A stretch of 64,000 nucleotides of DNA from Glycomyces artemisiae (lineage in GTDB: Bacteria > Actinomycetota > Actinomycetes > Mycobacteriales > Micromonosporaceae). Position 1 is the first letter of the stretch; every line of letters begins with the position of its first letter. The notes below the pieces were generated by a model, which worked only from the letters and a program-made list of their open reading frames with translations, ran no database searches and had not been told where the DNA came from. Of this stretch, positions 1 to 64,000 are shown piece after piece. Both the position numbers and the translations under genes were made by a program. Location of the stretch: assembly GCF_003002955.1 (NCBI RefSeq), contig NZ_PVTJ01000008.1, positions 1 through 64,000 on the forward strand, read 5' to 3'.

Positions 1-86
1 GACCCCTCCCCAAAGCCGACCGGACCCTGCAAACCGTGCTCAAACTCCAGATGTATCGGCGTCACTCGAAAGAGGCTTTTGCATGA
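1..86 (+). CDS. C-terminal end of an unidentified protein (partial)
   Basis: Frame 3 from the left edge is open and ends at the TGA at 84-86, giving about 27 residues ending in HSKEAFA. The stop overlaps the next start in an ATGA arrangement, which suggests a real two-gene unit rather than noise. Too little is present to assign a family. The fragment is basic (several Lys and Arg), and lies in the lower-GC patch that also carries the TIR gene. Confidence 0.4.
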   Translation, partial: PLPKADRTLQTVLKLQMYRRHSKEAFA

Positions 87-421
87 GCTTTCAGGACGCC
101 ACCGAGTGGATCAGGCTCAGCGGCGCCGGGCTCGAAGCAGTGATGAAGGCCGCGAAGGCCGACTCGACCGCCCTCTACCGTGACCTATACGCCAAGCCTT
201 TCGGATTACGAAGGCTCGCTGCGGCTCCCGCAAAAAGGTCTAAGCGCGGGGGACCGCTGAGGGCATCCTATCGAATCGAGCGCCTGAGCCGCCGCATAGC
301 GGAATCAAACCTTGCGGTCGATTCGGGAGAGATCTCGAGTTTGATTGAAAGGGTAAGATGGATGCTCTCGCCAGCGATAAGTCGTGAATGCATTGTATCG
401 GCAATCTCACGGAACTCGTAG
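83..421 (+). CDS. Small hypothetical protein, possibly truncated
   Basis: The ATG at 83 overlaps the upstream stop (ATGA) and follows an AAAGAGG ribosome-binding site. The first ~55 residues (MSFQDATEWIRLSGAG and on) look protein-like; the later part is basic and overlaps the convergent TIR gene by 154 bp, so it may be read-through after a truncated gene. No family was recognised. It may be the remnant of an element gene whose 3' end was replaced by the TIR gene. Coding status is uncertain. Confidence 0.35.
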   Translation: MSFQDATEWIRLSGAGLEAVMKAAKADSTALYRDLYAKPFGLRRLAAAPAKRSKRGGPLRASYRIERLSRRIAESNLAVDSGEISSLIERVRWMLSPAISRECIVSAISRNS

Positions 422-1332
422 ACGAAGCTTCGGAGTCGGTCAATAGGCTGATCGGCGTAGAACGCGAGGGCTCTCAGTGCGTCTCGAGCTTCGTTGGACC
501 TAGTAGCGTAGCTTCGAAGCCTCCATGCCCAGTCCATGAACTGCTCGTAGACCGAAACGTAGCGATCCGCCATGTGGATAATCTGATGCACATCCCCCGG
601 TTCTCCTGGCGCACCAAATGCAGATTGCTGAATTCGGTTGCTTAGGACGTTTTCGAAGTTCTCCGTTGTGCTCAGTACGATGGCAGCTTCGTGATCGAGA
701 ATTCTCCCGACTTCCGATATCTCTATGAATTCGGTCGGTTTGGAATAGCCCATGGAATAATCGAGATACTTGCCGTGGAGACTTTCAATCCCTTTGACCA
801 AGGAGTAGGAATAGAGAAGGAATTCCCATCCATCTGGACGTTCGCCTACAAGCGTCGCCGCTTCGTGCTCGTTTCGAGGCACGTATCCGTTGAATTGACC
901 AGATCCACTTGCGGGGGAATCGCTCAGCTTCTGTCGGATGGCGTTGGCGATACCGTTTACACCAAGTCTTTCTCCATCAAGATAGCTAATTGTCGGTCGC
1001 ACTCCGGGGAGTGTTGTTCGATCTAGCTGAACTGGAAGCATGTACGGCGTTGGCTGATCTAGAGCGCGAACAAGAACGCTTCTTCTCTCAAGTCGGGTCC
1101 ACGGCTTTGCTGCGTAGTGTCGCGATACGAATACAACCGCGAATCGAGATCGCTCCTCGTAAATTTTCGGAAAGTACTCGGTAAGCTCCTCGCCCCAAAG
1201 TGAGACCTCTTCGTCTTGATCGTAAAATACCTTATATCCGGCATCTTTTACCTGAGCTACAACTTCCTGAACGAATTGACGGTCCTCTCCCGCGAAGGAG
1301 ACGGCGATATCGTAGTCAAATTTCTGGTCCAT
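268..1332 (-). CDS. TIR-domain protein with unknown C-terminal domain
   Basis: The first ~135 of 354 residues form a bacterial TIR domain: YDIAVSFAGEDR at the first strand, FYDQD and LWGEEL, then FVSRHYAAKPW and WTRLERRS. Glu82, four residues after Trp78, is at the place of the catalytic Glu of NAD+-cleaving TIR enzymes. Residues ~140-354 are a helical region with no family I know, probably sensing or oligomerisation. Base composition is near 50% GC, far below the neighbours, indicating recent acquisition. A CATAAT -10 box at 1339-1344 on the minus strand lies 6 nt from the ATG, so it may be leaderless. An anti-phage (abortive infection) role is likely from the family and context, but no partner gene is visible in the window. 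Confidence 0.85.
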   Translation of the reverse strand: MDQKFDYDIAVSFAGEDRQFVQEVVAQVKDAGYKVFYDQDEEVSLWGEELTEYFPKIYEERSRFAVVFVSRHYAAKPWTRLERRSVLVRALDQPTPYMLPVQLDRTTLPGVRPTISYLDGERLGVNGIANAIRQKLSDSPASGSGQFNGYVPRNEHEAATLVGERPDGWEFLLYSYSLVKGIESLHGKYLDYSMGYSKPTEFIEISEVGRILDHEAAIVLSTTENFENVLSNRIQQSAFGAPGEPGDVHQIIHMADRYVSVYEQFMDWAWRLRSYATRSNEARDALRALAFYADQPIDRLRSFVYEFREIADTMHSRLIAGESIHLTLSIKLEISPESTARFDSAMRRLRRSIR

Positions 1333-1483
1333 CTCGCGATTATGGCCGATCCATCGTCGTGGTGGGGTACCGACCTTGCACTGAAAGACTTGGGGTGATT
1401 GAGGTTGTATCAGTTTAGTGAGATACAGGTTTCACGCGGTCTTGATGAGACCCTAGGTGCTTCGATGTGAGGAGGACACAGCG

Positions 1484-1567
1484 ATGGTTGGAGGTGGCGG
1501 CGCAAACCATGAGAGTGAGGTCCGGGCTCGCGAGCGGGTTGAGACAGGGGGGTGGTCGGCGACTTAG
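1484..1567 (+). CDS. Possible 27-residue peptide
   Basis: ATG at 1484 follows GAGGAGG with good spacing, and the frame ends at TAG 1565-1567. The product is Gly-rich at its start, then highly charged. It could be a real short peptide, a leader, or the start of a regulator broken by a frameshift, since a neighbouring frame continues with charged sequence to 1749. Weak call. Confidence 0.2.
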   Translation: MVGGGGANHESEVRARERVETGGWSAT

Positions 1568-1586
1568 AGCCTGCGCCGCAGGCTCT
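1566..1586. repeat. Perfect 21-bp palindrome
   Basis: AGAGCCTGCG (1566-1575) and CGCAGGCTCT (1577-1586) are perfect complements around a single C. It could be a dimeric repressor operator or a short hairpin; it lacks a T tract on either side. Confidence 0.6.
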
Positions 1587-1804
1587 TGGGATCAAGCGGA
1601 AGGTTGCGGAACGGCTCGCTCGTGAAGGTGAGTTCCGACTCCGATCCGGAAGATCGGCGGGCAGTCCTGGGACAGTTAGGGAACTGCTCGACTTCCTTGA
1701 TGGGGTCGAGCCGGAGGGTCGGGTTCTGGGGGAGATGGACGGGCGCTGACCGGAAATGGCAGTCGGTCCTGCTACCACGGTGCTATCACAGAGCCGGTGA
1801 TTGA

Positions 1805-1834
1805 CTCAGGGGCGAACCGGAGTTGGCCCCTGAG
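1805..1834 (-). terminator. Stem-loop downstream of the tRNA-Glu fragment
   Basis: CTCAGGGGC (1805-1813) pairs with GCCCCTGAG (1826-1834) across a 12-nt loop. It lies 15 nt past the 3' end of the minus-strand tRNA fragment, where a tRNA terminator would be. There is no strong T tract. Confidence 0.5.
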
Positions 1835-1849
1835 CTGTGTATCTATATG

Positions 1850-1892
1850 TACTCCCGAGCGGATTCGAACCGCCGTTTCCGCCTTGAGAGGG
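1850..1892 (-). pseudogene. 3' fragment of tRNA-Glu (CUC anticodon), likely attachment-site remnant
   Basis: Read on the minus strand, the stretch gives the anticodon loop CTCTCAA (anticodon CTC), the 3' anticodon strand GGCGG, a variable region, a T arm GGCGG-TTCGAAT-CCGCT and a 3' acceptor strand CGGGAGT with discriminator A. The 5' half (acceptor, D arm, 5' anticodon strand) is absent; the bases before the loop do not pair with GGCGG. Homology starting at the anticodon loop and running to the 3' end is the classic attachment core of tyrosine-recombinase elements. It is not a functional tRNA. Confidence 0.75.
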
Positions 1893-1925
1893 AATGAACG
1901 GGCTCGGGTGCTGTCGCGTTCTGAT

Positions 1926-4418
1926 TCACCGGCCGGGGCCCGCCTCTCGGAGTCGCCGGTTCGTCCATGCGGTCGGCTCTGCGCCCGCCGGGTCCTCGGG
2001 CCACGGGTGCTTGGGGTAGCGGCCGCGCATCTCGCCGCGGACCTGCGCGTACGGTCCCGCCCAGAACGACGCCAGGTCGGAGGTCACCGCGAGGGGCCGC
2101 CCGGCCGGGTCGAGCAGATGGGCCTGGACCTGGACGCCCGCGATCTGCGGGATCTCCTTGGCGCCGAAGAACAGCTGGAGTTTCATCTTGAGGACCGGGG
2201 TGCCGCTCGTGTAGTCGACGGCGGCCTCGGAGCCGTTGGCGAGGCGCAGCCGGACCGGCGCGGTCCGGTCGAGGTCCTCGGACCACGGCACGAGGTTCCG
2301 CAGCGCGGCCGCGGTGTCGATCCGCTCCAGGTCGCGGCGGCGCCGCGCCCGGTCCCACCACGGTTCGAGCCAGTCGGTGCCCCCGAGCAGCGCCGCGTCG
2401 GACACGTCGGGCCACGGGTCGCCGACCTCCTTGCGGCAGAACGCCATCCGCTCCCTCATTCGCCGCGCCGCGTCGGACCACTGGAGCAGCCCGAGCCCTT
2501 CGCGCCGCAGCCCTTCGAGGAGAGCGGCGCGCACGAGCGCCGGGTCGGGGTCCCGCACAGGTTCCGAGGCGTCCTCGATGGCGCCGACCATGCGGACGGA
2601 CCGCGCGGCCACGTCACGCCGCTCGGGGTCCCATTCGACCCGTTCCACCAGCTCCTCGCCGACGAGTTCGCGGGCCAGGCCGCCGTCGATCGGGACGGCC
2701 GCGCGGATCACCGCGGCGGCGCGGCCGGGGGAGCGGTCGGCGTCGGCGATGGCGAGCCATTCGCTGCCGGTGAGCGAGGAGCCCTCGGCCGCGACGGCGC
2801 CGGTGCCTCCGGCGGTGAGCCACTGGCCGCCGCTGCGCTTGGCGACCCGCTCGGGGAACGCGAGGGCGACCACCGTGGCCGCCGCCTCGTCGTCGCCCAC
2901 GTGCCGGTCGATGTCCGGGACGGCGCGGGCGAGGCGCCTCACCTCCTGCTCCCACTGCCGGTCCCGGCCGCTGCGCAGCTGCCGCCACTGCGCGAGGAGG
3001 TCGTCCCCCTTGCCGCGCTTGTCGAGTCCGAGGAGCGCGGCCACCTCCGCGGCCTTCGCGGACCCGACTCGCGCGGCCCCGTCCACGAGTGCCCGCGCGA
3101 GCCGCGGGTGCAGCCCGGCCTTGGCGAGGACCCGCCCGCGGTCGGTCGCCGCGCCATCGCTGTCGATGGCGCCCAACGCGATCAGCGTGGCCTCGGCGGC
3201 CTCGACGGCCCCGGCGGGCGGGCGCCCGGGGAGGGCGAGGTCGTCGACCGCGGTGCCCCAGCACGCGGCCTGGAGCCGGAACGCGGTGAGGTCCGCAGCG
3301 GCCACGTCAGGGACGGGCTGGGCGGCCCGGCGCAGGTGCTCGGCCTCGCTCCAGGCCCGCCACACGGCGCCGGGTCCTTCGCGCCCGGCGCGGCCCGCGC
3401 GCTGATCCGCCGCGGCCCGCGAGGCGGGCGCCGTGGTCAGTCCGGGGAGCCCGCGGGCGTGGTCGACGACGGGGCGGCGCACCAGCCCGGCGTCGACGAC
3501 GATCCGCACGCCGGGGACCGTGAGGCTCGACTCGGCGATGTCGGTGGCGAGGACGACGCGGCGGCGCTCGCCCGCGCGCATGGCCCGGTCCTGCTCCGCG
3601 GGCGGCACCGAGCCGTGCAACTGATGTATATCGGCATCGAGGTGCCCGAGTCGCTCCGCGACGCGGCGGATCTCGGCGGCACCGGGGAGGAACACGAGAG
3701 CGTCGCCGTTGTCGGCGGCGAGGGCCCGGTCCACGAGGTGCGCGACGTGGGCGAGGAACCGCGGGTCGACGCGCATCCCGTCCGGGGGCTTCAGGCGCTC
3801 GCGCGGGGGCTCCCAGTGCATGGCGACGGGGTGGCGCATGGGCTCGGAGGCGACGGCGGGCGCGGGGCCGGCGTCACCGGCGAGGAGGCCGGTCCACAGG
3901 TCCACGTCGGCGGTCGCGGAGGCGGCGACGAGGCCGAGGTCGGGGCGCAGGACCTGGCGGGACTCGATGAGGAACGCGCAGGCGGTGTCGGTTTCGAGGT
4001 GGCGCTCATGGCATTCGTCGAGGACGACGAGGTCGGTCCCGGGCAGCTCGGGGTCGGCGAGGAGCCGGTTGAGCAGGACCCCTGTGGTCACGACCTCGAT
4101 ACGCGTCTGCGCGGACCGGCGCGTCTCGCCGCGGATCTGGAACCCGACGCGTTCGCCGGTCCGCTCGCCGAGGAGCGACGCCATCCGCGCGGCCGCCGCG
4201 CGGGTCGCGAGCCGCCTGGGCTCGGCGACGAGCACGCGCCGCGGCGGCCCGTCCCCGATGAGCCCGGCCAGCGCGAGCGGCGCGAGCGTGGTCTTTCCGG
4301 TCCCGGGCGGCGCGGCGAGCACCGCGGTCCCGGTGCGCGCCACGGCATCGAGGAGCGCGGGCAGCGACGCCCGGATGGGCAGGTCGGGCAGGACGGGCGG
4401 TTGCGGCATGCCGCCCAT
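1926..4418 (-). CDS. hrpB: ATP-dependent helicase HrpB
   Basis: A DExH/RHA-like superfamily 2 helicase. After a short N-terminus come Walker A (APPGTGKTT), the DECH box in VLDECHERHLE and motif III SATAD, then the helicase C, ratchet and HrpB C-terminal regions ending in the WPEDP region. About 830 aa, the usual HrpB length. ATG 4418 (MGGMPQPP) or ATG 4409 fits the family start; the frame stays open upstream through a repeat region but that part is low quality. The physiological role of HrpB in bacteria is poorly defined. It follows the kinase gene but a strong hairpin separates them, so it is probably transcribed alone. Confidence 0.9.
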   Translation of the reverse strand: MGGMPQPPVLPDLPIRASLPALLDAVARTGTAVLAAPPGTGKTTLAPLALAGLIGDGPPRRVLVAEPRRLATRAAAARMASLLGERTGERVGFQIRGETRRSAQTRIEVVTTGVLLNRLLADPELPGTDLVVLDECHERHLETDTACAFLIESRQVLRPDLGLVAASATADVDLWTGLLAGDAGPAPAVASEPMRHPVAMHWEPPRERLKPPDGMRVDPRFLAHVAHLVDRALAADNGDALVFLPGAAEIRRVAERLGHLDADIHQLHGSVPPAEQDRAMRAGERRRVVLATDIAESSLTVPGVRIVVDAGLVRRPVVDHARGLPGLTTAPASRAAADQRAGRAGREGPGAVWRAWSEAEHLRRAAQPVPDVAAADLTAFRLQAACWGTAVDDLALPGRPPAGAVEAAEATLIALGAIDSDGAATDRGRVLAKAGLHPRLARALVDGAARVGSAKAAEVAALLGLDKRGKGDDLLAQWRQLRSGRDRQWEQEVRRLARAVPDIDRHVGDDEAAATVVALAFPERVAKRSGGQWLTAGGTGAVAAEGSSLTGSEWLAIADADRSPGRAAAVIRAAVPIDGGLARELVGEELVERVEWDPERRDVAARSVRMVGAIEDASEPVRDPDPALVRAALLEGLRREGLGLLQWSDAARRMRERMAFCRKEVGDPWPDVSDAALLGGTDWLEPWWDRARRRRDLERIDTAAALRNLVPWSEDLDRTAPVRLRLANGSEAAVDYTSGTPVLKMKLQLFFGAKEIPQIAGVQVQAHLLDPAGRPLAVTSDLASFWAGPYAQVRGEMRGRYPKHPWPEDPAGAEPTAWTNRRLREAGPGR

Positions 4419-4471
4419 TCTCGCCGAGCCCGCCGCGGCGGCGGGCCGCGGCCGGGAGGTGTGTGCGGTGC

Positions 4472-4647
4472 AATGTGAACGGAGGTTCCAGATAAATCGG
4501 ACATCCGGAGGCGCCCCCGGTTCAACGGTGCCACGAGGGTGCGACGTTCGGGCCGAGCGTGGCGCGGCGCCGAATGTGAACGGAGGTTCCCGGGCAAACC
4601 GGGCGCGCGGAAGCGCCCCCGGTTCAACGGTGCCAGGGGGGTGCGAC
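4472..4647. repeat. Two 74-75-bp direct repeats upstream of hrpB
   Basis: Copy 1 is 4472-4545 and copy 2 is 4573-4647, a period of 101 bp. Both begin AATGTGAACGGAGGTTCC, contain GCGCCCCCGGTTCAACGGTG, and end GGGTGCGAC; the middle ~20 bp differ. They fill most of the gap between the kinase terminator and hrpB and read as a duplicated regulatory segment or a small intergenic repeat family. Confidence 0.8.
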
Positions 4648-4651
4648 AACG

Positions 4652-4678
4652 GCCGCGACCTGCCTCGCAGGTCGCGGC
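4652..4678 (-). terminator. Terminator hairpin of the Ser/Thr kinase gene
   Basis: GCCGCGACCTGC (4652-4663) and GCAGGTCGCGGC (4667-4678) pair perfectly over 12 bp with a CTC loop, 18 nt past the kinase stop. No T tract, as is common in high-GC actinobacteria. Confidence 0.75.
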
Positions 4679-4696
4679 TGCTGCGGTGGTCGGGGC

Positions 4697-6262
4697 TCAG
4701 CCCAGGTTGCCGTCGGGGCAGGAGTCGTCGTTGGCGACGTAGGCGAGCACGATCGGGGTGTCGTAGGTGATGTCCTCGCCGCTCTCGGGCTCCTGGTAGA
4801 GGACTTCGCAGGTGTCGTGGTCGGAGCTCTCGGGGGCGGTCGGTTCGGCGGTGGCGTTCTGGAAGCCGTCGCTCGCGAGCTGGTCGAGGGCGTCGTTGAC
4901 GTCCCAGCTGCGGAAGTCGTCGAGTTCGACGAGGTCCTCCTCCTCGGAGGTCTGCTCGTCCTCCTCAGATGTCTGCTCCTCTTCCTGGTCCTCGTCGTTG
5001 TTGCCGGAATTGTCCTCTTCTTCGGCGGTGGTCTCCTCGGGGGAGTCCTCCTCCGAGGCCTCCGCCGTGGTGGTCGGGTCCTCCGCGGCGCCTGCCGGGT
5101 CGTCCTGGTCGCCCTTCCAAGGGGCCCAGAGGAGGACGGCGATGAGGATCACGGCCAGGCCCGCGGTGACGATGAGGATCGGGCCGGTCGGGTTGCGCTT
5201 GGCCTGCTCCATCTCGCGCGGGGGCGGCAGGGGCCGCTCGGGGGCGCCGCCGGTGCGGTACTGGCCGGTGCCCGCGCCGGGGCCGTAGTCGTCCTGGAAC
5301 GACTGCTGCTGCATGGGGCTGGTGTGCGCGGCGACGACGCCCGCGCCCATGGCCGCGCCGCCCGCGGCCGGGGTCATCACGCGGGTGGACTGGGCGGGCG
5401 GCGGGGGCGGGGGAGAGGCGAGGAACGCGGTGGTGCCGCCGCCCGTGCCCCCGGCGCGGCACACGCGGGCGAGCTCGGCAGCGGACGCGAAGCGCTGGCG
5501 CGGGTCCTTCGCGAGGCAGCGCATGATGATGTTCGCGACCGGCGGCGGGACGTCGGGAGGCAGCGGCGCGGGCGTGCCGGTCAGGTGCCCGGCGATGGCC
5601 GCGGTCGGCTCGTTCCCGGCGAACGGCGGGCGCCCGGCGAGGGCCTCGTAGCCGACGATGCCGAGCGAGTACAGGTCGGTCGCGCCGGTGAGCTGCGCGC
5701 CCTGGAGCTGTTCAGGGGAGGCGTACGCGAGGGTGCCCATGACGGTGCCGGTCTCGGTGAGCCCGGCGCCGCCCTTCGCGGCGGCGATGCCGAAGTCGAC
5801 GATCTTCACCGACCCGTCGGTGTCGACCAGGAGGTTCCCAGGCTTGATGTCGCGGTGGATGATGTGGGCCTGGTGCGCGACGTCGAGGGCCTCGGCGGCG
5901 GAGGCCATGATCTTCAGGGTCTCGTTGGGGGACAGGCGCCTGCGCTCGCGCAGGACGTTGTCGAGGGCCTTCCCGCGCACGAGCTCCATGATGAGGTACG
6001 ACACGAGCCCCTCGGGAGCGTGCTCCTCGCCGTAGTCGTAGAGCGCGACGATCCCGGACGACTGGAGCTGGGCGACGGCCTGGGCCTCCTGGTGGAAGCG
6101 GGCCCGGAAGCGGTCGTTGCCCGACAGCCCGGAGTGGAGCAGTTTGACGGCGACGACGCGGTTGAGCCGGGTGTCGGTGCCGCGCCACACCTCGCCCATG
6201 CCGCCCGCGGCGAGGCGTTGCTCTAGGCGGTAACGGCCAGCGATCAGGTTCCCGGGTTCCAC
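4697..6262 (-). CDS. Membrane-anchored Ser/Thr protein kinase with C-terminal PASTA-like domain
   Basis: A PknB-class eukaryotic-type kinase of 521 aa. Kinase domain ~11-270: glycine loop GGMGEVW, Lys40, HRDIKPGN with Asp138, DFG at 156-158, and ASPEQL in the activation segment. A juxtamembrane Pro/Gly-rich linker leads to one membrane helix (~360-382), then a ~55-residue Glu/Asp/Ser/Thr-rich external spacer and a single PASTA-like fold (~444-521) with two Cys. Unlike classical PknB there is one external domain, not four. It likely senses an extracellular ligand and phosphorylates cytoplasmic targets, which the context does not reveal. Its neighbours are not cell-division genes. Confidence 0.9.
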   Translation of the reverse strand: MEPGNLIAGRYRLEQRLAAGGMGEVWRGTDTRLNRVVAVKLLHSGLSGNDRFRARFHQEAQAVAQLQSSGIVALYDYGEEHAPEGLVSYLIMELVRGKALDNVLRERRRLSPNETLKIMASAAEALDVAHQAHIIHRDIKPGNLLVDTDGSVKIVDFGIAAAKGGAGLTETGTVMGTLAYASPEQLQGAQLTGATDLYSLGIVGYEALAGRPPFAGNEPTAAIAGHLTGTPAPLPPDVPPPVANIIMRCLAKDPRQRFASAAELARVCRAGGTGGGTTAFLASPPPPPPAQSTRVMTPAAGGAAMGAGVVAAHTSPMQQQSFQDDYGPGAGTGQYRTGGAPERPLPPPREMEQAKRNPTGPILIVTAGLAVILIAVLLWAPWKGDQDDPAGAAEDPTTTAEASEEDSPEETTAEEEDNSGNNDEDQEEEQTSEEDEQTSEEEDLVELDDFRSWDVNDALDQLASDGFQNATAEPTAPESSDHDTCEVLYQEPESGEDITYDTPIVLAYVANDDSCPDGNLG

Positions 6263-6395
6263 CCTCGGCCTCTTTCGTTCATCGGGAGCAGGGCACGAAG
6301 GTGAGCTTAGTCGTGCGCCGCCTCCCCGCCCGCACGCGGCCGGGGGCGCCTGAACGGAGGATGGATCCCGTTGGCGCCGAAGACGAACGGTCCTT

Positions 6396-6800
6396 CTACG
6401 CCTGGTCCTCCGCGGGCTCCAGGGTCAGGCTGATCGAGTTGATGCAGAAGCGGGCGTCGTCGGGGTTGTCCCAGCCCTCGCCGTAGAACACGTGCCCCAG
6501 GTGGGAGTCGCAGTTCGCGCAGCGCACCTCGGTGCGGCGCATGCCGAGCGTGTTGTCCTCCAGCAGCTTCACCTTGTCGCCCGCGAGCGGGGTCCAGAAC
6601 GAGGGCCAGCCGCAGCGGGAGTCGAACTTCGTCTCGGAGGCGAACAGCTCGGAGCCGCACGCCCGGCACCGGTACACGCCGCGGCGCTTCTCGTCGACGT
6701 ACTCGCCGGTCCACGGCGCCTCGGTGCCGCCCTGGCGCAGCACCTTGTACTCCTCGCGGGTCAGCTTCTCGCGCCACTGCGCGTCGTCCTCACGTCCCAT
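6396..6800 (-). CDS. msrB: Peptide-methionine (R)-S-oxide reductase MsrB
   Basis: Reduces methionine-R-sulfoxide in proteins. 134 aa, full length for MsrB. Zinc-binding pairs CRACG and CANCDSHLGH, the GWPSFW core, and the catalytic Cys in RFCINSISL are all present. The ATG at 6800 begins MGREDDAQW, which matches the family start; the frame remains open upstream but that is antisense to the next gene. It is read divergently from the lactonase-type gene. Confidence 0.95.
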   Translation of the reverse strand: MGREDDAQWREKLTREEYKVLRQGGTEAPWTGEYVDEKRRGVYRCRACGSELFASETKFDSRCGWPSFWTPLAGDKVKLLEDNTLGMRRTEVRCANCDSHLGHVFYGEGWDNPDDARFCINSISLTLEPAEDQA

Positions 6801-6902
6801 GCGACCCAAGTCTAGGCCGTGGAATCCGTGTCGGCCCGGGACGCGCGACACCCGGAGCCCGAGCCCGCGCCGCCGCCCGGCGGGGCCGCTAGGATCGGGC
6901 CC

Positions 6903-7931
6903 ATGCGGTACCTCCTTGGCGACTACACCACTGAAGGCGGCCCGGGCCTCGTCGCGGCCGGGCCCGACGGGCTCGGCGAGCCGGCGATGGTGGTGAACCC
7001 CTCGTGGGTCCACGTCGGCCCCGAAGCGGTCTACACCCTCACCGAGACCGAGCCCGGTTTCGCCGGGGCCTGGCGCATCGGCGACGACTTCGCGCTCGAC
7101 CGCGCCGGGCAGGGCCGCTCCACCGGCGGCAACAACCCCTGCCACGCCACGGTCGACCCGTCGGGGCGCTGGCTCCTGGTCGCCAACTACGGCGCCGGGG
7201 ACGGCTCGGGCGCCTCGGTCGCGGTCCTGCCGATCGGCGAGGACGGCACGCTCGGCGAGGCCGCCGACGAGTTCCGCCTCTCCGGGACCGGCCCGCACCC
7301 CGACCGCCAGACCGGCCCGCACGCGCACCAGGTGGTGTGCCACGACTCGCGCGTCCTCGTCGTCGACCTCGGCTCGGACCGCATCCACGCGCTCGACCTC
7401 GGCGAGGACGGGAAGCTCACCCCCGCCGCGACCACGCAGCTCGAACCCGGCTTCGGCCCGCGGCACCTCGCGTTCGTCGGCGACCGCGCCGTCATCGCCG
7501 GGGAGCTCGCGAACGCGTTCGCCGTCGGCTCCTGGGACTCGCGCGCCGCGACGTTCTCCTTCGGCCCGGCCGTGCCGCTCCCCAGCGGCGAGGCCGTCGA
7601 CTACGCGGCCATGCCGGACATCGGCCTCGACGAGGCCGCCCCCGAGGCGCTCCCGGCGGCCGTCGTCCCCGACCCCGAGCGCGGGCTCGTCTACATCACC
7701 GTGCGCGGCCCCGACCAGCTCGCCGTCGTCGACCCGGCCGCGAGCGCGCTGGTGCGCTCGGTCCCGGTCGGCGGGGCCTGGCCGCGGGACGCGGTCCTCA
7801 CCTCGGACGGGACGCTGCTCGTGGCGTGCCAGCACAGCGGCACCGTCACGAGAGTGGACCCGACCGGCGAGCGCGCCCCGGTGACCGAGTGGTCCGTGCC
7901 CGGCGTCACTTGCGTGGCCCCCCTCTCCTGA
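6903..7931 (+). CDS. Lactonase-family beta-propeller protein (6-phosphogluconolactonase type)
   Basis: 342 aa beginning MRYLLGDYT, the family start; an in-frame ATG at 6819 would add 28 low-complexity residues and is less likely. Repeated blade motifs such as CHATVDPSGRWLLVANYG, GPHAHQVV and FGPRHLAF are typical of the YbhE/cycloisomerase-2 seven-bladed propeller. The family opens gluconolactone or muconolactone rings, in the pentose phosphate shunt or aromatic breakdown; the true substrate here is unknown as no pathway genes adjoin it. Confidence 0.85.
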   Translation: MRYLLGDYTTEGGPGLVAAGPDGLGEPAMVVNPSWVHVGPEAVYTLTETEPGFAGAWRIGDDFALDRAGQGRSTGGNNPCHATVDPSGRWLLVANYGAGDGSGASVAVLPIGEDGTLGEAADEFRLSGTGPHPDRQTGPHAHQVVCHDSRVLVVDLGSDRIHALDLGEDGKLTPAATTQLEPGFGPRHLAFVGDRAVIAGELANAFAVGSWDSRAATFSFGPAVPLPSGEAVDYAAMPDIGLDEAAPEALPAAVVPDPERGLVYITVRGPDQLAVVDPAASALVRSVPVGGAWPRDAVLTSDGTLLVACQHSGTVTRVDPTGERAPVTEWSVPGVTCVAPLS

Positions 7932-7967
7932 AAACTGCATGCTCTGCAAAATTTCACCTCGGGCATC

Positions 7968-8002
7968 TTGTAAACACTGAGCACCCCGGTTAGGGTTACC
8001 CC
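7968..8002 (+). promoter_or_regulatory. Leaderless promoter of the TetR gene
   Basis: TTGTAA (-35, 7968-7973), 17 nt, TAGGGT (-10, 7991-7996), then 6 nt to the ATG at 8003. Transcription would start at or next to the A of ATG. Confidence 0.65.
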
Positions 8003-8617
8003 ATGACCGCACCGACCGGGCTCCGCGAACGCAAGAAGGCCGCCACCAAGGCGGCCCTCTCCGCGGCGACCTTCCGGCTCGCGATCGCGAAGAACGGCAT
8101 CGGGAACGTCACGGCCGACGAGATCGCCGCGGACGCCGGCGTCTCGACCCGCACCTTCCACAACTACTTCCCCTCCAAGGAAGCCGCGCTCCTCTACGAC
8201 TTCAACGAGACCACCAGTGCGCTCCTCGACGACCTGCGCGATCGCGTGAAGTCCCAGCCGGTCTGGGACGCGATCCGCGACGCGGCCATCGCCATGCACT
8301 TCGACGAGAAGTTCGACATCGAGATGATGCGCTGCCGCGAGCAGCTCATCCACGAGTCGCCCTCGCTCATCAAGGAGCAGTCGGGCCAGTTCATGGCCCT
8401 GTTCAAGGAGGCGATCGGGATCGTCGCCGACGCCACCGGCACCTCCGTCGACGACCTGTACCCCCGCCTCGTGCTCGGCAGCGCCCTGGTCTGCATCAAG
8501 ACCACGACCGAGCACTGGCTGGCCGACCCGGAGGGCCGGTCCCTCCCCGAGGCCATCGCCGAGGGCTTCGCCGTCCTCGAACGCGGCATCACCCGGCCGC
8601 CCGTCCAAGGGAACTGA
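8003..8617 (+). CDS. TetR/AcrR-family transcriptional regulator
   Basis: 204 aa. N-terminal helix-turn-helix (~10-55) with the family pattern ITADEIAADAGVSTRTFHNYF (here NVTADEIAAD, STRTFHNYFPSK), followed by an all-helical ligand domain. It lies 156 nt upstream of, and in the same direction as, an MMPL exporter, so it probably represses that gene and itself. The inducer is unknown. The start is fixed by the leaderless promoter directly upstream. Confidence 0.9.
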   Translation: MTAPTGLRERKKAATKAALSAATFRLAIAKNGIGNVTADEIAADAGVSTRTFHNYFPSKEAALLYDFNETTSALLDDLRDRVKSQPVWDAIRDAAIAMHFDEKFDIEMMRCREQLIHESPSLIKEQSGQFMALFKEAIGIVADATGTSVDDLYPRLVLGSALVCIKTTTEHWLADPEGRSLPEAIAEGFAVLERGITRPPVQGN

Positions 8618-8773
8618 CACCGCCCGCGGACCCCAGAGCACAACTGAAGAACAGGCAATACCAGGAAACCCGCCGCCGACGACGCCGTCGGCGAACACCA
8701 CCCGACCGGTCCCGCCGCCACACACCCGACTCCTAGGCGGGGCCGGCCAATCATCCGATTGGAGCACCCGACC

Positions 8774-11014
8774 GTGGCCACCTTCCTCTACCGTCTCGGC
8801 AGAGGGTCCTATCGACTGCGCTGGCTCGTCCTCGCCGTCTGGGTCCTCGTCGTAGGCGGCGTCGGCGCCGCAGCCGCCACCCTTCAGCAGGAGACGAACC
8901 CCGAGTTCGTGCTCCCCGGCACCGAGTCGCAGGAGGCGTTCGACCTCCTCGAAGAGCGCTTCCCCGAGATGGACGCCGACGGCGGGTCCGCGCAGATCGT
9001 CATCCAGTCCGAGGACGGGCAGGCCCTCACCGCGGAGGCGAACGCGGCGGCCATCGCCGACCTCGCCGCCGTCATGGAGGACTCCCCGCAGGTCGCGTCC
9101 GTGACCAGCCCCCTCGCCACCGGCCCCGACGGCACCCCGATCGGGATGCTGTCGGCCGAGGACCAGACCATCGGCGTCATGCAGGTGACCTACGCCGAGC
9201 CCTCCATGGAGCTCGACGAGGACACCGTCGCCTACCTTGAGGACGCGGTCGCCGACGCCGAGGACCAGGGCATCCGCGTGGAAGTGGGCGGCGACGTCCT
9301 CCAGGCGATGCCGGAGACCAGCGCCACCGAGCTCATCGGCATCGGCGTGGCCCTCATCGTCCTGGTCATCACGTTCGGCGCGCTCCTGGCCGCCGGGCTC
9401 CCGATCATCACCGCGGTCCTGGGCGTCATGCTCACCACCGCGGGCATCCTCGCCGCGACGTCGTTCATGAACGTCAGCGAGTCCACCGGCACGCTCGCGT
9501 CGATGATCGGCCTCGCCGTTGGCATCGACTACGCGCTGTTCATCCTCTCGCGCTACCGCGGCGAACTCGCCAAGGACGGCCGCGTCGAGGACAAGCGGGC
9601 CCGCGCCGAGGCCATGGGCCGCGCCGTCGGCACCGCCGGGTCGGCCGTGTTCTTCGCGGGCCTCACCGTGATCATCGCCCTCCTGGGCCTGTCGGTCGTG
9701 AACATCCCGTTCCTCACCGAGATGGCCGTGGCCGCCGCGGTCACCGTCCTCATCGCCGTGGTCATCGCCGTGACCCTGCTGCCCGCGTTCGCCGGGTTCG
9801 CCGGGAAGCGGATCTTCACCAAGCGCCAGCGGCGCCGCATCGCCGAGGGCGTGCACGGCTCGAAGCCGAACGGCGGCAAGCGCTGGGCCGGGTTCATCAC
9901 CCGCCACCCGGTCCTGGTGGCCCTGGTCGGCATCGTGGGCCTCGGCGCGCTCGCCTACCCGGCGACCGACCTGGAGCTGGGCCTGCCCGACGCGGGCTCC
10001 TCCTCGGAGGACACCACGCAGCGGCAGGCGTACGACCTCATCAGCGAGGGCTTCGGCGCGGGCTTCAACGGCCAGCTCATGATCGTGGGCGACCTCGACG
10101 ACGGGGTCGACGCGGCCACCGCCGCCGCGGACGTCACCGCGGAGCTGAACGAGATCGACGGCATCGCGATGGTCGGCCAGGCCGTCCCCAACCAGGCCGG
10201 CGACACGCTCCTGGTCACCGTGATCCCCGAGACCGCGCCCGCGGACGAGGCCACGAACCAGCTCGTGCACGACATCCGCGGCGTCCTCGCCGACGACGCG
10301 GACGCGGACTGGTCGGTGACCGGCGCGACCGCGCTGAACATCGACATCTCCGACAACCTGAACGACGCGCTGCTGCCGTACATGCTCATCGTCGTGGGCC
10401 TGGCCGCGCTGATCCTGCTGCTGGTGTTCCGCTCGCTGCTGGTGCCGGTGCTGGCGACGCTCGGGTTCATGCTCAGCGTGTTCGCGGCCCTGGGCGCGCT
10501 CGTCGCGGTCTTCCAGTGGGGCTGGGGCGCGGAGCTGTTCAACGTGGACCAGCCGGGCCCGATCATGTCGATGATGCCGATCCTCATGATCGGCCTCGTG
10601 TTCGGCCTCGCCATGGACTACCAGATCTTCCTGGTCACGCGCGTCCGCGAGGCGTACGTGCACGGCGCGAGCCCCAAGGAGGCCATCGCGGAGGGCTACG
10701 GGCACTCCTCGCGGGTCGTCGTGGCGGCGGCGCTCATCATGATCTCGGTGTTCGCGGCGTTCATCTTCAGCGCCGAGTCGCTCATCGCCTCGATGGGCTT
10801 CGCGCTGGCCGCGGCGGTCGTGTTCGACGCGTTCGTGGTCCGCATGGCGATCATCCCGGCGGTCATGGCCCTGGTGGGCCGCGGCGCCTGGTGGCTCCCG
10901 AAGTGGCTGGACCGGATCCTGCCGAACGTGGACGTCGAGGGGGAGCGGCTCCAGCAGCGGCTCGCCTCCGACGCGCCCGATGACGAGCGCGAGCTCGTCG
11001 GAGCGTCCAAGTAG
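8774..11014 (+). CDS. MMPL-family (RND superfamily) transporter
   Basis: 746 aa, inner-membrane exporter of the RND/MmpL class driven by the proton gradient. The layout is TM1, a soluble loop (~45-190), a block of six TMs containing GLAVGIDYALFILSRYR, a second soluble loop, and a second block with FGLAMDYQIFLVTRVRE; the two DY motifs mark the proton relay. GTG at 8774 is preferred because GGAG (8761-8764) stands 9 nt before it; an upstream TTG at 8759 would place the SD inside the gene. The TetR gene upstream suggests drug or lipid export under ligand control. Substrate unknown. Confidence 0.92.
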   Translation: MATFLYRLGRGSYRLRWLVLAVWVLVVGGVGAAAATLQQETNPEFVLPGTESQEAFDLLEERFPEMDADGGSAQIVIQSEDGQALTAEANAAAIADLAAVMEDSPQVASVTSPLATGPDGTPIGMLSAEDQTIGVMQVTYAEPSMELDEDTVAYLEDAVADAEDQGIRVEVGGDVLQAMPETSATELIGIGVALIVLVITFGALLAAGLPIITAVLGVMLTTAGILAATSFMNVSESTGTLASMIGLAVGIDYALFILSRYRGELAKDGRVEDKRARAEAMGRAVGTAGSAVFFAGLTVIIALLGLSVVNIPFLTEMAVAAAVTVLIAVVIAVTLLPAFAGFAGKRIFTKRQRRRIAEGVHGSKPNGGKRWAGFITRHPVLVALVGIVGLGALAYPATDLELGLPDAGSSSEDTTQRQAYDLISEGFGAGFNGQLMIVGDLDDGVDAATAAADVTAELNEIDGIAMVGQAVPNQAGDTLLVTVIPETAPADEATNQLVHDIRGVLADDADADWSVTGATALNIDISDNLNDALLPYMLIVVGLAALILLLVFRSLLVPVLATLGFMLSVFAALGALVAVFQWGWGAELFNVDQPGPIMSMMPILMIGLVFGLAMDYQIFLVTRVREAYVHGASPKEAIAEGYGHSSRVVVAAALIMISVFAAFIFSAESLIASMGFALAAAVVFDAFVVRMAIIPAVMALVGRGAWWLPKWLDRILPNVDVEGERLQQRLASDAPDDERELVGASK

Positions 11015-11026
11015 CCGAAGCCCGGA

Positions 11027-11059
11027 GGGGACTCGGGCCGACCCCCGGCCCGGGTCCCC
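11027..11059 (+). terminator. Terminator hairpin after the MMPL gene
   Basis: GGGGACTCGGGCCG (11027-11040) pairs with CGGCCCGGGTCCCC (11046-11059) over 14 bp with one G-T wobble and an ACCCC loop, 13 nt past the MMPL stop. Confidence 0.65.
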
Positions 11060-11085
11060 GCGGGTGTCGGTGAACGGGGGACCCC

Positions 11086-11793
11086 ATGACGGTCTTCTTC
11101 TTGGCGCTGCTGATCCTCATCGGCATGATCACCGCGGACTTCTTCGCACCCGTGCTCCCGAGCGCGACGCTGGTGACGGCGGCGGCGGGGCTCGTGTTCG
11201 GGAACCCGTGGCTGATCGGCGTGCTCCTGGTGGGCGCGGCGTCCTCGTCGTGGTTCGGCGAGTTCATGGGCTACAAGGTGTTCCGCGCGGTGCGGGCCGG
11301 GCTGCGGCGGCGCCCGCCCCGGTTCGTCGCGCGCCTCGCGGAGCGCTCCGTGATGGGGGCGGTGCTGAAGCTGGAGAAGCTGCTCCAGGGCAGCGTGGCG
11401 AAGCACCCCTACCGCACGACGATCATCGCGCGCTTCCTCCCGGCGGGGCGCACGACGCTCGCGTGGATCGCGGCGGGGGCGGGCGGGGCGCCGTACGGGC
11501 GCATGGCCGCGCTCGGCGGCGTCCTGTGGGCGGTGTACACCGTCAGCCTGGGCCTGCTCATCGCGTGGATCGCGGGGCCGGGCCTCCAGTCGCTGCTGGG
11601 GTCGGTCCTCACGGTGCTCGCGGTCGGCCTCATCCTCGGCTGGGTCGCCAGGCACTGGCAGCAGTCCCACGCCGACGAGGCCGAACCCGAAGCGCCGCTT
11701 GCGATCGAGGCGGCCCCGGCGGCCGAGCCCGGGACGGTCGCGTTCACCGCGGAGGCCGAGCCGGGGGAGTGCCCTCCGGCGCAGGCCGCGTGA
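11086..11793 (+). CDS. DedA/VTT-family membrane protein
   Basis: 235 aa with 4-5 hydrophobic segments and the signature ARFLPAGRTTLAWIAAGAG (residues ~116-134), where the Arg residues and Pro are typical of DedA proteins. The family includes proton-coupled flippases and C55-P or phosphatidylethanolamine transporters. The C-terminal ~40 residues are a soluble Ala/Glu-rich tail, longer than usual. Start ATG 11086 follows GGGGGA. It is flanked by hairpins and appears to be a single-gene unit. Confidence 0.85.
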   Translation: MTVFFLALLILIGMITADFFAPVLPSATLVTAAAGLVFGNPWLIGVLLVGAASSSWFGEFMGYKVFRAVRAGLRRRPPRFVARLAERSVMGAVLKLEKLLQGSVAKHPYRTTIIARFLPAGRTTLAWIAAGAGGAPYGRMAALGGVLWAVYTVSLGLLIAWIAGPGLQSLLGSVLTVLAVGLILGWVARHWQQSHADEAEPEAPLAIEAAPAAEPGTVAFTAEAEPGECPPAQAA

Positions 11794-11803
11794 CCCATGA
11801 GCC

Positions 11804-11835
11804 CTGCGGGCCGGTCCTGACGGACGGGCCCGCAG
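11804..11835 (+). terminator. Terminator hairpin after the DedA gene
   Basis: CTGCGGGCC (11804-11812) with GGCCCGCAG (11827-11835), an inner GTCC/GGAC stem, one G-G mismatch and a TGAC loop. Confidence 0.6.
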
Positions 11836-11851
11836 TGTGCTCTGTGGAGTG

Positions 11852-11901
11852 TGGCCGGCCAACAATACTGTTGGCCGGCCAACGATTGATACGCTGCCCG
11901 G
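11852..11901 (+). promoter_or_regulatory. MarR operator and leaderless promoter
   Basis: TGGCCGGCCAACA (11852-11864) and TGTTGGCCGGCCA (11869-11881) are a perfect inverted repeat around ATAC. TACGCT (-10, 11890-11895) follows and stands 6 nt before the ATG at 11902. The repeat covers the -35 area, so the MarR protein probably represses itself. Confidence 0.7.
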
Positions 11902-12390
11902 ATGGAACCCCTCCGCACCACCGCCGTGACGTCCGGCGCCGACGCGTGCGGCGACGAGCAGCCCGCCGGGCGGATCGGCCACGCCCTCTTCCGCGTCTCA
12001 CGCGTCCACCGCGCCGCCGCGGGCCGCCTCCTGCGCGAGATCGGCCTCTACCCCGGCCAGGAGGTCATGCTCGGCCGCCTCGCCGACCACGGCGACACCC
12101 GCCAGTCCCGCCTCGTCCTCGAACTCGGCATCGACCCCTCCACCGTCACCAAGATGCTCCAGCGCCTCGAACGCACCGGCCTCGTCGAGCGCCGCCCCGA
12201 CCCCGGCGACCGGCGCGTCTCCGTCGTCGCCATCACCGCCAAGGGCCGCGACCTCCTCGACCGCATCGAGGACTGCTGGCGGCGCCTCGACGAGATCACC
12301 TGCGCCGGATTCGACGACGCCGACCGCGACCGCCTCGCCGCCGTCCTCGCCCGCCTCGAACACAACCTCGGCGCCTGCCAGGAGGACTGA
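11902..12390 (+). CDS. MarR-family transcriptional regulator
   Basis: 162 aa winged-helix regulator. The N-terminal ~28 residues are a non-conserved extension; the wHTH (~45-115) carries QSRLVLELGIDPSTVTKML and the wing sequence RPDPGDRRVS. The perfect operator immediately upstream points to autorepression. No exporter or enzyme gene is co-directional and adjacent within an operon; the DUF2264 gene starts 45 nt downstream but has its own promoter. Confidence 0.9.
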   Translation: MEPLRTTAVTSGADACGDEQPAGRIGHALFRVSRVHRAAAGRLLREIGLYPGQEVMLGRLADHGDTRQSRLVLELGIDPSTVTKMLQRLERTGLVERRPDPGDRRVSVVAITAKGRDLLDRIEDCWRRLDEITCAGFDDADRDRLAAVLARLEHNLGACQED

Positions 12391-12398
12391 CGCCGGGG

Positions 12399-12427
12399 TT
12401 GCAGGACCGCCCGCGCGTTGATAGCGT
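12399..12427 (+). promoter_or_regulatory. Promoter of the DUF2264 gene
   Basis: TTGCAG (-35, 12399-12404), 17 nt, TAGCGT (-10, 12422-12427), then 8 nt to GTG 12436: another near-leaderless arrangement. Confidence 0.6.
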
Positions 12428-12435
12428 CTGCCAGC

Positions 12436-14126
12436 GTGACTTCACCGCAGCGCACGTTCGGGCCCTTGGACCAGACCCACGCCGGATGGGGCGCCGCGGC
12501 GCTGGCCATAGGAAGGCCCGCCGTCGAACTGGCCGTGCAGGGCCCGGGCGCGATGCCCGTCACCATGTCGAACCACTCCCACCGCGAGAACTGGTTCGAA
12601 CTCCTCACCCGCCCCCTGTGGGGCCTCACCGCCGCCAAGGACCACGTCCCCGACACCGTGTGGGAGCCCCTCGCCGCGGCCCTCGCCCGCGCCCTCGACG
12701 ACGAGGACGACTGGTACATCGGCGACGCCGCCCGCGGCGGCCAGCGCATCGTCGAGGCCGCCTCCGTCGGCTGGGGCCTCGCCGCCGCCCCCGAGAAGCT
12801 CTGGGAACCCCTCGCCCCCAAGGCGAAGGACAAGGTCGCCGCCTGGCTCGGCCGGGCGTACACCGCCGAGGTCGCCGACACCAACTGGCACTACTTCCCG
12901 GTCTTCGCCGGGCACGGCCTCGCAGTCGTCGGCGTCAAGACCGACCCGGCCGTCGCCCGCGCCCACCTGGAGCGCATGGGGGAGATGCTCCTCGGCGACT
13001 CGGTCTTCGAGGACGGCCCCGGCGGCCGCGTCGACTACTACAACCCCTTCGCGTTCCACACCTACGCGCTTCTGCACTACAAGCTCTCCGGCGACGACCG
13101 CTACGTGCCGAACGCCGCGGCCTTCGCGAAGCGCTTCGGCTCCTGGTTCGCCGCCGACGGCGCCTCCGTCCCCTACGGCCGCAGCCTCGGCTACCGCTTC
13201 GCCCAGTCCTCGCTGTGGGGCGCGCTGGCCGCCGCCGACGTCGAGGCCGTCCCGTGGGCCGAGGCCGCCGGGCACGCCCGCCGCCACCTCGACTGGTGGT
13301 GGCGCCGCCCGATGCTCGACCCCGAAGGGCGCCTGACGGTCGGCTACTCCTACCCCAACGACGCCGTCGTCGAGCAGTACCTCACCGCCGGGTCCCCGTG
13401 GTGGGCCACGAAGGCGTTCATCGGGCTCCTGGCCGGGCCCGCGCACCCGTTCTGGACCGCCGACGAGGCCGTCCCCGGCCCGGTGATCGAGCCGCACAAG
13501 GCCGCCCGCGCCGTCCATGTGCGCGACCGCGCCGGGCACGTGACGCGCCTGAACGGCCAGGCCTGGCACCCGTGGGCCCGGGGCGGCCAGGCGGCATACG
13601 GGAAGTTCGCGTACTCGACGCTCGCGGCGTTCTCCCACGCCGTCGCCGGGCCCGGCCTCGAAGCGGCCGTGCCCGACGGGGCCCTGCACCTCTCGGAGGA
13701 CGGGCGGCACTGGCGGGGCCGCGAGGACTCCGACGACGGCGTGATCGACGAGAACGGCGTCCTCACCGTCGACTGGCAGCCGTGGGAGGACGTGTCGATC
13801 ACGACCTCCCTCGAAGCGGCCGTGGACGGCTGGCACGCCCGCGTCCACGTGATCGACACCGGGCGCTGCTCTACACCGGGGAAGGCGGCTGGTGCGTCCC
13901 GAAATCGGGGCACGTCGCGCAGGTCGGGGAGTCGAAGGCCCTCGTCACCAGCCAGGGCCTGCGCACGGAGATCATCGACTCGGGGACCGGGCGCGAGGCG
14001 GGCCTCATCGAGCCGATGCCCGGCACGCACCTGTACTGGCCCGCAACGGTCCTGCCGGTCCTGCGGGGCGTCCTCGAACCGGGGAAGTACGTGCTGAAGT
14101 CTCTGATCTACCTCGGCACGGAGTGA
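12436..14126 (+). pseudogene. DUF2264 domain protein, split by a frameshift
   Basis: An intracellular alpha/alpha-toroid protein linked in this family to polysaccharide or uronic acid use. GTG 12436 (MTSPQRTFG) is chosen because of the promoter 8 nt upstream. The first frame reads as DUF2264 through SVFEDGPGGRVDYYNPFAFH and WWRRPMLDPEGRL to HVIDTG at about 13860, then turns to nonsense; the family C-terminus (RALLYTGEGGWCVPKSG to YLGTE) continues in the next frame to 14126. A one-base loss near 13859-13863, in an ACCGGGCGC context, explains it. It may be a true pseudogene or a sequence error. The neighbouring ROK gene overlaps its end by 19 bp on the other strand. Confidence 0.8.
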
Positions 14127-15328
14127 GCGGTCGGCAGCTCCGGGTTCGGTGACTCCAGGAGGTTGCGCAGGACCACCGCGGCGCCGCCGAGCGCGGCGGC
14201 CTGCGCGACGTCCCCGGCGAGTTCGACCTCCACGGTGTGGACGTGCCGCATGAACACCGACCGGTTCAGCCACTCGTCCAACACGTCCCGGTAGGCCTGC
14301 CCCGACTCGGCGAACGCCTTTCCGGCGAGCACCACCCGGCCCACGTCGAACATGTTCACGAGCGTGACCGTGGCGACCGCGAGGCGCTGCGCGGAGTCGG
14401 CGATGAGCGCGGCCGCGGCCGGGTCGCCCTCGCGGGCGGCGCGGCCGACCCGGTTGAAATCGGTGAGCGTGTCGGTGCCCAGGCCGAGCCGGGCCGCGAG
14501 CTGCGGGTCCTCCATAGCGCGCTCCACGACGGGGCGCGGCCCGGCCACGGGGTCGAGGCAGCCGCGGTTGCCGCACGGGCAGTCCTCGCCGAGCGCGTCG
14601 ACCGATATGTGGCCCAGCTCGACGCCGTTCGAGGTCACGCCCCGGTACGGGTGGCCGTCGAGGATGACGCCGCCGCCGATGCCGCCGGACATGAACACGA
14701 CCGCGAAGCTCGACCCCGACCCGCCGAGGGTCTGCACGCCGATCCCTGCGGCGGTCGCGTCGTTCTCCAGCGCCACGGGCAGGCCCGTCGCCGCCGCGAG
14801 CGTCTCGGCCAGCGGGTAGCCGGTCCACTCCGGTGTCGGGTGCGGCGTGATGACCACGCCCGCCTCGCGGTCCTGCGGGCCGTACGTCGCCAGGCCGATG
14901 CCGAGGACCTTGTCGCGCGGCACCGCCGCGTCCTCCAGCATGGCCCGCACGTGCCCGGCCAGGTCGGCGACGACCGACGCGAGCGGCCGCTTCCCGGACC
15001 CGGGCATGTCGTGGCGCACCACGACCCGCCCGGCCAGGTCGACCACGACGGCCACGGCCGCGAACTGGTCGAGCTGGACGCCGACCATGTAGCAGGCGTC
15101 GTCGCGGATGCCGATGAGCCGCCTGGGGGTGCCGCGGTTGGCGGGCACGGTGCCGACCTCGTGGACCAGGCCGAGCGCGGTGAGCTTGCGGACCGCGTGC
15201 GTCATGGTCGCCTGCGTCATCCCGGTGGCCTCGGCCAGCTCCACGCGGCTGGCGGCCCCGCGCTCGCGGATGAGGTCGAGCACCACCGCCAGCGTGGGCA
15301 GGCGGGTGTCGGCGCCGAACGAGCGCAA
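14108..15328 (-). CDS. ROK-family transcriptional regulator (first of two)
   Basis: 406 aa: N-terminal winged HTH (SRVELAEATGMTQATMTHAV, ~28-48) followed by a ROK sugar-kinase-like domain with GIGLATYGPQD, the ENDATAA motif and the zinc motif CPCGNRGC. TTG 15328 is chosen for the AAGGAG seven bases upstream. It lies 39 nt after the second ROK gene in the same direction, so the two are probably co-transcribed. ROK repressors respond to sugars or sugar phosphates. The zinc-site Glu of CxCGxxGCxE is replaced by Asp or shifted, so kinase activity is unlikely. Confidence 0.9.
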   Translation of the reverse strand: MRSFGADTRLPTLAVVLDLIRERGAASRVELAEATGMTQATMTHAVRKLTALGLVHEVGTVPANRGTPRRLIGIRDDACYMVGVQLDQFAAVAVVVDLAGRVVVRHDMPGSGKRPLASVVADLAGHVRAMLEDAAVPRDKVLGIGLATYGPQDREAGVVITPHPTPEWTGYPLAETLAAATGLPVALENDATAAGIGVQTLGGSGSSFAVVFMSGGIGGGVILDGHPYRGVTSNGVELGHISVDALGEDCPCGNRGCLDPVAGPRPVVERAMEDPQLAARLGLGTDTLTDFNRVGRAAREGDPAAAALIADSAQRLAVATVTLVNMFDVGRVVLAGKAFAESGQAYRDVLDEWLNRSVFMRHVHTVEVELAGDVAQAAALGGAAVVLRNLLESPNPELPTAHSVPR

Positions 15329-15367
15329 TGCGGGCTCCTTACTCGGGGTGCACGGGCGGGTATCACC

Positions 15368-16609
15368 TTACTGGACGGGTCCGGCCGGGGACGCGGAGAA
15401 AACGGCGGGCGGCGCGGGCGCCCCCTGCATGGTCCGCAGCACGTGGAGGGCCCCGCCGAGCGCCGCCGCCGTCCCGGTGTCGGCCGAGACGAGCACCTTC
15501 GGGCGGCTCAGGGTCCGGCTCAGCGCGAGCCGCTCCAGCTCGGCGGCGACCCGGTCGCGGTAGAGGGTCCCGGCCACGGTGAACGCCGGTCCCGCGAGGA
15601 CGACGGTGTCGAGGTCGAACAGGTTCACGAGCGTGACCGCGGCCCGGCCGATCCAGGACGCCGACCGCTCCAGGATCGCCGCGGCCTCGGGATCGCCTGC
15701 GCGCCAGGCGCGGGCGATCCGGTCGAAGTCCGCGAGCGCGCCGTCCCGCGCCCCGACCAGTCCGAACCGCTCGGCCAGCGTGGGGTCGTCGAGGGCCCGC
15801 GCGACGACCGCCTGCGGCGCGGCCTCGGCCTGCACGCAGCCCGCGCCGCCGCACACGCACGGCGTCGCCCCGCCCGCGAGCGGCACGTGCCCGATCTCGA
15901 CGGCGTTCGAGGCCCGGCCCCGGTAGACCTCGCCGTCGACGATGACGCCGCCGCCGATCCCCGCGGCCATGTACACCAGGCCGAACGTGTCGGTCCGCGC
16001 CTCGCCCGCCCACAGCTCGCCGACCGCCGCGGCGGTCGCGTCGTTCTCCAGCAGCACCGGCAGGCCGAGCCGGTCGGCGAGCGCGCCGGTGAGCGGGTAC
16101 TCCAGCCAGTCGGGGCCGGGCTGGGCGGTGAGCAGCACGCCCCGGTGGAGGTCCTGCGGCCCGTGGGTCACCAGCCCGGTGCCGAGGACGCGCTCGCGCG
16201 GCACCCCGGCGCGGTCGAGCAGCGCGCCGACGTGCCCGGCGAGCGCCGCGATCGTCTCGTCGGGGCCGCTGCCGCCGGTGCCCGGGAGGTCCGCGGCGGC
16301 GATGCGGCCCCCGGCGAAGTCGAGGACCTCGATCGTGGTGGTGGTCCGGTCGATCTGGACGCCGACGGCGTACCAGGCGTCGGCGACGAGCTGGAGGAGC
16401 CGCCGGGGCTGGCCGCGGCCGGGCTGCGGGTCGCGCCCGCTCTCGCGAACGAGCCCGTCGGCGATGAGCGGCCGCACGGTGTTCGTGATAGTGGCCGCGG
16501 TGAGCCCGGTCCGCTCGGCGAGCTCGACGCGGCTGATCGTGCCCTCGGTCCGCAGGAGGTCGAGGACGCGCCGGGCCGCGTTCGCGCGGGCTCCGCCCCG
16601 GTGGCGCAT
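15368..16609 (-). CDS. ROK-family transcriptional regulator (second), probable repressor of the mannoside operon
   Basis: 413 aa: winged HTH (SRVELAERTGLTAATITNTV) and ROK domain with ENDATAAA and CVCGGAGCVQAE zinc motif. ATG 16609 follows AAGGAGG at ideal spacing; an upstream ATG at 16633 would bury that SD. It is divergent from the oligosaccharide transporter operon, with an AT-rich TTAA-rich operator-like region between, so it likely represses that operon until the imported sugar appears. Confidence 0.9.
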   Translation of the reverse strand: MRHRGGARANAARRVLDLLRTEGTISRVELAERTGLTAATITNTVRPLIADGLVRESGRDPQPGRGQPRRLLQLVADAWYAVGVQIDRTTTTIEVLDFAGGRIAAADLPGTGGSGPDETIAALAGHVGALLDRAGVPRERVLGTGLVTHGPQDLHRGVLLTAQPGPDWLEYPLTGALADRLGLPVLLENDATAAAVGELWAGEARTDTFGLVYMAAGIGGGVIVDGEVYRGRASNAVEIGHVPLAGGATPCVCGGAGCVQAEAAPQAVVARALDDPTLAERFGLVGARDGALADFDRIARAWRAGDPEAAAILERSASWIGRAAVTLVNLFDLDTVVLAGPAFTVAGTLYRDRVAAELERLALSRTLSRPKVLVSADTGTAAALGGALHVLRTMQGAPAPPAVFSASPAGPVQ

Positions 16610-16645
16610 CGGCGGCCTCCTTCGGAAGTTCATCGGATCTTATTC

Positions 16646-16676
16646 TTGACACCTTAAATTTAACAGGTTAATAATT
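16646..16676 (+). promoter_or_regulatory. Promoter and operator of the beta-mannoside transporter operon
   Basis: TTGACA (16646-16651), 17 nt, TAATAA (16669-16674). The spacer contains the palindrome TTAAATTTAA (16654-16663), followed by TTAATAATTA-like sequence. This is by far the most AT-rich spot in the region, and the placement would let a bound ROK repressor block polymerase. Confidence 0.65.
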
Positions 16677-16748
16677 AGCCCGACGCCCGAGCGGGCGCAC
16701 CCCCTCCAGTTCCGCGGGCGACGGCGCCCCGGATCCGAAAGGACGACG

Positions 16749-18425
16749 ATGTCACCCAACAACGGACTGCGGCGCCGCGCCGCCGCCGCCCTCGCGGGCG
16801 CGGCCGTGCTCGGCCTCGCGCTCACCGCTTGCTCAGGGGGCTCCGGCAGCTCCTCCTCCAGCGACACCCTCGTGGTCTACACCGGACAGGCCGGCGACTA
16901 CCAGATCAACTTCAACCCCTTCTCGCCCACCAAGATCGGCGGCATGGGGACGATCTACGAATCCCTCTTCTTCTTCAACAAGGCCCAGGTCCAGGACCCG
17001 GTCCCGCTGCTGGGCACCGAGGAGGCCTGGAACGAGGACGGCACCGTCCTGTCCGTGACCCTCCGCGACGACGTCACGTGGAGCGACGGCGAGGCGTTCA
17101 CCGCCGACGACGTGGTCTTCACCTTCGACCTGCTCAAGGCCACCCCCGCGATCAACGGCGGCGGCTACGACGGCACGGCCGCGGCCGTCGACGACACGCA
17201 CGTCACCCTCACCTTCGAGACCCCGATGTTCACCAAGGGCCCCGACCTGCTGAGCACCCCGATCGTGCCCGAGCACCTGTGGGCCGACGTCGACCCGACC
17301 GCCGACGTCGTCGAGGAGCCCGTGGGCACCGGCGCGTTCACGCTCAAGGAGTTCAAGCCGCAGGCGTACACGCTCGCGGCCAACCCCGACTACTGGGGCG
17401 GCGAGCCGAAGATCAAGGAGATCCGCTACCTGTCCCTGTCGGGCAACCAGGCCGGGGCCGACGCCATCGCCGCGGGGACCATCGACTGGCAGACCGGGCC
17501 GATCCCCGACATCCAGAACACGCACCAGAACTTCCCGAACTACGACGCGTACACGCAGTGGCAGAACCAGATGGTCCTCGGCACCTGCTCCAACCCGGAC
17601 CTCGGCTGCGAGGGCCCGCAGACCGACCCGGCCGTGCGCAAGGCCCTGTACTACGCGATCGACCGCGACCAGCTGAACTCGCTGGCGTTCATGGACACCG
17701 CGAACGAGGTCTCGCCGGTGTTCACCCTGACCCCGAGCCAGGACCAGTTCGTCTCCGCATCGATCGAGGAGAAGACCGCGCCGCAGACCGCGCGGGCCGA
17801 CACCGCCACCCAGATCCTGGAGGAGGCCGGCTGGGCGAAGGGCTCGGACGGCATCTACGAGAAGGACGGCGAGCGCCTCTCACTCACCGTCGAGGTCGTC
17901 ACCGGATGGACCGACTACATCACCGCCGTCGACACCATGGCCTCGCAGGCCAAGGAGGCCGGCATCGAGCTCACCGCCGCCCAGTCCTCCTGGAACGAGT
18001 GGACCGACCAGCGCCTCAAGGGCGAGTTCCAGCTCGCGATCGACTCGCTGTGGCAGGGCCCGACGGCCGACCCGTACTACCTGTACAACTACTTCTTCGT
18101 GTCCACCGCGACCACGCAGGTCGGGGAGTCCGCGGGCAACAACTACGCCCGCTTCAGCGATCCGGACGTGGACGCCGCGCTCGCCGCGCTCTCCTCGCTG
18201 CCGCTCGACGACGTGGCCGCCCGCCAGCCGTACTTCGACACCATCCAGGCCGCGATCTGGGAGGACATGCCGTACGTGCCGATCATGACCGGCGGCACCA
18301 CGAGCGTGTGGAACACCGCCGAGTTCACCGGCTGGCCCTCGGACGAGGACCTCTACGCGTTCCCGGCGGTCTGGTCCGCCTGGGACTGCGCCGAGATCTT
18401 CAAGCACCTCGAACCGAAGGGCTAG
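16749..18425 (+). CDS. ABC transporter substrate-binding lipoprotein (family 5)
   Basis: 558 aa. Lipoprotein signal with lipobox LTAC, acylated Cys28, then a Ser/Gly linker. The mature part is an SBP family 5 (oligopeptide/nickel/oligosaccharide) binding protein, with WSDGEAFTADDVVFTFDLL and the C-terminal YVPIM region. It is the first gene of a transporter operon ending in a GH2 beta-mannosidase, so the ligand is probably a beta-manno-oligosaccharide rather than peptide; family 5 proteins that bind cello- or manno-oligosaccharides are known. SD is GAAAGGACG. Confidence 0.93.
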   Translation: MSPNNGLRRRAAAALAGAAVLGLALTACSGGSGSSSSSDTLVVYTGQAGDYQINFNPFSPTKIGGMGTIYESLFFFNKAQVQDPVPLLGTEEAWNEDGTVLSVTLRDDVTWSDGEAFTADDVVFTFDLLKATPAINGGGYDGTAAAVDDTHVTLTFETPMFTKGPDLLSTPIVPEHLWADVDPTADVVEEPVGTGAFTLKEFKPQAYTLAANPDYWGGEPKIKEIRYLSLSGNQAGADAIAAGTIDWQTGPIPDIQNTHQNFPNYDAYTQWQNQMVLGTCSNPDLGCEGPQTDPAVRKALYYAIDRDQLNSLAFMDTANEVSPVFTLTPSQDQFVSASIEEKTAPQTARADTATQILEEAGWAKGSDGIYEKDGERLSLTVEVVTGWTDYITAVDTMASQAKEAGIELTAAQSSWNEWTDQRLKGEFQLAIDSLWQGPTADPYYLYNYFFVSTATTQVGESAGNNYARFSDPDVDAALAALSSLPLDDVAARQPYFDTIQAAIWEDMPYVPIMTGGTTSVWNTAEFTGWPSDEDLYAFPAVWSAWDCAEIFKHLEPKG

Positions 18426-18459
18426 CGGGCCTTCGCCCCCGAGGAGGAGTCGAGACACA

Positions 18460-19449
18460 GTGAACTACTTCCTGCGCAAACTGAGCTTCTACGCCGTGGC
18501 CCTGTGGGCGGCGCTGACGCTGAACTTCGCCATTCCGCGGCTGCTGCCGGGCAACCCCGTCGACATCCTGCTGGCCAAGCTCCAGCAGCGCGGCGAGACG
18601 GTGACCCCGGAGACCCGCAAGGCGTACGCGCTCCTCCTCGGGGGCGACTCGTCCGATCCCCTGTGGATCCAGTACTGGGACTACCTGAAGAACCTCGCCA
18701 AGGGCGATCTGGGCGTCTCGGTCAGCTACTACCCGGCCAAGGTCTCCGACGTGATCCTCACGTCGCTGCCCTGGACGGTGGTGCTGGTCGGGATCGCCAC
18801 GATCCTCGCGGCGGTCCTCGGGGTCCTGCTCGGCGCGGTCGTCGGCTGGAAGCCCGGGACGTGGCTGGACTCGCTCGTCCCGTCGACCACGCTCCTGGCG
18901 GCCGTCCCGTACTTCTGGCTGGCGCTCATCCTCGCCTACCTGCTGGCCCGCGTCCTCGGCTGGTTCCCGCTCCAGGGCGGCTACGACGTGGTCCTCACCC
19001 CCGGCTGGAACGCCGAGTTCATCGGCTCGGCGATCCAGTACGGGTTCCTGCCCGCGCTGACGATCGTGCTCGCCTCGGTCGGCGGCTGGCTCCTGGGCAT
19101 GCGCAACATGATGGTCTCGACGCTCTCGGAGGACTACATCCTCACCGCCGAGGCCAAGGGCCTGTCGCCGCGGAAGATCCTGCGCTCCTACGCCTCCCGC
19201 AACGCCGTGCTGCCGTCCGTGGCGGGCTTCGCGATCTCCCTCGGGTTCGTCGTCTCCGGCTCGGTCATCACCGAGCAGGTCTTCTCCTACCCCGGGATCG
19301 GCGGGCGCCTCCTCGGCGCGGTCACCAACAACGACTACGCGCTCATGCAGGGCGTGTTCCTGTTCATCACCCTCGCCGTGCTGGGCGCGAACCTCCTGGT
19401 CGACCTCCTCTACGGCCTCATCGACCCCCGCACCCGGGCGCGGACGTAA
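18460..19449 (+). CDS. ABC transporter permease, DppB type
   Basis: 329 aa inner-membrane permease with six TMs, the N-terminal YFLRKLSFYAVALW start of DppB-type subunits and a coupling (EAA-like) region around EAKGLSPRKILRSYASRNAVLP. GTG 18460 follows GAGGAGGAG. Second gene of the operon; pairs with the DppC-type permease. Confidence 0.93.
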   Translation: MNYFLRKLSFYAVALWAALTLNFAIPRLLPGNPVDILLAKLQQRGETVTPETRKAYALLLGGDSSDPLWIQYWDYLKNLAKGDLGVSVSYYPAKVSDVILTSLPWTVVLVGIATILAAVLGVLLGAVVGWKPGTWLDSLVPSTTLLAAVPYFWLALILAYLLARVLGWFPLQGGYDVVLTPGWNAEFIGSAIQYGFLPALTIVLASVGGWLLGMRNMMVSTLSEDYILTAEAKGLSPRKILRSYASRNAVLPSVAGFAISLGFVVSGSVITEQVFSYPGIGGRLLGAVTNNDYALMQGVFLFITLAVLGANLLVDLLYGLIDPRTRART

Positions 19450-19461
19450 GGAGCGGCGACC

Positions 19462-20481
19462 ATGACGAACCTCAAGCCCGCCAACACCACCCCCGTCGCC
19501 GACGCCGCGGCCGCGGACCCGGCGGCCCCCGCCGCCCGCGCCCGCTCCGGCTGGCGCTCCCTCCTGCCGACCATGACCCCCTGGCTCGCGATCGGCCTCG
19601 TCCTCGTCGCCGGGATCGGCCTGTTCGGGCTCCTCGGGCCCCTGTTCGTGGGCGACCCGCAGCAGATCCGCGACCAGGGCCTGACCCCGCCGTCGGCGGA
19701 GTTCTGGCTCGGCACCACCCAGACCGGGCAGGACGTGCTCGCGCAGCTCGCCTACGCGACCCGCGGCTCCCTCCAGATCGGCCTGCTCGTGGGCGTCCTC
19801 GCCACCGTGCTCTCGGCGTTCTTCGGGATCTACGGCGCCTACCGCGGCAAGTTCCTCGACGACGCGTTCTCCTTGTTCACCAACGTGTTCCTGGTGATCC
19901 CGGGCCTGCCGCTGGTCATCGTCATCTCCGGGTTCGTGCCCCGCGAGAGCCGCGGACTGTGGACGATCGCGGTGGTCCTGGCCGTCACCGGCTGGGCCGC
20001 CTCCGCGCGGGTCCTCCACGCCCAGACCCTCTCGGTGCGCCAGCGCGACTACGTGGCCGCCTCCCAGGTCTCGGGCGAGCGCCCGTGGCGGGTCATCGTG
20101 GTGGAGATCCTCCCGAACCTGCTGCCGGTCATCGCCTCCCAGTTCGTGTTCGCCGTGATCGCCGCGATCCTCGGCGAGGCAGGGCTCTCCTACATCGGCC
20201 TGGGCGCCTCCAACTCCGCGACGCTCGGCACGATGCTCTTCTACGCGCAGAACGGGTTCGCGCTCTCGCTCGGCGCCTGGTGGTGGTTCGTGCCGCCGGG
20301 CCTGATGATCGCCCTGTTCGGCATGGGCTTGTCGCTCGTGAACTTCTCGATCGACGAGGTCATCAACCCCAAGCTGAAGAACCTGCGCCAGCACCGCAAG
20401 CGCGCCCGCCGGGCCCTGCGCCTCGAACGCGACCTCGCCCAGCGCGCCCGCCGCACTCCCGTCAAGGAGACCGACCGATGA
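19462..20481 (+). CDS. ABC transporter permease, DppC type
   Basis: 339 aa with a ~35-residue Ala/Pro-rich N-terminal extension, six TMs and the coupling region RQRDYVAASQVSGERPWRVI. The motif GTTQTGQDVLAQLAYATRGS after TM1 is typical of DppC/OppC. The stop overlaps the next start (ATGA), indicating translational coupling to the ATPase. Confidence 0.93.
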   Translation: MTNLKPANTTPVADAAAADPAAPAARARSGWRSLLPTMTPWLAIGLVLVAGIGLFGLLGPLFVGDPQQIRDQGLTPPSAEFWLGTTQTGQDVLAQLAYATRGSLQIGLLVGVLATVLSAFFGIYGAYRGKFLDDAFSLFTNVFLVIPGLPLVIVISGFVPRESRGLWTIAVVLAVTGWAASARVLHAQTLSVRQRDYVAASQVSGERPWRVIVVEILPNLLPVIASQFVFAVIAAILGEAGLSYIGLGASNSATLGTMLFYAQNGFALSLGAWWWFVPPGLMIALFGMGLSLVNFSIDEVINPKLKNLRQHRKRARRALRLERDLAQRARRTPVKETDR

Positions 20482-21356
20482 CGACCGCCCCGACCGCGCC
20501 GCCGGTGCTCACCGTCGAAGACCTCACCGTCGTGTACGAAGTGGACGAACCCGTCACGGCCGTGCGCAACGCCGACCTCACGCTGCACCGCGGCGAGATC
20601 CTCGGCCTCGCGGGCGAGTCCGGCTGCGGCAAGACCACGCTCGCGTACGCCGTCAACCGGCTCCACCGGCCCCCGGCGCGCATCGCCTCGGGCCGCATCA
20701 CCTTCCACGACCGCAGCGGCGAGGACGTCGACATCCTCGCCCTCGAAGACCGCGAACTGCGCGCGTTCCGCTGGGACAAGCTCTCCATGGTCTTCCAGGG
20801 CGCCATGAACGCCCTCAACCCGGTCGGCACCGTCCGCGCCCAGCTCGCCGACACCCTTCGCGCGCACCGGCCCCAGATGGGACGCAAGGAGATCCGCGAC
20901 CGCTCCGAGGACGTGCTCCGCCGCGTCGGCGTCGACCCCCGCCGCCTCGGCTCCTACCCGCACGAGCTGTCCGGCGGCATGCGCCAGCGCGTCATGATCG
21001 CCATGGCCATGCTCCTGGAGCCCCAGATCATGATCATGGACGAGCCGACCACCGCGCTCGACGTGGTCGTGCAGCGCGACATCCTCCGCGAGATCGTGCG
21101 CCTGCGGGACGAGCTCGACTTCGCGGTCGTCTTCATCACCCACGACCTGCCGCTGCTGCTGGAGATCAGCGACCGCATCGCCGTGATGCTCGACGGCGAG
21201 ATCGTCGAGCTCGACACCGCCGCCTCGCTCTACCGCGACGCGAAGCACCCGTACACGCAGAAGCTCCTGGGCTCCTTCCCGAGCCTCTCGGGCGACCGCG
21301 GCGCCTTCATCCGCACCGGCGTCGACCAGACCACGCAGACGGGAGAACCGGCATGA
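20478..21356 (+). CDS. ABC transporter ATP-binding protein, DppD type
   Basis: 292 aa. Walker A GESGCGKTT, Q-loop VFQGAMNALNP, signature LSGGMRQR, Walker B IMIMDEPTTALD and switch His in FITHDLPLL. The short family oligopeptide C-terminal (HPYTQKLLGSFP) is present. Coupled by ATGA overlaps to the permease upstream and the second ATPase downstream. Confidence 0.95.
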   Translation: MTTAPTAPPVLTVEDLTVVYEVDEPVTAVRNADLTLHRGEILGLAGESGCGKTTLAYAVNRLHRPPARIASGRITFHDRSGEDVDILALEDRELRAFRWDKLSMVFQGAMNALNPVGTVRAQLADTLRAHRPQMGRKEIRDRSEDVLRRVGVDPRRLGSYPHELSGGMRQRVMIAMAMLLEPQIMIMDEPTTALDVVVQRDILREIVRLRDELDFAVVFITHDLPLLLEISDRIAVMLDGEIVELDTAASLYRDAKHPYTQKLLGSFPSLSGDRGAFIRTGVDQTTQTGEPA

Positions 21357-22264
21357 CCGGCGTGCACGTCACCGACCTGGTGAAGGACTACACCATCCGC
21401 AACGGCCTCAAGCGGACCCGCCTGCGCGCCGTCGACCACGTCAGCCTCGACCTCACCCCCGGGCGCACCGTCGCCCTCGTCGGCGAGTCCGGGTCCGGCA
21501 AGTCCACGATCGCGAAGATCCTCACCCGCATGGAGTCCCCGACCTCCGGCGCGGTCGAGGTCGTCCGCGACGACGGCACGCACGTCGAGAAGGCCGCCTA
21601 CCGGCGCGAGGTCCAGATGGTCTTCCAGGACCCCTTCGCCTCCCTCAACCCCTTCCACTCCATCGAACACCACATCGCGCGGCCCCTGCGCATCCACAAC
21701 CGCACGGCCGCAGGCGAGGAGACCCGACAGCGCGTGCTGGAGATGCTCGAACGCGTCAACCTCACGCCCGCCGAAAGCATCGCGCCCCGGCGCCCCCACG
21801 AGCTCTCGGGCGGGCAGCGCCAGCGCGTCGCCATCGCCCGCGCGCTCGCCCCCGGCGCCAAAGTCCTCATCGCCGACGAGCCCGTGTCCATGCTGGACGT
21901 CTCGATCCGCCTCGGCGTGCTCAACCTCCTGGGCCGCCTCCAGCGCGAGGACGAGCTCGCGGTCCTGTACATCACCCACGACCTCGCCACGGCCCGCCAC
22001 TTCTCCGACGAGATCACCGTGCTCTACCGCGGCCGCGTCGTCGAACGAGGCCCCGCCGACGCGGTCATCCTGGACCCGCACCACGAGTACACGAAGCTCC
22101 TCGCCGCCGCCGCGCCCGACCCCGAGCGGCCCGGCCGCGTCACCGCCGACGCCCCGGTCGACCGCGACGCGATCGACAGCACCGCCTGCTACGACCACTT
22201 CGCGGGCGAATGGCGCGAAGCGGGCGTCCCCGGCGCCGACGCGAAGCCGGTCGCCCGCACCTGA
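21353..22264 (+). CDS. ABC transporter ATP-binding protein, DppF type
   Basis: 303 aa. Walker A GESGSGKST, Q-loop VFQDPFASLNP, signature LSGGQRQR, Walker B VLIADEPVSMLD, switch His ITHDLATARH and the C-terminal PHHEYTKLLAAAAP. It forms the ATPase heterodimer with the preceding gene. Its C-terminal ~35 residues extend past the usual end. Confidence 0.95.
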   Translation: MTGVHVTDLVKDYTIRNGLKRTRLRAVDHVSLDLTPGRTVALVGESGSGKSTIAKILTRMESPTSGAVEVVRDDGTHVEKAAYRREVQMVFQDPFASLNPFHSIEHHIARPLRIHNRTAAGEETRQRVLEMLERVNLTPAESIAPRRPHELSGGQRQRVAIARALAPGAKVLIADEPVSMLDVSIRLGVLNLLGRLQREDELAVLYITHDLATARHFSDEITVLYRGRVVERGPADAVILDPHHEYTKLLAAAAPDPERPGRVTADAPVDRDAIDSTACYDHFAGEWREAGVPGADAKPVART

Positions 22265-22319
22265 CGACCGCGCGGGACCGGCGCTCCCGCGAGACCACCA
22301 CCGACCATTGAGGACCCAT

Positions 22320-24848
22320 ATGACCTTCCTTCCCGACACGTTCCGCCCGCTCCACGAGGGCTGGACCCTGACCGCCGCCGCGCTCCCCGCGGACGCGCCC
22401 GTCGACGCGGCGGCACTGGCCGCGGGCGTCCCGGCCGCCGTCCCGGGCGAGGCGCACCTGGACCTGCGCCGCGCCGGGCTCATCGCCGACCCCTTCGACG
22501 GGGACAACGAGGCCGCGCAGCAGTGGATCGGCGACACGTCCTGGCGGTACGAGACCGCGTTCACGTGGACGGACGACGGGTCGGAGCGCCACGACCTGGT
22601 GGCGCTCGGCCTCGACACCGTGGCGGCGGTGGAGCTGAACGGGACCGAGGTGGGCCGCACGCAGAACCAGTTCCGGTCCTACCGCTGGGACGTGCGCGGG
22701 CTGCTGCGCGAGGGGGAGAACACCCTCGCGGTGGTCTTCGCCGCCCCGGTGCCCGAGGCCGCCGCGCGCGCCGAGCGCGACGGGGCCCTGCCGCACACGA
22801 ACCACCACGCGTACAACCAACTGCGCAAGATGGCCTGCTCCTTCGGGTGGGACTGGGGCGTCGACGTCGCGGGCGCCGGGATCTGGAAGCCCATCGGCCT
22901 CGACTCGTGGTCGGGGACCCGCATCGCGGGCGTGCGGCCCCTGGTCGACGTCGTCGCCCGCGAGGACGGCGGCCACGACGGGCTCCTCCGCGTCCACGTG
23001 GACATCGAACGCGCCCAAGGTGACGGCGACGTGGACGTCCTCGCCGTCGTCACCGGCCCCGACGGCTCCCCACTGGAAGCGGCCGCCACCGTCCCCGCCG
23101 GATCGACCTCCGCGGTCGTCGACGTGACCGTCGAGGACGTGCGCCGCTGGTGGCCCGTCGGCCACGGCGACCAGCCGCTGTACGGCGTCGACGTCGCCGC
23201 GGGCCAGGGCGCCTGGCGGGGCCGCGTCGGCTTCCGCACCGTCGCGCTCGACACGGCCCCCGACGCCGCCGGAGCCCCGTTCGACCTGCGCGTCAACGGC
23301 GAACGCGTGCTCGTGCGCGGCGCCAACTGGATCCCCGACCACGCGTTCCTCACCGAGATCGACCGCGATCGGTACGCGCAGCGCGTGGCCGACGCGCTCG
23401 ACGCGAACGTCAACCTCCTGCGTGTGTGGGGCGGCGGGATCTACGAGTCCGACGACCTCTACGACCTCGCCGACGAGACCGGCCTGCTCATGTGGCAGGA
23501 CTTCCTGTTCGCCTGCGCCGCCTACAGCGAGGACGACCCGCTGCGCTCGGAGGTCGAGGCCGAGGTCCGCGAGAACGTGGCCCGCCTGACCCCGCACCCC
23601 TCGCTCGTGCTGTGGAACGGCAACAACGAGAACACGTGGGGCTCGGTCGACTGGTCCTGGGCGCACCGCCTCGGCGGCCGCGGCTGGGGCGACGCCTACT
23701 ACAACGGGCTCCTCCCCGCGATCGTGTCCGAACTGGACCCGACCCGCCCGTACTCGCCCGCGAGCCCGTACTCCTTCGGCGACTACCGCCACCCCAACGA
23801 CGAGCGCTACGGCACGATGCACATCTGGGACGTGTGGAACCGCGTCGACTACACCGTGTACGCCGACTACCGGCCGCGCTTCGTCTCCGAGTTCGGCTTC
23901 CAGGCCCCGCCCGCGTGGTCGACCCTCGCCGGGGTCGTCCACGACGAGCCCATGGACCCCTTCGGCCACCAGATGCTGGTGCACCAGAAGGCGAACCAGG
24001 GCAACGCGAAGCTCCAGCGCGGCTGGCAGGGCCACCTGCCCGACCCGCGGTCCATCGAGGACTGGCACTGGACGACGCAGCTGAACCAGGCCCACGCGAT
24101 CCGCTTCGGCGTCGAGCACTTCCGGTCCCTCACCCCCCACAACACCGGCACGATCCTGTGGCAGCTCAACGACAACTGGCCCGTGGTCTCCTGGGCCGCC
24201 GTCGACTTCGCCGGGCACCGCAAGCCCCTGTGGCACGCCCTGCGCGACATGTACGCCCCGCGCCTGGCGACGCTCCAGCCCCGCCCGTCCGAACGGGCCT
24301 TCGCCGAGGCGTGGGAGGGCCTGGTGCCCGAGTTCGACACGCTCGCGCTGGTCCTGGTCAACGACACCGGCGAGGACTACGAGGGCGCGTTCACGCTCGT
24401 CCGCGAGTCCTTCGACGGAACCGTCCTCGCCAAAGCCGCCGTGGACGTCGCGGTGCCCGCGCGCGGCGCGGCCACCGTCACCGTGCCCGCCGAGGTCGCC
24501 GCCTTCGGCGACCCGGCCGCCGAAGCCGTGGTCGCCGTCGCCGACGACGGGGCCTTCGCACCCGCGTTCCGGTACGGCGCCGAGGTCGTCGACCAGCGCC
24601 TCGACCCGAACCCGCTGCGCGTCGAAGCCGCTGCGGCAGAAGGAATCGTGGAACTGCGCGTCACCGCCGCCTCCCTGGCGCGGGACGTGTTCTGCCACGC
24701 CGACACCGTCGACCCGCACGCCCGCGCCGACCGCGGCATGGTCACCCTCCGCGCGGGGGAGACCGCCGTGATCCGCGTCGAGACCCCCGCCGGGGGCGCC
24801 CCCGAAGCGTTCGCCGCCGCCCTGCGCTGCGCCAACGACCTGCTCTAG
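22320..24848 (+). CDS. Beta-mannosidase (glycoside hydrolase family 2)
   Basis: 842 aa cytoplasmic exo-enzyme that releases mannose from the non-reducing end of beta-mannosides. Sugar-binding and immunoglobulin-like domains (~1-310) precede the TIM barrel. WGGGIYESDDLYDLADETG, NGNNEN with acid/base Glu437, and VSEFGFQ with nucleophile Glu524 are the GH2 beta-mannosidase hallmarks. ATG 22320 is chosen over TTG 22308 because GAGGA precedes it. Last gene of the ABC operon, 55 nt after the ATPase, so imported oligosaccharides are cut inside the cell. Confidence 0.95.
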   Translation: MTFLPDTFRPLHEGWTLTAAALPADAPVDAAALAAGVPAAVPGEAHLDLRRAGLIADPFDGDNEAAQQWIGDTSWRYETAFTWTDDGSERHDLVALGLDTVAAVELNGTEVGRTQNQFRSYRWDVRGLLREGENTLAVVFAAPVPEAAARAERDGALPHTNHHAYNQLRKMACSFGWDWGVDVAGAGIWKPIGLDSWSGTRIAGVRPLVDVVAREDGGHDGLLRVHVDIERAQGDGDVDVLAVVTGPDGSPLEAAATVPAGSTSAVVDVTVEDVRRWWPVGHGDQPLYGVDVAAGQGAWRGRVGFRTVALDTAPDAAGAPFDLRVNGERVLVRGANWIPDHAFLTEIDRDRYAQRVADALDANVNLLRVWGGGIYESDDLYDLADETGLLMWQDFLFACAAYSEDDPLRSEVEAEVRENVARLTPHPSLVLWNGNNENTWGSVDWSWAHRLGGRGWGDAYYNGLLPAIVSELDPTRPYSPASPYSFGDYRHPNDERYGTMHIWDVWNRVDYTVYADYRPRFVSEFGFQAPPAWSTLAGVVHDEPMDPFGHQMLVHQKANQGNAKLQRGWQGHLPDPRSIEDWHWTTQLNQAHAIRFGVEHFRSLTPHNTGTILWQLNDNWPVVSWAAVDFAGHRKPLWHALRDMYAPRLATLQPRPSERAFAEAWEGLVPEFDTLALVLVNDTGEDYEGAFTLVRESFDGTVLAKAAVDVAVPARGAATVTVPAEVAAFGDPAAEAVVAVADDGAFAPAFRYGAEVVDQRLDPNPLRVEAAAAEGIVELRVTAASLARDVFCHADTVDPHARADRGMVTLRAGETAVIRVETPAGGAPEAFAAALRCANDLL

Positions 24849-24853
24849 GCCCT

Positions 24854-24887
24854 GCGCGCCGCCCGGCCTCGCGGCCGGGCGGCGCGC
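24854..24887 (+). terminator. Terminator hairpin ending the mannoside operon
   Basis: GCGCGCCGCCCGGCC (24854-24868) and GGCCGGGCGGCGCGC (24873-24887) pair perfectly over 15 bp with a TCGC loop, 6 nt past the beta-mannosidase stop. Confidence 0.85.
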
Positions 24888-24922
24888 CTCTACTGCGGTT
24901 TCGGTCACAATCCTCCTACGGT

Positions 24923-24944
24923 TGTCACACCACAGGTGCCCGTC
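24923..24944 (+). promoter_or_regulatory. Possible ECF41 autoregulated promoter
   Basis: TGTCACA (24923-24929) matches the -35 reported for ECF41 sigma factors and CGTC occurs at 24941-24944. The 11-nt spacing is shorter than expected, so the -10 match is doubtful. Confidence 0.35.
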
Positions 24945-24989
24945 CGGCTCTCAGATCGGCAACAGCACCCGCCGACCGAGGAGGCCCCC

Positions 24990-25874
24990 ATGGACCCCGG
25001 CGCAGACACCGCCACCACGGTGTTCACCGACCACCGCGAACTGCTCTTCGGCATCGTCTACGCGATGCTCGGCACCGTCGCCGACACCGAGGACGTCCTC
25101 CAGGAGACCTGGCTCTCCTGGGAGGCCCGCTCGCACGGCGACCCGATCGAGCACCCCCGCGCCTACCTCGTGCGCGTCGCCGTCAACGCCGCGCTGGCCC
25201 GCCAGGACGCGGTGCGCCGCCGCCGCGAGACCTACATCGGCCCGTGGCTGCCCGAACCCGTCCCGACCGGGCCCGCCGAAGCGGACGGCGCCGACCGCGC
25301 CGTCCGCGCCGAATCGGTGTCCCTGGCGCTCATGGTGGTCCTCGAATCGCTGACGCCCGCCGAGCGCGCCGTGTTCGTGCTCGCCGACGTCTTCGGCTAC
25401 GGACACAACGAGATCGCCGCGATGCTCGGGCGCACCCCCGCGGCGGTCCGCCAGACCGCGCACCGCGCCCGCGGCCACGTGCGGGCCCGCCGCCCGAAAT
25501 ACGAGGTCGACCCGGCCGTCCACCGCCAGGTCACCGAGCGGTTCATGGCCGCCGTCTCCGGCGGCGATCTCGATGCGCTCATCGCTCTGATGGCTCCTGA
25601 CGTGGTCCTCACCTGCGACGGCGGCGGCCTCGCCCCCGCGGCCGGGCCGCGCCCCATGCACGGGCCCCAGCGCATCGCCGAGTTCCTGGCCGGGCGCTTC
25701 TACCGCCGCGGCGAGGGGCTGACCGTGGGCTTCCAGCCCGTCAACGGCTCCCCGTCGGCCCTCATGGTCCGCGGCGGCGCCGTCGTCGGCGTCCTCATGC
25801 TCGACCTGCACGGCGAGGCCGTCACCGGCGTCTACGCCGTCACCAATCCCGAGAAGCTCACCCGCCTCCACTGA
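24990..25874 (+). CDS. ECF41-family RNA polymerase sigma factor (SigJ-like)
   Basis: 294 aa: sigma2 (~10-75, DTEDVLQETWLSW) and sigma4 (~105-160, LTPAERAVFVLADVFGYGHNEIA) followed by a SnoaL/NTF2-like C-terminal domain. The three ECF41 marks are present: WLPEP in the linker, CDGGG in the C-terminal domain and NPEKL near the end. In this group the C-terminal domain replaces an anti-sigma factor and tunes activity. ATG 24990 follows GAGGAGG. The DoxX-like gene 12 nt downstream is the likely target and partner. Confidence 0.92.
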   Translation: MDPGADTATTVFTDHRELLFGIVYAMLGTVADTEDVLQETWLSWEARSHGDPIEHPRAYLVRVAVNAALARQDAVRRRRETYIGPWLPEPVPTGPAEADGADRAVRAESVSLALMVVLESLTPAERAVFVLADVFGYGHNEIAAMLGRTPAAVRQTAHRARGHVRARRPKYEVDPAVHRQVTERFMAAVSGGDLDALIALMAPDVVLTCDGGGLAPAAGPRPMHGPQRIAEFLAGRFYRRGEGLTVGFQPVNGSPSALMVRGGAVVGVLMLDLHGEAVTGVYAVTNPEKLTRLH

Positions 25875-25886
25875 ACGGAGCCCGCA

Positions 25887-26240
25887 ATGTCCACGCTCTA
25901 CCTCGTCCTGGTCCTCGTCGGCGGCCTCGCCAACCTCGGCTCCGGCCTCGGCGCCGTCGCCCGCCTCAAGGTCATCCTGCCGCTCATGGACGGCGCGCAC
26001 GTCCCGCAGTCCATGCTGGTCTTCCCGATCGGCGTCCTCAAGATCGCGGGCGGCCTCGGCCTCCTCGCGGGCCTCGCCTACCCGCCCCTCGGCATCGCGT
26101 CCGCCGCGGGCCTGGTCCTGTTCTGGACCTGCGCGGTCCACACGCACGTCCTCGCGAACTTCTGGCCCAAGGAGACCGTCGGGACCTTCTCGTTCCTCGG
26201 CCTCGCCATCGGCACGCTCGCACTCGGCCTGGCGCTGTAG
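25887..26240 (+). CDS. DoxX-like membrane protein
   Basis: 117 aa with four TM helices (SP-like first helix LYLVLVLVGGLANLGSG, then MLVFPIGVLKIAGGLGLLAGL and two more) as in DoxX-like proteins. Function is not established; DoxX relatives have been tied to thiol or redox stress. It lies 12 nt after the ECF41 gene with GGAG SD, so the two form an operon, a pairing common for ECF41 loci. Confidence 0.8.
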   Translation: MSTLYLVLVLVGGLANLGSGLGAVARLKVILPLMDGAHVPQSMLVFPIGVLKIAGGLGLLAGLAYPPLGIASAAGLVLFWTCAVHTHVLANFWPKETVGTFSFLGLAIGTLALGLAL

Positions 26241-26243
26241 GCC

Positions 26244-26984
26244 CTAGCCCTTCCGCGCGACGAGGTCGCCGATCCCGACGAGGAGCCGTTCGAGCCCGAA
26301 CTCGAACGAGGAGTCGTGGTCGGCGTCCCCGTCGCGCCGCGCCTCCGCCGCGACCCGGTGCGCCGTGGGAAACCGCTCCGGGTCCAGCACCAGGTGCAGG
26401 AACGGCTCGTGCGCCTGCCAGAACCGCTCCTCGGTCCGCCCCGCCCGCTCGTCGCTCTCGGCCTGCCGCTGGAACCGCGCCGTGCCCGAGACGAAACTCG
26501 TCAGCGCCATCACCGCGGCGTTCATCTCCGCGGCGCTCAGCCCCGTCCCCTCCAGCGCAGCCAGATCCCGGTCGTACTTCGCGGTCACGTTGGGCCCGAA
26601 CGCGGGCCGCGCCGCGGGCAGCTCCAGCAGCCACGGATGCCGCAGGTACCGCTCCCGGTCCCGCCGCGCGATCGCCGCGCACCGCTCCCGCCAGTCCCCT
26701 TCCCCCGCAGGCGCTTCGGCCGCATCGGCGAACACGTGGTCGAGCATGAGCGCATACAGCTCCCGCTTCCCCGGCACATGCGTGTACAGCGACATCGTGC
26801 CCGCCCCGAGCCGCTCGGCGACGCTCCGCATCGTCACCGCCCCGATCCCGTCGGCGTCCGCGATGGCCACCGCCGCCTCGGCGATGGCGCCCACCGTCAG
26901 CCCGCTCCCGCGGCTCGGACGCTCCGCCGTGCGCCACAGCAGCGGCAGCACGGCACTCGGATCGGGCCATCGTTGCGAGTTCAC
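26244..26984 (-). CDS. TetR-family regulator with TetR_C domain
   Basis: 246 aa. HTH (~28-75) with TMRSVAERLGAGTMSLYTHV, then a TetR-C type ligand domain (LRHPWLLELPAARPAFGPN). GTG 26984. It is divergent from an SRPBCC gene; the 82-bp gap is full of GTAC-based inverted repeats that are likely its operators. It ends 3 nt from the convergent DoxX-like gene. Confidence 0.88.
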   Translation of the reverse strand: MNSQRWPDPSAVLPLLWRTAERPSRGSGLTVGAIAEAAVAIADADGIGAVTMRSVAERLGAGTMSLYTHVPGKRELYALMLDHVFADAAEAPAGEGDWRERCAAIARRDRERYLRHPWLLELPAARPAFGPNVTAKYDRDLAALEGTGLSAAEMNAAVMALTSFVSGTARFQRQAESDERAGRTEERFWQAHEPFLHLVLDPERFPTAHRVAAEARRDGDADHDSSFEFGLERLLVGIGDLVARKG

Positions 26985-27001
26985 GCGCTGATTCTAATGC
27001 C

Positions 27002-27050
27002 TTGCCGTACCCGGTACGGCTGACGTACCTTGTACGGTACAACGTACGGC
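27002..27050. promoter_or_regulatory. Operator cluster between TetR and SRPBCC genes
   Basis: GCCGTACC-C-GGTACGGC (27004-27020) and TTGTAC-G-GTACAA (27030-27042) are perfect inverted repeats; ACGTAC flanks extend the second into a longer near-palindrome. TTGCCG (27002-27007) and TACCTT (27026-27031) could be -35/-10 for the SRPBCC gene, so a bound TetR dimer pair would cover the promoter. Confidence 0.7.
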
Positions 27051-27066
27051 AACGAAGGGAAACCCC

Positions 27067-27738
27067 ATGTCCGCCATCAGATTCCTGCGCTGGAGCGCCG
27101 ACGGCCGCCGCAGCGTCCTCGCCATCGAGCCCGGCCCCGCGCCCCGCCTCACCGAGACCCCCGCCCCGGATGACGCGGTCGTCCCCGGCGCCGCCGGGAT
27201 CGCCCTCCTCGACGCCCCCGCGGGCTGGCTCGGCTCCGGCGCGGCCCCGCTCGGCGCCCTGCTCTACACCGGACCGGGCCCCGACGATCTCCTCGCCGCC
27301 GTGGCCGAAGGCCGCACCGACGACCTCGCCCCGACTCGGGCCGCGGGGGAGATCCACGTCGACGCGGCGCCGGAGGCCGTCTGGTCCGTCCTCGCCGATG
27401 TCGAGCGCTGGCCCCAGGTCCGCGGCGACGTCGGCGACGTCCGAGCGGACGGTCCCGCGGCGCCCGGCGCGACCTTCACGTGGAGCGCCGGACCCAACCG
27501 CGTGACCTCCACGTTCGGCGCCGTCGAACCTGGGCGGCTCCTCACCTATGTGAGCACCAGCGCGGGTGCGCACTTCACGCACGTCTACTGCACTGAGCCC
27601 GCCGGGACCGGGACCCTGCTGTCCTGCAAGGAGACCCTCTCCGGCCCGGTCGTCGCCGCGCTCCTGCCGAGCGCGGCCCTCCAAGCGGGCGTGGACTCCT
27701 GGCTCGCGGGCGTCAAGGCCGCCGCCGAGTCCCGCTGA
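27067..27738 (+). CDS. SRPBCC-family protein (polyketide cyclase/dehydrase-like)
   Basis: 223 aa. Residues ~90-215 match an SRPBCC lipid/polyketide-binding fold (IHVDAAPEAVWSVLADVERWPQVRGDV). The first ~85 residues are a separate region without a recognised family. Divergent from and probably controlled by the TetR gene. It overlaps the convergent membrane-protein gene by 26 bp. No catalytic function can be assigned. Confidence 0.75.
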   Translation: MSAIRFLRWSADGRRSVLAIEPGPAPRLTETPAPDDAVVPGAAGIALLDAPAGWLGSGAAPLGALLYTGPGPDDLLAAVAEGRTDDLAPTRAAGEIHVDAAPEAVWSVLADVERWPQVRGDVGDVRADGPAAPGATFTWSAGPNRVTSTFGAVEPGRLLTYVSTSAGAHFTHVYCTEPAGTGTLLSCKETLSGPVVAALLPSAALQAGVDSWLAGVKAAAESR

Positions 27739-28162
27739 GTCTGGCGAGCGCCTTGACCAGCTCGGCGACGTAGCCGACGCCGATGACCGGCACCGCCATC
27801 ACCCAGGCGCGGCCGGCCGCGTCGGTCGTCAGGGTCGTCGTGAAGGGCTGCTCCGGCAGGAACACCAGGCCGGTGACGCAGACGGCCGCGGTGCACAGGA
27901 CGAACACGATGAGCCCGGCCCGGACCGGACGCAGGAGGCCCGGCCAGTGCCCGTCCGCCTGGCGCACCGCGTAGACGGTGCCGCCGACGAGCACGAACAC
28001 GAGCCAACCGAAGTTGGTCGAGGAGAAGCCGGAGATGCCGTGGTACTCGCCGCGGGCGAGTCCGAAGGCGCCGGCCACGGTCGCGCCCGCGGCGAGGGAC
28101 CACCACCACGGCCACAGGCCAGGTCGGAGGGATCTGCTGAAAAATCGCTTGAGGGTGGTCAT
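27713..28162 (-). CDS. Small four-TM membrane protein, unknown function
   Basis: 149 aa from ATG 28162 (MTTLKRFFSRSLRPGLW), which is where hydrophobic coding character begins; the frame stays open upstream but is Pro/Thr-rich and unlikely. Four hydrophobic helices, with Trp-rich PGLWPWWWS at the first and VMAVPVIGVGYVAELV at the last. No family recognised. Its 3' end overlaps the SRPBCC gene. Confidence 0.6.
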   Translation of the reverse strand: MTTLKRFFSRSLRPGLWPWWWSLAAGATVAGAFGLARGEYHGISGFSSTNFGWLVFVLVGGTVYAVRQADGHWPGLLRPVRAGLIVFVLCTAAVCVTGLVFLPEQPFTTTLTTDAAGRAWVMAVPVIGVGYVAELVKALARLSGTRRRP

Positions 28163-29190
28163 GCCTTCGAGCTTCGTACGCGCCGCGACAGGGCACATCG
28201 GACTGAAGTACCCTGTCGCGGCCCGCAGGTACGACTCCGAGCCCGTGCCTGGGTGTGGTGCCGGGTTCAGAGGGGCGCCCGAGACCGACCGCATGCAGCG
28301 GTAGGACTGGTCCTGGTTGCGGTCGTCTGAGCGGGTTTGGGGTGGGGTGGTGGGTGGGGTTCTTGCGGGCGGCGACGTGGGGGTGGACGGTGGGGCGGGT
28401 TGCTTTGGGGCCGTGGGGGTCCGGGGGTGGAACGTGAGGGTATTGCCCACCTGTGGGTGATGACAGTGGCACCTGGTGCGAGGGATGATTGGGGTACGCA
28501 CAGGGACAGGGAAATCGTACAGGTGTCGGGCGGTGCAAGCAGACTAAGCCAAGCCTCTGGCCGACCGGCAAACCAGATGATCTCCGAGGCAGCGCCCCCG
28601 CCGCGAGACGACGGGACCAGGCCGATCTCATCCCCGCAGTGCTATCGGGACCCGCAGCAGTCAACCACCCCCCTTGGCGGGGGCATGGTGATCGGGCGGG
28701 GGACCCGGGGAAGGGATCACCTCGACCCCGGGCGGTGTCCGCTACGAGGCACACGACCGGAACACCGAAGCGACCGACAGGCCGACCCACACACACGCCG
28801 CACGCAGCGACCGCGCACACGGCAGGCGGTGCCGCACCCGGCCGGGCATTAGAGGACCCGGCACCGCGACACCACCCCCGGGACGCACCCGCACCACTGC
28901 AGCCACGGCCACGCACCACCGCTCTCCACTGCGAGCGCGCACCGCAACCCGTCGCAGCGGGCCATCCCGGCCGGGCACCAACCATGCCCACTGGGACGCA
29001 CCGTCCGAGGCAGTCGCGAGCGCACCGATGGGAGGGCACCATCCGCCGGGCATCCACGCTGCCCGCGGGAGGAGGGCATGGCGGGACCGGGAACCGGGGA
29101 ACGAACCCCGGATCCCCGGACCCGAACCGATCCCGAAACCAGGACCGGGACCGGCACCCGAATTCGGGACCGGGACCGGGGGTGAAAGGC

Positions 29191-29228
29191 CGGAGGACCG
29201 GAGGACCGGAGGACCGGAGGACCGGAGG
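29191..29228. repeat. 8-bp tandem repeat, about 4.75 copies of CGGAGGAC
   Basis: Units start at 29191, 29199, 29207, 29215 and 29223 (the last diverges after six bases). Perfect units suggest recent slippage; likely variable between strains. Confidence 0.9.
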
Positions 29229-29409
29229 CGGGAGGAACAAGGGAGACAAAGGAAGGCCGCACCGCCGAGGACCGGCACGACACCGGCACCCGACGCCCGC
29301 AGAAAGGCCCCCGACCAGGGCCAGAGGCCAATGGGTTCGACGAGACCGCAGCCGCGAAGGAGGTGACACCTCATGCCCACCACGACCACACCGCACACGC
29401 ACACCCATC

Positions 29410-29790
29410 CGCTGTCGGTGCCGCGCCCCCGCAATCAGGCCGCCACCACAGGCACCCGAACCCGCCCCACCCCGGTCGCGCACACCGAGCCGACCCCGCG
29501 CTCGGCCGTCGCTGCCGCACTAGCCTCAGCCCGATCACCGCCTCAACCCGGCAGCGCACCCCTGAGCCGACCCCGCGCCCCGCCGTCGTTGACCGCCCGA
29601 ACCGCAACCTCATCGCCGCCCCAGCCCGGCGATACACGCCGAACCGATCCCACACCCCACCGTCGCCGCCCGCCCGAACCCCGACCCGATCGCGACCCCG
29701 CTTCGGCGGCACGCCCCGGGGCCGTTCGTCACCTCGTCGTCGCTGACCGGGTGAACCGCAACACCACCCGAACCCCACTACGGCAGCAGG
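29410..29790. repeat. Degenerate 77-bp tandem repeat array
   Basis: GAGCCGACCCCGCGC at 29487 recurs at 29564 and as GAACCGATCCCACAC at 29641, exactly 77 bp apart each time, each followed by a GCCGTCG-like core. Partial alignment extends one unit before (from 29410, sharing CCCGGTCGCGCACACC-like ends) and one after (TCGTCGCTGACCGG near 29735). 77 is not a multiple of 3, so the period is not that of a protein repeat. Confidence 0.7.
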
Positions 29791-29827
29791 CCATCGGACC
29801 CGACATCTACAGGTCCAGGTGCGGTGC

Positions 29828-30406
29828 TCAGTGCTCCTGAGGCTCCGGGTCGAGGGTGCCGACGATCGCGCGGACCGTGGCCGCCACGAGGCCGCGGTCC
29901 AGCGGGGCGCGCTCGACGGAGCGGTGGATCGGCCAGCCCTCGATGAGCACGTCGAGCGCGAGGCACACGTGCTCGGGGAAGTGCAGCTTCAGGCTCTCGC
30001 GGCTGCGCAGGAGCCACGCCCGCATGATCGCCATGGCCTCCGGGTGGTGGTTCGCGTAGGCGTACATCTCGAAGATGAGCGCCATCTCGCGGGAGGTCGC
30101 GTACTCGGGGCCGCAGATGAGCTCCACGACCGCGGCCTCGGCGTCCTCGCGGGTCGCGGCGCGCTCCAGCGTGGCCCGGTAGTGGGCCGACATGGCGTCG
30201 GCGAGGCGCGCGAACGCCTGCACGAGCAGGCCGTCCAAGCCCTCGAAGTAGTACGTGAGCGACCCGAGGGGCACCCCGGCGCGGGCTGCGATGCGCCGGT
30301 GGGTGGTCCCGTGGACGCCCGACTCGGCGACGACGTCGAGCGCGGCGTCGAGGATCCGCTCCCTGCGCCCGGGGTCGTTGGGGACCTCGCGCCGTGTTCC
30401 TGCCAT
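29828..30406 (-). CDS. TetR-family regulator
   Basis: 192 aa starting MAGTRREVPND at ATG 30406. HTH ~17-62 with TTHRRIAARAGVPLGSLTYYF, then a helical ligand domain. It is divergent from an MFS transporter gene and a good operator lies between, so it probably represses the transporter. The frame is open far upstream but that part is antisense to the transporter. Confidence 0.88.
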   Translation of the reverse strand: MAGTRREVPNDPGRRERILDAALDVVAESGVHGTTHRRIAARAGVPLGSLTYYFEGLDGLLVQAFARLADAMSAHYRATLERAATREDAEAAVVELICGPEYATSREMALIFEMYAYANHHPEAMAIMRAWLLRSRESLKLHFPEHVCLALDVLIEGWPIHRSVERAPLDRGLVAATVRAIVGTLDPEPQEH

Positions 30407-30457
30407 GTGATCAATCTGCCACAGCCCGCGGGTCCGGCCGGGTTCCCCCGCCTCCGG

Positions 30458-30481
30458 AAGTGTGTACGGTTGTACAGACTT
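30458..30481. promoter_or_regulatory. TetR operator for the MFS transporter
   Basis: AAGTGTGTAC (30458-30467) and GTACAGACTT (30472-30481) form an inverted repeat with one mismatch around GGTT, 31 nt before the transporter GTG. Confidence 0.65.
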
Positions 30482-30511
30482 GTGTCCTCGTCCCCGAGAA
30501 GGCAGCCCTCC

Positions 30512-31711
30512 GTGACCGCTTCCGTCCGCACCCGCAGGAACGCCCTGTCCTCGCTCTTCTTCCTGCCGGGCATCACCATCGCCTCGTGGGTCACCCGCAC
30601 TCCGGACGTGCGCGACCTCGTCGGTGCCTCTACTGCGCAGATGGGCCTCATCCTCTTCGGCCTCTCGATCGGCTCGATGACCGGCATCCTCAGCTCCGGG
30701 TCCTTCGTGTCCCGCTGGGGCACGCGACCGGTGATGATCGCCGGGACCCTCGCCATGGCCGCCGGGGCCGGGGTCATCGGCACCGGCGCGCAGCTCGGCT
30801 CCGGGGTCGCCGTCGCCGTCGGCCTGGGCCTCTTCGGCTGCGGCATGGGCGGATCGGAGGTGGCCTTCAACATCGAGGGCGCCGAGGTCGAACGCCTCCT
30901 CGGCCGCTCCGCGATGCCGCTCATGCACGGCTTCTTCAGCCTCGGCACCGTCGTCGGCGCCACCGCGGGCATGGTCCTCACCGCCGTCGCGTTCCCCGTC
31001 GTCGCGCACCTGTGGATCGCCGCCGCGCTCGTCGTCGCCGGGCTCGCGGTCGCGATCCGCCCCGTCCCCTCGGGCGTCGGCCGCGTCCTCGCCGCCACCG
31101 CCGAGCGCGCGCCGCGCCCGGCCGTGTGGAAGGACGTGCGGCTGCTGCTCATCGGCGGCATCATCCTCGCCCTCGCCATGGCCGAGGGCACCGCGAACGA
31201 CTGGCTCCCGCTGGTCATGGTCGACGGCCACGGCTTCGACGCCGCCCTCGGCTCGGCGGTCTTCGCGGTCTTCGCCGCCGCCATGACGGTCGGCCGGTTC
31301 ATCGGCGGGCGCTTCGTCGACCGGTACGGGCGCGTCGCGGTCCTCGCCGCCAGCGCCGTCGTCAGCGCCGCCGGGATGGCCCTGGTCGTGTTCGTGGACA
31401 ACCAGATCGTCGCCGCGGCCGCCGCGATCCTGTGGGGCCTGGGCGCCTCGCTCGGGTTCCCCGTCGCGATCTCCGCGGCCGGCGACTCCGGCAAGCACAC
31501 GGCCGCCCGCGTCGGCCTGGCCGCGACCGTCGGGTACGTGGCGTTCCTCGTCGGCCCGCCCGTGCTGGGCTTCCTCGGCGAGCACTACGGGCTGCGCTCG
31601 GCCCTCATCGCCGTGCTCGTCCTGGTCCTGGCCGCCGCGTTCATCACCCCGGCCGCCCGCAAGGCCGCGCCCGCGGAGCGGGAGACGGCCTCCTCGCTCA
31701 GCCGATCGTGA
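30512..31711 (+). CDS. MFS transporter
   Basis: 399 aa, about 12 TMs, of the FucP/YbjJ-like branch (NALSSLFFLPGITIASWVTRTPDVRD; RFIGGRFVDRYGR between halves). GTG 30512 follows GAGAAGG. Likely an exporter or sugar-type symporter; substrate unknown. The divergent TetR gene and its operator indicate ligand-induced expression. The stop overlaps the convergent molybdopterin gene by 14 bp. Confidence 0.88.
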   Translation: MTASVRTRRNALSSLFFLPGITIASWVTRTPDVRDLVGASTAQMGLILFGLSIGSMTGILSSGSFVSRWGTRPVMIAGTLAMAAGAGVIGTGAQLGSGVAVAVGLGLFGCGMGGSEVAFNIEGAEVERLLGRSAMPLMHGFFSLGTVVGATAGMVLTAVAFPVVAHLWIAAALVVAGLAVAIRPVPSGVGRVLAATAERAPRPAVWKDVRLLLIGGIILALAMAEGTANDWLPLVMVDGHGFDAALGSAVFAVFAAAMTVGRFIGGRFVDRYGRVAVLAASAVVSAAGMALVVFVDNQIVAAAAAILWGLGASLGFPVAISAAGDSGKHTAARVGLAATVGYVAFLVGPPVLGFLGEHYGLRSALIAVLVLVLAAAFITPAARKAAPAERETASSLSRS

Positions 31712-33200
31712 CGTCGACGGTGTGGAGGCCGGTGGCGCCGTCGGGGATGACGCCCTGCACGGTGCTGGTCTGGACCTCGCCCTCGCCGTCGGTGGCCCTG
31801 ACGGTGAGCGTGTGGTCGCCTTCGGGCGCGTCCCATTCGTAGCGCCACTGGCGCCAGGTGTCGCCGGTGGCGACGTCGGACAGCTCGCACGGCAGCCATT
31901 CGCCGCCGTCGATCTTCAGTTCGACGGCGCTGATGCCGCGGTGCTGCGCCCACGCGACCCCGGCGACGGCCACGGTGCCCGTCCCCGCCTTGCTCTTGGG
32001 CGTGTCGATGCGCGACTGGGTCTTGATCGGGCGCGGCTCGGACCAGCCGCGGGTGATCCAGTACGCGTCGTAGCTGTCGAATGTGGTGAGTTCGAGCTCG
32101 GTGAGCCACTTGGTGGCCGAGACGTACCCGTACAGGCCGGGGATGACCAGGCGTGCGGGCCAGCCGTGGTCGAGGGGGAGCGGCTGGCCGTTCATGCCGA
32201 CGGCGATCATCGCGTCGCGGCCGTCGAAGACGAGCTGCGTCGGCGATCCGGCGGTCCACCCGTCGGTGGACCGGGACACGAGCTGGTCGGCGGCGGGGTC
32301 GGGCCCGGCCTCGGCGAGGAGGTCGGCGAGGGACACGCCGAGCCAGCGGGCGTTGCCGACGAGGTCGCCGCCCACTTGGTTCGAGACGCACGCGAGCGTG
32401 ACGTCCCGTTCGATGAGCTCGCGGCCGAGGAGGTCGTCGAACGTGAACGTGAGCTCCTTGTCGACCATGCCGTGGACGCGCAGCGTCCAGGTGTCGACGT
32501 CGACCTGCGGGACGGTGATCGCGGTGTCGATGCGGTAGAAGTCGCCGTTGGGGACCCGGTACGGCGCGAGGCCGTCCACTTCGAAGTCGGCGACCGGCCC
32601 CGGTTCGACGGCGGGCACGTCGGCTTCGGGGAGCTTCACGGCGTCGCGCTGCGCCTCGACCCCGGCGGGCCCGGACCGCCCGGCCCACCACGAGGCCGCG
32701 AACCCGGCCGCGGCCACGCCGCCGAGCACCATGAGGAACCCGCGCCGCCCGGACTCCTCGGCCTGGGACCTGCTGCCCCACAACTGGAGGCCGAGAATCG
32801 TCACGGCCCCGGCGAGCAGCGACGGCACGACCGCTTCGACCCCGAGGCCGGGCCGCGTGAACGCGGCCGCGGCGCCGACGAGCGCGAGCACGGCGACCGC
32901 GATCCGCGCGGGCCACGGGCGCGTGCGCCACAGGACCCCGACGCCCGCGCCGACGACGGCGATGCCGACGAGCAGCCCGGCGATGAGCAGCGGCTTGTCG
33001 AGGGTGCCGACCAGCTCGATGAACCAGTGCGACACTTCGAGGGGGACCACGGCGACCACCGCGTCCGACAGGGCCGACAGGGGCGCCGACCGCGGCTCGT
33101 AGAGCGCGGCGGCGAGGTGCCCGATTGCGAGGCCCGCGACGGTGGCGAGCAGTCCGGCGGCGGCCCAGGAGCGCGGCGGTGCGTGATGCGTGGTGTTCAC
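31698..33200 (-). CDS. Membrane-anchored molybdopterin-dependent oxidoreductase (sulfite oxidase family)
   Basis: 500 aa. About five TM helices in residues 13-172, then an external Moco domain (~200-400) with the Mo-ligand Cys271 in LACVSN, and a C-terminal Mo-co dimerisation immunoglobulin-like domain (~405-500). This is the sulfite-oxidase/YedY superfamily; YedY (MsrP) relatives reduce sulfoxides, others oxidise sulfite. GTG 33200 with GGAGGG. A 17-bp box shared with two other units of this locus lies 45 nt upstream, tying it to the methylthioxylose-type genes. Substrate unknown; a thioether or sulfoxide is attractive but inferred. Confidence 0.88.
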   Translation of the reverse strand: MNTTHHAPPRSWAAAGLLATVAGLAIGHLAAALYEPRSAPLSALSDAVVAVVPLEVSHWFIELVGTLDKPLLIAGLLVGIAVVGAGVGVLWRTRPWPARIAVAVLALVGAAAAFTRPGLGVEAVVPSLLAGAVTILGLQLWGSRSQAEESGRRGFLMVLGGVAAAGFAASWWAGRSGPAGVEAQRDAVKLPEADVPAVEPGPVADFEVDGLAPYRVPNGDFYRIDTAITVPQVDVDTWTLRVHGMVDKELTFTFDDLLGRELIERDVTLACVSNQVGGDLVGNARWLGVSLADLLAEAGPDPAADQLVSRSTDGWTAGSPTQLVFDGRDAMIAVGMNGQPLPLDHGWPARLVIPGLYGYVSATKWLTELELTTFDSYDAYWITRGWSEPRPIKTQSRIDTPKSKAGTGTVAVAGVAWAQHRGISAVELKIDGGEWLPCELSDVATGDTWRQWRYEWDAPEGDHTLTVRATDGEGEVQTSTVQGVIPDGATGLHTVDVTIG

Positions 33201-33245
33201 CCCTCCATCTTGAACCGCTTCGGGCCCGGATGCCCGGCGGCGGTG

Positions 33246-33262
33246 CTTACGTTCCGCTAAAC
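33246..33262 (-). promoter_or_regulatory. Response-regulator box 1 (upstream of the molybdopterin gene)
   Basis: Plus strand CTTACG-TTCCG-CTAAAC. It ends 45 nt before GTG 33200 and overlaps the stop of the PLP gene. It matches boxes 2 and 3 in sequence and in distance to the start codon. Confidence 0.65.
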
Positions 33263-34402
33263 AAGGGCCGCGGGCGACTGCGCGAGCGCCTGCGCGAAGT
33301 CCTCCACGAGGTCCTCGGCGGCCTCGATCCCCGCGGAGAAGCGCACGACCTCGCCCGACATGCCGTGCGCCGCGCCGTCGAGGCGGAGCCGGGTCACGAG
33401 CGACTCGACGCCGCCGAGGCTCGGCGCCGCGTACGGCAGCCGCAGCGCCTTGACGATCGCCTCGGCGGCGGGCGCGCCGCCGACCGGGCGGAACGTGACG
33501 ACCGACCCGAATCCGTCGAACAGCGCCGCCGCGCGCCGGTGGTCGGGGTGCTGCGGCAGGCCCGGGTAGCGGACCGCGGCGACCGCGGCATGAGCGGCGA
33601 GGAGCTCGGCGACGGCCTGGGCGTTCTCGTTCTGGCGCTGCACGCGCAGCGCGAGCGTCTTGAGACCGCGCGCGAGCAGGAACGCGGCGTGCGGGTCGAG
33701 GCTCGCGCCGTAGGAGCCGAGCACGGCGGCGACGCGCGCGATCCGCTCGCGCGAGCCGGTGACCGCGCCCGCGGTGAGGTCGGAGTGGCCGTTGAGCGCC
33801 TTGGTCGCCGAGTGGCACACCAGGTCGAAGCCGACCGCGTGCGGCCGGAACACGACCGGCGTGGCGAGCGTGTTGTCGATGAGGGACGTCAGGCCGTGCT
33901 CGCGCGCGAACCTGGCGGCCCCGGCGAGGTCGCCGACCGCGGTGAGCGGGTTGGTGATCGACTCGGTGAGGAGCGCCTTCGTGGACGGGCGCAGGGCCCG
34001 GCGCCACGCGTCCGGGTCGCCGGGGTCGACCAGGTCGAACGACCAGCCGAGGCGCGCGGCGTGCTCGGTGAGGAACTGGAGCGTGCCGCCGTAGAAGTCG
34101 CCCGCGGCGATGAGGTGGTCGCCCGTGGCGAGGACGCTGTGGAGCGCGGTCGTGATGGCGCCCATGCCCGAGGCGGTCGCGACGGCAGCCTCCGCGCCTT
34201 CGAGGGCGGCGAGCCTGCGGTGCAGGTGCCGCTGGGTCGGGTTGGTGCCGAGCCTGGAATAGGGCGCGTCGCCGACGCCGCCGCCCGGGTCGGTCTCGAA
34301 GACCGTGCCCTGGAAGACCGGGAAGACCACCGAGCCGCCCGCGGCGGGCCGCGGCTCGCCGCCGTGGACGGCGAGGGTCGCGAACCTTCGTGTGTCGCTC
34401 AT
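33257..34402 (-). CDS. Cys/Met-metabolism PLP-dependent enzyme (cystathionine gamma-synthase/lyase type)
   Basis: 381 aa fold-type I PLP enzyme. PYSRLGTNPTQ, SGMGAI at the cofactor phosphate, and the Schiff-base Lys201 in CHSATKALNGHSD fit the MetB/MetC/MGL family. It could make or break C-S bonds of cystathionine, homocysteine or methionine; the exact reaction cannot be read from sequence. ATG 34402. A TAGCCT -10 box stands 7 nt before the start (leaderless) and response-regulator box 2 lies 46 nt upstream, so it is its own transcription unit within the locus. Confidence 0.88.
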   Translation of the reverse strand: MSDTRRFATLAVHGGEPRPAAGGSVVFPVFQGTVFETDPGGGVGDAPYSRLGTNPTQRHLHRRLAALEGAEAAVATASGMGAITTALHSVLATGDHLIAAGDFYGGTLQFLTEHAARLGWSFDLVDPGDPDAWRRALRPSTKALLTESITNPLTAVGDLAGAARFAREHGLTSLIDNTLATPVVFRPHAVGFDLVCHSATKALNGHSDLTAGAVTGSRERIARVAAVLGSYGASLDPHAAFLLARGLKTLALRVQRQNENAQAVAELLAAHAAVAAVRYPGLPQHPDHRRAAALFDGFGSVVTFRPVGGAPAAEAIVKALRLPYAAPSLGGVESLVTRLRLDGAAHGMSGEVVRFSAGIEAAEDLVEDFAQALAQSPAALV

Positions 34403-34448
34403 GCGGCTGAGGCTACGGCCGCGGGCGTCCTGAGTTCCACGATTCGTC

Positions 34449-34465
34449 CTTACGTTTCGCTTACG
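34449..34465 (-). promoter_or_regulatory. Response-regulator box 2 (upstream of the PLP gene)
   Basis: Plus strand CTTACG-TTTCG-CTTACG, a perfect 6-bp direct repeat with 11-bp period, the best of the three boxes. It lies 46 nt upstream of ATG 34402 and overlaps the MTA phosphorylase stop. Confidence 0.7.
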
Positions 34466-35229
34466 TCCGCCAGCGCCGGGATCGCGGCGTCGAGCAGTTC
34501 CTTCACCTTGTGCAGGTTCGCCTCGAACACCGCGAACACGGCGTCCTGGCTGACCGGCTCGACGCCGGGGTCCTCGTCCAGTCCGGCGTCGTAGTCGGTG
34601 ACCAGGGCGATCCCCACGAACGGGATGCCCGCCTCCATCGCGAGCGGCGCTTCGGGGCACTGGGTCATGTTGACGACGTGCCAGCCGGACTCGCGGTGCC
34701 AGCGCGACTCGGCGCGGCTGGAGAACCGCGGGCCGTTGACGACCACGACGGTGCCGCCGTCGTGCGCGGTCACCCCGACTTCGGCGGCGGCGTCGAGGAC
34801 GACGCGGCGCAGGCGCGGGTCGTACGGCTCGGCGAACGGGATGTGCACGGGCCCGTCCGTGAACTCGTCATGGAAGGTGGACTCGCGCCCCCAGGTGCGG
34901 TCCACGATCTGGTCGCAGACGACGAAGTCGCCGGGGCGGATCTCGGGCCGCAGCGACCCGGCCGCGAACGGCGAGACGAGGGCCCGCACGCCGAGCTGCC
35001 GCATGGCGTCCACATTGGCGCGGTAGTTGACCTTGTGGGGCGGGAGGCGGTGCCCGGCGCCGTGGCGGGGGAGGAACGCGACGCGGACTCCGGCTGTCTC
35101 CGCGATGGCGACGGGGGCCGAGGGCGGGCCCCAGTCGGTCGCGATGTCCCACGTCTCGGCCTGCGCCGCAAGGGTGTAGAAGCCGGATCCGCCGAAGACG
35201 CCGATATCGGCGCGGGGACGGTCGTTCAC
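34450..35229 (-). CDS. mtnP: S-methyl-5'-thioadenosine phosphorylase
   Basis: 259 aa PNP/UDP family enzyme that cleaves MTA to adenine and 5-methylthioribose-1-phosphate. GGSGFYTL at the phosphate site, FLPRHGAGHRLPPH, NYRANVDA, VVVNGPRFSSRAE and NMTQCPEA are diagnostic of MTAP. GTG 35229 follows GAGGAG and overlaps the upstream stop (GTGA). The product methylthioribose-1-phosphate is the proposed source of methylthioxylose in mycobacteria (Rv0535 is the counterpart), which fits the sugar-transferase neighbours better than plain methionine salvage, whose other genes are absent here. Confidence 0.92.
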   Translation of the reverse strand: MNDRPRADIGVFGGSGFYTLAAQAETWDIATDWGPPSAPVAIAETAGVRVAFLPRHGAGHRLPPHKVNYRANVDAMRQLGVRALVSPFAAGSLRPEIRPGDFVVCDQIVDRTWGRESTFHDEFTDGPVHIPFAEPYDPRLRRVVLDAAAEVGVTAHDGGTVVVVNGPRFSSRAESRWHRESGWHVVNMTQCPEAPLAMEAGIPFVGIALVTDYDAGLDEDPGVEPVSQDAVFAVFEANLHKVKELLDAAIPALADVSET

Positions 35230-36533
35230 TGGTGACTCCTCTTCAGGTTCGCGGCGGCTCTGGCCCGTGCCAGTTGCGCGCGCATGTCCTTGACGGCGCG
35301 GAAGGTTCCGCCGACGGTGCCGGTGACCTTGCTGCGGCCGGTGCGGGGCCGGTAGGGGACCGGCAGTTCGGCGATCCGCCACCCGTCGAGCCCGGCCCGC
35401 AGGACCATTTCGAGGGGCCAGCCGGAGCGGCGGTCGGCGGTGCCGAGCGCGAGGAGGTCTTCTCTGCGGGCTGCGCGCATCGGCCCGATGTCGGTGACGG
35501 CGGCGCCGCAGGTGCGCCGGACCTGCCGCGCGAGGTACCGGTTGGCGAGGCGCCCGTGCAGGGGCATCGCGCCTCTGCTGGCTTTCCTTGCGCCCAATGC
35601 CAGGTCGGCGTCGCCGTTGAGGACGGGCCCGCACACCGCGGGCAGGTCCTTCGGGTCCAGGGACGCGTCGCAGTCCATGAACGCCACGACCGGCGCGGTC
35701 GCGGCGGCGAGCCCCGCGAAGCACGCGGCGCCGAAGCCGCGGCGCGGCTCGGCCACCACCCGCGCGCCGAGCTTCGCGGCGACCTCCGCGGACCCGTCCG
35801 TCGAGCCGTTGTCGACCACGATCGGCCGGTACCCCTCGGGCATCCGCTCCAGCACCCACGGGATCGCGTCGCGTTCGTCCAGGACCGGCAGGACCACATC
35901 GACTGCGTTGGCGCCCAGCAGGTCCCGGATGCGCCCGGCCGTGCGCGTCCGCGGCGCGAGCACGGCGACCGCGCGGGCGTCCCCGGCGTCGTCGAGGTCG
36001 CGCAGCACCGGCAGGTCGGCGACCTCCAGGCCGAGCGCCTCCAACTGCTTGCGCTGGAGCCGGCCCGTGTCGCCGGTGCTCATCGGCACGTCCGCGAACG
36101 CCTCAGGGTGCGGCCGGGCCAGGCCCAGCGCCCACCACCCGCCGTCCTCCGCGAGGCCCAGCGCCGCGTCCGCGCCCTCGGCGACCACCGCGAGCGCCGC
36201 GTCCAGGAGCTCCGGCGTCACCTGCGGGGTGTCCATGCCGATCTGGAGCCCCGGCCCCTCCACGTGCGCCCACGCCGCCGCCAGCCGCTCGTTGAACGTG
36301 CCGTCGACCTGCGCGAACACCTCGAACCCCGGGGGCAGCCACGGGCCGGGCTCGCCGTCGAGCGCGAGCAGCAGCCGGTCGGCCCCGCACCCCGCGGCGG
36401 CCTCCAGCGTGTCCGCGAGCGCGGCCTCCGCCACCTCCGCGGCCCCCTCGGGGGTCAACGGCGGCGTGAGCCGGGTCTTCGACCGGCCCGGGACCGGGGC
36501 TTTCGCCACGACGAGGAGATGGGTCCGCTGCAT
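35226..36533 (-). CDS. DUF2064 - glycosyltransferase family 2 fusion
   Basis: 435 aa. Residues 1-~205 are a DUF2064 nucleotidyltransferase-like domain (VVAKAPVPGRSKTRL, IGMDTPQV, LGLAEDGGWWALGL). Residues ~208-435 are a GT2 dolichyl-phosphate-sugar-synthase-like domain (VVLPVLDERDAIPWVL, VDNGSTDGS, DCDASLDP, then PYRPRTGRSKVTGTVGG). In M. tuberculosis the equivalents Rv0540 and Rv0539 are separate. Probable role: activation of the sugar-1-phosphate and transfer to polyprenyl phosphate. TAGCAT stands 7 nt before ATG 36533, with box 3 46 nt upstream. Coupled to mtnP by a GTGA overlap. Confidence 0.88.
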   Translation of the reverse strand: MQRTHLLVVAKAPVPGRSKTRLTPPLTPEGAAEVAEAALADTLEAAAGCGADRLLLALDGEPGPWLPPGFEVFAQVDGTFNERLAAAWAHVEGPGLQIGMDTPQVTPELLDAALAVVAEGADAALGLAEDGGWWALGLARPHPEAFADVPMSTGDTGRLQRKQLEALGLEVADLPVLRDLDDAGDARAVAVLAPRTRTAGRIRDLLGANAVDVVLPVLDERDAIPWVLERMPEGYRPIVVDNGSTDGSAEVAAKLGARVVAEPRRGFGAACFAGLAAATAPVVAFMDCDASLDPKDLPAVCGPVLNGDADLALGARKASRGAMPLHGRLANRYLARQVRRTCGAAVTDIGPMRAARREDLLALGTADRRSGWPLEMVLRAGLDGWRIAELPVPYRPRTGRSKVTGTVGGTFRAVKDMRAQLARARAAANLKRSHQ

Positions 36534-36579
36534 GGGGCCGATGCTAGTGGCGCGCGGGCCCTCCCAGGCCCGCTCGATC

Positions 36580-36596
36580 CTTACGGTTCGCGAAAG
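36580..36596. promoter_or_regulatory. Response-regulator box 3 (between the divergent GT and response-regulator genes)
   Basis: Plus strand CTTACG-GTTCG-CGAAAG. It is 46 nt upstream of ATG 36533 on the minus strand and 50 nt upstream of ATG 36647 on the plus strand, so it may serve both directions. Confidence 0.6.
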
Positions 36597-36646
36597 TCTC
36601 GGCAGGTCGCATGACGGACCGCCGCGTGATCGGGCATCGTTGCACC

Positions 36647-37336
36647 ATGACCTCCCGAGTGGACCCGCGCGTCCTCGTCGTCGACGACGACCCCGCCCTC
36701 GCGGAGGTCGTCGCCCGCTACCTGCGCCGCGACGGCTTCGACGTCGACTACGCGCCCGACGGCGCCACCGGCCTCGAACGGGCCCTCGCCACCCTCCCCG
36801 ACCTGGTCGTCCTTGACCTGATGATGCCGGGCATGGACGGCTTCGAGGTGTGCAAGCGCCTGCGCGAGGCCACCGCGATCCCCGTGGTCATGCTGACCGC
36901 CCGCGGCGAGGAGACCGACCGCATCACCGGCCTCGACCTCGGCGCCGACGACTACGTGACCAAGCCGTTCTCCCCGGGCGAGCTCGCCGCCCGCGTCCGC
37001 GCCGTCCTGCGCCGCGCCGCGCCCCAGGCCCCGGCGCCCGCGGTCCTCACCGGCGGCGGCGTCGCCGTCGACACCGTCGCCCACCGCGCCGTCCGCGGCG
37101 GCGCCGAACTCGACCTCACGGCGAAGGAGTACGACCTGCTCGTGTGCTTCCTGACCAACCCGGGGCGGGCCTTCCGCCGCGAGGAACTGCTCGAAACGGT
37201 GTGGGGCTGGAGCATCGGCGACACCTCCACCGTCACCGTCCACGTGCGGCGCCTGCGCGAGAAGATCGAGGACGACGCCTCCGCGCCCCGCCACCTCACC
37301 ACCGTCCGCGGCGTCGGCTACCGGTGGGAGCCCTGA
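36647..37336 (+). CDS. OmpR/PhoB-family response regulator
   Basis: 229 aa: receiver domain (1-~120) with VVDDD acidic pocket, phospho-acceptor Asp57 and Lys106, then a winged-helix DNA-binding domain (~135-229, DLTAKEYDLL, VHVRRLREKIE, VRGVGYRW). ATG 36647 is preferred over an in-frame ATG at 36611, since the family begins there and a CATCGT -10-like box lies 6 nt upstream. First gene of a four-gene rightward operon; likely regulator of the boxes in this locus. Confidence 0.93.
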   Translation: MTSRVDPRVLVVDDDPALAEVVARYLRRDGFDVDYAPDGATGLERALATLPDLVVLDLMMPGMDGFEVCKRLREATAIPVVMLTARGEETDRITGLDLGADDYVTKPFSPGELAARVRAVLRRAAPQAPAPAVLTGGGVAVDTVAHRAVRGGAELDLTAKEYDLLVCFLTNPGRAFRREELLETVWGWSIGDTSTVTVHVRRLREKIEDDASAPRHLTTVRGVGYRWEP

Positions 37337-38571
37337 TGCGGCGCTTGACGAACCGGCGCGCGGGCTCGCTGCTGATCCTCGCGGTGGCGCTCGCTGCCGC
37401 GACCGCCCTCGCGGTCGCCTTCGACTTCCCGCCGCGCGACATCGCCGTCCTCGTCGCCACCGCCGCGGTCGCCTCCGCGGTCGCCGGGGCCGTCGGCGGC
37501 GTCGTCCTCCGCGCGCTCCGCGGCCGGGGCGCCCGCGTCCAGACCATGACCGTCGCGCTCTCCTCGGTCCTCGTCGCCGCCACCGGCGTCGTCACCGCCG
37601 CGCTCGCGATGTTCATCTCCTACCACGACCTCGTGCTGCTGTTCGTGGTCCTCATCGTCGCCTCCGGCGTCGCGTTCGGCGCCGCCTGGCAGCTCGGCGA
37701 CGACATCGGTGCGGGCGCCGAGCAGGTCGGGGCGTACGCGCGCACCATGGTCGACGGCGACGGGCACGCCGCCGCCGGCCTCGCCCCCGCGGTCACCGGC
37801 CCCGGCGAACTCGCCGCGCTCGCAGGAGAACTCGCCGACGTCTCCCGGCGCCTCGAAGAGTCCCAGCGGCGCGAGCGCGCCCTCGAATCCTCACGGCGCG
37901 AACTCATCGCCTGGGTCTCCCACGACCTGCGCGCCCCGCTCGCGACCATCCGCGCGATGGCCGAGGCCCTCGACGACGGCGTGGTCGACGACGACGCCGC
38001 CGTCAAGCGCTACCACGCCCAGATCCGCACCGACGCCGAACGGCTCTCCGCGCTCGTGGACGACCTCTTCGAGCTCTCCCGCATCAACAGCGGCTCCCTG
38101 CGGCTCGGCCGCGAGCAGGTCGACCTGCGCGACGCCGTCGCCGACACCCTCGCCGGGGCCAGCGCCGCCGCCGACCTGAAAGGCGTCCGCGTCGTCGAAC
38201 GCCTCGCCGCCCTCCCGGCCGCCGAGGTCTCGGCCCGCGAATGCTGCCGCGCCCTCGACAACCTCTTCGACAACGCCATCCGCCACACCCCCGCCGGAGG
38301 GACGATCCTCATCGAGGCCGCCGCCGCCCCCGGCGCCGCCGTCCTGTCCATCCAGGACCAGTGCGGCGGCATCCCCGACGCCGACCTGCCCCGCGTCTTC
38401 GACATCGCGTTCCGCGGCGACGAGGCCCGCCGCCGCGACGAGCGCGGCGGCGGACTCGGCCTCGCGATCAGCCGCGGCCTCATCGAGGCCCACGCGGGCA
38501 CCGTCACCGTCGCCAACACCGCGGGCGGCTGCCGCTTCACGATCAGCCTCCCCGCCGGGGCGCGCCGGTGA
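37336..38571 (+). CDS. Sensor histidine kinase
   Basis: 411 aa. Three to four TM helices in residues 8-118 with almost no extracellular loop, so the signal is probably in the membrane or from a partner. A HAMP-like region, then HisKA with His196 (VSHDLRAPLA) and HATPase with DNLFDNAIRHTP, GIPDADLPRVFD and GGGLGLAI. The start overlaps the response-regulator stop by one base, and the stop overlaps the next gene, so the operon is tightly coupled. Confidence 0.93.
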   Translation: MRRLTNRRAGSLLILAVALAAATALAVAFDFPPRDIAVLVATAAVASAVAGAVGGVVLRALRGRGARVQTMTVALSSVLVAATGVVTAALAMFISYHDLVLLFVVLIVASGVAFGAAWQLGDDIGAGAEQVGAYARTMVDGDGHAAAGLAPAVTGPGELAALAGELADVSRRLEESQRRERALESSRRELIAWVSHDLRAPLATIRAMAEALDDGVVDDDAAVKRYHAQIRTDAERLSALVDDLFELSRINSGSLRLGREQVDLRDAVADTLAGASAAADLKGVRVVERLAALPAAEVSARECCRALDNLFDNAIRHTPAGGTILIEAAAAPGAAVLSIQDQCGGIPDADLPRVFDIAFRGDEARRRDERGGGLGLAISRGLIEAHAGTVTVANTAGGCRFTISLPAGARR

Positions 38572-39845
38572 CGGCCAAGGCCCGGACCGCCGCCGTCCTC
38601 ACCGGCTGGGCCCTGCTCCTCGCCCTCGCCTGGGTCCTCGGCCAAGTGAAACTCAACGTCACCGAAGGCCGCCACCAGCTCGGCGCGATGCCCCTGTTCG
38701 GCAGCTGGGAGCCCCACTTCGACGCCACGCTCCTTGCCCCGGTCGCCGTGGGCGCCCTGCTCATCGCGTTCCTCCCGGCTGCCGCGGCCCGCTGGCGCTG
38801 GCGGTGGACCGCGCTTGCGACCGCTCTCGCCGCGGTCGCCTTCAGCCTCTCCCTGACCGTCGCCCACTCCCACCCCCGCACCTGGACCGACCTCGACCAC
38901 CATTACGCGAGCAACGCGCACCTGGTGGACGACGCGGGCGGCCCCGGCGCGTTCCTCGCGCACTACACGCAGCTCCAGCTCGACGGCGTCTACCCGGTCC
39001 ACCTCCAGTCCCACCCGCCCGGCCTTGTCCTCTTCTTCTGGGGCGCAGAGAAACTCGGCCTCTCCGGCATCCTGTTCCAGAACACCGTGATCCAGCTCGG
39101 CGTCGCCGCCGCGGTCCTCGCCGCACTGGCGATCGGCCGCGACGTCGCAGGCGAGCGCCTCGCCCGCCGCGCCGCCCCGTTCCTCGTCATCGCCCCGGCC
39201 GCGTACTGGCACAACACCGCCGACCTCATCTTCGCGGGCGTCACGCTCGCGGCCGTCGCCTGCCTGATCCTCGCCACGAACCGCACCGGCCCCCGCGCCG
39301 CCGCCCTGACCGCGGCCGGAGGGCTCCTTGCGGGCGCCGCCCTCATGCTGTCGTTCTCCGCTGCGCTGCTCGCTCTCCCGGTCCTGGTCGTCGCCGTATG
39401 GCGCCGCCGCTGGGGCGTGCTCCTCGGCGGCGGCGCGCTCGCGGCCGCCGTGGTCCTCGCGCCGCTGCTGTGGGGGTACTGGTGGCTCGAAGGGCTCCAG
39501 ACGACGCGGGTCCGCTACTACGCGGGCGTGGCCGCGATCCGCGGGTACTGGTACTTCCTGCTCGCGAACCTCGCGGTCTTCGCGCTGGCACTGGGCCCGG
39601 CAATCGCGGTGGCTCTGTCGCGGCTGCGCGACCGCCGCATGTGGATTGTCGTCGGCTCGTGCCTCGCGGCCGTCGCGGTCGCGGACCTGTCGGGCATGTC
39701 CTCGGCCGAGACCGAGCGGATCTGGCAGCCGTTCATGCCCCTCGTCCTCCTCGCCGGGTGCGCCCTCCCGCGCCCCCGCGCGTGGCTGGCGGTCCAGCTC
39801 GGGGTCGCCGTCGTCCTCGCCGCCGCACTGCGGGTGCAGTGGTGA
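38568..39845 (+). CDS. Multi-pass membrane glycosyltransferase (GT-C-like; Rv0541c-type)
   Basis: 425 aa with about 11 TM helices. After TM3 comes a long external segment with DLDHHYASN, PGAFLAHYTQ and LQSHPPGLVLFFW, as in polyprenyl-phosphate-dependent GT-C enzymes. The setting (epimerase, DUF2064-GT2, MTAP) matches M. tuberculosis Rv0541c, the reported methylthioxylose transferase. GTG 38568 overlaps the kinase stop (GTGA). Identification rests on context and topology more than on clear motifs. Confidence 0.75.
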   Translation: MTAKARTAAVLTGWALLLALAWVLGQVKLNVTEGRHQLGAMPLFGSWEPHFDATLLAPVAVGALLIAFLPAAAARWRWRWTALATALAAVAFSLSLTVAHSHPRTWTDLDHHYASNAHLVDDAGGPGAFLAHYTQLQLDGVYPVHLQSHPPGLVLFFWGAEKLGLSGILFQNTVIQLGVAAAVLAALAIGRDVAGERLARRAAPFLVIAPAAYWHNTADLIFAGVTLAAVACLILATNRTGPRAAALTAAGGLLAGAALMLSFSAALLALPVLVVAVWRRRWGVLLGGGALAAAVVLAPLLWGYWWLEGLQTTRVRYYAGVAAIRGYWYFLLANLAVFALALGPAIAVALSRLRDRRMWIVVGSCLAAVAVADLSGMSSAETERIWQPFMPLVLLAGCALPRPRAWLAVQLGVAVVLAAALRVQW

Positions 39846-39864
39846 ACCACCGAAAGGCTCATCA

Positions 39865-40896
39865 ATGCGCGTACTGGTCACCGGCGGCGCCGGGTTCATC
39901 GGCGGAGCGGTCTGCCGCCACCTCGCCGCCCGCGGCGACGACGTGGTCGTCCTCGATTCCCTTGCGGCCCACAAGCACACCCCCGACTACCTGCCCGACT
40001 CGGCGGAGCTGATCGTCGGCGACCTCGCCGACGAGGACGCCGTCCGGCGCGCCGTCGAGGGCGTCGACGCGGTCTGCCACCAGGCCGCCCGCGTCGGCCT
40101 CGGCGTCGACTTCGACGACGTCTCCGCCTACGTCGCCGACAACGACGGCGGCACCGCGAACCTTCTGCGGGCCCTGTGGCGGCGCTCCTTCGCCGGCCGC
40201 CTCGTCGTCGCCTCCTCGATGGTCGTCTACGGCGAGGGCCGCTACCGCTGCCCCGCGCACGGCGACGTCCGCGCCGCGCCCCGTACTGCCGCCGACCTCG
40301 ACGCGGGCCGCTTCGACCCCCGCTGCCCCGCCTGCGCCGCCGCCCTCGCCTGGGCCCCGGTCACCGAGGACGCCCCGCTCGACCCCCGGAACGTCTACGC
40401 CGCCACCAAGGTCCACACCGAGCACCTGTCCACCCTGTACGGCCGCGAATCGGGCGCCACCGTCTGCGCCCTGCGCTACCACAACGTCTACGGCCCCCAC
40501 ATGCCCCGCGACACCCCCTACGCTGGGGTCGCCAGCATCTTCCGCAGCGCCCTCGAATCAGGCCGGGCCCCGCGCGTCTTCGAAGACGGCGCCCAGACCC
40601 GCGACTTCGTCCACGTCGACGACGTCGCCCGCGCCAACCTCGCCGCCCTCGACTCCACTTGGACCGGCGCCTGCAACATCGCCTCCGGCGAACCCCACAC
40701 CATCGCCGACATGGCCGCCGCCCTCACCGCGGGCTTCCCTGACGCCCCGGCCCCTGTCGTGACCGGCGACTACCGCCTCGGCGACGTCCGCCACATCGTC
40801 GCCTCACCCGACCTCGCCGCCGACCGCCTCGGCTTCCGCGCCGCCATCGGCTTCGCGGAGGGCATGGCCGCCTTCGCCCACGCCCCGCTCCGCTAA
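39865..40896 (+). CDS. NAD-dependent epimerase/dehydratase with zinc-ribbon-like insert
   Basis: 343 aa extended SDR acting on a nucleotide sugar. NAD motif TGGAGFIGG at the N-terminus, catalytic Ser/Tyr/Lys with SSMVVYGEG and YAATK. An insert at ~123-158 has a CPAHG and CPAC pair, as in the actinobacterial GalE3-like group. Counterpart of Rv0536 by context; expected to invert a centre on the activated methylthiopentose (ribo to xylo), which is inferred. ATG 39865. Last gene of the operon; meets the convergent membrane-protein gene with a 4-bp overlap. Confidence 0.88.
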   Translation: MRVLVTGGAGFIGGAVCRHLAARGDDVVVLDSLAAHKHTPDYLPDSAELIVGDLADEDAVRRAVEGVDAVCHQAARVGLGVDFDDVSAYVADNDGGTANLLRALWRRSFAGRLVVASSMVVYGEGRYRCPAHGDVRAAPRTAADLDAGRFDPRCPACAAALAWAPVTEDAPLDPRNVYAATKVHTEHLSTLYGRESGATVCALRYHNVYGPHMPRDTPYAGVASIFRSALESGRAPRVFEDGAQTRDFVHVDDVARANLAALDSTWTGACNIASGEPHTIADMAAALTAGFPDAPAPVVTGDYRLGDVRHIVASPDLAADRLGFRAAIGFAEGMAAFAHAPLR

Positions 40897-41945
40897 CGCG
40901 CGACCTGCTGCGGCACCGCCGCCTCGCGGAAGACCAGCACCAGCTCCGCGGGCGGCGTCCAGCGCCGCACCCCGGTCGTGAACATGAGCCCGAACGCGAT
41001 GCACGCCAGCACGAACCCGAGTCCGAACGACAGCGCCACCGCCATGCCCGCCTGCATCTCGACCCCGCCGACTCCGAACGTGCCGGTCGCCAGCAGCACC
41101 CCCGGCACGATCGCGCCGCCGCTCGCTATCCCGACTGCGCTGAGCCACACCAGCGTGAACACACGCGCCCAGAACCGCCCCCGGTTCAGGCCGATCGACG
41201 ACGTCAGCGCCAGCGCCGCGAGCGCCGCAGTCGCAGCGACCGCCCACACGCCCGTCACGGCCCAGGCCAGCGGCATGAGCGCGACCATCCAGAACACCAC
41301 TTGCGCCCACGAGAGTGAGCGCGGCCGCTCGATCGTCCGTTGAGGGCTCCGGTACACGGCGCTGAGCGCCATGCCCGGCCCGGGGGCGCCCTCCATCCGG
41401 GCCTGACCGCGCTGCGCGCGGTGCATGAGCATCCACTCGCGCAACGGCTTCGAGCACAGCAGCAGGATGAGCACCAGGTAGAGCACGCCGACGACCGCCG
41501 CGAACGGAACCACGCCCGGCGCCATGCGGACCAGCGTCATCCCCGCCATCGTGGTCCCGACCGCCAGCACGAATCCGATGACGGCGCTGGTGAGGGCCCA
41601 GACCCAGGCCCAGCGCTTGCCGCGGCCGATCTGCATGGGGGTGACCAGCGATTGGATGGTGGCGTACAGGGCGTAGGCGAGTCCGGCGAGGCTCAGCGGG
41701 TGGAAGTCGCGGGTCATCACGATCGCCGTCAAGAGGTCCACGACGGCGGTGACGGCCGCGAAGACCCACAGGAGCGTCTGCACCCACGCGACATTGCGCG
41801 GCTTGCGCATCGTGAACGCCATCGGCGACGACCCGCCGGGCACCGGCGGTGCGTAAGCGCCGCCCGGCCCCGCGGGCACGGGTACGGCGCCGTACCTGAG
41901 CTGCATCCAGTCAACCGGGGGCGGGAGGAGCTGCTGCTGCGACAA
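40893..41945 (-). CDS. Multi-pass membrane protein, unknown function
   Basis: 350 aa with a ~45-residue Pro/Gly/Gln-rich cytoplasmic start and about eight TM helices in two groups separated by a basic loop (LREWMLMHRAQRGQ). No conserved family recognised. TTG 41945 is chosen because GAGAGGGAAG stands just upstream; an ATG 13 codons later is the alternative. Lies head to tail with the methyltransferase gene, 10 nt apart, so probably co-transcribed with it. Confidence 0.6.
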   Translation of the reverse strand: MSQQQLLPPPVDWMQLRYGAVPVPAGPGGAYAPPVPGGSSPMAFTMRKPRNVAWVQTLLWVFAAVTAVVDLLTAIVMTRDFHPLSLAGLAYALYATIQSLVTPMQIGRGKRWAWVWALTSAVIGFVLAVGTTMAGMTLVRMAPGVVPFAAVVGVLYLVLILLLCSKPLREWMLMHRAQRGQARMEGAPGPGMALSAVYRSPQRTIERPRSLSWAQVVFWMVALMPLAWAVTGVWAVAATAALAALALTSSIGLNRGRFWARVFTLVWLSAVGIASGGAIVPGVLLATGTFGVGGVEMQAGMAVALSFGLGFVLACIAFGLMFTTGVRRWTPPAELVLVFREAAVPQQVAR

Positions 41946-41955
41946 GGCTTCCCTC

Positions 41956-42819
41956 TCAAGGGGTGTCGGTGGGGCGATTCGACCGACTTGAGCGTACTTC
42001 GAGCGCCCCGTCGCCCGCGCCCGCCCGCAGTCGTAACCCCTTGCGGCCGAACGGTGTCGCCACGGTGATGATCGAACCCGAGGAGTCCGGGTCGAAGGCG
42101 GCCCCGGTGAAGGTCCCGAAGCGCGCCTCGACCGCGAGGCCCGCCGCCTCCAGGAGCCGGTCGAGGTGGTCCGGGGCGGTGAACCGCAGGCCGCAGCTCG
42201 CTCGCAACGGCTCGTCCCAATATGAGGCGCTGAAGTACGCGTCGAGCCGGACCACGCCCTCGCCGTCGGGCTCGCCCGCCTCCTGTACGACGCTCATCGG
42301 CTCCCCGAGCGGATCGGTGAACCGGTACGGCTCGGCGCTCGTCCAGGTCCGCCACGCCTTCGCCGCCGGGTTGCGGGTGTCGAAGACGAACCTGCCGCCG
42401 TCGGTGAGGGCGCGGCGGACCGCGGTCAGCGATGCAACGGTGTCAGCGTCGTCCAGCAGGCACTGGAACGCGTTGCCGCTCATGATCGCCAGGTCGAACT
42501 CCGCGTCCCATGCGGCCGCCGAAGCGGGCGCGAGCACCCATTCCGCGGCGTCGGACTCCTGCGCCTGCCCGAGCATTGCCGGGTCGGGGTCGATCCCGAC
42601 CCGCCGCCCGGCATGGCCCCCGGCGCGGGCGCGGCGCAGGATCGTCCCCGTGCCGCACCCGACGTCGAGCACGCGTTCGGCGGCCATGACCAGGTCGAGG
42701 TAGAACTGGTCGCTCTGGCCCCACTCGTTGAGGTGGTCGTAGAGCAGCGCGTCGAGGGTCTCCCCGTCGAGCGCGGGCGGGTCGTAGGCGATCGTCACCG
42801 GGCCAGTCTGCTCGGGCAC
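41956..42819 (-). CDS. Class I SAM-dependent methyltransferase
   Basis: 287 aa. SAM motif I VLDVGCGTGTI, acidic motif GIDPDPAML, and DLAIMSGNAFQCLLDD at motif IV. The C-terminal ~30 residues (after ITVATPFGRKG) are Arg/Ser-rich and look dispensable. GTG 42819. Substrate unknown; small molecule is likely from the Methyltransf_25-like fold. Upstream gene ends 28 nt away. Confidence 0.82.
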   Translation of the reverse strand: MPEQTGPVTIAYDPPALDGETLDALLYDHLNEWGQSDQFYLDLVMAAERVLDVGCGTGTILRRARAGGHAGRRVGIDPDPAMLGQAQESDAAEWVLAPASAAAWDAEFDLAIMSGNAFQCLLDDADTVASLTAVRRALTDGGRFVFDTRNPAAKAWRTWTSAEPYRFTDPLGEPMSVVQEAGEPDGEGVVRLDAYFSASYWDEPLRASCGLRFTAPDHLDRLLEAAGLAVEARFGTFTGAAFDPDSSGSIITVATPFGRKGLRLRAGAGDGALEVRSSRSNRPTDTP

Positions 42820-42846
42820 CGGCCCGGCGGCAATCGCATTAGGGCG

Positions 42847-44601
42847 CTAAGGCGGCCAGGGGAAGCCGAGCGCTTCGGCATACTCCTTCGATCCGCCGGA
42901 GAGGCGGGCCGTCGACTTCGGATCCGTGGCTTTCAGGTCCGCGATGATGCGGTCCACGACCCCTGTCACGGCAGCGTCGTCGACCTCGGGAACGTACGGC
43001 ACTGCGCACGACGCGGAGAACTGCACCCAAGGGCCGTCTTCGGACGGCCGCTTCGGGTAGTAGAACGAGTACTGCATCTCGGATCGATCCGGTGACCATG
43101 AGCCGGTCCACGCCAGCTCGCACTCCCAGCGCGACATCAGCTCCGGCTCGGCCCCGATCCGCTCCCGCAGCAGCCGCGCGGCTCGTTTTGCGGGCCACTC
43201 CCAGTCGAAATCGGCTGCGGCCCTGGCGACCTCGGCGTCGTACTGGTCGGCGTCGAAGGCGAACCGGGCCGTCAGCGGATCCTTCAGGCCGGTGTCGCGG
43301 ACCTCCCACTCCACCAGGCCGTCATGGCGGCTGATCACCGCCCGGAACGCTCCGCAGCACTCCTCGACGCAGCCCGTGTCGCCGATCTTCACGTCGCGCG
43401 GCTCCGCGAGCGCCGTAAGACCGAGCCCGTCGTGCAGCACCGTTTCCGGCCTGTCCGAGTGGCCGCGTTGGAAGTGCGCCTCCACGAGCGGCACGCCGTC
43501 GAGCAGCAGGTGCGTCCGCGGCTGGGCGGCAGCGCTCGGCCGCGGCACACTCACCCGCACCGCCAACCCCCGGGGCAGCGGCAGGTCACTGTGCCCCGCC
43601 CGGTTGAGCTGCGTACGCAACCAGACCAGGTCAGGATCGTCCGGTGTGGCGGCCAGTGCGGCATCGACCGAAGCAGACGCCTCCGGCGACACCAGCAGCG
43701 CCTGGATTCCCGCAGCGGTCATTTCCCGCTCCCCGGGCGCGAACCCGAGCAGGGCACAGCGGCCGTACCGCACCTCGTCCCACAGTTGCGCCGCGAGCGC
43801 GAGCGTCTCCGGCTCGACCCCGAGCGCACCCGGCCGGGCCGCGTCGCGCAGGATGCGGGCGAACCGCTGGTCGCCTTGGAACCCTTCGGGTCTGCGGTCA
43901 AGCGCGCTGAACATCTGCACCAGGTCCGCGGACTGCTTCACTGGCAGAGCATAGAGCAGCTCGCTGAATTCCTGCTCCGGCAAATCCCGGATCGCCCGAA
44001 CCGTGTGCCAGCGGCGGTACACCGGAGTCCGCTCGGCCGCCCAGGCCAGATGCGGCCCGGACCGCCCGATACGCTCCAGCGCCTTGATCGCGGTCCCTTC
44101 GATCCTTCGGCCCAGCGGAATGAAGATCCGGATCCGTTCGCCGTCCCCGTCGCGAGGTGCGAGCGACAGCAGGTTCACACCGATGCAGATCTCAGCGATG
44201 CTCGTGCCGGTGTCGAGCAGGTGCTCGGCAATGGCCCGGATCGTGCCGGGTGCCATCGTGAACTCCGCGGCCTCCATATCGGAGGCGAGGGTGGCCGGGC
44301 CGACGCTGTTCCTGACATGCTTGCCGAAGTCCCGCAGGCCGTCCGGTGTCGCATCGGTGGTGCGGATCGACTCGATGAGTTCTGCTCGCGCTGCTGCGTA
44401 CTCGGCTTCGCGCTGCCGCGCCCGCTCTTTCAGCGTTCCGGTCGACGGAGGTCGCGACCTGTACTTAATAGCGATCGAGGCGCGGATCTCGCGGAGTGCC
44501 GCATCAGGGAGCGGTCCGTCGGAGTGGTGCTCGAGCAGCGCCCGGAGGCGGCTCTGGATGGGCTCGGGGTCGAGCGCATTGCGCTCGCCGGTCGCCGTCA
44601 T
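42847..44601 (-). CDS. Hypothetical protein, 584 aa
   Basis: No family recognised. N-terminal part (~1-90) is charged and may form a coiled coil (TLKERARQREAEYAAARAEL). The middle is helical and repeat-like; the C-terminal half has a Cys cluster CVEECCG and a final segment with QYSFYYPKRPSEDGPW. No signal peptide or TM. GC is slightly lower than neighbours. The ATG at 44601 overlaps the hydrolase stop (ATGA), so the two are translated together and probably act together. Confidence 0.7.
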   Translation of the reverse strand: MTATGERNALDPEPIQSRLRALLEHHSDGPLPDAALREIRASIAIKYRSRPPSTGTLKERARQREAEYAAARAELIESIRTTDATPDGLRDFGKHVRNSVGPATLASDMEAAEFTMAPGTIRAIAEHLLDTGTSIAEICIGVNLLSLAPRDGDGERIRIFIPLGRRIEGTAIKALERIGRSGPHLAWAAERTPVYRRWHTVRAIRDLPEQEFSELLYALPVKQSADLVQMFSALDRRPEGFQGDQRFARILRDAARPGALGVEPETLALAAQLWDEVRYGRCALLGFAPGEREMTAAGIQALLVSPEASASVDAALAATPDDPDLVWLRTQLNRAGHSDLPLPRGLAVRVSVPRPSAAAQPRTHLLLDGVPLVEAHFQRGHSDRPETVLHDGLGLTALAEPRDVKIGDTGCVEECCGAFRAVISRHDGLVEWEVRDTGLKDPLTARFAFDADQYDAEVARAAADFDWEWPAKRAARLLRERIGAEPELMSRWECELAWTGSWSPDRSEMQYSFYYPKRPSEDGPWVQFSASCAVPYVPEVDDAAVTGVVDRIIADLKATDPKSTARLSGGSKEYAEALGFPWPP

Positions 44602-45557
44602 CGGATGGTGGGGCTCGTTTCGTTGTATCCCATAGCCGCAGAGTATAACGCCGCATGCAACCGGGCCTCATCCGCGTTTCTCTTCACCTCCTCCGCGTAG
44701 CGGCCGTACATGGGGCCGGGGATATCGTGGCCGACTCCCGGGGTCAGGACCAGGCGGGCGTGCGTGATCGATGCGGCGAGGTCCCTTGCCGTGCTGGTGC
44801 GCAGGAGCTGGTCGCTGTCGCCGTGGAGGACCACTGTGGGCACGTGGATCGCGTCGAGCCGGGGCCCGGACCAGTGGGCGCCGAGTTGGCGGCCCATCGA
44901 GTTCGGGTCGCGGACGGGGCTGCCCGCGTCCTTCTCGACGCGGGAGCGGGCCTCGGCCTCGTCGAAGGGATAGCCGGGGGAGGCGAGGGCGCGGGAGACG
45001 GCCATGCTCAGGGCGAGGTCGCCCTCCGGAGTGTCGGGGAACTTGAGCTTGGACATCTTGGCGACGAACCCGAAGCGGATGTAGCGCAGGAGCTTCAGGT
45101 TCCCCGCGTCGGAGGACACGCTCGCCGACAAGGCGAGGCTGCGGACCCGGGCCGGGTGGCGCAGGGCGATCCGCTGGGCGCGCAGGCCGCCGTTGGAGTG
45201 GCCGAACAGGTGCGCGCTGTCCCAGCCGAGGGCGTCGAGGACCGCCGCGGCGTCGTCGGCCACGTCCTCGCCCGTGTAGGCCGGGACCTCCTTGCGGAAC
45301 AGGGCGGTCACCGGCTTCGCCTTCGCGGCCGGGAAGTGGGTGGACTGGCCCGAGTCGCGGTTGTCGAAGGCCGCCACGTGGAAGCCGCGGTCGATGAAGG
45401 CCCGCACCAGGCCCTCGGGCCACCAGAACCTGGTGACCGCCGAACCCATGACGAGGAGGAGCGGCTCGCCGCCCGCCCCTCCGAGGTCCTCGTAGGCGAT
45501 CCGGACGCCGCCGTTGTCGGCGTATCCGGTGGGGGCGGGGGACTGGGACTGGTTCAT
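44598..45557 (-). CDS. Alpha/beta-fold hydrolase
   Basis: 319 aa. Nucleophile elbow GHSNG with Ser121, oxyanion region MGSAVTRFWWP, acid in VLHGDSDQLL and His in GVGHDIPGPMY. Resembles the family that includes haloalkane or aclacinomycin-methylesterase-like esterases; the substrate is unknown. ATG 45557 follows AGGAGG. Divergent from a TetR gene with a shared inverted repeat, so it is likely induced by the TetR ligand. Confidence 0.9.
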   Translation of the reverse strand: MNQSQSPAPTGYADNGGVRIAYEDLGGAGGEPLLLVMGSAVTRFWWPEGLVRAFIDRGFHVAAFDNRDSGQSTHFPAAKAKPVTALFRKEVPAYTGEDVADDAAAVLDALGWDSAHLFGHSNGGLRAQRIALRHPARVRSLALSASVSSDAGNLKLLRYIRFGFVAKMSKLKFPDTPEGDLALSMAVSRALASPGYPFDEAEARSRVEKDAGSPVRDPNSMGRQLGAHWSGPRLDAIHVPTVVLHGDSDQLLRTSTARDLAASITHARLVLTPGVGHDIPGPMYGRYAEEVKRNADEARLHAALYSAAMGYNETSPTIR

Positions 45558-45581
45558 GGCTCCTCCTGTAGATCGGGGTTC

Positions 45582-45626
45582 GCGAACGGTGTTCCCGAAG
45601 TCTAGGCCTTCGGGTACACTGTTCGC
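45582..45626. promoter_or_regulatory. Operator between the hydrolase and TetR genes
   Basis: GCGAACGGTGT (45582-45592) and ACACTGTTCGC (45616-45626) form an inverted repeat with one mismatch. TACACT (45615-45620) is a fitting -10 for the TetR gene, so binding would cover both promoters. Confidence 0.6.
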
Positions 45627-46196
45627 AAACGACGAAGGAGTGATGTGGCCGACTACGACGAGCCGATCTGGCTCCGCCCCGAACGGGCCGCCACCGGACG
45701 GCCCGCCGTGCGCAGCCGCCCGGAGATCACCGCCGCCGCGCTGGCGGTCGCCGACCGGGGCGGGCTCGACGCGGTCTCGATGCGCAACGTCGCCGAGGAG
45801 CTGGGCACCGGCGCGGCCTCGCTGTACCGCTACGTCTCCGGCCGCGACGACCTGCTCGACCTCATGGTCGACGCCACCGCCGCCGGGATCGAGCTGCCCG
45901 AGCCCACCGGGAACCTCGTCGACGACCTCGTGGCCGTGGGGGAGGGCCTGCACGGGGTGATGGCCCGGCACGAGTGGCTGCCCGAGCTGGTGCTCACCCG
46001 CCCCTCGCTCGGCCCGAACGCGGTCGCGGTCCTGGACCACGTGCTCGGACTGCTCGCCGACCGGCCGGGCGACGGCCGCGCCAAGCTGGAGGTCTACGCG
46101 CTGCTCAACGCCGTCGTGGCCACCTTCGCGATGAACGAGCGCGCCGCCGGCAACCGGGCCCGGCACGCCGCCGCCTACCTGGGGCACGTCGCCGCG

Positions 46197-49469
<3,273 letters not shown>

Positions 49470-49476
49470 GGGCGCC

Positions 49477-50391
49477 TCACCCGATCGTGATGATGGTCTT
49501 CCCGGTCGGGCGCGCCGTCGGGTTGAACGCCTTGACGGCGTCCTCCAGCGGGTGGACCGCGCCGATGCGGGTGCGCAGGCGGCCGTCGCGGACGCGGGCG
49601 GCGAGCTCGGCGAGCTGAGCCCGGTCCGCCTCGACGACGAAGAACACCGCACGGCCCTCCGCGGGCCGCACCTCCGGCGGGGCCGCGATGGTGACCAGGA
49701 CGCCGCCGGGGCGCACCAGCGCGGCCGAGCGCGCGCCGATGTCGCCGCCGATGACGTCGAACACGAGGTCGACCTGGCCGACGTCGCCGAGGTCGTCGGC
49801 TTCGAGGTCCAGGAACTCGTGGGCCCCGAATTCGAGCGCCGCCGCCCGGTCCGCGGCGCGGCCGGTGCCGATGACGTGCGCGCCCGCCTCACGGGCGAGC
49901 TGGGAGACCACGGACCCGACGCCGCCCGCCGCGCCGTGGACGAGGACGCTCTGCCCGGTGTGGAGGCGGCCGTGGTCGAACAGGCCCTGCCACGCGGTGA
50001 GCCCGGAGATCGGCAGGCTCGCGCCGGTCGTGAAGTCGACGTCGGCCGGGAGCGGCGCGAGGTTGCGGGCCTCGACGGCGACCAGCTCGGCGAGCGTGCC
50101 GTCCCTGGTCCAGTCGGCGAGCCCGAACACGCGCTGCCCCACGGTGAGCCCGGTCGTCCCGTACCCGAGCGACGCGACGACCCCGGCCAGCTCGTGCCCC
50201 GGAATGCTCGGGGTGCGGTCGCGCCCGGCCCGGTCGGTCCAGGTGCCCGGCCAGGTCAGCTCGCCGGGCGTGAACCCGGAGGCGCGGACGCGGACGACCA
50301 CGTCGTTCTCCGCGGCGTGCGGCTCGGGCCGCTCGCCGAGGGTCATGCCGGCGGTGCCGGCGTTCGGGTCGGTGACGGTGACGGCCTTCAT
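49477..50391 (-). CDS. NADP-dependent quinone oxidoreductase-type MDR protein
   Basis: 304 aa, zinc-free medium-chain reductase: GHELAGVVASLG, NADPH motif VHGAAGGVGSVVSQLA, and a C-terminal HPLEDAVKAF. ATG 50391 follows GAGAGGGG. Likely reduces quinones or enones. Convergent with the aldo/keto reductase, 7 nt apart. Confidence 0.9.
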   Translation of the reverse strand: MKAVTVTDPNAGTAGMTLGERPEPHAAENDVVVRVRASGFTPGELTWPGTWTDRAGRDRTPSIPGHELAGVVASLGYGTTGLTVGQRVFGLADWTRDGTLAELVAVEARNLAPLPADVDFTTGASLPISGLTAWQGLFDHGRLHTGQSVLVHGAAGGVGSVVSQLAREAGAHVIGTGRAADRAAALEFGAHEFLDLEADDLGDVGQVDLVFDVIGGDIGARSAALVRPGGVLVTIAAPPEVRPAEGRAVFFVVEADRAQLAELAARVRDGRLRTRIGAVHPLEDAVKAFNPTARPTGKTIITIG

Positions 50392-50468
50392 GCGGGCCCC
50401 TCTCACTCGGGTAGGTCGCTCCATTAAACGACTTGAAGCGAACGCCCGCAGGCGGACCGCCCCGACTT

Positions 50469-51047
50469 TCAGCGGTGCAGGGTCGGCCGGTACACCAGCT
50501 CCTGGGTGCGGCCGTCGAACGTGCGGGTCCCGATCAGGTCGAGGTCGAAGTCCTCCGCGCCCGCGAAGATCGCATCGGTCCCGGTGCGGCCGCTGATGAC
50601 CGGGAAGACCGTCACCTGCACGCGGTCGACGAGCCCCGCGGCCATGAGCGCCCGGTTCATCGACAGGCTCCCGTGCGAGCGCAGCGGCACCGCCGACTCC
50701 TCCTTGAGCCGCGCGACGACCTCGACCGCGTCCCCGGGCACGACGGTCGCGTCCGGCCAGCCGAGCGTGCCGTCCAGCGTGGAGGACACCACCGTGGTCG
50801 GCATGCTGCGCATCCGGGCGTTCACCGGGTCGAGGTCGGCCTCCGGGATCGGACCCAGCAGCTCCACGAACTCCCGGAACGTGCGAGCCCCGAGCACCAT
50901 CCGCTGCTCGTCGCCGAGCGCGGCCCGGCGCCCTTCGAGGAACTCCGGCCCGTGCTTGCCCCAGTAGCCGCCCCAGTCGGCGTCAGGGCCGAACGAGCCG
51001 AATCCGTCGAGGGTGGTGAAGACGTCCCAGGTGTAGAGGGCGGTCAT
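50469..51047 (-). CDS. Dihydrofolate reductase-family protein (RibD_C-like)
   Basis: 192 aa. Begins YTWDVFTTLDGFG, with MVLGARTFREF and SHGSLSMNRALMAAGLVD, the pattern of the YwjB/RibD C-terminal-like reductase group, not of true DHFR. ATG 51047 is chosen for the GGGAG upstream; an ATG at 51077 is possible. Substrate unknown. Separated by 77 nt from the co-directional quinone-oxidoreductase gene. Confidence 0.85.
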   Translation of the reverse strand: MTALYTWDVFTTLDGFGSFGPDADWGGYWGKHGPEFLEGRRAALGDEQRMVLGARTFREFVELLGPIPEADLDPVNARMRSMPTTVVSSTLDGTLGWPDATVVPGDAVEVVARLKEESAVPLRSHGSLSMNRALMAAGLVDRVQVTVFPVISGRTGTDAIFAGAEDFDLDLIGTRTFDGRTQELVYRPTLHR

Positions 51048-51360
51048 GGCGTGCTCCCAGCTTGCTGTCGTCGGCATGTCGCCTGTAGGGACGACGCGCG
51101 CCGACCGGACTCATCGCACCCGGGGTCGCGGATCGCGGGCCGGCCCTCCGCTGGTGGACGTCGGACCGGCCCGCTCACAAGAAGAACGCACCGGGATGTC
51201 GTCCATGACGGACAACGGGTGAAAAATCCCGATCGGCTGACAGACGCGGCCCGCAGGCCCGAACCGGTGTCAGGCTCGCGTCAGCTGCGCGTCAGGGCGC
51301 CCCCCGATAGTTGCTCCATCAACGGGAAACGCCCGGTGAGACACACAAGGAGCAAGAACA
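51048..51360. other. Intergenic region with three 11-bp-spaced GTCAG repeats
   Basis: GTCAG recurs at 51269, 51280 and 51291 with exact 11-bp period (GTCAGGCTCGC, GTCAGCTGCGC, GTCAGGGCGCC). A GATAGT -10-like box follows at 51306-51311. This is the layout of an activator, such as an OmpR-type regulator, bound over the -35 region of the small gene at 51361. Nothing else was seen here. Confidence 0.55.
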
Positions 51361-51765
51361 ATGAGCGTCAACCTGACCGCCCAGGACAAGACCGTCATCC
51401 GCACCGCCGCCTTCGGCGCCGTCACCCTCCTCTCCTACGCCGGGATCGCCGGGTCGGCCCACCGGGTCGCCACCGACGGGACCCTCGCGTACGCCTCCGC
51501 CACCGGCGAGGTCGGGCACGTGCTCGCCTCGAAGAAGGGCGACTTCAAGCTCAAGGCCAAGTCCGCTGCGTCCCTCGCCGAGCAGGTCCTGCCCGCGCTG
51601 GCCGAGTCCGTGCGGATCCTCAAGGCCCAGGACCCGGCCGAGGCGGAGAACTTCCGCACGGTCGTCGGCGTGGCCGTCGAGGCCGCGAACCGCGCCCACA
51701 AGGGTGCGCCGAGCCCCGTCATGGCCGAGATGACCCGCAAGATCACCGCGGCGGTCAACGGGTAG
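51361..51765 (+). CDS. Small conserved-looking hypothetical protein
   Basis: 134 aa, no recognised domain. One weak hydrophobic stretch (AAFGAVTLLSYAGIAG, ~15-31) and a Lys/Ala-rich amphipathic rest (KLKAKSAASLAEQVL). Start ATG 51361 with AAGGAG 9 nt upstream. Strongly coding by codon use. It is a single-gene unit bounded by the repeat-bearing promoter and a strong terminator, so it may be highly expressed under specific control. Confidence 0.75.
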   Translation: MSVNLTAQDKTVIRTAAFGAVTLLSYAGIAGSAHRVATDGTLAYASATGEVGHVLASKKGDFKLKAKSAASLAEQVLPALAESVRILKAQDPAEAENFRTVVGVAVEAANRAHKGAPSPVMAEMTRKITAAVNG

Positions 51766-51788
51766 CCGCACCCCGATCCGAACCGCCG

Positions 51789-51819
51789 CGCCGCGGGAGC
51801 CCTCAGGGCTCCCGCGGCG
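51789..51819 (+). terminator. Strong terminator hairpin after the 134-aa gene
   Basis: CGCCGCGGGAGCCCT (51789-51803) and AGGGCTCCCGCGGCG (51805-51819) pair perfectly over 15 bp around a single C. Confidence 0.8.
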
Positions 51820-51825
51820 GCCGCG

Positions 51826-51889
51826 CTGCTCAGAGCAGATCCGCTCAGGGCGGATTCGATTGCGGGGGAGGGGCGCGGGTGGCGATCGT
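51826..51889 (+). promoter_or_regulatory. clpP operon promoter with tandem activator-like repeats
   Basis: TGCTCAGAGCAGAT (51827-51840) and CGCTCAGGGCGGAT (51842-51855) are 15-bp-spaced copies of one sequence, each palindromic (CTGCTC-A-GAGCAG; ATCCGC-N5-GCGGAT). They abut TTGCGG (-35, 51860-51865); 18 nt later is GATCGT (-10, 51884-51889), 6 nt before the ATG. The position suits an activator, here probably the PopR-like protein. Confidence 0.6.
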
Positions 51890-51895
51890 TGGGAC

Positions 51896-52525
51896 ATGAG
51901 CGAAGACAACAGGCCGCAGCAGTTCTCCGAGCGCGTGCGGCGCGAGCTGTACCAGCAGCGCGTGCTCGTGCTCGACGGAGTGCTCGACGACGACAACGGG
52001 ACGCTCCTGGCGACGCAGATGCTGTCGCTGGCGATCGACGACCCCAACAGCGATATCTCACTGTGGATACATTCGCCCGGCGGCTCGGTCCCGGCGATGC
52101 TCGCGATCCGCGACACGATGCGGCTGGTGCCGTGCGACGTCGCGACGCTGGCCCTCGGGATCGCATGCAGCGCAGGGCAGTTCCTGCTCTCGGCGGGCAC
52201 GAAGGGGAAGCGCAAGGTCCTCCCGCACGCGCGCATCCTCATGCACCAGGGCTCGGCCGGGATCGGCGGCGGCGCCGTCGACATCGAGTTGCAGGCCAAC
52301 GACCTGCGCTACACCAGGGACACCGTCCTCAAGCTCATCGCCGAGGACACCGGCCAGACCGTGGAGCGGATCTTCGAGGACTCGCTGCGCGACCGCTGGT
52401 ACACCGCCGACGAGGCCCGCGAGTACGGGTTCGTCGACGGGACCGTCACCTCCTTCGAGGAGATCACGCCGAAAGAGCGACCGGGCATCGGCCTGCGCGT
52501 TGCGGCCGAGAGGGGCGCCAAGTGA
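51896..52525 (+). CDS. clpP: ATP-dependent Clp protease proteolytic subunit, catalytically intact
   Basis: 209 aa ClpP-family serine peptidase. Ser92 in ACSAGQFLL and His117 in ILMHQ keep the 25-residue spacing of E. coli ClpP Ser97/His122; the Asp region (EDSLRDRWYTADEA) is present. LWIHSPGGS is the oxyanion strand. ATG 51896 with a promoter 6 nt upstream; the frame extends 12 codons upstream but that would overlap the promoter. Coupled to a second clpP by a GTGA overlap. By gene order with popR it matches the secondary clpP3-clpP4-type operon of Streptomyces rather than the housekeeping clpP1P2. Confidence 0.92.
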   Translation: MSEDNRPQQFSERVRRELYQQRVLVLDGVLDDDNGTLLATQMLSLAIDDPNSDISLWIHSPGGSVPAMLAIRDTMRLVPCDVATLALGIACSAGQFLLSAGTKGKRKVLPHARILMHQGSAGIGGGAVDIELQANDLRYTRDTVLKLIAEDTGQTVERIFEDSLRDRWYTADEAREYGFVDGTVTSFEEITPKERPGIGLRVAAERGAK

Positions 52526-53121
52526 GCAGCTACATGATCCCGAACGTGATCGTCGACCAGGGCCGCGGCGAGCGCGTCATGGACGTCTACTCGCACCTGC
52601 TGTCGGGCCGGATCATCTACCTGGGCACCGCGATCGACGCAGGGGTGGCGAACGCGCTCGTCGCGCAGCTCCTGCACCTGGAGGAGGCGAACCCCGACAA
52701 GGACGTCAACCTCTACATCAACTGCGAGGGCGGCGACCCCAGCGCGATGCTCGCCGTCTACGACACGCTCCGCTACATCCGGCCGAAGGTCGCCACGCTC
52801 TGCGTCGGCCAGGCCGTGGGCGTCGGCGCGGTCCTGCTCGCGGCCGGGTCCGAGGGGATGCGGTCGGCGCTGCCGCACGCCCGCATCGTCCTCGACCAGC
52901 CCGGCGGCCAGGGGCGCGGCCCGATCCCGGACCTCATCATCCAGGCCGACGAGCTGGTGCGCGTGCGCGACAGCATGGAGCAGATCCTCGCGCGCCACAC
53001 CGGCCAGACCGCCGAGCAGCTGCGCATCGACACCGACCGGGACCGCGTCTTCACCCCCGAGGCCGCCAAGGCCTACGGCCTGGTCGACAACATCCTGGAG
53101 GTGCAGGAAGCGGCCAAGTAG
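52522..53121 (+). CDS. ClpP-family subunit lacking Ser and His of the catalytic triad
   Basis: 199 aa with the full ClpP fold (YINCEGGDPSAMLAVYDTL, TGQTAEQLRIDTDRDRVFTPEAA). At the nucleophile site the sequence is GQAVGVGAVLL, giving Gly100 instead of Ser, and at the His site IVLDQ gives Asp125. It therefore cannot hydrolyse peptides by itself and probably forms mixed rings with the active subunit, as inactive ClpR does in plastids and cyanobacteria. GTG 52522 has GAGAGGGG upstream and overlaps the first clpP stop. Confidence 0.92.
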   Translation: MSSYMIPNVIVDQGRGERVMDVYSHLLSGRIIYLGTAIDAGVANALVAQLLHLEEANPDKDVNLYINCEGGDPSAMLAVYDTLRYIRPKVATLCVGQAVGVGAVLLAAGSEGMRSALPHARIVLDQPGGQGRGPIPDLIIQADELVRVRDSMEQILARHTGQTAEQLRIDTDRDRVFTPEAAKAYGLVDNILEVQEAAK

Positions 53122-53124
53122 CGG

Positions 53125-53514
53125 CTAGGCCGCCAGCGCGTAGGCCGCCCGGCAGACGGGCCCGTTCCCGGTGCCCGCGCGGTCGATGGCGGAGCGGTCG
53201 AGGAGGATGCGTTCGGCGACCTGGAGGACCAGGTCGCCGAGCGTCGTCTCCAGGGCTCCGGCGACGGCGGCGATCATCTCGCTCGACGGTTCCTTGACGC
53301 CGCGTTCGATCTCGGAGAGGTACTGGGGGGAGATGCCCGCGCGGTCGGCGGTCTCGCTCAGGGTCTCGCCGCGGTCGCGGCGGGCGGAGCGGAGCTGCTC
53401 GCCGAGGGCGTCGCGCCACAGGGGCTCGCTCGGCGCCGGGCCCGGCGCGGTGCTCGGGGCCGTCGGTCGGTGCTGTTCCGGCGCGGTGACCGGGTTCGGG
53501 GAAGTCTCAGCCAT
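53125..53514 (-). CDS. popR: PopR-like XRE-family regulator with C-terminal Ala-Ala
   Basis: 129 aa. An N-terminal Pro/Thr/Ala-rich tail (~1-30), then a Cro/C1 HTH (~37-91; ETLSETADRAGISPQYLSEIERG) and a C-terminus ending AYALAA. In Streptomyces lividans PopR activates clpP3-clpP4, and its last two Ala are needed for degradation by ClpP1P2; both the neighbouring clpP pair and the Ala-Ala end agree. ATG 53514 has TACGGT 5 nt upstream on the minus strand (leaderless). It is convergent with the clpP operon, 3 nt apart. Confidence 0.82.
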   Translation of the reverse strand: MAETSPNPVTAPEQHRPTAPSTAPGPAPSEPLWRDALGEQLRSARRDRGETLSETADRAGISPQYLSEIERGVKEPSSEMIAAVAGALETTLGDLVLQVAERILLDRSAIDRAGTGNGPVCRAAYALAA

Positions 53515-53604
53515 GCCCCACCGTATTCCGCCGCGCGCGGGGTTTTCCACCGGTTCCGCTGAAGGCGCAATCCGAGGGTTTCTTGAAAAACTGGGACCCG
53601 CCTG

Positions 53605-53663
53605 TTGACTCGATACCCCCAGGGGGTATAAATTCAGATCAAGGAGATACCCTCCAGGGGTAT
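53605..53663 (+). promoter_or_regulatory. CsoR-type copper operators and promoter
   Basis: TTGACT (-35, 53605-53610) and TATAAA (-10, 53627-53632) flank the operator ATACCCCC-A-GGGGGTAT (53613-53629), which fills the spacer. A second site ATACCC-N5-GGGTAT lies at 53647-53663. GATACCCCNNNGGGTATA-type sites are those of CsoR, the Cu(I)-released repressor. No csoR gene is in the window. Confidence 0.85.
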
Positions 53664-53687
53664 GATCGAGCGAGAGAGGAAGCCGCC

Positions 53688-53897
53688 ATGAGCGTCATCG
53701 AGTACCAGGTCACCGGAATGACCTGCGGCCACTGCGAGATGTCGGTCCGCGAAGAGGTCGGCAAGATCGGCCCCGTGGGCAAGATCGACGTCAGCGCCGC
53801 CACCGGCAGGCTCGTCCTCACCACGGACGCCGCCGTCGACGACGCCGCGGTCATCGCCGCCGTCGACGAGGCCGGCTACAAGGCGGTGCGGATCTGA
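53688..53897 (+). CDS. copZ: Copper chaperone (HMA domain)
   Basis: 69 aa single heavy-metal-associated domain with the Cu(I) site MTCGHC (Cys15 and Cys18 region) and the family ending VDEAGYKAV. Carries Cu(I) in the cytoplasm to CopA. ATG 53688 follows AGAGGA. First gene of the operon, directly behind the CsoR operators; overlaps the next start by one base. Confidence 0.93.
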   Translation: MSVIEYQVTGMTCGHCEMSVREEVGKIGPVGKIDVSAATGRLVLTTDAAVDDAAVIAAVDEAGYKAVRI

Positions 53898-54883
53898 TGA
53901 AGACCCCCGTCCGACTCGGCGCCTTCGGGCTCGGACTCGCCGCGCTGTTCGGGGGCGCGTACGCGGTCGCCGCGAACGTCGTCCCCGACAGCGCCGTCGA
54001 CCAGCGCCTCGAAGACACCGACACCGAGCACGACATGGACATGGGAACGGAGACCGACATGGAAGACCACGGCGGCCACGAGGCCGACCCGGTCCGCGGC
54101 CTCTCGATCGAGCAGGACGGCTACGTCCTCAGCGAAGTCGCCGCCCCCGCCGAAGTCGGCGCCGACGGCGTCCTCTCCTTCGGCATCACCGCCCCCGACG
54201 GCGAGCCGCTCAAGCAGTACACCGAGTCCCACGAGAAGGACCTGCACCTCATCGTCGTGCGCGCCGACGGCGCCGAGTTCCGGCACGTCCACCCCGAGTT
54301 CGACGGCGAGACCTGGTCCCTGCCCTGGTCCTGGGACCAGCCCGGCACCTACCGCGTCTTCGCCGACTTCGTCCCCGGCGACACCGGCGAGGAACTCGAC
54401 GTGACCCTCACGCGCACCGTCGAAGTCGCGGGCGACTACACGCCCCGCGCCGAGAACCCGGTCACCCGCACCGCCAGCGTCGACGGCTTCGACGTCACCC
54501 TCACCGGCGACCTCGCCGCAGGGACGACCACCGAACTCACCGTCGAGGTCGCGAAGGACGGCGCGCCCGTCACCGCCCTGGAGCCGTACCTCGGCGCCTG
54601 GGGCCACCTCGTGGCCCTCCGCGAAGGCGACCTCGGCTACCTGCACGTCCACCCCGAAGGCGACGAGCCCGAGCCCGGCACCACCTCGGGACCGCAGATC
54701 GTGTTCGCCACCGCCGCACCCACCGAGGGCCGGTACCTGCTCTACCTGGACTTCCAGGTCGACGGCCAGGTCCACACCGCGCCCTTCGTCCTCGACACCG
54801 ACGGCACCGAGCCCGCCGGGGACGCGACGAGCGAGGAGCCCCACGGCCACGACGCCGACGAGCCCTCGCACGACGACAACTAA
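53897..54883 (+). CDS. Exported or membrane-anchored His/Met/Asp-rich copper-operon protein
   Basis: 328 aa. An N-terminal hydrophobic helix (LGAFGLGLAALFGGAYAVAA) serves as signal or anchor; there is no lipobox. Next comes a metal-ligand-rich segment (DTEHDMDMGTETDMEDHGGH) and two beta-sandwich-like halves with HVHPEF and YLHVHPEGDE motifs, then a His/Asp-rich tail. Similar proteins occur in actinobacterial cop operons, function unproven. Likely binds or buffers copper outside the membrane. Translated with copZ (ATG overlaps the stop) and followed by copA. Confidence 0.78.
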   Translation: MKTPVRLGAFGLGLAALFGGAYAVAANVVPDSAVDQRLEDTDTEHDMDMGTETDMEDHGGHEADPVRGLSIEQDGYVLSEVAAPAEVGADGVLSFGITAPDGEPLKQYTESHEKDLHLIVVRADGAEFRHVHPEFDGETWSLPWSWDQPGTYRVFADFVPGDTGEELDVTLTRTVEVAGDYTPRAENPVTRTASVDGFDVTLTGDLAAGTTTELTVEVAKDGAPVTALEPYLGAWGHLVALREGDLGYLHVHPEGDEPEPGTTSGPQIVFATAAPTEGRYLLYLDFQVDGQVHTAPFVLDTDGTEPAGDATSEEPHGHDADEPSHDDN

Positions 54884-54910
54884 GCCGCACGAGCAGAAGG
54901 AAGGACGACC

Positions 54911-57154
54911 ATGGCATCGGCCCCCGCCGCCGCGAACCGCATCGAACTCGAAATCGGCGGCATGACCTGCGCCTCCTGCGCCATGCGGATCGAGAAGAAG
55001 CTCAACAAGCTCGACGGCGTCACCGCCAGCGTCAACTACGCCACCGAGAAGGCCCAGATCGAGGCCCCCGCGGGCACCGACCCGGCCGAACTCATCGCCG
55101 TGGTCGAGAAGACCGGCTACACCGCCGCCGTCCCCAAGGCCCCCGAGCCGGAGGCCGACGAGACGGACCGCCCCGACCCCGAGCTGACCTCGCTGCGAGG
55201 CCGCCTCATCGCCTCGATCGTCCTGTCGGTCCCGGTCATCGCCATGTCGATGGCCCCGGCCCTCCAGTTCGAGTACTGGCAGTGGCTCTCGCTCGCGCTG
55301 GCGTGGCCGGTGATCCTGTGGGGCGCCTGGCCGTTCCACAAGGCCGCCTGGACGAACCTGCGCCACGGCGCGGCCACCATGGACACGCTCGTGTCCGTGG
55401 GCACCCTCGCCGCGTTCGCGTGGTCGATCTATGCACTCTTCTGGGGGACGGCCGGGACGCCGGGCATGAAGCACCCGTTCGAGTTCACCGTGGAGCCCAG
55501 CGACGGCGCCTCGAACCTGTACCTCGAAGTGGCCGCGGGCGTCACGATGTTCATCCTCGCCGGGCGGTACTTCGAGAAGCGCTCGAAGCGCAAGGCCGGC
55601 GCGGCCCTGCGGGCGCTGCTCGAAATGGGCGCCAAGGACGTCGCGGTGCTCCGCGGCGGCGCCGAGACGCGCGTGCCGATCGCGCAGCTCGCGGTCGGCG
55701 ACGAGTTCGTGGTCCGGCCGGGGGAGAAGATCGCCGCCGACGGCGTGATCGTCTCCGGCACCTCCGCGATCGACGCGTCGATGCTCACCGGCGAGTCGGT
55801 GCCCGTGGAGGTCGCCGAGGGCGACCCGGTCACCGGCGCCACCGTCAACGCCGGAGGCCGCCTCGTCGTCAAGGCCACCCGCGTAGGCTCGGACACGCAG
55901 CTCGCGCAGATGGCGCGCCTGGTCGAAGAGGCCCAGTCCGGGAAGGCCGAGGTCCAGCGCCTCGCCGACCGGGTCTCGGGGATCTTCGTGCCCGTGGTCA
56001 TCGCGATCGCGGTCGGCACGCTCGGGTTCTGGCTCGGCGCCGGGTTCCCCGCGGCCTCGGCGTTCACCGCCGCCGTCGCGGTCCTCATCATCGCGTGCCC
56101 GTGCGCCCTGGGCCTGGCGACGCCGACCGCGCTGCTCGTCGGCACCGGCCGCGGCGCCCAGATGGGCGTGCTCATCAAGGGCCCGGAGATCCTGGAGTCC
56201 ACGCGCAAGGTCGACACGATCGTCCTCGACAAGACCGGCACCGTCACCACCGGGAAGATGACCCTCGTGGACGCGGTCGCCGCCGAGGGCACTGACCGCG
56301 CCGAGCTGCTGCGGCTCGCCGGGGCGATCGAGCACGCCTCGGAGCACCCGGTGGCGCAGGCGATCGCGAAGGGCGCGGCCGCCGAGGTCGAGCTCCCGGC
56401 GGTCGAGGACTTCCAGAACGTCGAGGGCAAAGGCGTCCAGGGCGTCGTCGACGGGCACTACGTCGTCGTCGGCCGCGACAGCCTCCTCGCGGACTGGAAG
56501 CTGGAACTGGCCCCGGCGCTCGCCGAGGCGAAGGCCGAGGCCGAGCGCGGCGGCAAGACCGCCGTGGCGGTCGCCTGGGACGGCGAGGCCCGCGGGGTCC
56601 TGGTCGTCGCCGACACCGTGAAGCCGACCAGCGTCGAAGCGGTCGCCCAGTTCAAGGCCCTCGGGCTGACCCCGGTCCTGCTGACGGGCGACAACAAGGC
56701 CGTCGCCGAGCGCATCGGCGCCGAGGTCGGGATCGACGAGGTCATCGCCGAGGTGCTTCCCGCGGACAAGGTCGCGGCCGTCGCGAAGCTCCAGGCCGAG
56801 GGCAAGGTGGTGGCGATGGTCGGCGACGGCGTCAACGACGCCGCGGCGCTCGCCAAGGCCGACCTGGGCCTGGCGATGGGCACCGGCACCGACGTCGCGA
56901 TCGAGGCCGCCGACCTGACGCTGGTCCGCGGCGACCTGCGCGGCGCGGCGGACGCCATCCGCCTGTCGCGGCGCACGCTCGGCACCATCAAGGGCAACCT
57001 GTTCTGGGCGTTCGCCTACAACGTCGCGGCGATCCCGCTCGCGGCCCTCGGCCTGCTCAACCCGATGCTCGCCGGTGCGGCCATGGCCTTCTCCAGCGTG
57101 TTCGTGGTCGGCAACAGCCTGCGCCTGCGCTCCTTCAAGAGCCGCGCGCTCTAA
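54911..57154 (+). CDS. copA: Copper-translocating P-type ATPase CopA
   Basis: 747 aa P1B-1 ATPase exporting Cu(I). One N-terminal HMA domain (MTCASC, Cys20 and Cys23), the actuator TGES, the membrane Cys-Pro-Cys at 396-398, the phosphorylated Asp440 in DKTGT, HP in SEHPVAQAI, and [10 protein letters not shown] in the ATP domain. ATG 54911 after GAAGGAAGGACG. Final gene of the CsoR-controlled operon; a strong hairpin follows. Confidence 0.95.
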
Positions 57155-57165
57155 CGGCACGAAGC

Positions 57166-57192
57166 GGGCCCCGCCGGTCTCCGGCGGGGCCC
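57166..57192. terminator. Terminator hairpin after copA
   Basis: GGGCCCCGCCGG (57166-57177) and CCGGCGGGGCCC (57181-57192) pair perfectly over 12 bp with a TCT loop. It lies between convergent genes and could stop both. Confidence 0.8.
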
Positions 57193-57196
57193 TGCG

Positions 57197-58042
57197 CTAT
57201 GCCGCCGCGAGCCGCGCGGCCTCGGCCGCGACATGCTCCACCGCGCCGGCGCCCCACTGCTCGACGGCCGCGTCGAGCTCCGCGGGATCGGTCCCGCGCA
57301 CCTCCAGGAACAGCCTCGCGCCGTGCCCGGTGCCCTCGCCCAGGCGCATCCGCACCTCCCCGCCCGGCTCGCCGTGCGCGACGACGAACGCGAACGACTC
57401 CGGCCTCTCGCACTCGGTCACGGTCCCCAGCAGCACGTGCGGGACCTGCGGCGCCCGGAACTCCGCGCCCACACCCGGGGCCCGCTTCCCGCCGAAGAAC
57501 AGGTCCCACGCGGCCTGCGCCGGACACACGAGCTGCCGCTCGAACCGCGCGGTCCACCCGTCAGGGCTCTGATCCACCTGCGGCCGATCGAGCCCGAAGC
57601 GCGCCGCCAGCTCCTCGTGGCGGGCCTCGCCGCGGCCCGGGTCGCCCGGCGTCCGGTCGGCGAGGACCTCGTCCAGGCCCGCCATGCACTGCTCCCACCC
57701 CGTCGCGAAGCTCGCCGCCCCGCCGCGGTCGTCGAAGCCGTGCAGCAGCGTGAACCGGGTCCCGCCGTCCTCCTCGGCCAGCGCGAACTCCAGCCTGTCG
57801 CCGCCCCACGTGAACGCCAGGCGCCGCGGCGGGTCCGCGGCGAGGACCTCGCCCTCGCCGCCCTCGCCGAAGTCGGCCCTCCCTCCCGCGCGCAGCTCCA
57901 GTTCGGCGCCGAACGGGAACCACTGCGCGAGCTGCGCGGGCTCGGTCACCGCGCGCCAGACGCGGTCGATCGGGTGGTCGTAACGCCGCTCGACCCTGAC
58001 GGCCGGCCGGCCGCGGTCGGCGAGCATCCCGGGATCGGACAT
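57197..58042 (-). CDS. AHSA1/SRPBCC-family protein with two START-like halves
   Basis: 281 aa. First half is a clear AHSA1-like SRPBCC domain (VERRYDHPIDRVWRAVTEPAQLAQWFPF; DDRGGAASFATGWEQCMAGL). The second half (~150-281) is a degenerate repeat of the fold. Function is unknown; such proteins may bind hydrophobic ligands. ATG 58042 with GAGGAACG upstream. Convergent with copA. Confidence 0.85.
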   Translation of the reverse strand: MSDPGMLADRGRPAVRVERRYDHPIDRVWRAVTEPAQLAQWFPFGAELELRAGGRADFGEGGEGEVLAADPPRRLAFTWGGDRLEFALAEEDGGTRFTLLHGFDDRGGAASFATGWEQCMAGLDEVLADRTPGDPGRGEARHEELAARFGLDRPQVDQSPDGWTARFERQLVCPAQAAWDLFFGGKRAPGVGAEFRAPQVPHVLLGTVTECERPESFAFVVAHGEPGGEVRMRLGEGTGHGARLFLEVRGTDPAELDAAVEQWGAGAVEHVAAEAARLAAA

Positions 58043-58251
58043 CGTTCCTCCTCGTGCAGCGGCTCCTCGTCCCAGCGTCGCCGCGCACCGGCGCGGGCGC
58101 TGGCGAACCCGGGATCCCGCGGTCCGGCGGGCACGTCGAGCCCCGGACCGGCCGCCGCGGGTGGCCTGCGGCGCAGGCGCGCGCCACGCCCGGCCGCCTT
58201 CTGGGACCCGGTGCTAGGTTCGGCGCGGAACCACTCTGAAAGGGGCCCGCG

Positions 58252-58569
58252 GTGGCAAAGAACCCCGTCTTCCTGTACCGGATGCTCACCCTCGCCGAAG
58301 GCTGGTCCTTCGTGCTCCTCCTCGTCTTCGGGTCCGTGCTCAGCCGCGTCTCCGAGATCGACCTGGTGATGCCGCTCGGCGCGCTCCACGGCGCCCTGTT
58401 CGTGCTCCTGGTCGGCTCCACCCTCGTCATCCGCCGCCGCCTCGGCTGGGGCTTCGGCACCACGCTCCTCGCGCTCGTCTGCGCCGTCGTGCCGCTCGCC
58501 CCGTTCTGGTTCCACCACCGCAAGCGCGAGGACTTCCTCGCCGCCGAGCGCGCGGTCCAGCCCGCCTAG
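58252..58569 (+). CDS. DUF3817 membrane protein
   Basis: 105 aa, three to four TM helices. FLYRMLTLAEGWSFVLLL and LGALHGALFVLLV are typical of DUF3817 (YrhC/integral membrane) proteins. GTG 58252 follows GAAAGGGG; TAGGTT at 58215-58220 may be the -10. Function unknown. Confidence 0.88.
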   Translation: MAKNPVFLYRMLTLAEGWSFVLLLVFGSVLSRVSEIDLVMPLGALHGALFVLLVGSTLVIRRRLGWGFGTTLLALVCAVVPLAPFWFHHRKREDFLAAERAVQPA

Positions 58570-58584
58570 ACCCGTACGCCTCCC

Positions 58585-58618
58585 CAGCGCGTCCACGGCA
58601 TCCTCCGTGGACGCGCTG
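58585..58618 (+). terminator. Terminator hairpin after the DUF3817 gene
   Basis: CAGCGCGTCCACGG (58585-58598) and CCGTGGACGCGCTG (58605-58618) pair perfectly over 14 bp, followed by TTCTC. Confidence 0.8.
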
Positions 58619-58671
58619 TTCTCGTCCTGCCTGCGAAAACGATTGCCGCCGCGATACCGGTGTGACTGCTG

Positions 58672-58724
58672 TTGCGTTCCCGAGAATCTTTGGTATCGTT
58701 CCTGGAAACGTTCTTAAGAACGTT
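58672..58724 (+). promoter_or_regulatory. LacI operon promoter and operator
   Basis: TTGCGT (58672-58677), 16 nt, TATCGT (58694-58699). Just downstream is AACGTTCTT-AAGAACGTT (58707-58724), a perfect 18-bp palindrome extendable to GGAAACGTTC with one mismatch. It has the central symmetry of LacI-family operators and would block elongation or initiation. Confidence 0.75.
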
Positions 58725-58754
58725 CCCAAACCCCTCCTACCCGCAAGGATCAGG

Positions 58755-59768
58755 ATGGCTGAGACGCAGAAGTCCAACCTCCAGCTCGTCGCCGCCAAGG
58801 CCGGCGTGTCCGTGTCCTCCGTGTCGCGGGTCCTCAACGGCGGCTCCGCCTCCGAGGAACTCGCACGGAAAGTCCGCGAGGCCGCCGCCGAACTCGGCTA
58901 CGTCCCCCACGCCAGCGCCCGCACCATGCGCACCGGCCGCACCGACCAGATCACCCTCGCCGTCGCCGACGTCGGCAACCCCGTCTACGTGCAGATGATG
59001 CGCACCGTCACCGGGATCGTCGCCAAGGCCGGGTACCGGCTCGTCGTCTCCTCCACCGGCGCCGACCCGCAGTCGCAGATCGACCTGGTCACCAGCCTCA
59101 ACCGCGGCTACGCCGACGGGCTGCTCATGAGCCCCCTGCGCATCACCGAAGACCTCGTCGAGGCCATGAAGTCCAGCCGCCTCCCGATCGTCGTCATCGG
59201 CACCCTCCCCGCCGACGTCGCCCTCGACAACGTGCGCGCCGACTCCGCCACCGGCATCGGCCTCGCCGTCGAGCACCTCGTGGCCCAGGGCCGCAGGCGC
59301 ATCGCGCTCGTCAACGGCCCCGTCGACACCGTCCCCGGCTCGGCCCGCCTCGCCGGGTACCTCTCCGCGATCGAGCGCTTCGGGCTCGCCACCTCCGCGG
59401 AACTCCAGGTCACCGCCTCGGCGTTCACGTACAAGGCCGGGCGCAAGGCCACCGCCGCGCTCCTGGCTCAGGCCAGCCCCGACGCGATCATCGGCGCCAA
59501 CGACCTCCTCGGCGTCGCCGCCCTCAAAGAGCTCGCCGCCGCCGGCCGCCGCGTCCCCGAGGACGTCGCCGTCGTCGGCATGGACGACACCGACGCCGCC
59601 GAACTCGCCACCCCGTCCCTGACCTCGGTGGACCTCGGCTCGGCGAAGCGCGCCAAGGCCGCCGCGAAGCTCCTCATCCGCCGCATCGCCGAACCCGGCG
59701 CCCCCGTCAGCCGCATCGTCATCCCCCCGGCCCTGTCGGTCCGCGAATCCACCGGAGGCCCGGCATGA
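58755..59768 (+). CDS. LacI-family transcriptional regulator
   Basis: 337 aa. HTH and hinge (LQLVAAKAGVSVSSVSRVLNG; AAAELGYVPHASARTMRTG) followed by a periplasmic-binding-like sugar domain. ATG 58755 follows AAGGATCAGG; the frame extends 31 codons upstream but across the promoter and operator. First gene of the sugar ABC operon and coupled to it (ATGA), so it is autoregulated together with its targets. Confidence 0.93.
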   Translation: MAETQKSNLQLVAAKAGVSVSSVSRVLNGGSASEELARKVREAAAELGYVPHASARTMRTGRTDQITLAVADVGNPVYVQMMRTVTGIVAKAGYRLVVSSTGADPQSQIDLVTSLNRGYADGLLMSPLRITEDLVEAMKSSRLPIVVIGTLPADVALDNVRADSATGIGLAVEHLVAQGRRRIALVNGPVDTVPGSARLAGYLSAIERFGLATSAELQVTASAFTYKAGRKATAALLAQASPDAIIGANDLLGVAALKELAAAGRRVPEDVAVVGMDDTDAAELATPSLTSVDLGSAKRAKAAAKLLIRRIAEPGAPVSRIVIPPALSVRESTGGPA

Positions 59769-60679
59769 CCGCCCTCGCCGCACCCGCACCGCCGCGCCGG
59801 CGCCGCCGCTCGACCGAGGGCCGCGACGCGTGGCTGCTGGTCCTGCCCGCGCTGCTGCCGGTGATGCTGTTCAGCGTCTACCCGCTCGTCTACGGCGTGC
59901 TCCTCGGCTTCACCGACGCCGAGGCCGGGCTCAACGTCGAGACGCACTTCAACGGCCTCGACAACTACACCGCGCTCGCGGGCAACGAGCTGTTCTGGAA
60001 CTCGTTCAAGATCGGCCTCATCTGGGCGTTCTCGGTGACGATCCTCCAGTTCCTCGCCTCCCTCGGCCTCGCGCTGCTGCTCAACCTGAACCTGCGGCTG
60101 CGCTGGCTGGCCCGCACGCTCGCGCTCATCCCGTGGGCGATGCCGCCGGTGATCATCGCGATCATGTGGCAGCTCATGCTCAACCCGAACTACGGACCGG
60201 TCAACCGGACCCTGGAGTCGCTGGGCCTGCCGTCCTCGATCAACTGGCTCGGCGAGTCGGCGATCGCCCTCCCGGTGGTCATCGTCGTCGGCGTGTGGGC
60301 GGGGATGCCGCAGACCACGATCACGCTCCTGGCCGGGCTCCAGTCGGTCCCCGCGGAACTGAACGAGGCGGCCGCGATCGACGGCGCCACCACCTGGCGC
60401 CGGTTCTGGCACGTGACGCTCCCGGCGCTGCGCCCGATCATCACCGCGATCACCACGCTCGACCTGATCTGGAACTTCAACTCGTTCGCGCTCGTGTTCG
60501 TCCTCACCGCGGGCGGCCCGGGCGGGACCACGATGCTGCCGAGCCTGTTCGCCTACAACGAGGCGTTCCGGTACGGCAACTTCGGCTACGCCGCCGCGAT
60601 GGGCAACGTCATGGTGATCCTCATCGGCGCGTTCCTGTTCCTGTACCTGCGCGCCCAGATGCGGAGCCGGACCTCATGA
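59765..60679 (+). CDS. Carbohydrate ABC transporter permease, MalF type
   Basis: 304 aa, six TMs, coupling motif ELNEAAAIDGATTWRRFWHV. N-terminal Arg-rich cytoplasmic tail. Start overlaps the LacI stop. Pairs with the MalG-type subunit (ATGA overlap at its end). Confidence 0.94.
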   Translation: MTALAAPAPPRRRRRSTEGRDAWLLVLPALLPVMLFSVYPLVYGVLLGFTDAEAGLNVETHFNGLDNYTALAGNELFWNSFKIGLIWAFSVTILQFLASLGLALLLNLNLRLRWLARTLALIPWAMPPVIIAIMWQLMLNPNYGPVNRTLESLGLPSSINWLGESAIALPVVIVVGVWAGMPQTTITLLAGLQSVPAELNEAAAIDGATTWRRFWHVTLPALRPIITAITTLDLIWNFNSFALVFVLTAGGPGGTTMLPSLFAYNEAFRYGNFGYAAAMGNVMVILIGAFLFLYLRAQMRSRTS

Positions 60680-61518
60680 CGAAATCGATGCGCAGCCCCC
60701 TCGCCCGCCCGCTCCAGTACGTCGCGCTGCTGGCGTACATGTGCTTCCTGGCGTTCCCGCTGGTCTTCCTGCTCACGACCGCGTTCAAGACCGACCGCGA
60801 GATCCGCTCGCCCGACCCGAGCTTCCTGCCGCAGTCGCTGAACTTCGACAACTTCACGGCCGCGATCGAACGCGCGGACCTGTTCCGCGCGGCCGGGAAC
60901 AGCCTCCTGACCGCGGTCACCACCACGGTGATCGTCACGGCCGTGTCGCTCCCGGCGGCCTACGCCCTCGTGCGGTTCCGCACGAAGCTGCGCGCCGTCG
61001 CCACCGGGTGGATCCTGCTGTCGCAGGTGTTCCCGTTCATCCTCATCATCATCCCGCTGTTCCTGCTGCTCAAGAACATCGGCCTGGTGAACACGCTGCT
61101 GGGCCTGGTCCTGGTGTACGCGGTGTGGGCGCTGCCGTTCGCGCTGTGGATGCTCCAGGGCTACGTCTCGGCGATCCCCGTCGAACTCGAAGAGGCCAGC
61201 GCCGTCGACGGCGCCGGGCGCTTCAAGACCCTCGTCAGGATCGTCCTGCCGCTGCTCGCGCCGGGCCTGGTCGCGACCAGCCTGTTCACGTTCATCAACT
61301 CCTGGAACGAGTTCTTCTTCGCGCTCGTGCTCATCCAGGACCCCGACATGCAGACCCTGCCGCTCGCCCTCGCCCGCTTCGTCGGCGCCGAGGGGCAGGT
61401 CCAGCTCGGGCCGCTGGCCGCGGCCGCGCTCATCGCGTGCCTGCCCAGCCTCGTCTTCTTCATGCTCATTCAGAAACGGCTCACCGCCGGACTCCTCAGC
61501 GGCGCGGTCAAAGGCTGA
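60676..61518 (+). CDS. Carbohydrate ABC transporter permease, MalG type
   Basis: 280 aa, six TMs, coupling motif ELEEASAVDGAGRFKTLVRI and NSWNEFFFALVL near the C-terminus. No ATPase gene is in the operon, so a shared MsiK-like ATPase encoded elsewhere probably powers it, as is usual in actinobacteria. Confidence 0.94.
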   Translation: MTKSMRSPLARPLQYVALLAYMCFLAFPLVFLLTTAFKTDREIRSPDPSFLPQSLNFDNFTAAIERADLFRAAGNSLLTAVTTTVIVTAVSLPAAYALVRFRTKLRAVATGWILLSQVFPFILIIIPLFLLLKNIGLVNTLLGLVLVYAVWALPFALWMLQGYVSAIPVELEEASAVDGAGRFKTLVRIVLPLLAPGLVATSLFTFINSWNEFFFALVLIQDPDMQTLPLALARFVGAEGQVQLGPLAAAALIACLPSLVFFMLIQKRLTAGLLSGAVKG

Positions 61519-61550
61519 CCGGGCCGACCACTATGGAAAGAGAGAACGAC

Positions 61551-62831
61551 ATGCGAACTCGCACCAGCGCCAGCGTCGCCGCGGTTGCCGGGCTGCTCGC
61601 CCTGCCCCTCGCGCTGACCGGATGCTCGGCCTTCGGCGTCGGGGACGACGGCGGAGACGACGGGAAGGTCACCCTGACCTTCCAGTCCCTCGCCTACCAG
61701 GACACCACGATCGCCGCCACCCAGGAGATCGTCGACGCCTGGAACGAGGCCAACCCCGACGTCCAGGTCGAGCTCGTCCAGGGCTCGTGGGACAACGTCC
61801 ACGACCAGCTCGTCACCCAGTTCCAGGGCGGCACCGCGCCGGACATCATCCACGACGAGTCCGCCGACATCATGGGCTTCGCCGAGCAGGGCTACCTCGC
61901 CGACCTGAGCGACTACCTCTCGGACGACACGAAGTCCGCGGTCTCGGACGACATCTGGGGCACCGTCACCGCCTCCGACGGCTCGATCGTCGCGGCCCCG
62001 ACCCTGCTCCAGTCCTACGTGGTCTTCGCGAACACCGACGCGTTCGCCGACGCGGGCGTGGAGCTCCCGACCGGCGACAGCCTCGCCTGGGACGACTTCC
62101 AGGCCCTCGCCGGGCAGGTCGCCGGGGACGGCTTCGGCCTCGGCTGGGGCCTCCAGCAGCCCACCGCCGCGGTCATGAACCTCTCGCTCGGCTTCGACGG
62201 CACCTACTTCGACGGCGACGCGATCAACGTCGGCGCGAACGAACTCGCCGTGCCCGAGCGCATCCACGCCATGGCCTACGAGGACGGCTCGCTCGACCCG
62301 GTCTCGCTGACCCAGTCCGGCTCCGACGTCCTGCCGGGCTTCTTCGACGGCAAGTACCCGATGTACGTGGCGGGCAACTACATCGCCCAGCAGATCACCG
62401 AGTCCGCGCCCGAGGGCTTCAACTGGGCGGTCCTGCCCCCGCTCGCGGGCACCGCCGGGGCCGTGCAGGCCGCGAACCCGCAGACCATGTCCGTGGCCGC
62501 CGAGTCCGAGCACGTCGAGGAGTCGGCCGCGTTCATCGACTTCTTCATGCAGGCCGACCACCAGGCCGCGCTCGCCCAGGGCGACTGGCTCATCCCGTCC
62601 TCCACGGCCGCGCGCGACCTCGTCGCCGAGCAGACCGCGGGCGAGAACGGCTGGGACGCGATCCTCGCCTCCGGCGAGGGCCTGTCGGCCGCGCCGTTCC
62701 AGTCGGCCGTGAACTACCCGCAGTGGAAGGACCAGTACGCGACCCCGGCCCTCCAGCAGTACCTGGCCGACGAGATCACCGCCGAGCAGCTCACCACGCA
62801 GCTGACCGACGGCTGGAACAGCCTCGGCTAG
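61551..62831 (+). CDS. Sugar ABC transporter substrate-binding lipoprotein (family 1)
   Basis: 426 aa. Lipobox LTGC with Cys25, then an Asp/Gly linker and an SBP family 1 fold (LVTQFQGGTAPDIIHDESADI; FFDGKYPMYVAGNY). ATG 61551 is chosen; an in-frame ATG at 61533 gives a poorer signal start. Binds a sugar or nucleoside-like ligand. Followed by a hairpin that may stabilise its mRNA. Confidence 0.93.
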   Translation: MRTRTSASVAAVAGLLALPLALTGCSAFGVGDDGGDDGKVTLTFQSLAYQDTTIAATQEIVDAWNEANPDVQVELVQGSWDNVHDQLVTQFQGGTAPDIIHDESADIMGFAEQGYLADLSDYLSDDTKSAVSDDIWGTVTASDGSIVAAPTLLQSYVVFANTDAFADAGVELPTGDSLAWDDFQALAGQVAGDGFGLGWGLQQPTAAVMNLSLGFDGTYFDGDAINVGANELAVPERIHAMAYEDGSLDPVSLTQSGSDVLPGFFDGKYPMYVAGNYIAQQITESAPEGFNWAVLPPLAGTAGAVQAANPQTMSVAAESEHVEESAAFIDFFMQADHQAALAQGDWLIPSSTAARDLVAEQTAGENGWDAILASGEGLSAAPFQSAVNYPQWKDQYATPALQQYLADEITAEQLTTQLTDGWNSLG

Positions 62832-62852
62832 CGCCTGTCCGCACCACCCCGT

Positions 62853-62878
62853 CCCGCCGGGGCCCCGGCCCCGGCGGG
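62853..62878 (+). terminator. Intra-operon hairpin after the binding-protein gene
   Basis: CCCGCCGGGGCC (62853-62864) and GGCCCCGGCGGG (62867-62878) pair perfectly over 12 bp. As the next gene is close and co-directional, it probably attenuates read-through or protects the upstream message. Confidence 0.7.
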
Positions 62879-62903
62879 CACCCGAACCGATCAAGGAGAC
62901 ACG

Positions 62904-64000
62904 ATGACCCAGGCCACCGCACCGCTGCACGACGTCCTGACCGACAAGGCGACCGGCGCGCTCGCGGGCGCCGCGGTGGGCGACGCGCTCGGCGGCGCCG
63001 CCGAAGGGAACACGCCCGAGGCGATCCAGCGGCGGTACGGCGGCTTCATCGAGGGGATCGTGCCGCCCTTCAACGCGGACTGGCGCAACGCCCGCCCGAT
63101 CGCCCCGTACCACAAGGGCGACGGGCACATCACCGACGACACGCTCATGACCTGCGCGCTGGTCGACGTCTACGGGACGGTGCGCGACCACCTCACCGCC
63201 CACGACGTCGCGGCCCACCTGGTGCCGCTGCTCATGGGGGAGAAGCGGTGGATCCCCGAGTTCGAGTCCGAGGCGCTGCTGCTGCACCGGATCTTCCTCG
63301 CCGAGAAGTGGCTCGTCGCGCGCCTCCACTACGGGCACATCGACCCGCGCGAAGCCGGGGTCGGCAACATCGTCAACTGCGGCGCGACCATGTACGCCGC
63401 GCCGATCGGCATCGTCAACGCCGGGAGCCCCGACGGCGCCTACGCCGAGGCCATCGACGTCGCCGGGGCCCACCAGTCCTCCTACGGGCGCGAGGCCGCC
63501 GGGGTCTACGCCGCCGCCGTCGCCGAGGCCATGCGCCCCGGCGCGTCCGTGGATTCGGTCGTCGCCACCGCGCTGCGCCTCGCGAAGGACGGCACCCGGA
63601 GCGCCGTCGCCGCGGTCACCGAAGCCGCCCAGAGCATCACGGACTGGCGAGGCGGCCTCGCCGACCTGCGCCGCGCCGTCGAGCCGTTCGACACCGTCGG
63701 CCCCGACTACCGCGCCCCCGCGATGGACGCGCGCATCCCCAGCCGCACCAAGGCCATCGAGGAGCTCCCGATCGCCCTCGGCATGCTCGTCGCCGCCCGC
63801 GGCGACTACTGCGAGGCCGTCCTCGGGTCCGTCAACTACGGCCGCGACTCCGACTCGATCGCCGTCATGGCCGGGTCGATCGCCGGGGCCCTCGGCGGCC
63901 TCGCCGCCGTCCCCGCCGACTGGATCGCCGACGTCTCCGACGCCAGCCGCATCGACGTCACCGCCACCGGGCCCGCCATGGCCGCCGTCGCCCGCGACGT
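62904..64000 (+). CDS. ADP-ribosylglycohydrolase-family protein (3' end beyond window)
   Basis: At least 365 residues, open to the window edge. ATG 62904 follows AAGGAG. AGAAVGDALGGAAEG near the N-terminus, ITDDTLMTC (~75) and GRDSDSIAVMAG (~316) are the metal-binding Asp motifs of DraG/ARH enzymes. The family removes ADP-ribose from proteins or cleaves related N-glycosides. Its place behind a LacI-controlled sugar transporter suggests hydrolysis of an imported riboside or similar glycoside rather than protein regulation; this is inferred. Confidence 0.9.
   Translation, partial: MTQATAPLHDVLTDKATGALAGAAVGDALGGAAEGNTPEAIQRRYGGFIEGIVPPFNADWRNARPIAPYHKGDGHITDDTLMTCALVDVYGTVRDHLTAHDVAAHLVPLLMGEKRWIPEFESEALLLHRIFLAEKWLVARLHYGHIDPREAGVGNIVNCGATMYAAPIGIVNAGSPDGAYAEAIDVAGAHQSSYGREAAGVYAAAVAEAMRPGASVDSVVATALRLAKDGTRSAVAAVTEAAQSITDWRGGLADLRRAVEPFDTVGPDYRAPAMDARIPSRTKAIEELPIALGMLVAARGDYCEAVLGSVNYGRDSDSIAVMAGSIAGALGGLAAVPADWIADVSDASRIDVTATGPAMAAVARD

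What the first reader, a model, noticed from the sequence alone, without database searches (positions are those of the whole stretch)
34450..40896. Methylthioxylose-type glycan locus outside mycobacteria
Four genes here correspond one for one to the M. tuberculosis Rv0535-Rv0541c region that has been linked to the 5-methylthioxylose cap of lipoarabinomannan: MTA phosphorylase (Rv0535), GalE3-like epimerase (Rv0536), GT2 plus DUF2064 (Rv0539, Rv0540; fused here) and a multi-pass glycosyltransferase (Rv0541c). The other methionine-salvage genes are absent nearby, so MTA phosphorylase probably feeds sugar synthesis. This organism may therefore decorate an envelope glycan with a thio-sugar, and it adds a two-component system and sulfur-redox genes not in the mycobacterial set.
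Basis: partly seen in the sequence, partly recalled or inferred. Interest (0 to 1): 0.85.

Follow-up and report, generated by a model that had tools for sequence, protein, structure and literature searches.

The report
Methylthio-sugar gene cluster in Glycomyces
A soil actinobacterium carries a complete, apparently transferred version of the gene set linked in mycobacteria to an unusual sulfur sugar on the cell surface, although it seems to lack the surface polymer that carries that sugar in tuberculosis bacteria.

Summary
Window 34450-40896 encodes MTA phosphorylase (MTAP), a DUF2064-GT2 fusion, a response regulator, a histidine kinase, a GT-C membrane glycosyltransferase and a GalE-like SDR, in a Glycomyces-like genome. 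MTAP, fusion, GT-C and SDR are kept in 19 of 19 other Glycomyces loci. The same five functions sit together in 44 of 56 named mycobacterial loci with full flanks and in 29 of 56 actinomycete genomes that I chose. This genome lacks MtnA, ARD and MtnK, so MTR-1-phosphate has no canonical salvage route. Two Jiangella-type genomes without MTAP carry MTR kinase, which gives the same intermediate.

Best reading: MTA to MTR-1-P (MTAP), NDP-MTR (DUF2064, CofC-like fold), C3 epimerisation (SDR), polyprenyl-P-methylthiopentose (GT2), transfer outside (GT-C).

MptB and EmbABC are absent, so the acceptor is probably not LAM. The cassette groups with Jiangellales, not with the organism's own family, which suggests horizontal transfer. 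Against the reading: at least four clusters lie in genomes with neither MTAP nor convincing MtnK. The sugar itself is inferred.

The parts
34450..35229 (-). MTA phosphorylase (MTAP, Rv0535-type); predicted first step, MTA + Pi to adenine + 5-methylthioribose-1-phosphate
   Evidence: PF01048 and NCBIfam MTAP models; best PDB relatives are MTAPs; D212 and D214 in at least 95% of 30 homologues (their role in adenine binding is recalled)
35226..36533 (-). DUF2064-GT2 fusion. Residues 1-205: CofC-like nucleotidyltransferase fold. Residues 208-430: polyprenyl-phosphate sugar synthase-like GT2 (MtxS/Rv0539-type)
36534..36658 (.). divergent region between the two transcription units, likely promoter region (inference)
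   Evidence: gene coordinates; extent depends on which RR start is used
36611..37336 (+). OmpR/PhoB-type response regulator (an alternative start lies at 36659)
   Evidence: PF00072 + PF00486; kept in 18 of 19 Glycomyces loci
37336..38571 (+). histidine kinase
   Evidence: PF00512 + PF02518; kept in 18 of 19 Glycomyces loci
38568..39845 (+). GT-C membrane glycosyltransferase (MtxT/Rv0541c-type)
39865..40896 (+). GalE-like extended SDR (Rv0536-type) with a C-x2-H...C-x2-C insertion; predicted C3 epimerase of NDP-5-methylthioribose
   Evidence: PF01370; insertion cysteines and histidine kept in 39-41 of 43 homologues incl. mycobacterial; SSM and Y-x3-K present
33257..34402 (-). accessory: cystathionine gamma-synthase/lyase-type PLP enzyme
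   Evidence: PF01053; beside the cluster in 9 of 19 other Glycomyces, in none of the 59 other class loci
31698..33200 (-). accessory: membrane-anchored sulfite-dehydrogenase-like molybdopterin enzyme
   Evidence: PF00174; SoxC/SorA relatives, below their cut-offs; 9 of 19 other Glycomyces

Best explanation
A cassette that turns methylthioadenosine (MTA), a by-product of SAM metabolism, into a 5-methylthio-pentose decoration of an extracytoplasmic glycan. Steps: (1) MTAP cleaves MTA to adenine and 5-methylthioribose-1-phosphate. (2) The DUF2064 domain adds a nucleotide, giving NDP-methylthioribose. (3) The SDR inverts C3, giving NDP-methylthioxylose. (4) The fused GT2 domain transfers it to polyprenyl phosphate. 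(5) The GT-C enzyme moves it onto a glycan outside the membrane. The two-component system controls expression. Shown here: the genes, their modelled folds, conserved motifs, conserved linkage, missing salvage genes and missing MptB/Emb. Inferred: every catalytic step in this organism, the order of steps 2 and 3, the nucleotide, the acceptor and the regulation. From literature: MtxS (Rv0539) forms MTX-P-C50 and MtxT (Rv0541c) transfers MTX (figure legend of PMC8780516, passage).
For: Block kept in Glycomyces: MTAP, fusion, GT-C, SDR 19 of 19; RR, HK 18 of 19; one open frame holds both DUF2064 and GT2 motifs in 19 of 19. All five functions linked in 44 of 56 named mycobacterial loci with full flanks, and in 29 of 56 fetched class genomes from 6 of 15 families; every one of the 29 with MTAP has the other four. 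No MtnA, ARD or MtnK match in this genome. Over 394 genomes, GT-C and MTAP co-occur: 114 both, 32 GT-C only, 77 MTAP only, 171 neither, p=5e-20, not corrected for descent; 77 genomes have both and no MtnA. Of 18 Jiangella-type (f22) genomes with the GT-C, 16 have MTAP and no MtnA; the other two have MtnA and no MTAP (counted by hand), and both carry MTR kinase. G384 has the four other core genes, neither MTAP nor MtnA, but MTR kinase over cut-off. DUF2064 fold is CofC/Rv2983-like. Of 120 listed relatives of the fusion, 41 have DUF2064 first and 76 GT2 first.
Against: Genomes G197, G250, G368 and G249 have GT-C (profile match), GT2, DUF2064 and SDR together but no MTAP and no MTR kinase over cut-off, so some clusters must use another source or make another sugar. 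Even in my sample MTAP is linked in only 29 of 56. GT-C and MtnA also co-occur slightly more than by chance over the class (48 both, 98 GT-C only, 51 MtnA only, 197 neither, p=0.008), so the cluster does not in general replace salvage. NCBIfam MTAP scores fall just short of their cut-offs. MTAP-type enzymes may also cleave 5'-deoxyadenosine. No chemistry is available for this organism, and the acceptor is unknown.
Confidence: 0.6

Rival explanations
1. The cassette makes a different 5-modified pentose, such as a 5-deoxypentose, from 5'-deoxyadenosine left by radical SAM enzymes, with the same enzymes.
For: PMC6302742 (passage) says the early fate of 5'-deoxyadenosine can be expected to parallel that of MTA, possibly with the same enzymes. 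The pathway logic fits any 5-substituted adenosine.
Against: In M. tuberculosis MtxS and MtxT are tied to methylthioxylose, and Rv0535 was identified as MTA phosphorylase (title in reference lists).
Confidence: 0.15
2. MTAP only clears MTA and salvages adenine. The glycosyltransferases and SDR make an ordinary sugar decoration, and MTAP is a co-regulated neighbour.
For: At least four clusters are in genomes without MTAP or convincing MtnK; in the same-family genomes G095 and G196 MTAP lies far from the cluster.
Against: In 29 of 29 fetched class genomes with linked MTAP, all four other core genes are present. This genome has no MtnA match, so MTR-1-P would be a dead end. Two Jiangella-type genomes replace MTAP by MTR kinase.
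Confidence: 0.2
3. It is an arsenosugar pathway; DUF2064 proteins are named 'arsenosugar biosynthesis glycosyltransferase' in NCBIfam.
For: TIGR04282 matches the DUF2064 part at 115.1 bits.
Against: That score is under the cut-off of 134; no TIGR04167 radical SAM match over cut-off in the genome (best 28.7 bits against 300).
Confidence: 0.02
4. A chance neighbourhood of unrelated genes.
For: Each family is common on its own (general knowledge).
Against: Linkage kept in 19 of 19 Glycomyces loci and across several families; in trees of four members the nearest rows are Jiangella-type, not the own family.
Confidence: 0.01

Closest known systems
Methylthioxylose (MTX) locus of Mycobacterium, Rv0535-Rv0541c, with MtxS (Rv0539) and MtxT (Rv0541c)
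   Same: Same five families linked; in M. lacus (L063) in the order MTAP-SDR-..-GT2-DUF2064-GT-C
   Different: DUF2064 and GT2 fused; SDR next to GT-C; two-component system inside the block; GT-C only 30-35% identical; no MptB or EmbABC match, so no mycobacterial LAM acceptor expected
Jiangella / Phytoactinopolyspora-type clusters (f22)
   Same: Nearest relatives in the trees (SDR up to 76%, GT-C up to 62%, MTAP 70%, HK 70% identity)
   Different: DUF2064 and GT2 not in one frame in 16 of 16 fetched loci; 12 of 16 also hold a methyltransferase and 11 of 16 a b561-molybdopterin protein
CofC / Rv2983-type guanylyltransferases
   Different: Substrate here predicted to be a pentose-1-phosphate; not tested
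ArnC/ArnT aminoarabinose system
   Same: GT2 making a polyprenyl-phosphate pentose, then a GT-C enzyme that transfers it outside (folds; pathway recalled)
   Different: Different sugar and acceptor; no sequence match of the GT-C protein to any PDB chain up to E=1

Membership tests
MTX locus (Rv0535-Rv0541c type) | GT-C protein homologous to the mycobacterial one over its length | tested here: met
   hhalign 100%, 389 columns, 32% identity; M. decipiens and other mycobacteria stand in for Rv0541c
MTX locus (Rv0535-Rv0541c type) | direct comparison with the Rv0535-Rv0541c sequences themselves | not tested
   M. tuberculosis not among the 80 loci or the 120 listed proteins
MTX locus (Rv0535-Rv0541c type) | MTAP, SDR, GT2, DUF2064 and GT-C linked | tested here: met
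MTX locus (Rv0535-Rv0541c type) | SDR of the same subfamily | tested here: met
   shared C-x2-H...C-x2-C insertion, 39-41 of 43; window against mycobacteria 51-58% identity, n=57
MTX locus (Rv0535-Rv0541c type) | lipomannan/LAM acceptor made by the cell | tested here: not met
   no MptB match, no EmbA/B/C-type match; each model matches 1 of 14 controls, C. glutamicum. Only these two families were sought
MTX locus (Rv0535-Rv0541c type) | makes and transfers methylthioxylose | not testable with these tools
   needs chemistry
GT-C glycosyltransferases | GT-C fold | tested here: met
MTA phosphorylase (TIGR01694 / PRK07823) | curated score cut-off | tested here: inconclusive
   263.3 against 274.85 and 302.3 against 306
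TIGR04282 arsenosugar glycosyltransferase | curated score cut-off | tested here: not met
   115.1 against 134
canonical methionine salvage | MtnA and ARD present | tested here: not met
   0 matches in own genome; the models match in 9 and 5 of 14 control genomes

The most novel reading that the evidence does not exclude
Many free-living actinobacteria, some without LAM genes, route MTA into a 5-methylthio-pentose on envelope glycans by a transferable cassette. DUF2064 is the missing nucleotidyltransferase for 5-modified pentose-1-phosphates, the SDR with the zinc-ribbon-like insertion is the ribo-to-xylo epimerase, and the linked membrane molybdoenzymes set the oxidation state of the sugar's sulfur (thioether or sulfoxide) under control of the two-component system.
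Probability: 0.35. Interest if true: 0.78.

Novelty: new variant of a known kind. Interest (0 to 1): 0.62.

Why it matters
Methylthioxylose is called the hallmark of M. tuberculosis LAM (PMC8531672, abstract passage) and is a diagnostic target (PMC6258851, listing and start of abstract only). In the passages that I saw, only MtxS and MtxT are named for its synthesis. This locus proposes a full route from MTA with one enzyme for each missing step. It offers soil bacteria in which to test that route, and it predicts that related thio-sugars exist well beyond mycobacteria, on a glycan still to be found. If such an epitope is common in the environment, it also bears on how specific it is as a marker.

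Tried and rejected
Arsenosugar reading: rejected, no TIGR04167 match over cut-off in the genome and TIGR04282 under cut-off. LAM as acceptor: judged unlikely, no MptB or EmbABC match. P0360 looked like a triple fusion SDR-GT2-DUF2064, but the end of its SDR part does not match the family, so a frameshift may have joined it; I give it no weight beyond showing the three genes in one row (it is counted among the GT2-first fusions). P0100 (GT-C joined to SDR) is likewise not used. The idea that the molybdoenzyme is a methionine-sulfoxide-reductase-like repair enzyme: the window's copy is nearer to sulfite dehydrogenases SoxC/SorA than to MsrP, all under cut-off, so it stays a speculation. I looked for hidden MTAPs in the MTAP-less genomes: their other phosphorylases are at most 32% identical to this MTAP in alignments over 100 residues; the translations printed by that call are partly on the wrong strand and were not used. 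A first ORF caller gave poor genes and was replaced by a codon-usage one. Literature: (open-access library only) listed no paper on MTX or this locus outside mycobacteria, and none with the word DUF2064. Of the 110 papers only 30 were listed, of the 32 only 20, and of the 3,713 only 12. The key paper (Angala 2017) is not held; I saw only citations of it in others.
Full report
WHAT IS THERE. The window lies on contig C8 of a 5.79 Mb genome rated 100% complete. The closest proteins to its GT-C gene are from Glycomyces (93% in Glycomyces sp. NPDC047369; an unnamed metagenome protein is 97%). Minus strand: a DUF2064-GT2 fusion (35226-36533), then MTAP (34450-35229, 4-bp overlap). Plus strand: response regulator, histidine kinase, GT-C membrane protein (38568-39845, 4-bp overlap with the kinase) and SDR (39865-40896). 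Two further minus-strand genes follow MTAP: a PLP enzyme of the Cys/Met class (33257-34402) and a membrane-anchored molybdopterin enzyme (31698-33200).

BOUNDARIES. A genus search found the GT-C gene in 20 of 22 genomes including this one. I fetched all 19 others. MTAP, fusion, GT-C and SDR are present in 19 of 19 and RR and HK in 18 of 19. The PLP and molybdoenzyme genes are in 9 of 19; of the seven other flanking genes sought, five are in none and two in 1 of 19 each. So the unit is the six genes, and the sulfur-redox genes are accessory. One open frame holds both DUF2064 and GT2 motifs in 19 of 19 Glycomyces loci, but in 0 of 16 f22 loci and 0 of 43 other class loci.

HOW WIDE IT IS. A profile of the GT-C family (A1, 23 proteins) matched 146 of 394 genomes of the class. 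From these I fetched 59 usable loci of 56 genomes; the choice was mine, mainly strong matches plus examples from many families, so it is not a random sample. Of the 56, by similarity to the window's proteins: GT-C 54, GT2 51, DUF2064 50, SDR 42, RR 36, HK 36, MTAP 29, and by similarity to other loci's proteins a small SAM methyltransferase 38 and a cytochrome-b561/molybdopterin protein 33. The two without a counted GT-C (G196, G250) were fetched for a profile match. All five core functions are together in 29, from 6 of 15 families; four (without MTAP) in 38. Every genome with linked MTAP has the other four. In one search the best 80 of 399 matching stretches were returned, all mycobacterial. 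Of the 56 with both flanks complete, 44 hold all five, 11 RR and HK, and 12 the b561-molybdopterin protein.

A NATURAL TEST. Among 394 genomes, GT-C and MTAP go together: 114 both, 32 GT-C alone, 77 MTAP alone, 171 neither. The p-value of 5e-20 ignores common descent. GT-C and MtnA do not exclude each other over the class (48 both, 98 GT-C only, 51 MtnA only, 197 neither, p=0.008, more overlap than chance). In family f22 (Jiangella-type by matching contig lengths), 18 genomes have the GT-C; 16 have MTAP and no MtnA, and the two without MTAP (G124, G192) are the only two with MtnA (counted by hand). Both carry MTR kinase over its cut-off next to MtnA, so both can still make MTR-1-P. I tested only one MTAP-bearing f22 genome (G041) for MTR kinase; it has none. 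G384, with the four other core genes and no MTAP or MtnA, also has MTR kinase. Against this, G197, G250, G368 and G249 have the four-gene cluster (GT-C of G250 weak by direct comparison, clear by profile) but neither MTAP nor an MTR kinase over cut-off; G249 has MtnA. G223, G267 and G291 also have a GT-C match and neither enzyme, but I did not examine their neighbourhoods. These clusters must use another precursor or make another sugar.

MOBILITY. In trees of SDR, GT-C, HK and MTAP the window's nearest rows are Jiangella-type (SDR: 17-row set of 16 f22 + window, starred 100; GT-C likewise; HK 16-row set starred 100; for MTAP no starred set). Holding the window together with the other genus of its own family is rejected for GT-C (p=4e-128), MTAP (p=6e-47) and HK (p=7e-7); it was not tested for SDR. 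f22 without the window as one clade is rejected for GT-C (p=0.013) but not for MTAP (0.18) or HK (0.20) (quick trees, groups named after seeing the hits). The simplest reading is transfer of the whole cassette between these lineages, with the DUF2064-GT2 fusion arising on the Glycomyces side.

ACCEPTOR. No MptB match and no EmbA/B/C-type match, each with C. glutamicum as the positive control. A mycobacterial-type lipomannan/LAM acceptor is therefore unlikely, and the decorated glycan is unknown.

SULFUR REDOX. M. tuberculosis LAM carries both methylthioxylose and its sulfoxide (PMC8531672, passages). A membrane molybdopterin protein lies near the GT-C in 33 of 56 class genomes, and a different one next to this cluster in Glycomyces. 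A role in setting the oxidation state of the sugar's sulfur is possible but speculative: the window's copy is closest to sulfite dehydrogenases.

VERDICT. Observation confirmed and extended; interpretation partly supported; a new variant of a known kind. JGI's automatic names already call some Glycomyces-like proteins 'methylthioxylose transferase', so family membership is not new. The LAM-less setting, the fused DUF2064-GT2, the precursor logic and the transfer are what this work adds.

Noticed in passing
L041 12.8-15.1 kb, L088 4.9-7.2 kb and similar loci: A small SAM methyltransferase (38 of 56 class genomes) and a cytochrome-b561/molybdopterin protein (33 of 56) recur beside the cluster; the methyltransferase has no relative among the called genes of this window; role unknown.
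   Followed up: partly
G124 (L180) and G192 (L181): Salvage operon with MtnA, a nucleoside hydrolase and MtnK (families checked for L180), plus genes that by eye look like MtnC, MtnB and, in L180, an ABC transporter; among f22 genomes with the GT-C, MtnA is only in these two, which lack MTAP.
   Followed up: partly
window 41956-44601: A methyltransferase gene and a 584-aa protein without Pfam match lie beyond the cluster; found in 1 and 0 of 19 other Glycomyces loci.
   Followed up: no
window 1-2000: G+C drops to 56% against 68-77% in the other 2-kb steps, with two small ORFs without Pfam match; possible foreign DNA.
   Followed up: no
L006 11237-14449 (contig C8 about 75.2-78.4 kb): Long open frame (1071 codons) with a nucleoside-phosphorylase domain near its end; function unknown.
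   Followed up: no
window 54911-57154: Heavy-metal P-type ATPase with HMA domain.
   Followed up: no
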